Assembly: GCA_003251535.1 (NCBI GenBank)
Contig: QKFD01000049.1
Coordinates: 1-45,346, forward strand
Reading direction: 5' to 3'
Length of the DNA stretch: 45,346 nucleotides
Origin: Chromatiales bacterium
GTDB lineage: Bacteria; Pseudomonadota; Gammaproteobacteria; Thiohalomonadales; Thiohalomonadaceae
Part shown: piece after piece, positions 1 to 45,346 of the stretch
Numbering within the stretch: position 1 is the first letter of the stretch
Layout: each line of letters begins with the position of its first letter
Translations under genes and position numbers: made by a program
Notes under the pieces: model-generated
Told to the model about the DNA's origin: nothing
The model's input: only the letters and a program-made list of their open reading frames with translations
Databases searched by the model: none

Positions 1-3000
1 TACCTCCGGGCCTGCTACCTTGGGATTGAAGGTACAGCTGGTGGCCGGTAGCGTCACGGTGCATCCTCCTCCCCCGCCATTGACTACGACCTGACCGCTC
101 GGTGTTCCTCCTCCGGGGGGAACGACCCCCACGGCTACCGTCACAGTTAAGGGCTCTCCCACCGTGCCCTTGGTCGGCAGACTCAGCGTGGTCATGGTGG
201 CCGCCTTGGCCACCGTCACCGTCGCACTACCACGACTCCTGGCAAAGGCGCCGTCCCCAGAGTAGTTCACCCCATAGTTATGGTTTCCTGGCAAGAGCCC
301 ACTCTGTGAGCAGCTGGCTACGCCATTGCTTAATGGCAATGCCAGACAACCAGCGACATCACTGCCATCGCGCGTCACGCTCACTGTGCCAGTGGGTTGG
401 CCCTGCGCGGAGCTGACCCTGATGGCGAGCGTCACTGTCTCCCCGTAGACCGGTGCGGTGGGGGATACCGTGACCTGCGTGCTAGTGGGATAGCCATAGC
501 TGACCACAATGCCAGCACTCGCCACCTCAAATTCACTACAGACCGAGCCCCGACATGCCCGCACCCGATAGTAGTAGGTCCCTTCCGGCTGTCCGTTCAC
601 ACTGTAGCTGGTTGCCGGGCCGCTATAGCGCTGCACCGCATCGCTAAAGTCCGCACTCGTCGCCTCGTACAGCTGATAGTGGGTCGCTCCACTGACGGCA
701 CTCCAATGGAGGGTGTAACTGCCGTCATAGCTATTCGACGGCAACGTTATACTCCCTGGGGCGGCGGGGACATCCTCGGCAAAGGCCACGAGTCGGCCAC
801 TTAGATAGATATTCTCCCGCACCCAATCCCCCTGCGCGTCATACTCCCCCACATAGCGTCCCGCCTGATTGTAGATGTGGTAGCTGGTGACGCCCCCCTC
901 GACGCTCTTCACTCGATAGCTGTTGCCGTCGTATGCATGGGTAATGCCCAGGTCCAATACCTCGGTCAACTGATTGGCACCGTTGAATTGATAGTGATGC
1001 AGCGCATCGGCGGTGACGTTGCCCGCACCGTCGTAGCTGAAGGAGAGGGTGTTCCCTGCCGAGCGACTCACCGTTGAGAGCTTGTTTCCGGAGTAACTAT
1101 AGGCGTAGCGATTACCTACCACCTGGTAGCTACTCAGATCCCCATCATCGTCATAACTGGCGCTGCCGGAGCCGAAGGCCGTGGCGGAAAAACTTATCAA
1201 GCGATCGATGCTGTCATAGTTCGCACTGATGCTATAGGTGGCATCCACATGATCCGTAATCCGCGTCAGATTGCCGACTCCATCTAGGCTATAGGAGTAG
1301 TCGATGAGGTTATGGTTACTGGAGAGACCATCGATGCGCTGGCGACTATCGATGGAGGTCGAGGTGGCGATCCCATTGGCCTGCTGCATCGAGTCGAGCA
1401 ACCCGTTGTGCCAAAAGTCGGCCGAGGTGACCACCGGGGATGCCTTGGAAGGGCGACCCAGGGCATTGGGGGAATAGGTAATAGAGCGACCACTGGGATA
1501 ACTCATCGTATTGACAAAGCCTTGGCTGGAGTAGGTGTAACCCAGGCTGAAGCTATGCCCGTCAATTATCAGCTGCTCGCTCTTCAGCTTATTGCCATCA
1601 TCATAGCCATAGCTCCAGCTCGCCACGCTGGATGAGACGCTGGTCAGATTGGAGTTTTTATCGTAACCGAGACTCACACTTGGCGCGTTGGAGTAGCTGA
1701 TGGAGGTGAGTCGGTCGAGACCATCGTAGTGGTAGGAGGTGGATTGCCCCCCCACCGACTTGGAGGTCATATTGCAGTTGTTATCCCGCCCAAAGCTGGT
1801 TGTCCCCGTCTCAGGATCGGAGAGGCTGGTTAGGCACCACTTCCCATTGTAGCCATAACTACGGGTCAGGCCGTTTTGGGTCACGGAGAGCAGATGCCCA
1901 CCACTACTGCGCCCCATACTGGTGGAGTTGACTGGCGTCGAGATGGAGGTGAGATAGATATCGTTCGGATCACCGTAGGTTGCATAGCTATAGGTGGTTG
2001 TCTTGCCGCGCTCATTATTCACCGAACGCTGGGTCCCGCTGTAGCCCATGCTGATGGTAGTACCATCACCATGCTGTATCGAGGTGATTCGACCCAAGGC
2101 ATCGCGCCCGTAACTATCTCCTCGACTGCTCCCCGGATAGGAGCGGAAGGTGATGTAACCAAGGGCGTTGTAGTCGTAATCGATATCGAAGGCATCGCCC
2201 CCGCTCATGCTCACGCGGGTGACCCGACCAAAACCATCGAAGGAGCGCACCTCTCGATAGCCACTTGCCGTCACCGTTTTGCTGCTTGAACCCCAGGAGA
2301 TGGAGATATCAGCATAAATAGGTCGGTTAATGTCGGTAAGACGATTCAGGTCATCCCAACTGTAACGGTAGGTGTTGCCGTTACCATCGCGCTCTGAAGT
2401 GATATTGCCGAAGTCGTCCACACTCCGGCTGATACTGACTCCTGCCGGCTGTGACTCAGAGCGGGCCACGCCTCGATAGTAGTTGGAGAAATTGGTGGTA
2501 TTGGACTCGGGATCTGTTTGACTGGAGAGGTCACCGTTTGAGTAGTAGCTAAATCGATGGGTGGCGCCAAAACGACTCTCCGTTTTTAGATTTCCGGCGC
2601 TATCAAATGTCCGACTGATAGTGCCAAGCCCGCTGATGCTCTCATCCTCCACTGTGTGGAGGATCCACTTGGAGGTATTGATGTAGTAGCTGCGACTCGT
2701 ACTCCGACTCCTAGAACCCGATTCACTCATGGTGCGCGGATTGCCATAGGCATCGTGATTTGAATAGCTGGTGCTGTAGGTTGCCCCATCGCGGTTGATC
2801 TCCCGACGGGTCAAGATAGGCGAGCGCGTCTCGGTATCGTAGTAGGTCCGGGTGGGCCGACCATCGTAGTAGTTGGAGATCTTCTGGTAGTCCCAGGTAT
2901 AGGTCTCGCTCTGGGATGCCCCGCCTCCACTGAGGCTATGGTAGAGCAGGCGCCCCACCTTCCAGATGGTGCCGTTGGTTGCCGCACGATAGCCATAGTG

Positions 3001-4113
3001 GCGGTAGGTCTCGGAGATCCCCGGACCACTGACGGAGGTGGTGTCGTAGCTGGCCCCCGGTGTATAGCTATAGCTCCAGCTCCCCGACGTTACCCCGCGC
3101 CCGCCTCGGACCACCTGGGAGACCACGGTGGAGACCACCGGATCTGCCGGTTTAAAGGCTACATGGTCGTAGGTGTATGAGACGGTGCCGCCATAGGGGT
3201 GCGCGACAGACTTCAGCGCGAGATGGCCATCGATGCTAGAGGAGTTGTTGTAGCTATAGTTCCAACTCAGCCCCTCCGGTAGACGCACGGTGGTCAGGAA
3301 CTCCAGACCATCGGCATAACCCGCAACGTCACTGTAGTCGTAGTACCAGGTACGGCCGTGGGCAGAGATGCGATCGAGGCGGGTGCCATAGGTACCGGAG
3401 CTTTCGTAGGAGAAGGTGACGTGTCGTCCGTCGGAGCCATTCACTTCCGTTGGACGCGGATAGCCATCACCACTCGCATAGGCGATGGTGTAGTCATTGC
3501 CGTTGCGATCCTCAACCCGTGTGGCAAACCAGCTGTAGCGGGCAGCTGTGCTAGAGAGCTGGCTAACGGCATAGGCCATGGTGTAACGGGTGCCATCGGG
3601 GGCATCGATATACATCTGGTTGCCGCTGCTGTCACAGGTCGCCCGCCACCGATCTTTGGTAATAAAGTCGAAGCTATCACCCGTTGCCACATAGAGGATG
3701 TGGCGAGAGCCATCTGCTAACTCAAGGACGGGGTAGTCTCCTGTCGCGCCATCCATTGGATAGGTGCAGAGCCCCGGGCTCGTGCGCAGGATGCGACCGA
3801 AATGGAGGGTCCACCCCACGCCGACAATGGAGTCTGAGGGCCCCGAGGCGATAAATTGCGAGTCATCCGGGTTGGTGTAGCTACGCTGCACCACGATATC
3901 CAACCCACCGTTACCGGGCAGCCGGAGATCGACAAAATTGAGGCTCAGCTTGCCCGAGAAGGGATCGATATGTTCCCAGTCATAACCGGTTAACGGGGCG
4001 CGCCCTGTGTCGCCTGGCTCGGAGTAGTAGTCAGGGACCACCGCGGGATCATCGGCCCATGCGAGGGAGGAGAAGAGGACGACACAGAGTAGCAGGGTGA
4101 GTTTCTGTAGCAT
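1..4113 (-). CDS. Secreted RHS/YD-repeat protein with Fn3 and Ig-like domains, 3' end outside window
   Basis: An uninterrupted reading frame runs from an ATG at 4113 to the window edge: 1371 codons are seen and the C-terminus is missing. It opens with a signal peptide (MLQKLTLLLCVVLFSSLAWA, then DD). An N-terminal RHS-type module follows, with text such as DPFSGKLSL, DLRLPGNGG and VQRSYTNPDD. A long YD-repeat region covers roughly residues 250-1060 (for example YDGAGNV near 1025). The usual RHS end (RENIYLSGRLVA) lies near residue 1105. It is followed not by a toxin tip but by a fibronectin type III domain (about 1115-1205, ending YYYRVRACRGS) and at least two bacterial Ig-like domains (about 1208 onward). 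Base composition is lower in GC than its neighbours. A surface or secreted adhesin/RHS shell is the best reading. The missing C-terminus could carry an anchor or effector. Confidence 0.88.
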   Translation of the reverse strand, partial: MLQKLTLLLCVVLFSSLAWADDPAVVPDYYSEPGDTGRAPLTGYDWEHIDPFSGKLSLNFVDLRLPGNGGLDIVVQRSYTNPDDSQFIASGPSDSIVGVGWTLHFGRILRTSPGLCTYPMDGATGDYPVLELADGSRHILYVATGDSFDFITKDRWRATCDSSGNQMYIDAPDGTRYTMAYAVSQLSSTAARYSWFATRVEDRNGNDYTIAYASGDGYPRPTEVNGSDGRHVTFSYESSGTYGTRLDRISAHGRTWYYDYSDVAGYADGLEFLTTVRLPEGLSWNYSYNNSSSIDGHLALKSVAHPYGGTVSYTYDHVAFKPADPVVSTVVSQVVRGGRGVTSGSWSYSYTPGASYDTTSVSGPGISETYRHYGYRAATNGTIWKVGRLLYHSLSGGGASQSETYTWDYQKISNYYDGRPTRTYYDTETRSPILTRREINRDGATYSTSYSNHDAYGNPRTMSESGSRSRSTSRSYYINTSKWILHTVEDESISGLGTISRTFDSAGNLKTESRFGATHRFSYYSNGDLSSQTDPESNTTNFSNYYRGVARSESQPAGVSISRSVDDFGNITSERDGNGNTYRYSWDDLNRLTDINRPIYADISISWGSSSKTVTASGYREVRSFDGFGRVTRVSMSGGDAFDIDYDYNALGYITFRSYPGSSRGDSYGRDALGRITSIQHGDGTTISMGYSGTQRSVNNERGKTTTYSYATYGDPNDIYLTSISTPVNSTSMGRSSGGHLLSVTQNGLTRSYGYNGKWCLTSLSDPETGTTSFGRDNNCNMTSKSVGGQSTSYHYDGLDRLTSISYSNAPSVSLGYDKNSNLTSVSSSVASWSYGYDDGNKLKSEQLIIDGHSFSLGYTYSSQGFVNTMSYPSGRSITYSPNALGRPSKASPVVTSADFWHNGLLDSMQQANGIATSTSIDSRQRIDGLSSNHNLIDYSYSLDGVGNLTRITDHVDATYSISANYDSIDRLISFSATAFGSGSASYDDDGDLSSYQVVGNRYAYSYSGNKLSTVSRSAGNTLSFSYDGAGNVTADALHHYQFNGANQLTEVLDLGITHAYDGNSYRVKSVEGGVTSYHIYNQAGRYVGEYDAQGDWVRENIYLSGRLVAFAEDVPAAPGSITLPSNSYDGSYTLHWSAVSGATHYQLYEATSADFSDAVQRYSGPATSYSVNGQPEGTYYYRVRACRGSVCSEFEVASAGIVVSYGYPTSTQVTVSPTAPVYGETVTLAIRVSSAQGQPTGTVSVTRDGSDVAGCLALPLSNGVASCSQSGLLPGNHNYGVNYSGDGAFARSRGSATVTVAKAATMTTLSLPTKGTVGEPLTVTVAVGVVPPGGGTPSGQVVVNGGGGGCTVTLPATSCTFNPKVAGPEV

Positions 4114-4190
4114 TGAGGCTTCCTGTCTATATCCATGGGCCACGCTGAGTGGCCAAACTCCTATGGCGAGGAAAAAACAACACGGCAAGG

Positions 4191-4214
4191 GGTGCGCACT
4201 ATACGCTGCGCACC
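4191..4214. promoter_or_regulatory. Perfect inverted repeat over a putative -10, upstream of the RHS gene
   Basis: GGTGCGCA, an 8-base spacer, then TGCGCACC make a perfect 8-bp dyad. On the minus strand the spacer plus the first base of the second arm contain TATAGT, a good -10 hexamer for the RHS gene, whose ATG lies about 78 bases downstream. No convincing -35 is visible. A second dyad (GGCCAC, 5 bases, GTGGCC) lies at 4138-4154 between this site and the start codon. The first looks like an operator or a transcript hairpin. Function is inferred only. Confidence 0.4.
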
Positions 4215-4253
4215 TTAAGAGAGAGGAGAGTGGTGCTGGCCGGAACGAGGGCG

Positions 4254-4282
4254 AAAAAAAGCCGGCACTAGGCCGGCTTTTT
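4254..4282 (-). terminator. Rho-independent terminator of tRNA-Val
   Basis: On the minus strand, 17 bases after the encoded CCA, GCCGGC and its complement form a stem extended by A-T pairs with a 4-base loop. A run of seven T residues follows. This is the canonical intrinsic terminator shape. The flanking A and T runs mean it could also work in the opposite direction. Confidence 0.85.
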
Positions 4283-4298
4283 GTCAATCTTGCGGATT

Positions 4299-4373
4299 TG
4301 GTGGGCGATAGTGGGATCGAACCACTGACCCCTTCCGTGTGAAGGAAGTGCTCTCCCGCTGAGCTAATCGCCC
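4299..4373 (-). tRNA. tRNA-Val, anticodon CAC
   Basis: The minus strand reads as a complete 75-base cloverleaf. The acceptor stem GGGCGAT pairs with ATCGCCC. The D arm contains TTAGCTCAGCGGGAGAGC. The anticodon stem CTTCC/GGAAG closes the loop TTCACAC, whose bases 34-36 are CAC, decoding GTG. The T arm contains GGTTCGATCCC, and a 3' CCA is encoded. It closely resembles enterobacterial valine tRNAs. GTG is a favoured valine codon in this GC-rich sequence. Confidence 0.96.
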
Positions 4374-4386
4374 GAAGAAGGCGCGC

Positions 4387-4415
4387 ATATTACGTAGGGA
4401 AATGTCGGCTGTCAA
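4387..4415 (-). promoter_or_regulatory. Sigma-70 promoter of tRNA-Val
   Basis: A consensus TTGACA (4415-4410) and TAATAT (4392-4387) are separated by exactly 17 bases and followed by a GC-rich GCGCGCC discriminator, as expected for a stringently controlled stable-RNA promoter. Transcription should begin about seven bases before the mature tRNA. The -35 overlaps the last codon of the upstream arsR-type gene. Confidence 0.85.
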
Positions 4416-4759
4416 CAGCAGCCCCGCTCTGGGCGCTGCGCCATGCCGGCCAGGGCGTTAGCGTCGGCCACGAATGGCTGTTGCCCTGCCATCGCCTCAC
4501 CGGTGAGGCGCATCACCTCCGCCATCCACGCCGGTAACTCGGGGTGGATGCGGTAGAAGACCCACAGGCCCTGCCGTCGGTCGAGCACGACTCCCCCCTC
4601 CCGCAGGTGGGCCAGGTGGCGAGAGATCTTGGGTTGCGAGAGGCCAAGGGCGTGGGTCAACTCGCACACGCACAGCTCTCCCTGGCGGATCAGTAGCGTC
4701 AGCAGCCGCAGCCGGGTGGGATCAGCTAGGGCGCGAAAGAGGGTATCGGCGTTGGTCAT
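4412..4759 (-). CDS. ArsR/SmtB-family winged-helix repressor
   Basis: This 115-residue protein has the ArsR fold throughout. LADPTRLRLLTLL opens the domain. The recognition helix is ALGLSQPKISRHLAHL, and VVLDRRQGLWVFYRI forms the wing. The ELCVCEL motif around residues 28-34 is the alpha-3 metal(loid)-binding CxC typical of arsenic-type ArsR sensors, and the protein ends in a further Cys pair (RGCC). Such proteins repress their operon until a metal or metalloid binds. No arsenic transport or reductase gene is adjacent, so the regulon is unknown. Starts are possible at GTG 4762 or ATG 4759. ATG was chosen, and either is almost at the predicted transcription start, so the mRNA may be nearly leaderless. 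Confidence 0.93.
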   Translation of the reverse strand: MTNADTLFRALADPTRLRLLTLLIRQGELCVCELTHALGLSQPKISRHLAHLREGGVVLDRRQGLWVFYRIHPELPAWMAEVMRLTGEAMAGQQPFVADANALAGMAQRPERGCC

Positions 4760-4769
4760 CACGTCGGCG

Positions 4770-4799
4770 ACTATACGGAGCCTCTCTAGATGCCGTCAA
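4770..4799 (-). promoter_or_regulatory. Sigma-70 promoter of the arsR-type gene
   Basis: TTGACG (4799-4794) and TATAGT (4775-4770) are separated by 18 bases. Initiation would be expected near 4763, only a few bases before the start codon at 4759. No Shine-Dalgarno sequence can fit, so initiation is probably leaderless or nearly so. Confidence 0.65.
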
Positions 4800-4878
4800 A
4801 CCAGCCTCATCGAGAATCAACACCCGTTGGCTGGACCGTTGCAGTACCCTGGAGGTAGGCCATCGAAGAGAGACCGCA

Positions 4879-5316
4879 GTGACCTCAGCCCACCGCCAGC
4901 CAGCGCCTATCCCACCCGCGGAGCTGGCCCGGTTACGCCGCCTTGCCACCCTCCTGGATGCAGCCATCCAGCTCCCCTTCGGTTATCGCATCGGTCTGGA
5001 TGGCCTCATCGGCCTCATCCCTGGGGTAGGTGACGGTATAGGGATGGCCCTCTCTGGGATCATCATCTTCAAAGCGGCCCGCTGGGGGGTGCCAACCACC
5101 ACCCTCCTGCGCATGGTGGCCAATGTGCTACTGGATGGGGTGGTGGGTACGCTGCCGCTGGCTGGGGATCTGTTTGATTTTGTCTGGAGGGCCAATCTCC
5201 GCAATCTTGCCCTGTTGGAGTCGCACCTCGCCGCTACGGCGGGGACAACCCTCGCCCCCCAGCCGGTGGTGGTCAACGCCCCACCAAGCGGAGAAACACC
5301 TGATAGCTGGCCTTAG
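4879..5316 (+). CDS. DUF4112 membrane-associated protein
   Basis: A 145-residue protein from a GTG start with a weak GAGAG upstream. The core matches DUF4112: [42 protein letters not shown], here spread over residues 18-59, then [27 protein letters not shown] at about 83-109. The two glycine-rich hydrophobic stretches are probably membrane-embedded. No biochemical role is established for the family. It is convergent with the transglutaminase gene, and the last 44 bases of the two coding regions overlap tail to tail. It may share the short intergenic region at 4800-4878 with the divergent arsR-type gene. Confidence 0.85.
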
Positions 5317-7513
5317 CCGCCTCCTGATCCGGTACCAGGGCGCCATAACGCACCTGGACAAATCGCTCGACCAGGGGCACCACCGACTCCCCTAACCGCC
5401 CCCGTAACCGCTCCAGATGCTCTTCTACCGTCTCGCCCACGGGCCGCGGCAGGCCACGCCGACCGTACCAATGCTCCAACTCCAGATAGCTGGCGAGGAC
5501 CAGACGGACCGGATCGCCGATCCGGCGCAGGCGCCAGAGGGCAAGGCGATCGGCGATGGGGTTGCGCAGGGCACGGTAGGCAAAGAGTGCGGCAACCGCC
5601 AGGGCCACCGCGACGGCGATCCACAACCCAAACTCTGTCACCACCCAGTAACCCATCATCAGCAATACCATCACCCCCTGCTTTATCGCTGCCATGGCGC
5701 TGGCCAGCAGGGTGAGGGGATCGAGCGAGCGCGGCTTCTCGGCCGCCTCCCCCTCTACGGCCTGGTTCATCGCCACCAGGTCGTTGACATACTGTTCGAT
5801 CGCCTCGGCGGTGGTCACCGGGACATCGGGATCGGGTAGCTGATAGGCCGCTGTGGGCTCAAATAACACCCAACCGGCCTCAGGGAACCACGCCTCGACC
5901 CAGGCGTGGCCGTCTAAGGTCCACACCTCGTAGTAGCCGGTGAGCGGGTTATAGCGGGTGGCAGAGAAACCGGTGACCAGGCGTGAAGGGATGCCGCGGG
6001 TACGCAGCATCACCGCCATGGCGCTGGCGAAGTATTCGCAGTGCCCGCGATGACTCTCAAACAGGAAGTGGCCTAAGGGGGTCTTACCCTGGGAGTTGAT
6101 GATGGTCTGGAAGGTGTATTGGTAGTGGCTGCGTAGGTGCTGCTCCAGCGCTATGGCGGCCGCTATCCCGCGCTGCTCACCCACCACCTCAGCCGCCAAC
6201 TCACCAACTCGCGGGTCATAGTCGGCCGGCAGTTGCAGGTAGGGTTTTGGCTGCGTCAAGGCAGCGGGATAGGCCGGCCGCCCCGCCACCTGTTGGAAGC
6301 GGGAGTAGGCGGTGTAGCGGGTGTGGGCGCCGATCTGGCGCGGCGCACGCAGGTTGCCATAGGCATCCTCCGCCAGGACATTGCCGGGAAACTCTACCCC
6401 CACTAGCTCGGCCGCCCCCACCAGGCCGTCACTGAGCGGGGCCACCACCTCAATCTGCTGTTCGATCTCCGGCTGTGCCGCCTCCTGTTTGGCGAGCCGC
6501 AACTGACCACGCTGCAACTGCCGCATCCGCTCCCGCTGATCGCTGGCGCTCCAGCGCAGGCCATCGAAGGTGTCGAATACCCGGCCCCGGAGATAGAGCG
6601 GGTGAGGCGCCTGCATATAGAGGACGATGGTGTTGACCAGGCCCGTGCTGGCCCGCGCCTGCTCAATATCTAGCTGCTCATCCAGGCCGTTGTAGGCGGG
6701 TGCTGGCTCGTCTCCCCCCTCCCCGGCCGGCTCGTTGCCAGTACGCCGACTATCCGTGGAGCGGCGGCGACCATCGGCCTCACCCTCGCCCTCCGGCAGC
6801 TCAAGATCTCGCTGCTGGCGCGCCTGCTGCTCCCACTGTTCATCCAGGTAGTCGTGGCCCCCATTGTGGAGATAGGCCCCCCAGTGCATCGCCGGCGGCC
6901 GTGGCATGAGTAGGTAGATCGCAGCGGCGATGGCGATAAACCCCAGCGATAGCGGCACCACACTGACCGGCAGGGTGCCGCGCTGGGCCGTTGAATGGGT
7001 CACCTGGGCGGCCTCGGCGCGGCACTCATCGGCAAAGGCCAGCACCAGGGTGTAGATCCCGGCCAAGACGTATAACAGGGTCTGCACCAGGAACCAGCCA
7101 CTGCGACTCTCGGCGGCGGCAAACAGCAGTACGACGAAGGAGATCCCGATGGCAAAGTGGAGATCGCGCTTGCGCCCCAGGGTGACCGCCTTGGCCGCCT
7201 GGAGCCAGAGCACCAGGGTGATGAGCCCAGGCAGCAGCCCCTGCTGCACCAGCACCATGGCGAAGGCGACCATGCCCACCACGGCCATCCCATCGGAGAG
7301 CGGTTTGGCGAAGGGGAGCGGCCGCTGGGTGTGGTGGCGCCCGACCCAAAGTGCCAAGGCGTAACAGCCCCCCCAAAACAGCACCGACACCAGACCACCG
7401 AATAGCGTATCGGTGGCCCCCCCTTGGGCCCAGGCGGCGCTGGTGATGAGCAGCCAGAGGCTGTAGTAGATGCGCGGATCACCCAGTGGGCGGTCGTGGG
7501 CCAGCTGACTCAT
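5273..7513 (-). CDS. tgpA: TgpA-like membrane transglutaminase (DUF3488 + transglutaminase core + DUF4129)
   Basis: A 746-residue inner-membrane protein. The first ~205 residues form a bundle of membrane segments (DUF3488). A charged periplasmic linker at about 222-275 precedes the transglutaminase-like core. Catalytic residues are Cys492 in [13 protein letters not shown], His536 in [11 protein letters not shown] and an acidic residue at 552 in FEPTAA. The last is Glu where Pseudomonas TgpA uses Asp, a variation known in the superfamily. Another membrane segment near 615-645 and a cytoplasmic DUF4129-like tail follow. It is third in a tightly coupled moxR-DUF58-tgpA operon. Its ATG overlaps the DUF58 stop as ATGA. 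TgpA of P. aeruginosa is essential there; the substrate is unknown. Confidence 0.93.
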
Positions 7514-8739
7514 GAGGCAAACACCGCCGCCAGGTCATCCTCACGCCGCACATGCCAGGTAACACCGTCACTGACGCGCCGCCGCGCCGCGCGCCGCAGC
7601 GGGTAGTGGAAGCTATCGGAGTCGAAGCGCACCCAGAGCGGTTTGGCATGGCGGTGGCGCAGCTCCCAGAGTTCGCCGGGGTGGCCTAGATCCACCGGTG
7701 GGATATCGAATAGCAGTACCGCCCCCCCCTGCGGCAGTAGCGGCAGGGCGCGATGGACCGCCTCGGGATAGGGGGTAGCACCATCGGCGACGACCCGCGC
7801 CAGTAGCTCAAGCAGCGTCTGGTAGTGGTGCGGCCCTCGTGCCACCGGCAACAGTAGTGGTTCGGTGCCGAAACCGGCCAACCCCACCCCATGGCCCTCG
7901 TCAATGGCCCAGCGGGCGCAGGAGGCGGCGATCTTGACCGCATACTCCAGGGTGGAGTGTTTACCCTCCCCCACCTGCACCGCGCTGCGGAGATCCAGCA
8001 CGATGAGCAGATCGGTGGTGTGCAGCAGCTCATACTCCCGCACCACCAACTGGCGGTGGCGGGCAAAGGCGGGCCAGTGGATATGGCGCGGGCTATCGCC
8101 ACGCCGGTATTCGCGCACCCCAAATAGCTCCTCGGCCCCCCCCGCCACCGCCGCCGCCCGTACCCCGGCGGTGGGGGCGTGGCTGGGGCTGAGCAGCGGC
8201 AGATAGCGGATGGGGAAGGGGGTGGGATAGATCACGATCTCCGCCTCGCTCGCCGCCAACTCCCGCTCCACCCGGCGGATCCCGAGGGGATAGGCGGTGC
8301 GCAGTCGGAGCGGGCCCACTCGATGGACCCCGCGCAGGTCGGCCCGCGCCATGAGGGTGAGGGTATCGCTGCCGTGGAGCTGCACGATGAAGGCAAACGG
8401 CGCCTGCGCCTCTGGCTCGGCAAAGGGGAGCCGGTCGGCCAGCTCCAACATATAGCGGCGGCGGCGGGCGGTGAGGGTCAGTTGGAGGGGGATCTGTTCG
8501 CCCTCATGCGCCTTGGCTGGCAGGCTGCGCTGCGCCTCCACCCCGCGGAGATTGAGGCGCGGGGCGAGCCACCCCACGCCCAGGGCCGCGATGAGCAGGG
8601 CAAACATGCCGTAGAGCAGGGCGATCCCCCGATTCCAGGCGATGAATAGCACCACCACCGCCAGACCACCGAGGGCGATCCGCAGTGACAACCGGGCCAG
8701 CAGCTGCTCAAACTGCTGCTCCAGGGTCGAGCCGCTCAC
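7510..8739 (-). CDS. DUF58 protein of the MoxR/transglutaminase operon
   Basis: A 409-residue protein. Two hydrophobic helices near residues 20-58 ([14 protein letters not shown] and [16 protein letters not shown]) anchor it in the membrane. The family signature is [18 protein letters not shown] at about 212-229, followed by LVVREYE and a von Willebrand A-like region ([11 protein letters not shown]). It starts at GTG 8739, overlapping the moxR stop as GTGA, and ends overlapping the next ATG. The three-gene set recurs across bacteria, and the MoxR ATPase is thought to act on the vWA-like DUF58 partner. The exact process is unknown. Confidence 0.92.
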
Positions 8740-9686
8740 GCGGGGGCCTCTTGCGCCTCCACCGGCACGGGGATCCGCTGGAGCAGATCGCGGATGATCG
8801 ACTCTCCGCCGCGGCCGGTCAGCTGCGCCTGGGAGCGCACCACCAGGCGGTGGGCCAGGACCGGCAGCGCCACCTGTTTGACCATCTGCGGGGTCACAAA
8901 GCCCTTCCCCGCCAACAGTGCCACCGCCTGTGCCGCCTTCATCAGGGCGATGGAGCCACGCGGACTCACCCCCACCTCCACCTCGGCGTGCTCACGGGTG
9001 GCCCGCACCAGGGTCGCCATGTAGTGCAGGACACTGGGCTCCACCTTCACCTCAGCCACCCGCTGCTGGAGGGCCACCACCGCCTCACCGGAGATGACTG
9101 CCGCCAGGGAGTCGATGGGGTGGCCGCGGTTCTGCATCTGCATCACCTCCAGCTCCTCCTGCTCGCCGGGATAGCCCATGCTGACGCGCATAAAGAAGCG
9201 GTCCAGCTGCGCCTCTGGTAGGGGGTAGGTGCCGTGAAACTCCACCGGGTTTTGGGTGGCCACCACCATAAACAGCTCGGGCAACGCCCGGGTCTCGCCA
9301 TCCACCGTCACTTGGCGCTCCGCCATCGCCTCCAGAAGTGCCGATTGGGTGCGTGGGGTGGTGCGATTCACCTCGTCCGCCAACAGGATGTTGGTGAACA
9401 CCGGCCCAGGGGCAAACTCAAAGCGACCGCTCTGCTGGTTGTAGAGGGAGACGCCGGTGATATCGGCCGGCAGGAGATCGGGGGTGCACTGCACCCGCTT
9501 GAAACCGCAATCGAGAGAGCGGGCCAGGGCCCGGGCCAGCATGGTCTTGCCCACCCCCGGCACATCTTCGATGAGCAGGTGGCCGCGGCACAGCAGGGTC
9601 GCCAAGGTGAGCAGGATAGGGTCGCGTTTGCCGATGATGACGCGCGCGATATTGCGGTAGAGGTTGTTCAGATCCTGGGTCGACAT
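8736..9686 (-). CDS. MoxR-family AAA+ ATPase
   Basis: A 316-residue ATPase that opens the operon with DUF58 and TgpA. Walker A is GVGKT at residues 44-48. Walker B lies in ILLADEVNRTTPRTQSALLEAM. Sensor 1 is VVATQNPVEFHGTYPLPEAQLDRF, here split by its residues, and SPRGS gives the sensor 2 region. MoxR proteins act as chaperone-like remodelling ATPases for vWA-domain partners, which fits DUF58 next door. The Shine-Dalgarno sequence before the ATG at 9686 is poor. No clear promoter was identified in the 91 bases between it and the upstream Lrp-like gene. Confidence 0.94.
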   Translation of the reverse strand: MSTQDLNNLYRNIARVIIGKRDPILLTLATLLCRGHLLIEDVPGVGKTMLARALARSLDCGFKRVQCTPDLLPADITGVSLYNQQSGRFEFAPGPVFTNILLADEVNRTTPRTQSALLEAMAERQVTVDGETRALPELFMVVATQNPVEFHGTYPLPEAQLDRFFMRVSMGYPGEQEELEVMQMQNRGHPIDSLAAVISGEAVVALQQRVAEVKVEPSVLHYMATLVRATREHAEVEVGVSPRGSIALMKAAQAVALLAGKGFVTPQMVKQVALPVLAHRLVVRSQAQLTGRGGESIIRDLLQRIPVPVEAQEAPA

Positions 9687-9777
9687 CCGGTCGCGCTCTT
9701 ATCGACAAGAGGGAGGGGTTTGTAGCCGGAAATGGGGTAGATGGCAAGGCCACCCCAGAGGACCGGCTCGGTACCCA

Positions 9778-10053
9778 CTACTCACCCACGGTGAACATCG
9801 CCTCCAAGTCATGGCGCGAGAAGGCCTGGAAGGCGGGCATGGTCTCGGTCTCGCGGATCCCCTCCACCAAGGCCATGCGCTGGGTCACCAGGCGCGCCAT
9901 CTCTTCGTTGTTGCTGACCCGGAGGATGGCCACCAAGTCGTAGCGCCCCCCCACCGAGTAGACCTCGCTTACCCCCTCCAGGGCCGCCAACGCCTCTGCC
10001 ACCCGGGTCACCTCGACCCGCATGGCGCGGATCAGAACAATAGCTGTCACCAT
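9778..10053 (-). CDS. Stand-alone Lrp/AsnC effector-binding (RAM) domain protein
   Basis: A 91-residue protein that is only the C-terminal alpha/beta effector domain of Lrp/AsnC regulators. MVTAIVLIRAMRVEVTRVAEAL forms the first strand and helix. The conserved GVSEVYSVGGRYDLVAILRV segment follows, and the end is MPAFQAFSRHDLEAMF. There is no DNA-binding helix-turn-helix. Such stand-alone domains bind amino acids or form mixed oligomers with full-length Lrp proteins; the ligand here is unknown. GAGGAG lies nine bases before the ATG. Confidence 0.88.
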   Translation of the reverse strand: MVTAIVLIRAMRVEVTRVAEALAALEGVSEVYSVGGRYDLVAILRVSNNEEMARLVTQRMALVEGIRETETMPAFQAFSRHDLEAMFTVGE

Positions 10054-10183
10054 GAACCCCTGCTCCTCATGTGGTTAGCCGACTGTGTGAGGGTAGGAGT
10101 CTAACCCGGATTGGTCGCACCTGTTCGCGTTGGGTGTTGCAGGCGGGTGGCACCGCGCCCCTTGAGGGGCCAGTGCGGCGGGT

Positions 10184-10639
10184 CTAACGCGGTAGCGGCA
10201 GGCGCAGGGCCCCAAGGCGGGTGGCCTGCCAGCCTAGATGGCGGTAGAAATCGAGGGCGGGGGTGTTATCTAGGTCCGCCAGCAGCTGGAGCCGGGTCGC
10301 CCCCTGGCCGGCCGCCCAGTGCGCCAACCCCTGGAGCAGGGCGCGGCCGATGCCGCCCCCCCGCACCGTCTGGCTGACCACCACATCCTCCACCAGCCCC
10401 GCTGGCCCCCCTTCGGCGGTGGAGATGAGGAGCTGCACCGTCGCCATCCCCACCACCTGGCCGGCCTGCTCCGCCACCAACACCAGGGCATCGGCAGGCC
10501 GCCCTAGCAGTAGTTCCAAGCCGCGCTGCTGACGCTGTGGGTCGGCCACAAAATCGCTTTCGATGGCGAATAGCTCCGTCAGTAGCCCGCAGAGGGCGGG
10601 GAGATCGGCGGTACTGGCGGGGCGGAGGATGAGATCCAT
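10184..10639 (-). CDS. GNAT-family N-acetyltransferase
   Basis: This 151-residue protein has the single GNAT fold. The N-terminal strand is LILRPASTADLPALCGLL. The acetyl-CoA pyrophosphate loop is VRGGGIGRALLQGL around residues 93-106, preceded by AGLVEDVVVSQT. The end, ALDFYRHLGWQ, is the usual C-terminal beta-strand and helix. It follows the last nif-linked gene by 44 bases on the same strand and may be read from the same transcript, though nothing ties it to nitrogen fixation. The acceptor is unknown. Confidence 0.9.
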   Translation of the reverse strand: MDLILRPASTADLPALCGLLTELFAIESDFVADPQRQQRGLELLLGRPADALVLVAEQAGQVVGMATVQLLISTAEGGPAGLVEDVVVSQTVRGGGIGRALLQGLAHWAAGQGATRLQLLADLDNTPALDFYRHLGWQATRLGALRLPLPR

Positions 10640-10691
10640 AGCGGACGATTAGGCAGTGGGGGGCTAGAGATCGAGGGGAGAGGGGTGTGCC

Positions 10692-11159
10692 CTACCCCCC
10701 CATCACATGGCAGTAGACGCGCCGCAACAGCTCCAACTGTGGCGCTGGCAGGTCTCGGGACTGGGTGAGATCGACAAACCGCCCGGAGACCGCCTCGGCC
10801 TGCTCGAAGGGGGGATCGATGGAGGTAAAACGGGCCAAAAAGATCCACAGCGGTCCCTCCGGCACATCCACCAGCTCGGCAAACTCCCCCTCCACCTCCA
10901 GCGACCCGCTGGGCAGGGAGAGGAGCCGCTCGGCCCAGGTGACCATTGCCGCCGGATGGGGGCGCACCTCTTTACGCTGGGCGAGCGCCTTGCGCTCAAC
11001 CACGCTGGAGAGCTGCGGCAGGCCGCCAAAGGCGCACACCCCAACGCTTGGCAGGCGCAGAAAACGGGTACGGGCGGAGGTCGCTTGCTTGTGGTACATC
11101 ACCAGGCGCACCTGGCCAAAGAGTGGATCACTGCTGGGTTGTTCAATGGAGTCGATCAT
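10692..11159 (-). CDS. Unknown protein at the end of the nif operon
   Basis: A 155-residue soluble protein that I do not recognise. It has no signal peptide or membrane helix and only two cysteines (VCAFGG and RVYCHVMGG). The middle contains RTRFLRLPSVGVCAFGGLP, then a likely alpha/beta segment (ELVDVPEGPLWIFLARFTSIDPP) and a C-terminal helix (APQLELLRRVYCHV). Its ATG overlaps the stop of the DUF364 gene as ATGA, so the two are translationally coupled and probably act together. Position at the 3' end of a nifENX operon suggests a role tied to nitrogenase cofactor or metal supply. That is context, not homology. Confidence 0.8.
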   Translation of the reverse strand: MIDSIEQPSSDPLFGQVRLVMYHKQATSARTRFLRLPSVGVCAFGGLPQLSSVVERKALAQRKEVRPHPAAMVTWAERLLSLPSGSLEVEGEFAELVDVPEGPLWIFLARFTSIDPPFEQAEAVSGRFVDLTQSRDLPAPQLELLRRVYCHVMGG

Positions 11160-11923
11160 GCCACTACTCGTTGTGGTCCCAAGGCCCGTCCAAGGGGGAC
11201 GATGCGATAGTGAAATGCCCTCTCGATGGCGGTCAGATCGCCCCCCTCGGCAATCAAGGAGCGAAGGGTTGCCGGGTCATCCGCCTCCATTCCCACCAGC
11301 CAGTCGATCCCGAACTGTTGCAGCTCATCCAGCCACGGCACGGCGGGCCCACAGAGCACGACGGTGGCACCAGCCGCCAGTTCGAGCAGCCGTGGCAGGG
11401 TCTTATCAATCAGCGTGTGGTCGGCGATAAAGAGCCACTCCGCCTCCTCCAGCTGCGCCTCGGCGGCGGGATCCACGCCACCGGCACAGGGGAAGCGGCA
11501 CAGCTCCACGCGACCGATCAGGCTCTCAGCACCGGCGATACGGCCGCACACCGCCACCCGGCGACCACGCAGGCGGGGCAGAAACCAATCGAATATCCCA
11601 CTGCGGGCGGCGCCCCCGCGCAACAGCGCCCCCCCCTCATAGACCATATCGGCCTCACTATTGAGGGCGGCGTTGACCGCGGCCAGCCCTAAGGCCGCCC
11701 GCTGCGGATCAAACTCCCGTAGCCAACCGGCCAGTTCGGCCAGGGGACGGCCACTCAATGGGGAGCGCCAATCCACCGTCCCCCGCAGCAGCGGATTGGG
11801 GGAGATACCGGCGGAGCTGCCGCAGCAGAGGCTGTAGTGGAGCCCCACCACCACCTCTGTCGCCGGCAGGTTGACTGCCGCTCCATCAAGCAGCAGATCG
11901 TAAATCTCGCGCGGGCGGGCCAC
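11156..11923 (-). CDS. DUF4213/DUF364 protein (putative heavy-metal-chelation family) in the nif operon
   Basis: A 255-residue protein. The N-terminal ~90 residues are the enolase-N-like DUF4213 domain (VVVGLHYSLCCGSSAGISPN). Residues from about 110 form the Rossmann-like DUF364 domain: RGRRVAVCGRIAG, then EAEWLFIADHTLIDKTLPRL, then GATVVLCGPAVPWLDEL. DUF364 proteins have been proposed to chelate metals or metal-containing cofactors; no reaction is established. Several cysteines (CCGSS, VCGR, ELCRFPCAGG) could bind metal. It begins at GTG 11923, seven bases after the ferredoxin stop, with a weak ribosome site, and overlaps the unknown gene downstream. Confidence 0.85.
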   Translation of the reverse strand: MARPREIYDLLLDGAAVNLPATEVVVGLHYSLCCGSSAGISPNPLLRGTVDWRSPLSGRPLAELAGWLREFDPQRAALGLAAVNAALNSEADMVYEGGALLRGGAARSGIFDWFLPRLRGRRVAVCGRIAGAESLIGRVELCRFPCAGGVDPAAEAQLEEAEWLFIADHTLIDKTLPRLLELAAGATVVLCGPAVPWLDELQQFGIDWLVGMEADDPATLRSLIAEGGDLTAIERAFHYRIVPLGRALGPQRVVA

Positions 11924-11930
11924 CTTAGGC

Positions 11931-12257
11931 CTAGCCCCAGACGTCAGCCGGGGCCTTGAGCCGTTCCACCGGCGTATCGCCTAGCAGATGCTCTTCGATG
12001 ATGGCGGCCACATCCTCCTTCGATACCCCGGAGTACATCACCCCCTCGGGGTAGACCAGGACATTGGGACCGACCCCACACGGACCGATACAGCCGGTGG
12101 AGGTCACAGCAAACCGCCCAAACAGATTGCGCTCCTGCATCTGATACCAGAACTCCTCAGCAACCGGCGTACACCCCTTCTCGGAGCAGGAGCCACGCGG
12201 GTGGCCCATGGGCCGCATCTGGGTACAGATAAAAACGTGTTTTTCGGGCTTGGGCAT
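11931..12257 (-). CDS. Thioredoxin-fold [2Fe-2S] ferredoxin, nif-linked
   Basis: A 108-residue protein of the thioredoxin-like ferredoxin family (Clostridium/Aquifex [2Fe-2S] type). Cluster cysteines are Cys11 in HVFICTQ, Cys24 or Cys29 in GSCSEKGC, then Cys56 and Cys60 in STGCIGPCGVGP. The C-terminal part (VLVYPEGVMYSGVSKEDVAAIIEEHL) completes the fold. Such ferredoxins are common in nif regions of diazotrophic proteobacteria and are thought to donate electrons to nitrogenase or to cofactor assembly. The Shine-Dalgarno sequence is weak (GAGTAAGA). Confidence 0.9.
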   Translation of the reverse strand: MPKPEKHVFICTQMRPMGHPRGSCSEKGCTPVAEEFWYQMQERNLFGRFAVTSTGCIGPCGVGPNVLVYPEGVMYSGVSKEDVAAIIEEHLLGDTPVERLKAPADVWG

Positions 12258-12345
12258 GGGTCTTACTCGAAAAAATCAACACAGATAAGATCTGCGGCGG
12301 GGCCCAGGGCCGACTCTCAACCCGCCCCCACCGCAGGGTCAGAAC

Positions 12346-12630
12346 TCACTCAGCTGCCGCCGGCTCGTGGACGTGGCAGTTCTTGGGACAGACGCGGGCG
12401 CAGGAGCCACAGCCGATGCAGTCCAGGGCGTCGGCGATGGTCATGACCATAGAGGTATCGTCGTCACCATCCTCATCGTCTTCGATCTCCCGCTCCACCA
12501 GGTCGAACACCTTGCGTGGGCAGACCTTAAAGCAGCGTCCGCAGCCGATGCAGTTCTCTTCCTTGAGTTCGATGATGAAGGCGGGGGTCCACTCGCTGCC
12601 ACCGCGGGTAATGCCGGTGATATATGACAT
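12346..12630 (-). CDS. fdxB: Nif-specific 2[4Fe-4S] ferredoxin III (FdxB)
   Basis: A 94-residue ferredoxin with two full cluster motifs. CIGCGRCFKVCP lies at about residues 27-38 and CIGCGSCARVCP at about 72-83. Between them is a very acidic insertion (EREIEDDEDGDDDTS) typical of the nif-specific ferredoxin III family, as is the start MSYITG. It would carry low-potential electrons for nitrogenase or for NifEN/NifB cofactor maturation. It lies between the small CCE_0567-like gene and the [2Fe-2S] ferredoxin in the same orientation. Confidence 0.94.
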   Translation of the reverse strand: MSYITGITRGGSEWTPAFIIELKEENCIGCGRCFKVCPRKVFDLVEREIEDDEDGDDDTSMVMTIADALDCIGCGSCARVCPKNCHVHEPAAAE

Positions 12631-12688
12631 GTGCTTCTCTCTCTAGACGTTGTTTCTCAAGACTGCGTGGTTGATAGGCCCGACTGAC

Positions 12689-12895
12689 TTAGCCGCTGGC
12701 CGCCCTGAAGGCCTTCTCGGCATCGGCCCAGGCCTTACAGGCGTCATAGGTGGATTGGGCGATCCCCGGCAGCTCTTCGTAGCCAGCCGGCAGTTTGTCC
12801 TCCACCAGGTCGTGCAACTGAGAGGCCCACTCGCTGGCGATTCGCTTCAGCTTGCGCACCTCTTTCTCCATACTCTTCAGCTGGTCATCCGTCAT
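12689..12895 (-). CDS. CCE_0567/Rop-like small helical protein
   Basis: A 68-residue, highly charged protein predicted as two antiparallel helices: DQLKSMEKEVRKLKRIASEW, then a turn around DLVEDKLPAGYEELPGI, then AWADAEKAFRAASG. This matches the Rop-like family found in diazotrophs, whose cyanobacterial member CCE_0567 has been described as a metal-binding helical protein. Two ATGs are adjacent (12898 and 12895). The second gives better spacing from GAGGTG and was chosen. Its role in nitrogen fixation is unproven. Confidence 0.85.
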   Translation of the reverse strand: MTDDQLKSMEKEVRKLKRIASEWASQLHDLVEDKLPAGYEELPGIAQSTYDACKAWADAEKAFRAASG

Positions 12896-12956
12896 CATTC
12901 ACCTCATTGCCACTGATGTGGGTAGGCCGCTTGGGGCCTACCCAGCAGTGCGCGGA

Positions 12957-13424
12957 TTACAGCCCCGCCACCTTGGAGTGTTCGCCGATCAGCTCCACCG
13001 CCACGGAGAGCAGCTTGTCCGCTTCGTCCTTCATCTTCGACAGGCTGGCGAAGCCGAAACGGTGGACGTCACGCAGGGTCTTATCCATCACCACCAGCTT
13101 GCCGACGGTGATCAGGGCGCGGCCAAAGCCTTCATGGGAGAGCTTGAGCAGGGGCACCGCCATCTGGCCGCACTCTTTTTCGATGAGCATGGAGATGGCG
13201 TTGTAGAACGCCTGCATCCGCGCCAGGGTCTCCTCATCGGGATCGCCGACCACCGGGATCTCCTTCTTCCGCTCCGGGGTGAGGATGAAGGGGTCGAGCA
13301 GCTTGGCGTTGCTATAGCCTTCCCACGTCCCGTAACCATCCAGGGCGCGCATCTGCTTCGCCATCTCCTTGATGAAATCGGACTCCATAATCGGGTCGTT
13401 TTCGTCGATTACTACGGCATTCAT
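12957..13424 (-). CDS. NifX-associated nitrogen fixation protein (DUF269)
   Basis: This 155-residue protein matches the DUF269 family, nearly always encoded just after nifX. Key text includes FIKEMAKQMRALDGYGTWEGYS, here with the start MNAVVIDENDP. Also present are KLLDPFILTPERKKEIPVVGDPD in pieces and the C-terminal LRDVHRFGFASLSKMKDEAD. The family is mostly helical and its function is unknown. A longer frame exists to 13451, but GGGAG eight bases before the ATG at 13424 decides the start. It follows nifX after a 131-base spacer containing inverted repeats. Confidence 0.93.
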   Translation of the reverse strand: MNAVVIDENDPIMESDFIKEMAKQMRALDGYGTWEGYSNAKLLDPFILTPERKKEIPVVGDPDEETLARMQAFYNAISMLIEKECGQMAVPLLKLSHEGFGRALITVGKLVVMDKTLRDVHRFGFASLSKMKDEADKLLSVAVELIGEHSKVAGL

Positions 13425-13555
13425 GTGCGGTTCTCCCAAACGTTGAAACAAACAGGTTCCTCGTAGAAATCCGTCCGTGCGAAGCGCAACCGCCCCTCAG
13501 CGCACGACCCCTCTCCGCTATCCGGCAGCGCACCAGCGCCGGCCGGTGAGGCGCT

Positions 13556-14050
13556 TTACTCCTCCCAGCCCTCGTTCTCCATGGCATCAAAACGGTCATC
13601 CTCGCGGGGGGCATTGCGCGCAAAGGCGCGCGCCAGCCAACCACTGGGGCCGTTCTTTAACTCCTGTTGGAGCCCATCCAGTAACCCCTGGATGGTGGTC
13701 CCCTCCTCCACCTTAAGGGGCTGCACATTCATGCCCATAAGTTGGCGCACGGCGGAGGCACCCACCGCCTGGCAGTAGACCGCCACGCAGCCATCTAGCA
13801 GGGCAAACTTCTCCAGCAGCTTCCCCTCATGGCCGTCCTGCCGCAGGCTGCCAAACTCCGCCACCTCCAGCAGCAGCGCACCACCGGAAGAGACTTGATA
13901 GATGGCGAAGCGCTCGGAGGAGCCAAAGTGTTGGTCCACCTGTTTTAGATCGGAGGTGGCGAAGGCGACCTTCACCCCCGGCTCCGGGCGCACACCGAGA
14001 TTCACCAGATTGCTTCCATCAACCACACGCAGTTGCCGCTCTAAGGCCAT
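13556..14050 (-). CDS. nifX: NifX, FeMo-cofactor precursor carrier
   Basis: A 164-residue protein. The N-terminal half is the cofactor-binding NifX/NifB-C-like fold: VKVAFATSDLKQVDQHFGSS with the conserved DxHFG, then FAIYQV, LLEKFALLDGCVAVYCQAVG and SAVRQLMGMNVQPLKVEEGT. NifX carries NifB-co and the VK-cluster between NifB, NifEN and nitrogenase. A longer frame extends to 14209 inside nifN, but GGAGAT seven bases before ATG 14050 marks the true start, leaving a 32-base overlap with nifN. A hairpin (AGCGCC, 9-base loop, GGCGCT) lies immediately after the stop at 13535-13555. Confidence 0.94.
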   Translation of the reverse strand: MALERQLRVVDGSNLVNLGVRPEPGVKVAFATSDLKQVDQHFGSSERFAIYQVSSGGALLLEVAEFGSLRQDGHEGKLLEKFALLDGCVAVYCQAVGASAVRQLMGMNVQPLKVEEGTTIQGLLDGLQQELKNGPSGWLARAFARNAPREDDRFDAMENEGWEE

Positions 14051-15434
14051 GATCGGGATCTCCGTTACGGTATTCGAGCTTCTGACCGTAGATGGATCGG
14101 TAGGGCTCGATCTCATGGGTGTTGTGGGTAAGCCGCAGGTTGGCCAACTCGAACAGCAGCGCACGACTGCCGCGATAGCCGATGGTGACCCGCTGGTAAC
14201 CCCCCACAATATCGTACAGCGGGAATCCTACCCGCAGCAGCGGGATCCCCAGCCGTTCCGCCCCCTGAGCACAGTGGGAGTTCCCGATCATAAGCTCGGC
14301 CCGCTCGGCCTGTGCCCACTGCTCTAGATCCTCAAGATCCCCCAGTTTCACCTCGGCGAAGGGGAGCTTGGCCAGGGCCGGCCCACTGGCCGGGGCGACC
14401 GCGGTCACCACCTCCGCGCCAATGCTATGCAGTAGCTCGGTGAAGGCCAGCAGGTGATCCGGCTCCGCTGCCAGCGCCACCCGCGCCTGCCCAATCATGA
14501 AGTGGCAATCCACCATGGCATCTTGGAGCTGGGCCCGCTGCCGCTCCAAGGCGGGCGGTACCGGCCGCTCCGCCAACAGCGAGAGGCGGTGCACAAAGGC
14601 GTCCATCGCCTCCAGGCCATAGAGGTGATCAAAGTGGTAGTCAGGCACCCCGGTACGCTGCTTGAGGGCCTCTGCCGCCGGCTGTAGCGCCGCACCGATC
14701 ACCAGCGTGGCGCAGGAATCGCCCATCAGCTGGATGTCGGAGATGGGGGTCCCACCCACGGTGTGGGGGACAAAATCTTGGTCCACCAGGTGACCATCCA
14801 GGGAGTCGGAGGTGTCGGGCAGGATCACCGGCCGCAGCTCAAAGGCCTCGATCAGCTCCTTCAGCACCTCCACATCCCCCGGGCTCATGCTCGGGCTGGG
14901 CAGCACATTGACCTGGCGCCGCCGGGTGTTGGGGCGGCTACCCGCCTCCTCTGCGGTGGGGACCAGGGTCTCCACCATGGCGAGCACCGCGGCGGCAAAC
15001 CCGCTCTCCAAGGAGCCGCTGAAATCGGGGGTGTTGACCGGCACCACGTAGCGATCGGCGTACTGGGGATGCTGCTGGCGGAACTCCCGCACGGCCATCT
15101 GGACATCGGTGCCCTGGCACTCGGAGAGGCCGGTGGTCATCAGGCCGATCACCTGCGGCTTGTTCTTGCTGAAGATGGTGTCCAGCGCCTCGACGATGGA
15201 GGCGTCGGCCCCCATCACCGCACTCACCTGGTCCATCGCCGTGGTCTGGAGCGGGATCGGCTCCCGGAAGTGGCGGACAAACTGGGTCTTGGCAAAGGCG
15301 GTACACCCTTGGGAGCCGTGCATCAGCGGCATCGCCCGCGCCAGCCCCAGGAAGGCGAGGGTCGCCCCTACGGGCTGGCTATTCTTCAGCGGATTGACTG
15401 CCAGCGGTTTATTGCGACGAATCACCTTGGCCAT
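14019..15434 (-). CDS. nifN: NifN, beta subunit of the nitrogenase cofactor scaffold NifEN
   Basis: A 471-residue member of the nitrogenase component 1 family. Starting at ATG 15434, the HGSQGCTAFAKTQFVRHF motif puts its cysteine at residue 44, the same number as the [4Fe-4S] ligand of A. vinelandii NifN. Other family text is GLMTTGLSECQGTDV, VPVNTPDFSGSLESGF and MIGNSHCAQGAERLGIPLLR. With NifE it forms the alpha2-beta2 scaffold that finishes FeMo-cofactor before transfer to NifDK. Its start overlaps the nifE stop by one base (TGATG), and AGGAGG sits seven bases upstream. A GTG three bases earlier is a less likely start. Confidence 0.96.
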   Translation of the reverse strand: MAKVIRRNKPLAVNPLKNSQPVGATLAFLGLARAMPLMHGSQGCTAFAKTQFVRHFREPIPLQTTAMDQVSAVMGADASIVEALDTIFSKNKPQVIGLMTTGLSECQGTDVQMAVREFRQQHPQYADRYVVPVNTPDFSGSLESGFAAAVLAMVETLVPTAEEAGSRPNTRRRQVNVLPSPSMSPGDVEVLKELIEAFELRPVILPDTSDSLDGHLVDQDFVPHTVGGTPISDIQLMGDSCATLVIGAALQPAAEALKQRTGVPDYHFDHLYGLEAMDAFVHRLSLLAERPVPPALERQRAQLQDAMVDCHFMIGQARVALAAEPDHLLAFTELLHSIGAEVVTAVAPASGPALAKLPFAEVKLGDLEDLEQWAQAERAELMIGNSHCAQGAERLGIPLLRVGFPLYDIVGGYQRVTIGYRGSRALLFELANLRLTHNTHEIEPYRSIYGQKLEYRNGDPDHGLRAATACG

Positions 15435-16825
15435 CACACACCCTCCTGCGGCTGCGTCCAGGGGGCGGGCTTACGCACCGCCGGCCAGATCGGATTCTCA
15501 ATGGTGAGGGCCAGCTGACGCGCCAGCTCCACCATCCCCTCGTAACCGGCGTAACCGAACTCCCGCTCCTGGTTGATATCGAGGAAGGGGATCCGGGCCT
15601 TGAGGGCGGTATACATGTTGCGGCCACCGGCGATGAGGAGATCGGCCTGGTAGTCACGGATGGTGTCGAGCAGCGCCCGCGGCCCCCCTTCGGAGAGCAT
15701 CTTGGTATCCTCGCCCATCAGCTCACGGATCCGGGCCTTGTCCTCTTCAGTGGACTTGCTGGTACCGGTAGCCACCACCGTGAGGCCGAGGTCCTGAAGG
15801 GCGGAGACCACCGACCAGCTCTTTACGCCACCGGTAAATAGCAGGGCCCGCTTACCATTCAGCCGCTCCCGCCACGGTTGCAGCATCTGATCCACCCGTG
15901 CCTCTTCGCGGGCGATGAGTGCCTCGGTGCGCTGGGTGAGATCGGGGTCATCGATGATGCGGGCGAAGTCGCGCAGTGCCTTAGAGACGTCTCGCACGCC
16001 ATAGAAGCTCCCCTCAAACCAGGGGGTACCCCAACGCTCCTCCAGCTTGCGGGCGACGTTTACCATCGCCTTGGAGCAGACCATCATGTTCACTTCCGAG
16101 CGGTGCATGGTCTGCACCTCGCGGTAGCGGGCGTCACCGGAGAGGGTGCAGAGCACGCGGATCCCCAGCTCATCCAGCAGCGGCAGCACATGCCACAGCT
16201 CGCCGGCGATGTTGTACTCGCCAATGAGGTTGATATCGTGAACCGTGACCCCCTCCCGGGCCGCCTCCGGCGGGACCGGATCGGGCTCGCGGGTGCCGAT
16301 GACATGCTTCACCATCGACTCGCCGGCGATACGGTTACCGAGATTCTTGGTGCCATAGAACCCGGCCCCATCCACCGGCACCACATGCACCCCCCACTTC
16401 TCGGTGGCCGACTTGCAGACCGCCTCGATATCGTCGCCGGTAAGGGCTGGGACGCAGGTGTTGTAGACAAAGACCGCCGCTGGCGAGTAGTTGTCGATGG
16501 CCTGTTTGATGGAGTGGAACAGCCGCTTCTCGCCACGCCCCATGACCACATCCTGCTCTGTGAGATCGGTGGTCATACCGATGCGCCAGAGGGCGGGGCC
16601 GGTGGAGCGGGTGCCACGGTTATCCCAGGAGCTGCCGGCGCAGGCGATGGGGCCGTGGACGATATGGGCGACATCGGCAATGGGGAGCAGGGCGATCTGA
16701 GCGCCGTCGAAGGCACACCCGCCGGCGGTAGCGCCCGGCTTGGGTCGGGCGCACCCCGATTTGGATTTGTTGTTGTGGGCGCAGGCCGGTTCGTTGAGGA
16801 GTTCCGCAATATCTTTGCGCTGCAT
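15434..16825 (-). CDS. nifE: NifE, alpha subunit of the nitrogenase cofactor scaffold NifEN
   Basis: A 463-residue nitrogenase component 1 homologue. With the start at ATG 16825 its cysteines fall at 37 (AGGCAFDGA), 62 ([14 protein letters not shown]), 124 ([13 protein letters not shown]) and 250 (NMMVCSK). These are exactly the numbers of the cluster and cofactor-precursor cysteines of A. vinelandii NifE. The frame is open to 16870, but that codon lies upstream of the predicted transcription start (near 16855), so only 16825 is possible from this promoter. AAGGTGG precedes it. This is the first gene of the operon. Confidence 0.97.
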
Positions 16826-16865
16826 GACGACCCACCTTTCGCTGATTGGGACTTGGTGATCCTTC

Positions 16866-16881
16866 AGCAACCAGCGTGCCA
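16866..16881 (-). promoter_or_regulatory. Sigma-54 (RpoN) promoter of the nifENX operon
   Basis: On the minus strand TGGCAC, five bases, TTGCT gives a perfect -24/-12 element (GG and GC at the required spacing). Initiation is expected near 16855, 30 bases before the nifE ATG. It establishes that the operon needs sigma-54 and an activator ATPase, expected to be NifA. Confidence 0.93.
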
Positions 16882-16886
16882 GTGCG

Positions 16887-16899
16887 CAACTATTTGGTT
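16887..16899 (-). promoter_or_regulatory. IHF-like site between UAS and promoter
   Basis: Minus strand AACCAAATAGTTG matches the IHF consensus WATCAANNNNTTR at all but one defined position. It lies between the NifA site and the -24 element, where IHF bends DNA in classical nif promoters. Confidence 0.55.
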
Positions 16900-16925
16900 A
16901 TTCGTTGTTTTTCAGGAAAACCCGC

Positions 16926-16941
16926 TGTCGGTTTTGCTACA
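16926..16941. promoter_or_regulatory. NifA upstream activator sequence
   Basis: TGT, ten bases, ACA is an exact match to the palindromic NifA UAS. It is centred about 78 bases upstream of the predicted nifE transcription start, within the working range for NifA. Confidence 0.85.
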
Positions 16942-16995
16942 AAGGGGGGAGACGGGAGGGGATGCTACATGGGACGGGAGGCACCGCAGGGGGGA

Positions 16996-17016
16996 CCGGG
17001 GTGCGCCGCACCCCGG
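16996..17016. terminator. GC-rich hairpin between lpxA and the nif promoter
   Basis: CCGGGGTG pairs perfectly with its complement around a five-base loop, 15 bases after the lpxA stop codon. There is no T run, so it is not a canonical intrinsic terminator. It may still insulate nifE from lpxA transcription or protect the mRNA end. Confidence 0.45.
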
Positions 17017-17030
17017 GTGACCGGGCGCTA

Positions 17031-17807
17031 TCAGCGCAGCACGCTGCGTTGGGTCCGTTCGAGGAAGGCGGCGAAGTGACCCACCTCTGGGGAGGCGCTG
17101 GCGAGCGCCTGGAGCTGCTCCTTGGCCTCCTCCAGGGAGAGGTTGGAGCGGTAAAGCAGCTTATAGGCCTGGCGCAGATTGCGCACCGCCTCGGCGGAGA
17201 AGCCGCGGCGTTTCAGCCCCTCGGTGTTGATGCCGTGGGGGTGGGCGGGATTACCGGAGACCATCAAGAAGGGGGGGACATCCTTGGAGATGGCGCTCCC
17301 CATGCCGGTGAAGCTATGGGCCCCAATGGAGCAGAACTGATGCACCAAGGTGAAGCCACTCAGGATCACCCAATCCTCCACCCGCACATGCCCCGCCAGG
17401 GAGGCGTTGTTGGAGAAGATGGTGTGGTTACCGACATGGCAGTCATGGGCGATGTGGATATAGGCCATCAGCCAGTTGTCGTTGCCCACCTGGGTCAGCC
17501 CACCGCCCCCCACCGTCCCACGATTGATGGTGACCGATTCGCGGATCACATTGCGATCCCCGATCTCCAGACGGGTCGGTTCATCGCGGTATTTCTTATC
17601 CTGGGGCGCATCGCCCAGCGAGCTGAACTGGTAGATCCGGTTCTCGCTACCGATGCGGGTGGGACCATTGATGACCACGTGGGGTCCAATCCAGGTATCG
17701 TCGCCGATCTCGACATCGGCCCCGATCACCGAATAGGCCCCAATGGTGACACCGCTACCGATGCGGGCGCTGGGGTCAACGATGGCCGTGGGGTGGATGC
17801 CGCTCAT
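17031..17807 (-). CDS. lpxA: LpxA, UDP-GlcNAc O-acyltransferase
   Basis: A 258-residue protein that catalyses the first step of lipid A synthesis in the cytoplasm, using acyl-ACP. It is a left-handed beta-helix of hexapeptide repeats ([20 protein letters not shown] and onward). The catalytic His region is [19 protein letters not shown], followed by the helical C-terminus ([18 protein letters not shown]). The start was set at ATG 17807, which overlaps the fabZ stop as ATGA; a longer frame to 17828 has no support. lpxB, usually next, is absent here; the nif operon occupies that side. Confidence 0.96.
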
Positions 17808-18250
17808 GCGATCTCCTGCTCTGCGCACATCAGCTCGGCCTCGGCCACCAGCTTACCCGCCACCTTGGCCTCCGCCTTGAACTTCCAGATCCCCCGCTTC
17901 TGCTTCAATACCTCCACCTCCAGCGAGAGCTGGTCGCCGGGCACCACCGGGGCACGGAAACGGGCATTCTCGATCCCGGCGAAGTAGAAGAGCCGGTTCT
18001 GGCTCGGCCGCGAGTCGGTGCTCTTGAACGCCAGGATCCCCCCCGCCTGGGCCAGCGCCTCCATGATAAGCACCCCGGGAAAGATGGGGTGGTGAGGGAA
18101 GTGGCCAGGGAAGAACGGTTCGTTCACCGAGACGTTCTTAATAGCAACGATGGATTTACCCGGTTCGATGGCGATCACCCGGTCGACTAACAGAAACGGA
18201 TAGCGGTGCGGCAGATACTCCAGCACCTGATAGATATCCATCGTGTTCAA
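17804..18250 (-). CDS. fabZ: FabZ, beta-hydroxyacyl-ACP dehydratase
   Basis: A 148-residue hot-dog-fold dehydratase of type II fatty acid synthesis. It carries the conserved [13 protein letters not shown] and the active-site stretch [16 protein letters not shown] with the catalytic His, followed by the MEALAQAGG helix with the catalytic Glu. A TTG at 18250 overlaps the lpxD stop and has AAGGGG six bases upstream. An ATG at 18241 ([10 protein letters not shown]) is the alternative but has poorer spacing. It sits between lpxD and lpxA as in most gammaproteobacteria, linking fatty acid and lipid A flux. Confidence 0.96.
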
Positions 18251-19281
18251 TGGTTGCCCCTTTTCAATTCGGCTAGTTCTTTTTCCAGGGCCTTGAGGCG
18301 ACGCGACATCTCATCCAGCTGCTTGGCCCGCGCATAGTTGCGGTGCCAGCTTGCCGTCTCCTCCAGTGGTGTGCCGGAGGAGTAGACGCCCGCCGCCTTG
18401 ATCCCTTTTAGGACAATGGAACCGGCGGTGATGGTGGTCCCCGCCGGGATCTCGATATGGCCGACGATACCAACGCCCCCGGCGATGAGGCAGTTGCGGC
18501 CAATGGTGGTGCTACCGGCAATACCGACACAGCCCGCGATGGCGGTGTTGGCGCCGATACGCACGTTGTGGGCGATCATAATGAGGTTATCGAGCTTGGC
18601 ACCCGCCTCAATCACCGTATCCTCAATGGCGCCGCGGTCAACGGTGGTGCAGGCGCCGATCTCCACATCGTCACCGATCACCACCCGCCCCACCTGCGGC
18701 ACCCGCACCCACGCCTCGCCATCGCGGGCGAAGCCGAAGCCATCCCCCCCCAGCACCGCACCGGGCTGGATCAGGACGCGCCGGCCGATCTCCACGTCAT
18801 GGAGCACCGTGACGTTGGCCAACAGGCGGCTGCCATCGCCAATCTGGCTCCCGGCGCCCACGACGCAACCCGGCCCGATAAACACCCCCTCCCCTAGCAC
18901 CACCTCCGGCCCCACCACCGCATGGGCGGCGATGCAGGCGCTGGCGGGTACCTGAGTTGACTCATGGACCACCGCTTGGGGATGGACCCCCGGCGTGTGG
19001 GGGGTAGTGCGGGCGTAGAGCGCGGCGATACGGGCAAAGGCGATGTGCGGTTGATCGCTCAACAGGGCATTGCCGCTAAACCCCTCGGCATCCGCCGGCG
19101 TCATGATGACCGCCGCGGCTTGGGTCTGCCCCAGATATTTGCGGAGTTGCGGATTGGCGAGGAAGGTGATCTGGCGGGTATCGGCCGCCGCTAAGGTGCC
19201 GACCCCCTCAATGGTGCGATCCGGATCGCCACTCACCGCGGCCTCCGCCACCTCCGCCAGCTGGCCCAGAGTGAAGCGCAC
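18247..19281 (-). CDS. lpxD: LpxD, UDP-3-O-acylglucosamine N-acyltransferase
   Basis: A 344-residue enzyme that adds the N-linked hydroxyacyl chain in lipid A synthesis. It has an N-terminal uridine-binding domain ([20 protein letters not shown]). A hexapeptide beta-helix follows, with the catalytic His in [20 protein letters not shown], and a C-terminal helix ([20 protein letters not shown]). It begins at GTG 19281, 12 bases after the skp stop, with a weak ribosome site, suggesting coupling to skp translation. Confidence 0.96.
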
Positions 19282-19293
19282 GGCGCGGCAGCC

Positions 19294-19815
19294 CTACTTC
19301 TTACCCTGATCCATCTTCTGGCGTAGCCGCTTCAGCACTACCTCGGTGACATCTACCCGATCGCTGGCATAGACCACACCGTTCTCGAAGATGAGGTCAT
19401 ACCCCTTCTCCTTCGCCAGGTCCACAATCACCTCGCTCACCTCCCGTTGGAGGCGGGCAAACTCCTCATTGCGACGCAGGTTGAGGTCCTCAGTGAAGGC
19501 CTCTTGGGCGCGCTTTGCCTCGCGCTGCTGGACGACAATCTCCCGCTCGGCCTTGCGGCGGGCATCGGCGCTCATGAGATCGCCCTCCCGCGAGAGCTTA
19601 TCCTCCTGCGCCTTCACCTGCTTCTGCATGGCCGCCAGCTCTTTATCCCGGGGCGCGAACTCCTTCTCCAACCGCTCCCGCGCCGCTTGGGCTTGGGGCG
19701 CCTGCTCCAGGATGCGTGGCGTGTTGACGAAGGCAACCTCTACCTCTGCCGCGCTGGAGAAGGGCGTGGCGAGCAGGGCCGATAGCAATAGACCAGTCGT
19801 GATCAGGTGTCTCAA
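19294..19815 (-). CDS. skp: Skp/OmpH periplasmic chaperone
   Basis: A 173-residue protein from a TTG start at 19815, with GGAGGT seven bases upstream. The signal peptide is LRHLITTGLLLSALLATPFSSA, given here as two segments around cleavage before AEVEVAFVN. The body is a long coiled coil (residues about 45-135, rich in K, E, R and Q) with the family's ends: VAFVNTPRILEQAP and DLIFENGVVYASDRVDVT. Skp holds unfolded outer-membrane proteins for BamA, encoded immediately upstream. A longer frame to 20043 has low coding character before the TTG and was rejected. Confidence 0.95.
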   Translation of the reverse strand: MRHLITTGLLLSALLATPFSSAAEVEVAFVNTPRILEQAPQAQAARERLEKEFAPRDKELAAMQKQVKAQEDKLSREGDLMSADARRKAEREIVVQQREAKRAQEAFTEDLNLRRNEEFARLQREVSEVIVDLAKEKGYDLIFENGVVYASDRVDVTEVVLKRLRQKMDQGKK

Positions 19816-20221
19816 GGCAGGACCTCCGAAAGAAGCCGCGTATTGTACCCACATTGCGCGCGTTGCCGAAGCCCCGCGGAGTGTAGTTGTATCCCCCAGA
19901 ATGGACCTTTCAGCGCCCGCTGCGGCGCACACGCTGCGGGTAACGGCAGCCCCCCGTGGGGCAAAGGGCATACCGCCGTAGAGGGGCCAACCGGCACCGC
20001 GCCCCTGGGGGGGAGGCCATCCCGGTGTTGCAATCCTTAACAAGGCCCCCGCACTCCACCCTACCCCAGCCGCCCAAATCCATCAGGGGTGGGGCCGCCC
20101 GCAGGGGGGAGGCGGGCCGCGCCTCCCCGCTACGGGGTCGGGGCAGGCCCAGCGCAGACCATCACAGCACAACCAGCCTGCCCCAGGGGCCTCAGCGGCC
20201 CCGCCCGCCGATCTACAGATG
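19816..20221 (-). other. Intergenic region between bamA and skp (406 bases)
   Basis: No convincing gene is seen; the short frames on both strands look random. It holds the skp Shine-Dalgarno sequence and a GC-rich hairpin at 20186-20202 (GGGGCC, five-base loop, GGCCCC) 20 bases after the bamA stop. The length is unusual for the tightly packed bamA-skp junction, so skp may have its own promoter here. No strong sigma-70 or sigma-E match was identified. Confidence 0.5.
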
Positions 20222-22522
20222 TTAGAAGGTACCGAGGGTGAACTGGAAGGTCTCGGTATCGTCACCGCCCTTGTCATTGAGCGGCATCGCCACGCTGAAA
20301 CTGAGCGGACCGATGGGGGTGAACCACTGCAGGGCGACACCCGTGGAGTAGCGTATCTCGCCCAGGTCGAGATCATCGCTGAGGTCATACACCTGACCCC
20401 CATCCACGAAGGCGGAGAGGCGGATGGAGTCCTGCTGCCCCTCCCACGGTGGCGGGAAGAGCACCTCCACGGTGCCGACCATCTTGACATCGCCCCCTAG
20501 CGGGTCGTTCTGATCATCACGGGGACCCAGGCTATTGGTCTTATAGCCGCGCACCGAGCGCGGACCACCGGCGTAGAAGCGCTCAAAGGGGGGGAGTTCG
20601 GTGGTATCGCCATAGGCGTCACCGTAACCAAACTCGCCATTGGCCGAGAGCACCAGCGATTTCCCGAGGGGGACAAAGAGCTTGGTGTTGTAGGTCAACT
20701 TGTAGAACTGGAGATCCCCTGCCGGCGTAGCAAACTCGGTACCGACCCGGTGGGTAGAGCCCTCGGTCGGGAAGATGGCCTGATCGCGGGTATCGCGGGT
20801 CCAGCTCCCCACCAACTTGATGGCATTGAAGGTGTCGCCGTTGTCCTCAATGAAACCCAGGATAGCGGAGGAGCTGTCTGAGGTCGGATTGATGACCGTG
20901 TGCTCTAGATCGGTCCCGAGGCGGATGGTGTCGTGCTCCGACATCGGGATGCCAAAGCTGATCCCGGCGCCATAGGAGTCGGTGGTGTACTCGGCCACAC
21001 TGGCCGCCTCGGCATCCGTGGTGCGATAGAAGGCGCGCAGGGTGCGGCTGATGCCATCCAGGGTGTAGTAGGGATCGGTATAGGCAACGCTGTAGATGGT
21101 ATTGACGTTGCTGTTGTTGAAGGAGAACGACAGCTGTTTGCCGCTCCCCATAAAGTTCTCTAGGTTGGCACTGGCATTGAGCAGGAAGCCCTGGGTATCA
21201 CCGTAACCGATACCAAAGTTGACGCTGGAGAAGGCGTCCCGCTCCCGCACCTTGAGATCGACATCCACCTGATCCGGTGAACCGGGGACCGCCGGGGTCT
21301 CGATATTGACATCATCAAAGAAGCCGAGGCGCATGAGACGGGCACGCGAGCGTTTGATCTGCTCGGTGGAGACCCAGCCCCCCTCCATCTGGCGCAGCTC
21401 ACGGCGGATCACCTCATCGGCGGTCTTCAGGTTGCCGCTGATGTTGATGCGCCGGACATAGACGCGCCGTGCCGGATCGACAAAGAAGGTCAGGGCAACG
21501 CTCTTCTCCTGCTCGTTGACCTCCGGCACCGGGTTGATATTGGCAAAGGCGTAGCCCTGATCCCCCAGCGCCTCGGAGAGGCGGCTGCTGCTCTCCACCA
21601 CCTCTTTGCGTGAGAAGGTATCGCCGGCATTCAAGCTGATGAGCTTACGCAGCGACTCCTGCGGCACGATGGTCTCACCGGAGAGCTTGATATCGCTGAC
21701 GGTGTAGAGATCCCCCTCGCTCACATTGATAGTGATGTAGACGTGTTGCAGGTCCGGCGTAATGGTGACCTGGGTCGATTCGATGCTGAAGTTGAGATAA
21801 CCACGGTCCAGATAGTACGAGCGCAACCGCTCCAGATCGCCGGAGAGGCGCTGCTTAGAGTACTGATCCGAGTCGCTCAAGAAGGCATACCAAGGGGCAG
21901 GCCCCAGCTCAAACTCTGTGAGCAGCGTCTCCTCATCAAACGCCGAGTTACCGACGATGTTGATGTGGCGGATGGCCGCCACCTCCCCCTCCTCGACATC
22001 GATCTGGATCCCGACCCGGTTACGCTCCATCGGCGTCACTGTGGATTGGAGCCGCATCGAATACTTGCCGCGGGCGAGGTACTGGCGCTTCAACTCCTGC
22101 TCTACCTTATCGAGCATGTTGCGGTCGAACACCCGCCCTTCGGCGAAACCGATCTGCTTCAGGCTCTTCAACAGGTCATCGGTGGAGACATCATCATTAC
22201 CGGCTATCTTGATGGAGGCGATGGCCGGCCGCTCCTCCACCGACACCACCAGGGTATCCCCCTCCCGATCGAGCGCCACGTCGTTGAAAAAGCCGGTGCG
22301 GTAGAGGGCGCGGATCGCCTCGGAGGAGATATCGTCATCCATGCGGTCGCCCCGCTTGACCGGCAGGTAGTTGAAGACCGTACCGGCAGCGATACGCTGC
22401 AACCCCTCTACGCGGATATCCGCCACCACGAATGGATCCATCGCCAGCGCCCCACTGAAGGGCCAGAGCGACAGCAACACACCCCCTAGCAACCGCTTGC
22501 GGCGGCTCCCCGAATTCTGCAC
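20222..22522 (-). CDS. bamA: BamA, outer-membrane protein assembly factor
   Basis: A 766-residue Omp85 protein from GTG 22522 with GGAGGAAAGACA upstream. A signal peptide (ending SGALAMD) precedes five POTRA domains (about residues 28-425). The first begins VVADIRVEGLQRIAAGTVFN. A 16-strand barrel follows, starting around FSSVNFGIGYGDTQGF and containing the conserved VRGYKTNSLGPRD loop 6 motif. The last residue is Phe (FTLGTF), the usual barrel end signal. It inserts beta-barrel proteins into the outer membrane and sits between rseP and skp as in relatives. Confidence 0.98.
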   Translation of the reverse strand: MQNSGSRRKRLLGGVLLSLWPFSGALAMDPFVVADIRVEGLQRIAAGTVFNYLPVKRGDRMDDDISSEAIRALYRTGFFNDVALDREGDTLVVSVEERPAIASIKIAGNDDVSTDDLLKSLKQIGFAEGRVFDRNMLDKVEQELKRQYLARGKYSMRLQSTVTPMERNRVGIQIDVEEGEVAAIRHINIVGNSAFDEETLLTEFELGPAPWYAFLSDSDQYSKQRLSGDLERLRSYYLDRGYLNFSIESTQVTITPDLQHVYITINVSEGDLYTVSDIKLSGETIVPQESLRKLISLNAGDTFSRKEVVESSSRLSEALGDQGYAFANINPVPEVNEQEKSVALTFFVDPARRVYVRRINISGNLKTADEVIRRELRQMEGGWVSTEQIKRSRARLMRLGFFDDVNIETPAVPGSPDQVDVDLKVRERDAFSSVNFGIGYGDTQGFLLNASANLENFMGSGKQLSFSFNNSNVNTIYSVAYTDPYYTLDGISRTLRAFYRTTDAEAASVAEYTTDSYGAGISFGIPMSEHDTIRLGTDLEHTVINPTSDSSSAILGFIEDNGDTFNAIKLVGSWTRDTRDQAIFPTEGSTHRVGTEFATPAGDLQFYKLTYNTKLFVPLGKSLVLSANGEFGYGDAYGDTTELPPFERFYAGGPRSVRGYKTNSLGPRDDQNDPLGGDVKMVGTVEVLFPPPWEGQQDSIRLSAFVDGGQVYDLSDDLDLGEIRYSTGVALQWFTPIGPLSFSVAMPLNDKGGDDTETFQFTLGTF

Positions 22523-22534
22523 TGTCTTTCCTCC

Positions 22535-23893
22535 CTACCCGAACAGGCGGGTCAAATCGTTATAGAGGGCGATGGTCATGAGGGCGAGGATAAAGGCCAG
22601 GCCGATCTTCTGCCCGAGCGCTTCGACCCGCTCAGAGAGCGGGCTCCCCTTGATAGATTCGGCAACATAGAACATCAAATGGCCGCCATCGAGCACCGGC
22701 ACCGGCAGTAGATTGAGCACCGCCAGACTGACGCTCAACAGGCCCAAAAAGCTCAGGAAGCGGGAGATCCCCATGCTGGCGGACTCTTTGGCGTAGATAG
22801 CAATGGTGACCGGGCCGCTGATGTTCTTCATCGATAGCTGCCCGGTCACCATCGCCTGGAGAGACCAGAGGGTGAGCTTGGCCATATCCCAGGTCTTATC
22901 GGCGGCGGCGGCCACCGCGGCCAGCGGGGAGTAGCGCAGCTCGGTCAGGAGGCTCTGATCCACCTGGGCGGAGGCCCCGATCCGACCAAAGGTCTGATCA
23001 TCCTGCTTGATCGCCTCGGGACTAATCTCCAAGGTGAGAGGCGCCCCGCCCCGCTCAACGGAAAAACGCAGCGGCTGTCCCGGGTGTTTGAGGACGATCT
23101 GATGTAGGTCTTCCCAGGTCTTAATGGGCTGGTTATCGATGGCCAGGATGCGGTCACCGGCCTGTAGCCCCGCCTGCTGCGCCGGAGACTCCGGCATCAC
23201 CTCTGCCACCACGGGATCAGCGGCCGGCGAGCGGGGCCGCAGCCCAAAAGAGGTGACAATGGTCTCGGGCTCGGGTTCGCCCACAATGGTTGAGAAATCC
23301 AAGGTGGCCCGACGCTCCTCCCCCTCCGGGGTGAGTAGTGCCACCTCCACCGCCTCCTTGCGGAGCGCATAGGGCAGGATCCGGTCTAAAACCACCTCCC
23401 AGGTGGGGGTCTCCACACCGGCTACCGCCGTCACCTGCTCCCCCGAACGGATCCCCGCCTCGGCCCCTACTGACTGCGGGATCACCTCGCCCACCACCGG
23501 CACCAACCCCGGTACACCGTTGATGAAGACCAACCAGTAGGCAAAGATGGCGAAGATGAGGTTAAAACCGGGACCGGCGGCCACAATGGCAAAGCGCTTG
23601 GCGACCGGCTGGCGGTTGAAGGCGCGGTGCAGCTCTTCGGCTGCCACCTCCCCCTCCCGCTCGTCGAGCATCTTGACGTAGCCCCCCAGCGGGATGGCCG
23701 AGAGGGAGTATTCGGTCCCATCGACCCGGCCACGGTAGCTCCAGAGCTGCTTGCCAAAGCCGATGGAGAAACGCAATACCTTCACCCCTGCCTTTCGCGC
23801 CACCCAGAAGTGGCCATACTCATGCACGGCGATGAGGATGCTGAGGGCAACGAGGAAGCTGACGACGGTAAATAGAGTATCGCTCACGCTCAT
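22535..23893 (-). CDS. rseP: RseP, site-2 membrane metalloprotease
   Basis: A 452-residue inner-membrane zinc protease. The catalytic HEYGH is at residues 24-28 in the first membrane segment. Two PDZ domains follow (about 125-290, including [20 protein letters not shown]). The third zinc ligand is the Asp in [13 protein letters not shown]. RseP makes the second cut of anti-sigma-E RseA during envelope stress and clears signal peptides. ATG 23893 overlaps the dxr stop (ATGA). A TTG at 23911 is in frame but not supported. Confidence 0.96.
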
Positions 23894-25077
23894 AGGAACC
23901 GTTGGCTGCAATCGGCCACATGGTGGCGCGCCCGCGCCCGCGCCTCGGCGTCAACGGCCAGGACCGTTGGGAGATCGGGCACCGGCCGGAGAGGGATATC
24001 GGAGAGGGTATTCTCGATAACCCGAGGAATGTCAGTAAAGGCGATCTGGCGCGCCAGAAATGCCTCCACGGCCAGCTCATTGGCGGCATTTAAGATCGTT
24101 GAGGCCCCGTCCCCCACGCGCATCGCTTGGAACGCCAGGGCCAAGCAGGGGAAGCGGGCGAGGTCCGGCGGGCGGAAGTCGAGGCGGGCCACGCTGAATA
24201 GGTCGAGCGGGGCCACCCCGGCATCGATCCGCTCCGGCCAGGCGAGGGCATGGGCGATGGGGGTCCGCATATCGGGGTTGCCGAGCTGCGCCAGCACCGA
24301 GCCGTCGATGTACTGCACCATGCTATGGATCACGCTCTGCGGGTGGACCACCACCTCGATCCGCTCCACCGGCGCATCGAACAGCCAGCACGCCTCGATC
24401 ACCTCCAACCCCTTGTTCATCAGGGTGGCCGAATCGACCGAGATCTTTCTCCCCATGGACCAGTTGGGGTGGGCCACCGCCTGCTCCGGGGTGACCGTAG
24501 CCAGCTGCTCATCGCTGGCGTCCCGAAATGGTCCACCGGAGGCGGTCAGCAGAATTCGGCTCACGCCCATCTGCTCCAGGCCACTCAGCCGGGGGGGCAT
24601 ACACTGGAAGATGGCGTTGTGTTCGCTATCGATGGGCAGGAGTTCGGCCCCACTGCGCCGCACCTCCTCCATGAAGAGGGCGCCGGACATCACCAGCGCC
24701 TCCTTATTGGCCAGCAACACCCGCTTACCAGCGCGAGCAGCGGCCAGCGTAGGGGTCAGGCCAGCGGCACCGACGATGGCGGCCATGACGTAGGCCACCT
24801 CAGGTAGGGCCGCAACCTGCTCCAAACCGGCCACTCCAGCCAACACCTCGATCTCCGGTGCCACTGCCTGGAGGGCGACACGCAACCGCTCTGCCGCCCC
24901 CGCCTCTGCCATAACGGCATAGCGCGGACGGTGGCGCTGGCACAGCTCCACCATCCGCTCCACCTGGCTATGGGCAGTGAGTGCGACCGCCTGATAACGC
25001 TCCGGGTGGCGGGCGAGGACGTCAAGGGTAGAGAGACCGATGGAGCCGGTGGCGCCGAGGATGGTAACGCCGATCAT
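23890..25077 (-). CDS. dxr: Dxr, 1-deoxy-D-xylulose 5-phosphate reductoisomerase
   Basis: A 395-residue enzyme of the MEP isoprenoid pathway, converting DXP to MEP with NADPH. The N-terminal dinucleotide fold has [14 protein letters not shown]. The metal and substrate region has [23 protein letters not shown] and the [18 protein letters not shown] stretch. The flexible loop region has [12 protein letters not shown]. It overlaps cdsA upstream and rseP downstream by four bases each, so these are co-translated. Confidence 0.97.
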
Positions 25078-25907
25078 ACAGAGCCCACCAACAGGAACAG
25101 GCCAACGAGAAACAGCGGCGCCGCCGCTGAGAGGCTATCGATGCGATCGAGGATGCCGCCATGTCCGGGCAGCAGGCTACCGCTATCCTTCACCCCGGAG
25201 AGGCGCTTGAACATGCTCTCAACCAGATCTCCCAAGACGGAAATGAGTGTGGTGGCGAGGCAAAGCCCGGTAAATAGCCACAACGCCAACCCCTGTGCCC
25301 CCAGCCAAGGGCCAGCGGCAATAGCGATGGCGCCGGTCACCGTGAGCGCCCCCCATAGCCCCTCCCACGTCTTGCCGGGGCTGACGGCAGGGGCCAGTTT
25401 ATAGTGGCCATAGGCACGGCCGGCAAAGTAGGCACCGGTATCGGCCCCCCACACCAGCAGCGCCAAGACCAAGACAAAGGCGGGCGAGAGCACCCCGTGG
25501 AGTGCCACCAGCGAGGACCAGGTTGGCACCAACACCAGCAGGCCAGCGCCGAGGATAACCCCACGGCGACGCTGCCAAAACCCGCTCCCACTGGGGTAGC
25601 GCACCACCGCCAGCAGTGCAGCGACCCACCATACCAGGGCGATCACGGCAATAGCAAACGGCGCCCGGGCGTTGAACATGTAGGGGTAGAGCAGCAGCAT
25701 CACGGCCCCCACCCCCACAACATAAGCGGCGCGGGCGGCGCCGGAGGTGAGGCCACCGATCCGCGCCCACTCCCAGGCGGCGAGCCCACAGATGGCCCCC
25801 ACCCCCACAGCAAACCAGAGATTGGGCAGACTCAGGATCCCCCAGACCGCGAGGGGGGCCAGGATCAGGGCGGTGATCACCCGCTGGACGAGGGCCGGCT
25901 CAGCCAC
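25074..25907 (-). CDS. cdsA: CdsA, phosphatidate cytidylyltransferase
   Basis: A 277-residue membrane enzyme making CDP-diacylglycerol for phospholipid synthesis. It has about eight membrane helices. The family signature lies near the C-terminus: [20 protein letters not shown] followed by GILDRIDSL. The motif [12 protein letters not shown] precedes it. The start is GTG 25907, eight bases inside uppS, with a purine-rich GAGGAGAAGAAGG directly before it. An upstream extension to 26255 lies out of phase within uppS and was rejected. Confidence 0.95.
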
Positions 25908-26649
25908 CCTTCTTCTCCTCCTGCTCAACCTGCTCGCCGGTGCGGCCAAAACGGCGCTGGCGCTGGCCGTAGGATTCGAGGGCGCCATTGAACGCCTCGT
26001 CGCGGAACTCCGGCCACAACAGTGGGGTGAAGTGCATTTCGGTATAGGCCAACTGCCAGAGAAGAAAGTTGCTGATCCGCTGCTCACCGCCGGTGCGGAT
26101 GAAGAGATCAGGCTCCGGGAGGTCGGCGATGGAGAGCTCTGCTCGCAGCATCGCCTCATTGATATCGGCGGCAGCCAGGGTGCCGGCAGCCACCCGCTCG
26201 GCCAGTACACGGGCGGCACGGGTGATATCCCAACGCCCGCCGTAGTTGGCGGCAATGACCAGGGTCAGTGCGCCGTTGTTGGCGGTGAGCCGTTCACTCG
26301 CCTCAATACGGGCCACCAGCTCTGGGGCAAAGGCGCTGCGCTCACCAATGATGCGCAGCCGCACACCATTCTTGTGCAGTTTGGCGACTTCGTAGTCGAG
26401 GGCTGTCATGAAGAGGTTCATGAGCAGCCCCACCTCTTCCGCCGGGCGGCGCCAGTTTTCGCTACTGAAGGCGAAGAGGGTGAGGACCTCCACCCCCTCC
26501 TTCAGACAGCAGCGCACCACCGCACGCACCGACTCCAGGCCGGACTTATGACCTGCGAAGCGGGGCAGGCCGCGGCGGCGCGCCCAACGGCCGTTGCCAT
26601 CCATGATGATGGCGACATGACGGGGAATTTTGCGGGCGCTCTCGGACAT
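25900..26649 (-). CDS. uppS: UppS, undecaprenyl diphosphate synthase
   Basis: A 249-residue cis-prenyltransferase making the C55 carrier lipid for peptidoglycan. It carries the catalytic Asp17 in IIMDGNGRWARRRG and the GHKSG phosphate loop. The LTLFAFSSENWRRP stretch follows, and the C-terminal signature is PDLFIRTGGEQRISNFLLWQ. The tail ([15 protein letters not shown]) is charged. It is followed by cdsA with overlap and preceded by frr. Confidence 0.97.
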   Translation of the reverse strand: MSESARKIPRHVAIIMDGNGRWARRRGLPRFAGHKSGLESVRAVVRCCLKEGVEVLTLFAFSSENWRRPAEEVGLLMNLFMTALDYEVAKLHKNGVRLRIIGERSAFAPELVARIEASERLTANNGALTLVIAANYGGRWDITRAARVLAERVAAGTLAAADINEAMLRAELSIADLPEPDLFIRTGGEQRISNFLLWQLAYTEMHFTPLLWPEFRDEAFNGALESYGQRQRRFGRTGEQVEQEEKKGG

Positions 26650-26692
26650 GGGCTTCCGGGCAGCTGCGGGAAGGGTTCCCGCAGCAGGCGCC

Positions 26693-27250
26693 TCAGATCT
26701 CCATCAGATCCTTTTCTTTGGCTTCGAGGAGCTTATCCACATCGGCCACCGCTTTGTCGGTCACCTTCTGGATATCCTCCTCGGCGCGCCGCAGGTCATC
26801 TTCGGAGATGGTCTTATCCTTCAGCAGCTGCTTGAGGTGGGTGTTGGCGTCGCGGCGGATGTTACGCACCGCCACCTTGGCGCTCTCACCCTCGTGCTTC
26901 ACCACTTTGGTGAGATCACGACGGCGATCTTCAGTGAGCGCAGGCATCGGCACCCGCATCACATTGCCGGCAGTATTGGGATTGAGACCCAGATCCGAGT
27001 TACGGATCGCCTTCTCCACCGCCTGCACCATCTGCCGATCCCAGGGGGAGACCGTAAGGGTACGGGCATCTTCGACCGCGATGTTGGCCACCTGGCTGAT
27101 GGGCACCGGGTTGCCGTAGTACTCAACCGTCACGTGGTCGAGGATACTGGGGTGGGCGCGGCCGGTGCGGATCTTGGCCAGCTCCACTTTGAGTGTCTCC
27201 AGGCTCTTCTGCATCCGCATTTCGGCGTCGGCCTTGATGTCTTTGATCAT
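26693..27250 (-). CDS. frr: Frr, ribosome recycling factor
   Basis: At 185 residues it has the usual RRF length. Conserved blocks include [53 protein letters not shown] and the C-terminal domain ending in [14 protein letters not shown]. It splits post-termination ribosomes together with EF-G. The ATG overlaps the pyrH stop (ATGA), the common order tsf-pyrH-frr. Confidence 0.98.
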
Positions 27251-27987
27251 TGGGCTTCTCCCCTTTCTACCAACGTACCCTCATCTTCTCCCCTGGCCAC
27301 CCGCATCAAGGCGCCAGGTTTATTCATATCAAATACCCGCAACGGCATGTTCTGATCGCGGCAGAGGACGATGGCCGTCGCATCCATCACCCCCAACTTC
27401 TTCTCCAGCGCCTCGTCGTAGGTGAGCCGAGTGTAGCGGACAGCGCTGGGATCTTTCTTGGGATCGGCGCTATAGATTCCATCCACCTTGGTCGCCTTAC
27501 AGACTAGATCGGCGCCGATCTCGATACCGCGCAGGCTGGCGGCGGAGTCGGTGGTAAAAAACGGATTGCCGGTCCCGGCTGCGAAGATCACCACCCGCCC
27601 CTTCTCCAGGTGGCGGATGGCGCGACGCCGGATATAGTCTTCGCACACCTGGTGGATAGGCAGCGCCGACATGACCCGTACCGGCACCCCCTCACGTTGC
27701 AGGAAGTCCTGCACCGTGAGGGCGTTGATCACCGTCGCCAACATGCCGATCTGATCGGCGTTGACCCGCTCCATACCGGCCGCGGCGAGGGAGACGCCAC
27801 GAAAAATGTTGCCCCCGCCGATCACCAACCCCACCTGCACGCCCATCCGGATCAGCTCCGCTACGTCGCGGGAGATCCGCTCCACCACCTCGGGGTCAAT
27901 GCCAAACCCGCGCTCGCCCATCAGGGCCTCGCCGCTCAGCTTGACCAATAGGCGTTTGAAGGCAGGTGTGGCGGTGTCGTCGGTCAT
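27247..27987 (-). CDS. pyrH: PyrH, UMP kinase
   Basis: A 246-residue amino-acid-kinase-fold enzyme converting UMP to UDP. Signatures include [33 protein letters not shown] and [20 protein letters not shown], then the C-terminal substrate segment ([20 protein letters not shown]). The C-terminus continues about 15 residues past the usual end ([14 protein letters not shown]). It starts five bases after the tsf stop. Confidence 0.98.
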
Positions 27988-27992
27988 AGGTC

Positions 27993-28874
27993 TTACTCCC
28001 CGCGCGCCATAGCGGCGACTTCATCGGCGAAGTTGCCGGCCTTCTTCTCCACCCCTTCTCCCACCTCATAGCGGAAGAAGCGGCGCACCGTGGCCTTCTG
28101 CTCCTTGAGCAGCTGCTCAACGCTCTGATCCGGGTTCTTGACGAAGGGCTGACCCAGCAGGGTGACCTCTTTCAGATACTTCTTCACCCGACCTTCCACC
28201 ATCTTGGCGACGATCTCGGCCGGCTTGCCGCTCTCGGCCGCCTGCGCGGTGTAGATCTCCCGCTCCTTCTCGATGGTCTCTGCCGGTACTTCGCTCTCGT
28301 CAACGCAGATGGGGCGGCTGGCGGCCACGTGCATGGCGATATCACGCGCCAACTCGGTGCTCCCCCCCTCCATCTCCACCGCCACACCGATGCGGGTACC
28401 GTGGAGATAGCTGGCGACCAGACCGCTGGCGGCCTCCACCAGCTCAAAGCGACGCACGCCCATGTTCTCGCCGATCTTGGCGATCAGCTCCCGGCAGCGC
28501 TCCTGGATGGTGAGCGCGCCGCCATCTTCCAGCGGCATCGCCAGCAGGGCCTCGACATCGGCGGGGGAGTTGGCGAGGGCGCGGGCGGCCACGGCGGTGG
28601 CGAAGTCACGGAACTCATCGCCCTTGGCCACAAAGTCGGTCTCGCAGTTGACCTCGACCATGGCCAGGCGCTTGGCATCGCCCGCGACCACGATCAGCCC
28701 CTCGGCGGCGGTACGCCCGGCCTTCTTGTCGGCCTTGGCCATACCGCTCTTGCGCATGGCCTCGATGGCCGCTTCGAGATCACCGCCGGTCTCGGTCAGC
28801 GCCTTCTTGCACTCCATCATGCCGGCCCCGGTACGCTCCCGAAGCTCCTTCACCATCGCTGCTGTAATAGCCAT
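27993..28874 (-). CDS. tsf: Tsf, elongation factor Ts
   Basis: A 293-residue nucleotide-exchange factor for EF-Tu. The N-terminal UBA-like domain is [20 protein letters not shown], ending in [14 protein letters not shown]. The core has [17 protein letters not shown]-type text (here [18 protein letters not shown]), and the C-terminal [20 protein letters not shown]. Three consecutive start-like codons (GTG 28880, ATG 28877, ATG 28874) follow GAGGAG. The last gives the best spacing and the normal N-terminus. Confidence 0.97.
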
Positions 28875-28939
28875 CATCACTCCTCAATTTCATAGCTGAT
28901 TCACCCCCTGCTGAACCCAAGGGGTGCGAACACAGATTC

Positions 28940-28966
28940 AAAAAAGGGGGCAACGCCCCCTTTTTC
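28940..28966 (-). terminator. Intrinsic terminator/attenuator between rpsB and tsf
   Basis: On the minus strand GGGGGC, a three-base loop, GCCCCC is flanked by A and T runs and followed by six T residues. It lies 20 bases after the rpsB stop and before tsf. A partial terminator here would give more S2 than EF-Ts message, as is known for the rpsB-tsf spacer in E. coli. Confidence 0.85.
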
Positions 28967-28986
28967 GGCCAGGAAGCGGCTGCCGC

Positions 28987-29730
28987 TTACTGCTCGGCAG
29001 CGCCCTCGGTGACCTCGACAAACTCGTCGCCCATACCGCCAACGGCGGTGGAGCTTCGGCCGGTGGTCACGGCTTCGGCCGCACTTTGCAGGTAAAGCGT
29101 TACAGCGCGAATCGCGTCGTCGTTGCCAGGAATAATGTAATCAATCCCATCCGGCGAGTTGTTGGTATCGACCACGCCCACCACCGGGATACCCAGCTTG
29201 TTGGCCTCGGAGACGGCGATCTTCTCGTGGCCGACATCGATGATGAAGAGGGCGTCGGGGATCCCCGGCATATCCTTGATACCGCCAAAGGAGCGGTTCA
29301 GCTTCTCCAGCTCACGCCGGCGCATCAGCGCCTCTTTCTTGCCCAGGCGGTCCAGGGTACCGTCCTGATCCATGGTCTCAATGTCTTTGAGACGCTTGAT
29401 GGACTGGCGCGCGGTGCGATAGTTGGTCAACATGCCACCGAGCCAGCGGTGGTTGACGAAGGGCATATTGCACTGCTGGGCGTACTCTGCCACCAGGTCA
29501 CGGGCCTGGCGCTTGGTGCCGACGAACAGGATGTTGCCCTTCCGCGCCGCCAGGCCGGAGAGGAAGTTCATCGCATCGTTGAACAGCGGCAGGGTCTTTT
29601 CGAGGTTGACGATGTGAATCTTGTTCCGGTCGCCAAAGATGAACGGGGACATCTTGGGGTTCCAGTAACGGGTCTGGTGGCCGAAGTGGACGCCGGCCTC
29701 CAACATCTGACGCATGGTCACATTTGACAT
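28987..29730 (-). CDS. rpsB: Ribosomal protein S2
   Basis: A 247-residue small-subunit protein. It starts [20 protein letters not shown] and contains [36 protein letters not shown] and [20 protein letters not shown]. The last 20 or so residues ([19 protein letters not shown] and on) are a species-variable tail. Upstream in-frame codons to 29781 are rejected: AGGAGCG lies about 9 bases before ATG 29730, and the S2 N-terminus begins there. It is divergent from map and the first gene of the translation cluster. Confidence 0.98.
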
Positions 29731-29887
29731 GTCTAAGTACGCTCCTGAGCGGGTTGCGCCTCCATACACCCCGGTCGCCAACCCCGCTCTGGGGGCACCC
29801 GGACGACCGTGCCGATGTATGTGTGGGGTGATGGCCTCATGGGCCGAAAAGGGTTACAAACCCTGTGTTTGCCTACCAAAGCCGCGC
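29731..29887 (-). promoter_or_regulatory. rpsB 5' leader with hairpins
   Basis: About 150 transcribed bases precede rpsB. They include hairpins at 29851-29863 (GGGTT, three-base loop, AACCC) and 29833-29845 (GGCC, five-base loop, GGCC), plus GC-rich complementary stretches nearer the gene. S2 autoregulates through the rpsB leader in enterobacteria. Whether this leader folds the same way needs covariance comparison. Confidence 0.45.
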
Positions 29888-29917
29888 TTTATACCATATT
29901 CCCCCTTAACCGGACAA
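29888..29917 (-). promoter_or_regulatory. Sigma-70 promoter of rpsB
   Basis: TTGTCC (29917-29912) and TATAAA (29893-29888) are 18 bases apart, followed by a GC-rich GCGCGG discriminator typical of stringently controlled ribosomal promoters. The divergent map gene begins 41 bases away on the other side. Confidence 0.75.
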
Positions 29918-29957
29918 TCATGGCCCTGCTACGGCGCGGCCCCGCCACGGAAATCCC

Positions 29958-30728
29958 ATGAGCAATATCACCCTAAAGACCCCTGAAGAGATCGAAAAAA
30001 TGCGCGTCGCCGGCCGTCTGGCGGCCGAGGTGCTGGAGATGATCGAGCCCTATGTCGTCCCGGGTGTCACCACCGGCGAGTTGGACCGACTCTGCCACCA
30101 GCACATCGTCGAAGTGCAACAGGCCATCCCCGCCCCCCTGAACTACCACGAGTTTCCCAAGTCCATCTGCACCTCCATCAACTATCAGGTCTGCCACGGC
30201 ATCCCCGGTGAGAAGACGCTGAAGCGGGGCGATATCGTCAACATCGATATCACGGTGATCAAAGATGGTTACCACGGCGACACCAGCATGATGTTCTTCG
30301 TCGGCGAGCCGTCGGTGAAGGCGCGGCGCCTGGTGCGGGTAGCGCGGGAGTGTCTGCTCATCGGGATCCGAATGGTGCGACCGGGCGTTCGGCTGGGAGA
30401 TATCGGCCACGCCATCGCCCAATATGCTCACGAACACAGCTATTCCGTGGTGCAGGAGTACTGTGGTCACGGTATCGGCCGCGAGTTCCACGAGGCGCCG
30501 CAGGTGCTCCACTACGGTACCCCCGGCACCGGGGTGGTACTACAAGAGGGGATGACCTTTACCATTGAGCCGATGATCAATGAGGGTAAGCGCCACGTGA
30601 AGCTACTGCGCGATCAGTGGACCGTGATCACCAAAGATCGCAGCCTCTCCGCCCAGTGGGAGCACACCCTGCTGGTCACCGAGAGCGGCTATGAGGTGCT
30701 GACGCTACGCTCCGGTGAGGAGATCTAG
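29958..30728 (+). CDS. map: Map, methionine aminopeptidase type I
   Basis: A 256-residue pita-bread-fold enzyme removing N-terminal Met. Metal ligands are recognisable in order: the two Asp in DIVNIDITVIKDGYHGDTSM, the His in GHGIGREFHEAPQV, the Glu in FTIEPMIN and the Glu in QWEHTLLV. It starts at ATG 29958 after GGAAATCCC. Its place divergent from rpsB and upstream of glnD is the standard gammaproteobacterial layout. Confidence 0.97.
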   Translation: MSNITLKTPEEIEKMRVAGRLAAEVLEMIEPYVVPGVTTGELDRLCHQHIVEVQQAIPAPLNYHEFPKSICTSINYQVCHGIPGEKTLKRGDIVNIDITVIKDGYHGDTSMMFFVGEPSVKARRLVRVARECLLIGIRMVRPGVRLGDIGHAIAQYAHEHSYSVVQEYCGHGIGREFHEAPQVLHYGTPGTGVVLQEGMTFTIEPMINEGKRHVKLLRDQWTVITKDRSLSAQWEHTLLVTESGYEVLTLRSGEEI

Positions 30729-30758
30729 CTGCCTACTGCTACCCCACGGACCCTGCCC

Positions 30759-33398
30759 ATGCACGCCCTGTTCGATCCCACCACCTTCGACCAAGCGCTG
30801 GCGGCGACCAGCGCGCCGCTCGGCCTCTTCCGCAACGCCATCGCCGCCTGCCGCGAGGGCATGAAGCGGCTCTACCTGGAGGGGCAGCCGGTGACCGAAC
30901 TGGTCGCCGCCCGGGCGCAGACGATGGACCAGCTGCTGTTACGGATCTGGCGCCACACCGCCGGTAGCGCCGGTGAGGAGGTGGCACTGGTGGCGGTGGG
31001 GGGCTACGGTCGCGGCGAACTCCACCCCTACTCCGATATCGACATCATGCTGCTGGTGCCGGAGGGGGCGCGGGAGCGCTGCCGAGAGGAGATCGAGCGC
31101 TTTTTGATGTTCCTCTGGGATATTGGCCTGGAGATCGGCCAGAGCGTGCGCACCGTGGAGGAGTGTGTGCGGGAGGGGCAGAGCGACATCACCATCGCCA
31201 CCAACCTGATGGAGGCACGCCTTCTCACCGGCTCCCAGGAGCTGTTTGCGGCGATGCGGGCAGCCACCGGCCCCAACCACATCTGGCCAAGCCGCGCCTT
31301 CTTCGAGGCCAAGTGGCAGGAGCAGATCACCCGCCACCGCAAGTTTGATGACACCGCCTACAACCTGGAGCCCAATATCAAGGAGGGGCCCGGGGGGTTG
31401 CGCGACATCCAGATGGTGGGCTGGGTGGCCAAGCGCCACTTCGGCGCCCACACCCTGCACGATCTAGTGGCCCACGGCTTCCTCACCAGCGAGGAGTACC
31501 AGGCGCTGATGATGGGCCAGGAGTTCCTCTGGAAGGTGCGCTTTGGCCTCCATGTGTTGGCGGGACGGCGCGAGGATCGGCTGGTGTTTGACCACCAGCG
31601 CACCCTGGCCAAGCTGCTCGGCTACGACGATGCCGGTCCGCGGCTGCCGGTCGAGCAGTTCATGAAGCACTACTACCGCACCGTGGCCCAGCTGGCGCAG
31701 TTAAACGAGCTGCTGCTGGAGCTATTTCAGGAGGAGATCCTCTACGCCGACGACCTCGGCCAACCGGTCCCCATCAACCGCCGCTTCCAGGCGCGCAAGG
31801 GGTTCATCGAGGCAGTGAATGAGCGGGTCTTCATCCGCCATCCATTTGCCCTGCTGGAGCTGTTTCTCCACCTGGCCCAGCACCCGGAGCTTAAGGGGGT
31901 CCGAGCCGGCACCATCCGCCTCATCCGCAGCGCCTGCCACAACGTCGATGATGCGTTCCGTCAGGACCTGCGCTGCCGCTCGCTGTTCATGGAGCTACTG
32001 CGCCAGCCGCGGGGGGTCTACACCACCCTGAAGTGGATGCAGCGCTACGGCCTACTCGGGGCCTACCTCCCCCCCTTCGGCCGCATCGTCGGCCAGATGC
32101 AGCACGACCTATTCCACGTCTACACCGTGGATGAGCACACCCTGTTTGTGCTGCGCAACGTGCGCCGCCTGGCCATCCCCGAACTGGCCCACGAGTTCCC
32201 CACCCTCACCCGGCTCTTTGCCCGGGTGCCCAAACCGGAGCTGCTCTACATCGCCGCCCTGTTTCACGACATCGCCAAGGGGCGTGGTGGGGACCACTCT
32301 GAACTGGGGGCCCAAGAGGTGGAGGGGTTCTGCCGCAACCACCTGCTGAGCGACTACGACACCCGCCTAGTGGTGTGGCTGGTGCGCCACCACCTCATCA
32401 TGTCGGGCACCGCCCAGCGCAAAGATATCGCCGACCCCGAGGTGATCTTCGACTTCGCCACCGCCGTCGGCGACATCCATCGCCTCAACTACCTCTATCT
32501 GCTCACGGTGGCCGATATCCGTGCCACCAGCCCCACCCTCTGGAACTCCTGGAAGGGGGCGCTGCTCTCCGAGCTATACCACGCCACCCGCTCGGCGCTG
32601 CGGCGCGGCCTGGCCAATCCGGTGGACAAGGAGCAGCTCATTGCCGAGCGGCGGGCCGAGGCGCGCCTGCTCTTCTCCAACCGCGCCCTCACCGACGAGA
32701 GCATCGATCAGCTCTGGGATCGGCTGGGTGACGACTACTTCCTGCGTTACACCGCGGATGAGATCGCCTGGCACGCCGAGGCGATCCTCGACTACTCCGG
32801 TGAGGGGCTGCCGCTGATCTTGATCCGCCAGGAGACGCAGCGCGGTGGGACGGAGCTATTCATCTACACCCACATCAATGAGCGGCTGTTTGCGGTCACC
32901 ACCAGTCTGTTGGATCAGCTGGCGCTCAATATCCTCGACGCCCGCATCATCCCCTCCAATGACGGCTACTCCCTCGACACCTATATCATCCTGGAGGAGA
33001 ACGGCGCCCCCATCTCCGATCCGCGCCGGGTACTGGAGATCGAGGGGACTTTGCAGGCGGCGCTGCTGGAGCGGGCCCCCAACCCCGCCTCGGTCCAGCG
33101 CCAGTTCCCGCGGCAGCTGAAACACTTCCCCATCCCCACCCAAGTGGCCTTTGAGCAGGACCTGCGCAATCAGCGCACCGTGATGGAGGTGGTCAGTTCA
33201 GATCGGCCCGGGCTGCTGTCGCGCATCGGCCGTGCCCTGGTGGGCTGCGGGGTGCGGCTCCATAACGCCAAGATAGCCACCCTCGGCGAGCGGGTGGAGG
33301 ATATCTTCTTCATCACCGATGTTGACCTGCGCCCGGTGCGCGAGAGCGCGGTGCTCGACTGTCTGCGTGCCACCATCGTGCGCCTGCTGGATGGCTAA
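30759..33398 (+). CDS. glnD: GlnD, bifunctional PII uridylyltransferase/uridylyl-removing enzyme
   Basis: An 879-residue nitrogen sensor that uridylylates PII when glutamine is low and deuridylylates it when glutamine is high. The nucleotidyltransferase domain has GGYGRGELHPYSDIDIMLL at 81-99, with metal-binding Asp93 and Asp95. The HD hydrolase motif is LFHDIAKGRGGDHSELG near 503. Two ACT domains, the glutamine sensors, begin near 698 (ELFIYTHINERLF) and 807 (VMEVVSSDRPGLLSRIG). All parts are complete. It connects functionally to the nif operon, as PII status normally controls NifA activity in proteobacterial diazotrophs. Confidence 0.97.
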   Translation: MHALFDPTTFDQALAATSAPLGLFRNAIAACREGMKRLYLEGQPVTELVAARAQTMDQLLLRIWRHTAGSAGEEVALVAVGGYGRGELHPYSDIDIMLLVPEGARERCREEIERFLMFLWDIGLEIGQSVRTVEECVREGQSDITIATNLMEARLLTGSQELFAAMRAATGPNHIWPSRAFFEAKWQEQITRHRKFDDTAYNLEPNIKEGPGGLRDIQMVGWVAKRHFGAHTLHDLVAHGFLTSEEYQALMMGQEFLWKVRFGLHVLAGRREDRLVFDHQRTLAKLLGYDDAGPRLPVEQFMKHYYRTVAQLAQLNELLLELFQEEILYADDLGQPVPINRRFQARKGFIEAVNERVFIRHPFALLELFLHLAQHPELKGVRAGTIRLIRSACHNVDDAFRQDLRCRSLFMELLRQPRGVYTTLKWMQRYGLLGAYLPPFGRIVGQMQHDLFHVYTVDEHTLFVLRNVRRLAIPELAHEFPTLTRLFARVPKPELLYIAALFHDIAKGRGGDHSELGAQEVEGFCRNHLLSDYDTRLVVWLVRHHLIMSGTAQRKDIADPEVIFDFATAVGDIHRLNYLYLLTVADIRATSPTLWNSWKGALLSELYHATRSALRRGLANPVDKEQLIAERRAEARLLFSNRALTDESIDQLWDRLGDDYFLRYTADEIAWHAEAILDYSGEGLPLILIRQETQRGGTELFIYTHINERLFAVTTSLLDQLALNILDARIIPSNDGYSLDTYIILEENGAPISDPRRVLEIEGTLQAALLERAPNPASVQRQFPRQLKHFPIPTQVAFEQDLRNQRTVMEVVSSDRPGLLSRIGRALVGCGVRLHNAKIATLGERVEDIFFITDVDLRPVRESAVLDCLRATIVRLLDG

Positions 33399-33409
33399 CA
33401 GGCGGCCCC

Positions 33410-33446
33410 ACCCCTAGCGCCCGCACCTCCAGCGGGCGGTAGGGGT
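33410..33446. terminator. Long hairpin between convergent glnD and the LTA-synthase-like gene
   Basis: Two 15-base arms (33410-33424 and 33432-33446) pair with one mismatch around a seven-base loop. It lies 11 bases after glnD and 14 bases from the opposing stop, so it can serve both transcripts. No T run follows on either strand. Confidence 0.55.
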
Positions 33447-33459
33447 CGTCCATGTCGCG

Positions 33460-35283
33460 CTATAGCGCCTCGGTCGGCTCCGGTGCCAGGGGGAGGTTAA
33501 GCTCCTCCGCCGGGGCAGGGGGTGGCAGGGCGTATTGATCACCAGAGAAGAGATCCGCCGCCAGCAGCTCTACCCGCCGCAGCCACTGCCGCGCCGTGCC
33601 ACAGGCCGGCTCCAGTGATGCCGCCTCGGTACAGAGCACGCTCTGCCCCTCCTCCAACAGCAGCTGCATCCCCGGCAGCGGCCGCAGCCGCAACCCCTCC
33701 GGGGGGCGGGTGTAGTCGAAGAGCGTGGGGCGATCATCCCCCAGTAGCGCCATCACCAGCGCCGGTAGCTGGTAGATAGGCAGGTCCCCCACCGCCACCG
33801 GCCCGTTACGCCCATCGATCACCAGCAGCGGTGTGGCGGCCTGCACACGGTACATCTCGGCACTGAAATCGCTACGCTCCGCCGCCAGCAGCCCCGACTC
33901 ACGATAACCGGCGAAGCGCTCCCCCAGCACCGGCAGGTGATCACCAAACACCACCACGATGGCGTCGGGATCGAACTCCGTCAGGTAGGCCAAGAGCCCC
34001 ATCAGCGCCTCCGACTTATAGCGCACCGTCGAGGCGTAGCGCCCCACCTCTGCCACCTGCGAATGGTGCTCCAGGCGGGCCGGCAGCTCCTCTGAGAATG
34101 GGTAGTCGAGATGACCATAGAGGGTGAGCATGTAGTTAAACAGCGGCTGACCACTGGCGAGCTGCGGCCCGAGCTGGGCAAACACCTGCCGATAGAAGGA
34201 GTCATCCGCCAGATAGCCGCCGGCCCCGGCGTCATAGACAAACGCCGGACCGGCCAGAAAGCGGTCAAAACCGACGCGCCGGTAGGCGTTGTTGCGATTC
34301 CAGAAGACCGGGATGTTGGGGTGTGAGGCCACCGCCTGATAGCCCGCCTGGTGCAGCACCGCCGGCAGGCAGGGCACCTCACGGGTGAGCCGGCGCTCAA
34401 ACACCACCGCCGCCTCGGTGACCGGAAAGCCGCACAGCGCCTCAAACTCGGCATTGGCGGTATAGCCGCCAAAGACCGGACTCAGCGCCCGGCTGGCCCC
34501 CCCGGCCTGCCACAACGCCCGGAAGGCGGGGTCAAACGGGTCCTCACTGAAGTCGGCCGCGACCAGCTCATTGGCATCCCAAAACGACTCCAGCACCACC
34601 ATATGGACATTGCGCGGCCGCCTGATGGTGCCCTGCGGCGCCGTCGGCGCTGGACTGAGGGTGGCCGGTAGCAGGAGCGCCCGCGCCACCTGGGCACTGG
34701 TGGGGGTCGGCCGGCGGTCGGCGAAAAAGCGAGCCAACTCCTGCGTGGTATAGATCCCTGGGCCGCGCTGGTGGTAGTTGCGGGCCTGGTCCCACTCCAC
34801 ATGGCCAAACTGCTGGTCCATCCAGTGGCTAAGGGGGGCACCGGCCAAGACCACGCCCCCCGCCAGCAGCCCCAATAGAGCCACCCCCAGCTGCCCGCGC
34901 CGCCGCCGCCAATCGATCCCCAACAGCAGGAGCCCCAGCGCCGCGGCCCCGAGGCCGAGCAGCAGCCAGCGCTGCCAGGGCGGTGCAATCAGTAGCAGCG
35001 CATGGAGGGCAAAGAGGTCATCCGGCACCATCGGCCCCCCCAGTAACGACAGCTTGGCGGCGTGCCCCAGGTGGAGAAAGGCGGTCAGGATACCCACCAA
35101 CAGCACAAAGGCAATGCGTGAGCGCAGGGCGTAGAACAGGGCCACCGCCACGCATAGCTGCAACCCCAAGTCGGCCGCGATGGCCGCCGGCCACGGCCCC
35201 TCATTGAAGAGGAGGGAGCTACCCAGCCAGCCGGCAAGGTACCAGAGGGAGCCGACCAACAGCGGAAACCAGAGGTTAGGCAC
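33460..35283 (-). CDS. LTA-synthase/OpgB-like membrane sulfatase-fold enzyme
   Basis: A 607-residue protein from a GTG start with GGAGG upstream. Four or five membrane helices fill residues 1-150. The periplasmic alkaline-phosphatase-superfamily domain follows. Likely catalytic and Mn ligands are Glu232 (VVLESFWD), nucleophile Thr275 (GGYTANAEFEALCG) and Asp448-His449 (VVFGDHLPVLG). This arrangement is that of LtaS and OpgB phosphoglycerol transferases. In a Gram-negative cell it probably moves a phosphoglycerol or phosphoethanolamine head group onto a periplasmic glycan or lipid. The acceptor is unknown. The gene is transcribed away from the DsrC-like gene and has a Pho-box-like element upstream. 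Confidence 0.88.
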   Translation of the reverse strand: MPNLWFPLLVGSLWYLAGWLGSSLLFNEGPWPAAIAADLGLQLCVAVALFYALRSRIAFVLLVGILTAFLHLGHAAKLSLLGGPMVPDDLFALHALLLIAPPWQRWLLLGLGAAALGLLLLGIDWRRRRGQLGVALLGLLAGGVVLAGAPLSHWMDQQFGHVEWDQARNYHQRGPGIYTTQELARFFADRRPTPTSAQVARALLLPATLSPAPTAPQGTIRRPRNVHMVVLESFWDANELVAADFSEDPFDPAFRALWQAGGASRALSPVFGGYTANAEFEALCGFPVTEAAVVFERRLTREVPCLPAVLHQAGYQAVASHPNIPVFWNRNNAYRRVGFDRFLAGPAFVYDAGAGGYLADDSFYRQVFAQLGPQLASGQPLFNYMLTLYGHLDYPFSEELPARLEHHSQVAEVGRYASTVRYKSEALMGLLAYLTEFDPDAIVVVFGDHLPVLGERFAGYRESGLLAAERSDFSAEMYRVQAATPLLVIDGRNGPVAVGDLPIYQLPALVMALLGDDRPTLFDYTRPPEGLRLRPLPGMQLLLEEGQSVLCTEAASLEPACGTARQWLRRVELLAADLFSGDQYALPPPAPAEELNLPLAPEPTEAL

Positions 35284-35321
35284 GACGCGCGGCCTCCGTG
35301 GAGAGGGATGGAGAGCGCAAG

Positions 35322-35339
35322 ATTACCGTTATGTGACAG
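35322..35339 (-). promoter_or_regulatory. Pho-box-like element before the LTA-synthase-like gene
   Basis: The minus strand reads CTGTCAC, ATAA, CGGTAAT. These are two 7-base half-sites at an 11-base period with an A/T spacer, as in PhoB boxes. The first half-site fits well and the second matches five of seven. It lies about 40 bases before the start codon. No strong -10 is visible. Confidence 0.4.
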
Positions 35340-35444
35340 CCGCCACCATCCCATCTCCCTCACACTGTGCCATCTACACTCAAGGGAGGCCGGAGGCTAA
35401 CCACGCCCCGCCGCCAAGGGCATTCCGCCCTAGAGGAGACGACC

Positions 35445-35807
35445 ATGCAAAGAACTATGCACGAGGTGCTCCACCCCCGGGCCGAGTGGAGCCGCGACCC
35501 GACCTTCCCCCACGCCCCCGAGCAGTGGAGCCCAGCCGAGGGCCACCACACCGCCCGCCGTCTCGGGCGCCGCATGACCGAGGACCACTGGGAGCTGGTA
35601 CGCGCCCTCCAGGCCTACTTCGCCAGCCACTCGGAGATCCAGATCCGCAAGCTGTACGACGCCTTGGAGGAGCGCTTCCACCACTCCGGGGGGATGCGCT
35701 ATCTCTACACCCTCTTCCCCGGCGGACCGCTGGCGGAGGGGTGCCAGATCGCCGGCCTGCCCCCGCCGCCGGGCAGTGTCAATCGCTCCTTCGGCTCGGT
35801 GCAGTAA
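35445..35807 (+). CDS. DsrC/TusE-family sulfur-relay paralogue lacking CysA
   Basis: A 120-residue protein whose C-terminal half is clearly DsrC-like: MTEDHWELVRALQAYFASHS at 44-63, then GGMRYLYTLFPGGPLAEGCQ at 82-101, then IAGLPPPPGS. DsrC proteins carry sulfur on a C-terminal arm using CysB, here Cys100, and CysA, the penultimate residue of the family. Here the CysA position is Ser111 and a nine-residue tail (VNRSFGSVQ) follows. It therefore cannot form the usual intramolecular disulfide or trisulfide. It is likely a regulatory or Rsp-type member rather than a dissimilatory sulfite-reductase substrate. TAGAGGAG precedes ATG 35445. No dsr genes are adjacent. Confidence 0.88.
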   Translation: MQRTMHEVLHPRAEWSRDPTFPHAPEQWSPAEGHHTARRLGRRMTEDHWELVRALQAYFASHSEIQIRKLYDALEERFHHSGGMRYLYTLFPGGPLAEGCQIAGLPPPPGSVNRSFGSVQ

Positions 35808-35813
35808 CCCCGT

Positions 35814-35847
35814 GCTCAGGGGGCGATAGTCAGGCCGCCCCCTGAGC
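35814..35847 (+). terminator. Perfect 12-bp hairpin after the DsrC-like gene
   Basis: GCTCAGGGGGCG pairs with CGCCCCCTGAGC around a ten-base loop, starting six bases after the stop codon. No T run follows. Probably a terminator or a 3'-end stabiliser. Confidence 0.6.
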
Positions 35848-35979
35848 GTCGCGCCCCTCCCTTGCAACGCCCCTCCCCTGCCGGCCCCAAGTAGCCCAGA
35901 TGGGTTTCCCCCCGAGGGGCTAGATGCGACCATGCCACCCCACGCGACCCCTTATCGCCACCCCAGCGAGGGCACTGCC

Positions 35980-36786
35980 ATGGGCACCAAACACGACCGG
36001 CTGACGGAGCAGGAGTTGGCGACATACCAACCCCATCCCGCCGTGCTGGCGGGGATCGAGCAGTTGACGCGGGAGTTGGCCCTGCCACGGGAGGAGATCC
36101 GCCTCCTCGACTGGGGGTGTGGGCGGGGACGCTCCGTGGCCAAGTTACGCGAGATGGGCTTCGCCGCCTTCGGGGTGGAGATCGATCAACGTACCCTCCA
36201 GAACGGTTATCCCCTCTTTGCAGGGCGCGGGCTGGATCCCCAGGCGCTGCTGCTCCACCCCGCCCAGCTCCAGCAGCTGCCGGCGGGCAGCTTCCACTGC
36301 ATCTTCTCAGAGCAGCTGCTGGAGCACCTGGCCGATCTCCAGCTGATCGCCACGGAGGCGGCGCGCCTGACCCGTCCCGGCGGCACTGGCATCCACTGTC
36401 TGCCCGCCAGCCGGCAGTGGCAGGAGGAGCATATCCAGATGCCATGGGTCCACTGGCTACCCAAGAATCGGTTGCGCTGGGGGGCCATCGCCCTGCTGTT
36501 GGGGCTGGGATATGGCCCACCCCGCCCCTGGCCAGAGCTGCGCGATAAGGGGTTTTGGGGCCAAGCAGAGGGCTACTACCGCTATCTGAACGAGTGGACC
36601 TACTACCGCGACCTCGACGATCTCCCGCGCCCCTTCAGAGACGCGGGGTTTACGGCCGAGATCGAGTTATCCATCAATGCCCCAGCCCCCCGCTGGCTAC
36701 CGGCCCGGCTGCGCCGCAACGGCTATCCCGATGGGCGGGTGGTCCTGTGGCTCCGACGCGACGCTGAAGCCGCGGTGGGGGCATAG
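35980..36786 (+). CDS. Class I SAM-dependent methyltransferase
   Basis: A 268-residue protein. The SAM-binding motif I is RLLDWGCGRGRSVAKL near residues 41-56. The acidic motif II is FGVEIDQ, then SFHCIFSEQLLEHLADL for motif post-II, as in Methyltransf_11/25 enzymes. The C-terminal third (PWVHWLPKNRLRW and GYYRYLNEWTYYRDL) resembles methyltransferases of polysaccharide or lipid loci, but the substrate cannot be told. ATG 35980 with GAGG eight bases upstream is preferred to ATG 35932, which has no ribosome site. Confidence 0.85.
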   Translation: MGTKHDRLTEQELATYQPHPAVLAGIEQLTRELALPREEIRLLDWGCGRGRSVAKLREMGFAAFGVEIDQRTLQNGYPLFAGRGLDPQALLLHPAQLQQLPAGSFHCIFSEQLLEHLADLQLIATEAARLTRPGGTGIHCLPASRQWQEEHIQMPWVHWLPKNRLRWGAIALLLGLGYGPPRPWPELRDKGFWGQAEGYYRYLNEWTYYRDLDDLPRPFRDAGFTAEIELSINAPAPRWLPARLRRNGYPDGRVVLWLRRDAEAAVGA

Positions 36787-36802
36787 GCGTGGTGGTCTGG
36801 AG

Positions 36803-36836
36803 CCCCTGCCACCCCGAGCGGGCGAGGTGACAGGGG
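36803..36836. terminator. Hairpin between convergent methyltransferase and secreted-protein genes
   Basis: Arms at 36803-36816 and 36823-36836 (CCCCTGCCACCCCG and its partner) pair with two mismatches around a six-base loop, between two convergent stop codons. No T run is present. Probably a bidirectional terminator. Confidence 0.45.
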
Positions 36837-36852
36837 GGAAGAACAGGAGGGG

Positions 36853-37344
36853 TTAGCGGGAGGCGTCGATGAGCCGGCGCAGGGCGGCATCGGCCTGCTC
36901 GCGCAGGGCGGACTCATCCAACAACGAGCGATCCACCATCTGCGGGCTGGTCTTGGCGGCCGCCGGCTTAGAGGCGGTGGCGTCCAAGATATAACCGACA
37001 AAATCGCCAGAGTAGCCGCCGGCATAGACACAGGCGGTGAGATAGAGATCGGAGTCGGGCAGATAGGCAAAAGTCAGGCTGTCGGAGTAACCATAGGTGA
37101 GGGCCTGAGAGTCGCTCAACGCCCCAAAGGCGCAGTAGGCCAGGGTGTTGCTATAGTCGCCACCGTAGCCGGAGAAGGCCACGGTCATCCCGGAGAAGCC
37201 ATAGAATGCGGTGGAGGTGACAAAGGAACCCGACAGGTAACCGACAGAGGCCGCCAGCACCGGTGCCAGATCGTTATTGGTCGCATGTCCCACGCCCCAG
37301 CACGACAGCAGGGCGGCAGCCGCTACAGCTCGAATCTTCTTCAT
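36853..37344 (-). CDS. Small secreted protein of unknown function
   Basis: A 163-residue protein with a signal peptide (MKKIRAVAAAALLSCWGVGHA, cut here before TNNDL). The mature part to about residue 110 is rich in Gly, Tyr, Ser and Phe (GYLSGSFVTSTAFYGFSG, FSGYGGDYSN, YGYSDSLTFAYLPDSD) with two cysteines that could pair. The end is charged and helical (LLDESALREQADAALRRLI). No family was recognised. ATG 37344 has AGGAG at ideal spacing; an ATG six bases earlier is too close to it. It could be periplasmic or exported. Confidence 0.75.
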   Translation of the reverse strand: MKKIRAVAAAALLSCWGVGHATNNDLAPVLAASVGYLSGSFVTSTAFYGFSGMTVAFSGYGGDYSNTLAYCAFGALSDSQALTYGYSDSLTFAYLPDSDLYLTACVYAGGYSGDFVGYILDATASKPAAAKTSPQMVDRSLLDESALREQADAALRRLIDASR

Positions 37345-37512
37345 TGTCATTGCTCCTTGTCCTCGCGGCCTCTTTGTATCGGGCAGGCCACGATCTTCCC
37401 ACCCCCCGCGCCACCTCGGCGGCAGACCGCGGCGGGCTATCCTCCACGGGGGGCGGCGCTACTCTAAGCCAATCCCCCTGCCCGCGTCTGCCCCCAGAGT
37501 ATCCAGTCTCAT

Positions 37513-39765
37513 TTAGATCGGCTGCACCTCGGTACCGCTGTAGTGGAAGCTGGCAGAGGTGACAGTCAGCGCCCCTAGATCGCCATAGGCATCTGACTTG
37601 GCCTGCTGATGGGGGAAGGTGCGATAGGTCGAGGTGACCCCCCCCTCCGCCACGCTCACCACCACGTAGCCGTTCTCTCGCGTCAAGGCGTAACGCAGCT
37701 CCGAAGCGGGGTAGACCGTGGCAAAGCCACTACGCAGGGTGTCATCGAGCCCATCCACCAGCAGCTCTTGGGCCCGGCTCTGCATCTCCGGGGTGGAGAG
37801 CAGCGTGGCCAGCTCCGCCACCTTCATCTCAACAAAGCGGTTGAACACCGTGGAGGAGATGGAGGAGGTGGTGAAGTCGGGCACCACATTGCCACTGCTG
37901 GCATCGGGGCGCCACTGGGTCAGGAAAGAGGCGTGGATATCGCCTGAGATGAGGAAGGCGTTGCCCCGTGCCTGGAGTGCCGTCAGGAGCGCCTGGCGGC
38001 GGTTGGGGAAGCCATCCCAATGGTCAACATTGGCCAGGAAGAGCTGATCGAACTGGATAGGGGTAAACAGCGTCTCGGCGCTCAGGTCCCACACCAGGGA
38101 GGCGGTGGAGACGGAGTTGGCAACACAGACGAAGGTGGCATCACTGGCGGCGATGAAGCTATCCAGTGCCTGCTGCTGCTCTGCCCCCAGCACATCTTCG
38201 GCCTGGCCATGGTAGGTGGCGGCGGAGAGCAGGTCGTAGGTGGCCTTGACGACCCCATAGCGGGCGCCCAAGGAGGAGAAGAGGCGGGTCTTGCCCAGCA
38301 GGGTGTAGTCCACCCCGCGATCCAACTCCGCCACCGTCGCCTCATCGAGCAGCGGCAGCTGCTGTGCCGCCGAGACCGCCGCGTTGTACTGTGTCAGTAG
38401 GCCATTGAACCACCGCACACTGATGTTACCGGCCAGCTCTTCGCCTGCCTTCGCAGCGGCACTGGCGGCCGCCAGCCCCTCTTGCATATAGGCCTGGGTC
38501 AAGGTCCCCACCAACACCTCGCTATAGGCGGCGGCATAGGGGGCGTAGGCAGCGGGCAGATCGGCCAGCGAGGTGTACGCGGAGAAGGCGGCACTCTGGG
38601 CGGCGTAGACCGCTGCCCCCTGCCCCGGATAGAGGAGATTGAAGAGCGCCGTCAGCGTGGCACGGTCCAGCGCAACCCGACCCGGGAAGGCGTCCTCGGG
38701 GATGAGGTGATCGGGGCGGTAGGTGCGGTAGTCAGAGAAGAACATATCCAGGTGGCGACCAAAACGCAGGGTGCGCCAGCAGCCGCGGCCCGGGGCAGTG
38801 ACCGAGTTGTAACTGTCGTTGAGCGGCGGATCGAAGGGGGTGGTAGCGGTGAAGTCGTCGCTGAAATCCTCATCCACCGGGAGAAACTCGAAGAAGGCCT
38901 GTAGCGAGTTGCGACGGCGCTCCGGATCGGCCTCATCGCGCAGGCCATTGGAGTAGGTGCCGGTGGCACCGTAGCAGTCGTCGGAGTATTCGTGATCGTC
39001 CCAGATCACCACCATCGGGATCCGCTCGTGGACCCGCTTCAGCATGGCGTCCCCGTGGTGGACCTTGTAGAGGTGGCGATAGTTCTCCAGGCTACGGGCG
39101 GCATAGGTGCGCTCGTCCACCGCCACCACCGCCTCGCTGCTGTAGTCGGGGAAGACGATGGCGCGGGCGGCAATATCATCCTCCGCCGCGCCGGTACCCC
39201 GATCTTGCTCGTAGATGTAGTCACCCAGATGGACGATGAAGTCGAGATCGGGATCACGCTCCAACAGTAGGGCGTAGGCGTTGTAGTAGCCGTCGATGTA
39301 GTCCTGGCAGACCACCACACCGAACTTGACCGCGACATCGGCGGCGGGCGAGGGGGCCGTCTTGGTGCGACCATGGGGCGAGGAGACCTCGCCGCTACCG
39401 CTGTTGAGGAGGAAGCGGTAGTGGTAGGTGGTGTAGGGGGCAAGATCCACCACCTTCACCTTGAGGCAGTGGTCGTGATCGGCGGCGGCACTCACCTCAC
39501 TGTCTACCACCAGCTCCTTGAAGGCGGCATCGGTGGCCACCTGGAGGCGCAGCGCCACATCGGCACTACCCCCCGCCTCTACCCGGGTCCAGAGGACCAC
39601 GCTGGTCGGTTTGGGGTCCCCCGATGCCACCGATTGCGGGAAGCGGGTCTCGTCGATCCGGATGTTGTCACCGCCACCGTTGCTGCAACCGGATTGCAGA
39701 CCGATGGAGGTGGTGGCAGCCGAAACCACCACCACCTTCAGGAATTGGCGCCTGGAGAGCTTCAT
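37513..39765 (-). CDS. phoD: PhoD-family alkaline phosphatase, Tat-exported
   Basis: A 750-residue phosphodiesterase/phosphomonoesterase. The Tat signal MKLSRRQFLKVVVVSAATTS is followed by a Cys (QSGC) in a poor lipobox. The N-terminal PhoD domain has FPQSVASGDPKPTSVVLWTR. The metallophosphatase domain has VVCQDYIDGYYNAY, FIVHLGDYIYEQD, VVIWDDHEYSDDCYG and FLISGDIHASFL, covering the metal ligands. An alanine-rich helical stretch of about 165 residues (encoded at about 38150-38650) lies between the core blocks and makes it longer than Bacillus PhoD. AAGGA precedes ATG 39765. A triple Pho-box lies upstream. Confidence 0.94.
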   Translation of the reverse strand: MKLSRRQFLKVVVVSAATTSIGLQSGCSNGGGDNIRIDETRFPQSVASGDPKPTSVVLWTRVEAGGSADVALRLQVATDAAFKELVVDSEVSAAADHDHCLKVKVVDLAPYTTYHYRFLLNSGSGEVSSPHGRTKTAPSPAADVAVKFGVVVCQDYIDGYYNAYALLLERDPDLDFIVHLGDYIYEQDRGTGAAEDDIAARAIVFPDYSSEAVVAVDERTYAARSLENYRHLYKVHHGDAMLKRVHERIPMVVIWDDHEYSDDCYGATGTYSNGLRDEADPERRRNSLQAFFEFLPVDEDFSDDFTATTPFDPPLNDSYNSVTAPGRGCWRTLRFGRHLDMFFSDYRTYRPDHLIPEDAFPGRVALDRATLTALFNLLYPGQGAAVYAAQSAAFSAYTSLADLPAAYAPYAAAYSEVLVGTLTQAYMQEGLAAASAAAKAGEELAGNISVRWFNGLLTQYNAAVSAAQQLPLLDEATVAELDRGVDYTLLGKTRLFSSLGARYGVVKATYDLLSAATYHGQAEDVLGAEQQQALDSFIAASDATFVCVANSVSTASLVWDLSAETLFTPIQFDQLFLANVDHWDGFPNRRQALLTALQARGNAFLISGDIHASFLTQWRPDASSGNVVPDFTTSSISSTVFNRFVEMKVAELATLLSTPEMQSRAQELLVDGLDDTLRSGFATVYPASELRYALTRENGYVVVSVAEGGVTSTYRTFPHQQAKSDAYGDLGALTVTSASFHYSGTEVQPI

Positions 39766-39820
39766 AACGGTTCCTTTAGATCGAGCCGGGAAGGAGGGCG
39801 GCCCACTGTGCGAGGGAGGG

Positions 39821-39849
39821 GTGACGGGGGAGTGACAGCCGAGTGACAG
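39821..39849 (-). promoter_or_regulatory. Triple Pho-box upstream of phoD
   Basis: On the minus strand CTGTCAC, CTGTCAC and CCGTCAC occur at an exact 11-base period with 4-base spacers. This is the layout bound by PhoB dimers. It lies about 55-85 bases before the phoD start codon, where it would replace a -35 element. Confidence 0.82.
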
Positions 39850-39977
39850 TTCACCGCCAAGCAGCGGTGCGATCTCCAGATTGGCAGGTGGCCGCCTGAG
39901 CGGCGGGCGGCGGGCCGTCAGCCGCCAAGGTGGCGGCGGCATCGACCCGCGCAAAAAAGGGGTGAGGCGTATCTGAC

Positions 39978-40844
39978 CTAGGGGGTCTCTCGCACCACCC
40001 GGAACCCCAGGTTGCGCCCCCGCGAGTGGGGATCGGCATGGTCTCGAAAGCCGCGCAGGGCGGAGCGGAGTGAATTGGGCTCGTCATACCAGCTGCCGCC
40101 GCGGGCGACCCACTCCCCCACCCCATCTGGTGCCTGGCACCGCTGCTCACGGCCATCGTAGCCACGGCTGAAGTCCCACACCGAGCAGGTCCACTCCCAG
40201 ACATTACCAGCGGTGTCGTAGAGCCCCCAAGGGTTGGCAGCAAAACTCCCTACCGGCGCCGTCTTCGGCCAGCGATCCCGCCCCTCCGCCAGGCCGTTGC
40301 AACACTCATCTGTGCCGTAGTTGGCCCACTCGTGGCTCGCCTGCTCCCCCCACCAGTAGGGGGTCGTGGTAGCGGCCCGTGCGGCATACTCCCACTCCGC
40401 CTCGGTGGGTAAGCGGTAGTGGGCGCCGGTGGTGAGGGAGAGCCAGTCGGTATAGGCCAAGGCATCCACTAGACTGACGCAGATCACCGGCCACTGCTCC
40501 CCCTGGGAGAAGCCTGGGCGACGCCAATCCCGTCCTGGCGGCTGATCGCACTGCCCCATGGCGTAACCGGTGGCCGCCACAAAGTGGGCAAACTGCTGGT
40601 AGGTCACCTCGTAGCGGCCGATGGCAAAGCCGGCCAGGCAGAGCCGGTGGGAGGTCTCGTTCTCCCGCCGCCCCAGCTCGGTCACTGGACTCCCCATGGT
40701 GAAACAGCCCTCGGGGATGGCCACCATCTCTGGCAGCGGTGACCCGACCGGTGAGCGCTCTGCCGCCACGGCCAACCCCGCCACCACCAAGGCCACCACC
40801 CCGCACCCGAGCCGACCAAGACCACTTAACTGCGGTTGCACCAT
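39978..40844 (-). CDS. Exported FGE-sulfatase-domain (SUMF1-like) protein
   Basis: A 288-residue protein with an N-terminal signal or anchor helix (LGCGVVALVVAGLAVAAE). The rest is one FGE-sulfatase domain: EMVAIPEGCFTMGSP, IGRYEVTYQQFAHFV, YRLPTEAEWEYAARA, WGLYDTAGNVWEWT, VARGGSWYDEPNSLRSA and NLGFRVVRE. True formylglycine-generating enzymes have a Cys pair near the C-terminal end; here that segment (RGFRDHADPHSRGRNLGFR) has none. Sulfatase activation is therefore unlikely, and the role is unknown. It is on the same strand as phoD, 212 bases upstream. Confidence 0.88.
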   Translation of the reverse strand: MVQPQLSGLGRLGCGVVALVVAGLAVAAERSPVGSPLPEMVAIPEGCFTMGSPVTELGRRENETSHRLCLAGFAIGRYEVTYQQFAHFVAATGYAMGQCDQPPGRDWRRPGFSQGEQWPVICVSLVDALAYTDWLSLTTGAHYRLPTEAEWEYAARAATTTPYWWGEQASHEWANYGTDECCNGLAEGRDRWPKTAPVGSFAANPWGLYDTAGNVWEWTCSVWDFSRGYDGREQRCQAPDGVGEWVARGGSWYDEPNSLRSALRGFRDHADPHSRGRNLGFRVVRETP

Positions 40845-40871
40845 CTCGTTCTCCCCAAGGGACAGACAAAC

Positions 40872-40903
40872 AAAAAGGGTGCCCTAACAAGGGCACCCTT
40901 TTT
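40872..40903. terminator. Bidirectional intrinsic terminator
   Basis: AAAAAGGGTGCCC, six bases, GGGCACCCTTTTT is a perfect hairpin flanked by A and T runs. It lies 73 bases downstream of the IPTL-CTERM-like gene and 28 bases upstream of the FGE-domain start. It ends the minus-strand surface-protein transcript. Confidence 0.88.
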
Positions 40904-40975
40904 ATCTCAACTCAGTGGCCGCTCAACCCAGCCCCCCGCCGGCGAGCGGCGAGAGAGCCAGATGGGGACACCTAG

Positions 40976-41998
40976 TTACTGCTTGCGGCGCACGGCCCGG
41001 TTGGCACCCACGCCACCCAGACCTGCGGCCAGCAGGGCCAAGGCCCACGGCCCCACCAGCGGGATGGCCGGCGGTGCGGTGACGACGGCGAAGTTGGCCA
41101 CCTCGGCCTGCTCAGTGGCGGTCATGGCGGCGAAAGCGGCGCTGCTGGAACCGGCAGCGGCCAGCTCGGCGCACTTGGCATCGGCGGCGGCAATGCTCTC
41201 CTGACCGCTGGCGAAGTGGATCAACGCCACCGTCTCACCTGCCGGGATATCGACGCTGTAGGTCCAGGTGGGGTTGTCATCGCCATCGACAAAGGTCATG
41301 GCGCTTACGGTGGCCCCCATGGTGCCGGAGCCGCCCTTGAAGACGTGGCAGATACGCGGGTCGCTGGAGGTGCTGCCGCTGTAGTTCTGCATGGAGGTGG
41401 CCCAGCTGTCGGCGGTGGTCACCGTGGCATCACCACTGGAGCTATTGCGAACGATGGTGTTGCTATCAGAACCCAGGTTGTTGAGGGTCTCCATCTGCAC
41501 GCTGGCGGTGGAGGCGCCGGTGTTGGTGATGAAGGTGGTGTAGCGGATGAACTCATCGCCGGAGGGGACGTAGACCTTACGCCACACATTCAGGCTACCG
41601 ATGGTCTGCGTGTTGAACACCGCCTCGCGCCCGCTATCCTCCAGCGTTGCGGAGCCGTTGTCGTTATAGCTGGTCCAGGTGCCACCGCCATCCGTACTCA
41701 CCGCCACCGAGCCATACCCATCAAAGGCGTCGTTGAGGGTGCTCATGGTGGTCCCACCCATGGAGGTGGTGGCAGCCACTGCATGGGTGTAAGAGGCCTC
41801 ACTGGCCGCGCCGGAGGCGGAGCTGGTGGTGGCGAAGGTGATGTTGTCGTTGATGTAGTACTCCAGACCAGAGGCATCGATCAGCGTGATGCTGCCGGTT
41901 GAGGTGGTACCAGTGGCGGCCATAAGGGGGGCTGAGGCGACGGCCAGGGCGGCAACCAAGCCGGCCCGAACCAGACGGACAGTAGAGTTTTTTGGCAT
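40976..41998 (-). CDS. Exported Ser/Thr-rich protein with IPTL-CTERM-like sorting tail
   Basis: A 340-residue protein. A signal peptide (VRAGLVAALAVASAPLMAA) leads into a Ser/Thr/Gly-rich beta domain: STGSITLIDASGLEYYINDN, VWRKVYVPSGDEFIRYTTFI and TWTYSVDIPAGETVALIHFA. The C-terminus has the three-part sorting layout: motif IPLVGPW, a hydrophobic helix (ALALLAAGLGGVG) and a basic end (RAVRRKQ). It resembles IPTL-CTERM, handled by exosortase-type systems in Gram-negatives, but the motif is IPLV rather than IPTL. No exosortase is in the window. Likely surface or exopolysaccharide-associated. Confidence 0.82.
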   Translation of the reverse strand: MPKNSTVRLVRAGLVAALAVASAPLMAATGTTSTGSITLIDASGLEYYINDNITFATTSSASGAASEASYTHAVAATTSMGGTTMSTLNDAFDGYGSVAVSTDGGGTWTSYNDNGSATLEDSGREAVFNTQTIGSLNVWRKVYVPSGDEFIRYTTFITNTGASTASVQMETLNNLGSDSNTIVRNSSSGDATVTTADSWATSMQNYSGSTSSDPRICHVFKGGSGTMGATVSAMTFVDGDDNPTWTYSVDIPAGETVALIHFASGQESIAAADAKCAELAAAGSSSAAFAAMTATEQAEVANFAVVTAPPAIPLVGPWALALLAAGLGGVGANRAVRRKQ

Positions 41999-42341
41999 GG
42001 TTATAGTGACTCCGATGACAGCTTGGTTAAGTTATCTCAACAAGGACAGGCGGCTTGGCACCCGCTGCCTAAGCTAAACCGGCGCAGTTTAACAATGGTC
42101 ACAATAGCGAGACAAGCGCCGTTAATAGTAAAAATCAGGGGCCTATCACGCCGTTTTTCTCACCTTTGCCTCACCTTTGCCTCACTCCATGGCAGTGCGT
42201 CGGCCGCGGCAGGGAGGAGCATAAGGCGGAAACATAGATTTGTCTCTGTAGATCGTGCCGGGATACGCGCTGACCTAATAACAGCGCCCCGACATCGCCC
42301 TCGGCCGACCCCATAAATTTATTTTTACGCCGAATCGCCAC
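41999..42341 (-). other. Intergenic region between the pyruvate-kinase-like and IPTL-CTERM-like genes (343 bases)
   Basis: No gene is visible. The region is more A/T-rich than its surroundings and presumably holds the IPTL-CTERM-like gene promoter. TTGTCT, 17 bases, TTAAAC on the minus strand (around 42075-42105) is a weak candidate. An 11-base direct repeat (TCACCTTTGCC) occurs twice in tandem near 42160-42181. A small RNA cannot be excluded by eye. Confidence 0.4.
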
Positions 42342-44198
42342 TCACCAATGCAAGGCCCGCAGGCGCGCCACCTTTTTATATTGGTGGGCCTGCATCCGCG
42401 CCAAAATATCGTCCAACATCCGCACCGCCCGCACCACGTAGGGTCCTTTATTTAACATCACGCACTCGGCCCGGCTGGCCATGGCGGCGTCGGTCACCTC
42501 CGGCCGGCTTACGCCCCCCCGCTTGGCCAGCGACTCCAACACCTGGGTCGCCCAGATCACCGGCACATGGGCCGCCTCGCAGAGCCAGAGGATCTCCTCC
42601 TGGACCTCCGCCAGGCGTTCGCCCCCCAGCTCCACCGCCAGATCCCCCCGGGCGATCATCACCCCAAACGGGTAACGCCCCAGGGCACCCAACAGGATCT
42701 CCGGTAGATTGCGCACCGCCCCGCGGGTCTCAATCTTGGCGATGATGGGCAGCTCGGGCCGACCGCGGCGCGCCAATTCACCCCGCAATAACTCGACGTC
42801 GGCCTGCTGCTCGACAAAGGAGAGCCCCACGAGATCGGCGTGGGTGGCGACAAAATCGAGATCGACGTGATCCTTCTCAGAGAGTGGCGGCAACGCCAAT
42901 TGGCTCTCCGGGAGGTTGATCCCCTTATCGGGCCGTAGCCGCCCCCCTTGGGGAGGCAGTTCGGTAGCGCGCAGCAGTACCCCCCCCTCCTGCACCCCCT
43001 CGACCTCGAAACCAAACTTGCCGTCATCGATGAACACCGGCTCACCTGGGCGCAGCCGTTCGAGGATCTGCGGCAGGGTGCAGGGGATGCTGGCGGGCTC
43101 CAGTAGGCGGCCGTTTTCATCACGGCGGGCGGGACGACCCGGGGTGTGATCGCCGGTAAGCAGCAGTGCCTCCCCAGGGAAGATCCGCACCTCAGCGGGT
43201 GCCTGCGGCACCTCCGCCAGCCCGAAAAAACCGAGCGTCTCGTCGCCCCGTCGCCACTCTATCCGGATGCCATCGGCGAGATAGGCGTTCTGCCAGCACT
43301 CCGCCAGCCATTCGCCCGCCGGGGTACGGCGCAGCAGGTCGATGCGGCGTGGCTTGCCGCGGGTGTCCTGGAAATAGAGACGATCAGCGTGGGCAAGCCG
43401 GGCGTGGATGGAGGCGGGTAGCGCCAAGGAGTACTCCCGTCCCCCCAAGCCGGTCGTCGCCGCCGTCCCCTCGACACGGAAGTGCAGCAGCGCCGGGGTG
43501 GTGACATCGCCGAAGGCATCTTTGCCGGTGCGCAGATGGAGCACCGCCGGCCCCGGGGCGATGGCACCAGTACGTAACTTGTGGCCGGCGAGATCCATCA
43601 AGATCCGGCAGTCGCGCCCCATCTCCGCCGCTGCGGCCCGCACCTGGGTCACCATCAGTTGCCACACCAGTGGGCCATCGTGGGCACAGTTGATGCGGGC
43701 GCAATCCATCCCCGCCGCGAGCAACCGACGCACCAAACGACCATCTTCAGCCGCCTGACTGGGCAGGGTGACCATGATGCGCACCGCCCGCCCCTCCCGT
43801 GCCGCACCAAACAGGGCGGCGCTGTTGGCCACCAAGTGCTCATCCCCCTCGCCAAAATCGGGACTGGGGCAGCTGGCAGGGATGGGGGTAGTGCGGCCCA
43901 GTGCCCGACTCAGGAGATCGATGAGTCCATTTAAACTGGCGGCCACATGGGCCTCTGCCCGGCCCAAGGAGGAGAGGCTGAGCTGGGCCAACTGGGTCTG
44001 CAAGGGGCGTAGGTCGTGGCGCCGCAGGGCGAGGTAGTGGGCCAGGTTGCAGGCGCTCTTATCGCCCTCCCCCTCCGCCCGCTGCGCCAAACGACGCCGG
44101 CCCTCCGTCAACACCTCGGCCCGCAACGCCACCAGCTGCTCCAACAGGGCCGCCAAACGGCCGATCTGGGGATCTGGGAGGGGCTGCGAGCGGGTCAT
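42342..44198 (-). CDS. Divergent pyruvate-kinase-like protein
   Basis: A 618-residue protein. Residues from about 140 follow the pyruvate kinase barrel. VRIMVTLPSQ replaces the usual ATP/substrate strand. AGMDCARINCAHD corresponds to ARxNFSHG. LMDLAGHKLRTG corresponds to the DTKGPEIRTG block. IIAKIETRGAVRNLPEIL carries the catalytic Lys-Glu pair, and FGVMIARGDLAVELG carries the metal-binding region. A 135-residue helical N-terminal extension of unknown role precedes it. The barrel ends at the C-terminus without the allosteric PK_C domain. Activity is plausible but unproven given the changed motifs. It is divergent from a phosphohexomutase gene. Confidence 0.85.
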   Translation of the reverse strand: MTRSQPLPDPQIGRLAALLEQLVALRAEVLTEGRRRLAQRAEGEGDKSACNLAHYLALRRHDLRPLQTQLAQLSLSSLGRAEAHVAASLNGLIDLLSRALGRTTPIPASCPSPDFGEGDEHLVANSAALFGAAREGRAVRIMVTLPSQAAEDGRLVRRLLAAGMDCARINCAHDGPLVWQLMVTQVRAAAAEMGRDCRILMDLAGHKLRTGAIAPGPAVLHLRTGKDAFGDVTTPALLHFRVEGTAATTGLGGREYSLALPASIHARLAHADRLYFQDTRGKPRRIDLLRRTPAGEWLAECWQNAYLADGIRIEWRRGDETLGFFGLAEVPQAPAEVRIFPGEALLLTGDHTPGRPARRDENGRLLEPASIPCTLPQILERLRPGEPVFIDDGKFGFEVEGVQEGGVLLRATELPPQGGRLRPDKGINLPESQLALPPLSEKDHVDLDFVATHADLVGLSFVEQQADVELLRGELARRGRPELPIIAKIETRGAVRNLPEILLGALGRYPFGVMIARGDLAVELGGERLAEVQEEILWLCEAAHVPVIWATQVLESLAKRGGVSRPEVTDAAMASRAECVMLNKGPYVVRAVRMLDDILARMQAHQYKKVARLRALHW

Positions 44199-44209
44199 AG
44201 TGGGATCTC

Positions 44210-44238
44210 AACACAGGTGCGTGATAGGGCCGTGACAG
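44210..44238 (-). promoter_or_regulatory. Pho-box-like triple repeat before the pyruvate-kinase-like gene
   Basis: The minus strand reads CTGTCAC, CTATCAC and CTGTGTT at an 11-base period. The first two fit the Pho-box half-site well and the third is degenerate. The array ends about 12 bases before the start codon, so PhoB would have to act with initiation near the ATG, or the site may repress. Function uncertain. Confidence 0.35.
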
Positions 44239-44359
44239 CATAGCCGGCCAACGGCGCCGGATCCGCCAGCGCGGGAGGCGGGGGGTGGTAGCATGGCGGC
44301 CTTCCACGTCGGGGCAGCGCCCCGTGCGCCCATCTTGAGTGAAGAGGTCGATCGCCCTA

Positions 44360-45346
44360 ATGAACCCCTCCCCCCTTCTCATCGCCGATCTCATGGCCCA
44401 CTCCGGGGTCGGCTTCGGTACTAGCGGAGCCCGTGGTCTGGTGAGCGCAATGACCGATCGCACCTGCTACGCCTACACCTGCGCCTTCCTCCAACACCTG
44501 CGCCAACTGGGCGAATTGCCAGCCGCTGGCGAGGTGGCCTTGGCCGGCGATCTACGCCCCAGCTCGCCGCGCATCCTGGCGGCCCTGGCCAGCGCCTGCC
44601 ACGACCTGGGCCATCCAGTCACCTACCTGGGCCCCCTCCCCACCCCAGCACTCGCCCTCTGGAGTGCCCACCGCGGCATCCCCGGTCTGATGGTGACCGG
44701 CAGCCACATCCCTGATGACCGCAACGGCATCAAGTTCTACCGCCCGGGTGGCGAGATCCTGAAGGCAGATGAGGAGGCCATCCGCGCGGCCCAAGTGGTG
44801 CTGCCAAACGGACGCTTCGATAGCGCCGGGGCGCTCCTCGCCCCCCACCGCCTACCACCACCAGAGCAGGCGGCGGCCATCCACTATCAGCGCCGCTATC
44901 TCGACTTCTTTCCCGCCGCAACCCTCGCCGGTCTCCGCATCGGCCTCTATGAACACTCCAGCGTGGCCCGTGATCTGCTCTACACCGTCTTGACCGGCCT
45001 AGGGGCCGAGGTGGTGCGACTGGGGCGCAGCGAGCAGTTTGTGCCGGTGGATACCGAGGCGATCCGGCCGGAAGATATCGAATTGGCCCAACGCTGGGCG
45101 GCGCAACAGCCGCTGGACTGCCTCATCTCCGCCGACGGCGATGGCGATCGCCCCCTCCTGGCCGATGAGCAGGGCCGCTGGCTGCGGGGCGATGTGATAG
45201 GCATCCTCTGCGCCCAATACCTGGGGGCCGGCAGCGTGGTCACCCCCGTCAGCTCCAATAGTGCAGTGGAGCGGTGCGGTCTCTTCCGGCAGGTGGTGCG
45301 CACCCGCATCGGCTCCCCCTATGTCATCGAGGCGATGGCCGCGCTC
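44360..45346 (+). CDS. Phosphohexomutase (phosphomannomutase/phosphoglucomutase), 3' end outside window
   Basis: The first 329 codons of an alpha-D-phosphohexomutase are present. The N-terminal block is GFGTSGARGLV. The catalytic phosphoserine loop is VTGSHIPDDRNGIKFYRP near residues 114-131 (TGSHIP in place of the usual TASHNP). The magnesium loop is SADGDGDRPLL near 256-266. It interconverts hexose 1- and 6-phosphates for sugar-nucleotide supply. Which hexose cannot be told. It starts at ATG 44360; GAGG lies rather far upstream. The sugar-binding and phosphate-binding C-terminal domains are beyond the window edge. Confidence 0.92.
   Translation, partial: MNPSPLLIADLMAHSGVGFGTSGARGLVSAMTDRTCYAYTCAFLQHLRQLGELPAAGEVALAGDLRPSSPRILAALASACHDLGHPVTYLGPLPTPALALWSAHRGIPGLMVTGSHIPDDRNGIKFYRPGGEILKADEEAIRAAQVVLPNGRFDSAGALLAPHRLPPPEQAAAIHYQRRYLDFFPAATLAGLRIGLYEHSSVARDLLYTVLTGLGAEVVRLGRSEQFVPVDTEAIRPEDIELAQRWAAQQPLDCLISADGDGDRPLLADEQGRWLRGDVIGILCAQYLGAGSVVTPVSSNSAVERCGLFRQVVRTRIGSPYVIEAMAAL

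Follow-up and report, generated by a model that had tools for sequence, protein, structure and literature searches.

Why does a nitrogenase operon carry, behind its cofactor-assembly genes, a DUF4213/DUF364 gene that runs into the gene of a 155-residue protein? The pair lies in the window (the whole stretch of 45,346 nucleotides that was analysed), and the original prediction regarded it as a possible undescribed accessory module for the delivery or storage of Mo, Fe or cofactor precursors, placed without a break at the tail of a nifENX operon. The coordinates of the open reading frames confirmed the four-base overlap of the two genes, and Pfam and NCBIfam matches confirmed the gene order upstream of them on the same strand, nifE-nifN-nifX-DUF269-Rop-like-fdxB-[2Fe-2S] ferredoxin (Table 1). 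The Rop-like gene is one which we take to be of the DUF683/CCE_0567 type. The [2Fe-2S] ferredoxin scores 129 bits against NF041613, below the cut-off of 195, and matches PDB entry 5abr ('ferredoxin, 2Fe-2S'), presumably A. vinelandii FeSI, at an E-value of 4.6e-34.

Table 1. Genes and promoter elements of the window discussed in the text (window positions).
Feature	Coordinates	Strand	Basis
GNAT acetyltransferase, recurrent NafT neighbour	10184..10639	-	Pfam and neighbourhood survey
NafT (nitrogenase-associated factor T) homologue, 155 aa	10692..11159	-	ORF, PDB profile match, AlphaFold fold
Four-base overlap, DUF364 stop and NafT start	11156..11159	-	ORF coordinates
DUF4213/DUF364 protein, 255 aa, diverged member of nif-specific clade by sequence	11156..11923	-	Pfam, tree
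Thioredoxin-like [2Fe-2S] ferredoxin, Shethna protein I (FeSI) type	11931..12257	-	NF041613, 5abr match
fdxB, ferredoxin III, nif-specific	12346..12630	-	TIGR02936
Rop-like protein	12689..12898	-	PF05082
DUF269, NifX-associated protein	12957..13451	-	TIGR02935, Pfam
nifX, start uncertain, ORF overlaps nifN end	13556..14209	-	PF02579 and gene order
nifN	14019..15437	-	PF00148 and position after nifE
nifE, probable ATG at 16825	15434..16825	-	Profile match over cut-off
Sigma-54 -24/-12 element, exact match, upstream of nifE	16866..16881	-	Motif scan
NifA-type upstream sequence TGT-N10-ACA	16926..16941	-	Motif scan

The absence of a break mostly holds: at the junction of the ferredoxin and DUF364 genes 7 bases separate stop from start, but 88 bases lie between fdxB and the ferredoxin gene, with one weak terminator-like hairpin (12280-12296); the hairpin count (2) is not above that of shuffled sequences (mean 1.4). 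Placing the pair at the tail of the operon is likewise open to doubt, as NafT is perhaps not the last gene: the GNAT gene follows 52 bases downstream of it and, as described below, recurs near NafT in other loci. Downstream of the GNAT gene, a run of genes for a MoxR ATPase, a DUF58 protein and a TgpA transglutaminase (5273-9686, minus strand) shows no link with nitrogen fixation. At the other end, the nifE operon begins directly after an lpxA-like gene (window 16825-25077), with which a dxr-rseP-bamA-ompH-lpxD-fabZ-lpxA run, identified by Pfam matches, comes to its end; no lpxA homologue was found in the 33 loci scanned.

The window was also scanned with the sigma-54 -24/-12 consensus and with the NifA-type upstream activator motif TGT-N10-ACA. 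Matches to the former with at most two mismatches number 20, no excess over the chance mean of 22.9, and the element upstream of nifE is the only one among them with zero mismatches. TGT-N10-ACA occurs twice, again no excess over chance (mean 4.5), one copy lying 44 bases upstream of the -24 element before nifE. No sigma-54 match with two or fewer mismatches was obtained between 7845 and 16865 in the same scan, and the DUF364 and NafT genes are therefore most simply read as transcribed from the nifE promoter. This reading is qualified by the weak hairpin that follows fdxB and by the FeSI operon drawn as separate in A. vinelandii.

As for the 155-residue protein itself, Pfam provided no match for it or its six scanned relatives (7 family members in all), and the search of NCBIfam with the same set returned only two single-member matches at an E-value of 0.085, which were taken as chance. 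Scanning genome contigs with the single sequence resulted in 88 pattern matches and no relative, while an alignment-based scan recovered 20 NafT loci; relatives were found in 6 of 20 genomes of its own taxonomic family, its own genome included, and on a Methylococcus plasmid. When a profile of 19 family sequences was searched against the PDB, two chains were detected, both of them 'nitrogenase-associated factor T' (8eno/9cjf), at an E-value of 3e-23. The match to A. vinelandii NafT (E 3.3e-23) extends over profile positions 4-138 of 139, and the next PDB match in this search has an E-value of 0.53. The AlphaFold model (pLDDT 88.5, pTM 0.84) retrieved 8eno_E as its top Foldseek match (E 8.6e-10) and superposed on the NafT of 8eno with a Z-score of 18.1 and an rmsd of 1.8 Å over 124 of 124 chain residues. 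Most of the structural matches that follow are Nudix proteins at Z-scores of 8 to 11, values to be read with the caveat of the comparison tool itself that a Z-score of 7 to 8 is common.

By fold, the protein is Nudix-like. The Nudix box, GX5EX7REUXEEXGU, is present in none of 34 NafT sequences, nor is RExxEE; hence no Nudix hydrolase activity is expected and the protein is not classed as a Nudix hydrolase. The term 'nudix' does not appear in the main text of the NafT structure papers PMC9968304 and PMC11612016. A thioredoxin/ArsC-like origin, which an N-terminal motif had suggested, was abandoned once NafT and Nudix proteins came out of the fold search. Judged by sequence profile and modelled fold, the 155-residue protein is a NafT homologue with a Nudix-like fold devoid of the catalytic box. 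'Unrecognised', as it had been called, is accordingly true with respect to Pfam and NCBIfam only, and 'undescribed' does not apply to a gene already known from A. vinelandii.

The distribution of NafT was followed in genome samples in which nifE over cut-off defines a nif+ genome. Among 369 gammaproteobacterial genomes, NafT occurs in 13 of the 29 that are nifE+ and in none of the 340 others (Fisher p 2e-16), a few of which hold pieces of nifE or nifD below cut-off (e.g. G195, G239, G285, G359). A phylum sample of 398 genomes showed it in 4 of 41 nifE+ genomes and 0 of 357 others. A further weak match (G157; E 6.7e-4), interrupted by three stops and from a genome lacking nifE, was not counted as NafT. 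Turning to the 16 further genomes or records behind the NafT loci, nifE is over cut-off in 14. The genome of L032 shows a nifD-like match only, yet the L032 locus itself carries nifN and nifX. Two loci hold partial NafT genes; the genome of one (L038) has nifE over cut-off, and no nifE was detected in that of the other (L039). NafT is thus practically confined to diazotrophs, though not found in most of them: it was not detected in 16 of the 29 nifE+ gammaproteobacterial genomes or in 37 of the 41 nifE+ genomes of the phylum sample, which makes it dispensable for nitrogen fixation. The refuting outcome named beforehand, homologues lying mostly outside diazotrophs, was in this way looked for and did not occur; within the gammaproteobacterial sample there were none in genomes lacking nifE over cut-off. 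What emerges is a nif-restricted family with representatives in named lineages of gamma- and betaproteobacteria and in genomes from another class; the members scanned have no Pfam or NCBIfam match.

A link with the iron-only nitrogenase was looked for as well, and anfD over cut-off was found in none of the 29 nif+ genomes. The genome from which the window comes (G000) has, at C3:9014-10372 and C85:204601-206010, another nifE-like gene that exceeds the cut-off (661 bits) and an anfD-like gene at 696 bits, below the cut-off of 874. The second nifE-like and the anfD-like genes suggest, by their sequences, an alternative nitrogenase in this genome, in which only one NafT was found.

Gene neighbourhoods were compared over 33 NafT loci, the window included, by counting neighbours on the same strand within 6 kb, after dropping loci that are copies of counted ones (L072, L082, L003-L020, L112-L115). 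DUF269 and fdxB each lie near NafT in 24 of these loci, and nifX and a FeSI-type ferredoxin each in 22; in 7 loci none of the genes from nifEN to the ferredoxin is found within this distance. The DUF364 gene directly precedes NafT in 8 of the 33 (the window, L002, L030, L036, L040, L079, L138 and L139). Close relatives of the window locus (L021, L022, L071) show the order ferredoxin, NafT, GNAT, where NafT comes directly after the ferredoxin with DUF364 absent between them. The DUF364-NafT pair is not an obligate module. GNAT genes occur near NafT in 7 of the 33 loci, five on the same strand (the window, L021, L022, L071, L137) and two on the opposite one (L138, L139), making GNAT a third recurrent partner of NafT, in genomes of another class too. 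At L002 (1784-2143), on plasmid NZ_CP070492.1 of Methylococcus sp. EFPC2, which carries nifE, the run reads rnf, bfr, a hypothetical gene, DUF364, NafT and iscX.

What NafT may do is best approached through its A. vinelandii counterpart (AvNafT, Avin_01560). The literature found on NafT with nitrogenase comprises cryoEM studies of A. vinelandii and a review, and the available sections of PMC8907163, PMC12811062 and PMC10521693 contain no mention of it. In PMC9968304, AvNafT is described in complex with the MoFe protein of a delta-nifV strain, at a site overlapping the docking site of the Fe protein; Ser14 and Arg16 make contacts, residues 117-131 form a docking helix, and His9, His11 and His95 cluster next to two histidines of the MoFe protein. 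Recombinant NafT also binds MoFe protein inactivated by alkaline turnover, and its binding may keep damaged MoFe protein from turnover (PMC11612016, in part); PMC10745740, in the portion available, proposes that NafT recognises cofactor-compromised states. In the corresponding parts of PMC9968304 and PMC11612016, the function of NafT is regarded as unknown even in A. vinelandii.

Conservation across 33 NafT homologues (AvNafT numbering; the partial genes L038 and L039 were left out of the alignment as well as of the 33 loci) separates these features. Ser14, Arg124 of the docking helix and Asp or Glu at 96 are found in all 33, Pro98 in 32, His9 in 30 and Arg16 in 23; His11 is present in 4 and His95 in none, so that the histidine cluster cannot define the family. 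The window protein keeps the equivalents of Ser14 and Arg16 (Ser28 and Arg30 in its own numbering) and of Arg124, and its C-terminal amphipathic helix (139-152) carries the invariant arginine, whereas of the three histidines only that at position 9 is kept. Conserved docking residues against lost histidines favour, at the level of sequence, a docking function conserved in the family and speak against the histidine cluster as a general working part. Among genomes other than that of the window, those with NafT (10 of 12 readable, the NifD frames of G103 and G280 having been misread) and those without it (9 of 9) have similar NifD contact motifs; co-variation of NafT Arg16 with NifD Asp200 showed no signal in the readable genomes and gives no support to the docking reading. 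Telling a conserved docking surface from a histidine cluster specific to A. vinelandii renders the proposals on mechanism testable.

From these observations, we consider it probable that NafT docks on cofactor-compromised MoFe protein and that the nif-specific DUF364 protein beside it is not required for NafT; a role of NafT in MoFe quality control is likely. NafT would be made together with the genes of FeMo-cofactor assembly and would dock on NifDK with a cofactor site that is empty, has no homocitrate or has suffered turnover damage. By covering the Fe-protein site it would mark or shield the MoFe protein and keep it from turning over until cofactor insertion or repair has taken place, the path from docking to either outcome being putative. 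We infer here the same MoFe binding as in A. vinelandii, its protective or repairing outcome, and any part that DUF364 might play. A tie between NafT and lack of homocitrate synthase was considered and rejected, as every one of the 29 nif+ genomes has nifV over cut-off; the relevant state would rather be one in which homocitrate has been lost or comes late than one in which it cannot be made. Against this reading stand the function called unknown in the A. vinelandii studies, the nif+ genomes in which NafT is missing, the NifD motifs without co-variation, the unconserved histidines and L039.

An alternative is that NafT acts as a maturation chaperone, holding apo-MoFe protein open for insertion of FeMo-cofactor, and not in repair after damage. 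The possibility is raised in the available text of PMC9968304, the docking surface of NafT adjoins the cofactor site, and, leaving the window aside, the cofactor-assembly genes DUF269 and nifX lie within 6 kb of NafT in 23 and 21 of 32 loci. Binding to a turnover-inactivated enzyme that still contains its cofactor (PMC11612016, in part) does not fit well with such a role, nor do the many nif+ genomes with no detectable NafT, and we consider it rather unlikely. Docking on compromised MoFe protein remains the preferred reading.

The assignment of the neighbouring protein to DUF4213/DUF364 was upheld, with 65.5 bits against PF04016 (cut-off 23) and 50.1 against PF13938 (cut-off 23.5). PF04016 is found in 27 of the 369 gammaproteobacterial genomes, 11 of them among the 29 nifE+ and 16 among the 340 others. 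In a tree of 32 DUF364 proteins, the 15 nif-linked ones, all from nifE-bearing genomes or records, form one group with a support of 100/100 on a branch of 2.43, and the other 17 comprise 16 from nif-minus genomes and a copy from G103 that lies away from the nif locus of its genome. G282 was not part of the tree; in its correct frame it scores with the non-nif clade (355 vs 19 bits). The nif clade is thus represented in 10 of 29 nifE+ genomes and, as far as placement was possible, in none of the 340 others, one weak partial match (G374) being unplaced. Distribution therefore agrees with the earlier expectation that both genes are accessories of nitrogenase. This nif-specific subfamily probably has a part in the metal or cofactor chemistry of these cells, and for that of nitrogenase it is a concrete candidate. 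In the literature available, no paper was found on DUF364 and nitrogen fixation, nor on the nif clade within DUF364 studies.

Whether the two proteins cooperate in delivery, with DUF364 making or holding a metal chelate that passes through NafT to the MoFe protein, can be examined against the same data. DUF364 was proposed to be an enzyme of chelator synthesis from its context near genes for Fe, W, V and Mo transporters (PMC2954201, in the sections available); the nif-specific clade itself, DUF364 adjacency in 8 loci, including those of G437 and G441 from another class, and the retention of His9 in most homologues also accord with delivery. Nevertheless, 25 of the 33 NafT loci have no adjacent DUF364, the association in nif+ genomes is weak (nif-clade DUF364 in 7 of 13 with NafT vs 3 of 16 without it, p 0.056), the other two histidines proposed to bind metal, His11 and His95, are mostly lost, and the window DUF364 protein has itself lost 20 of 48 residues invariant in its clade. 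Such a module appears improbable. Delivery or storage of Mo, Fe or precursors, the role predicted earlier, stays hypothetical, and the literature points instead to recognition of cofactor-compromised MoFe protein by NafT.

By sequence, the DUF364 gene of the window is a diverged member of the nif-specific clade. Its branch (1.7) is the longest there, which makes its place inside the clade unsure, and of the 48 positions at which the other 14 members never vary it retains 28, the next lowest being G301 with 48 of 56. The protein had been described as cysteine-rich; six cysteines are indeed present, but the description is overstated, as Cys33 is the only one whose position is conserved in 13 or more of the remaining 14 members. 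This copy may be decaying or changing function. It could even be a passenger of the nif operon, kept only by its coupling to nafT, a reading compatible with the one preferred for NafT, which we entertain tentatively and at somewhat less than even chance. Apart from the divergence, the equivalents of Glu148 and Thr174 of the D. hafniense protein Dhaf4260, which 13 or more of the other 14 members retain, have been deleted or replaced, and DUF364 was not matched anywhere in G014, a genome from the same family; on the other hand, the 255 codons form an uninterrupted frame, the two Pfam domains clear their cut-offs by a wide margin, and the equivalents of Asn83, Gly129, Asp180 and Thr182 remain.

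A broader arrangement can be imagined in which FeSI, the nif-type DUF364 protein, NafT and the GNAT protein would constitute one nitrogenase quality-control module. NafT would recognise MoFe protein lacking homocitrate or cofactor and block the Fe-protein site, DUF364 would supply or process a small ligand to re-seat the cofactor, and FeSI would give electrons. We regard this as highly doubtful. The present analysis usefully extends NafT to a family, recognises its Nudix fold, shows that the histidine cluster does not hold up across that family and delimits a nif-specific clade of DUF364.

In comparison with known systems, the window protein resembles AvNafT in its full-length sequence match, fold, docking residues with the C-terminal helix, and location in a nif cluster downstream of nifENX and FeSI. 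It differs in carrying Gln for His11 and Ile for His95, in an N-terminus about 14 residues longer and in the DUF364 gene that precedes it with a four-base overlap. With Nudix proteins such as the Ap4A hydrolase 4ijx, NrtR and the C-terminal domain of MutY it shares the overall fold, but not the Nudix box. The DUF364 protein has the two-domain DUF4213/DUF364 organisation of Dhaf4260 (Desulfitobacterium hafniense, 3l5o; E 3.4e-19). In one pairwise alignment, read by eye, four named interdomain residues of the Dhaf4260 pocket are kept and four changed: Gly39 and Arg42 are replaced throughout the nif clade, Glu148 and Thr174 in the window only. A long branch sets the clade apart from non-nif DUF364 proteins in the tree, which did not include Dhaf4260 itself. 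Finally, the A. vinelandii FeSI operon, in the portion of PMC8561814 available, has a like [2Fe-2S] ferredoxin (Avin_01520) just after a 4Fe-4S ferredoxin and nifENX, although its legend draws that operon apart from nifENX; NafT there comes four locus numbers after FeSI, whereas in the window FeSI, DUF364 and NafT follow one another directly.
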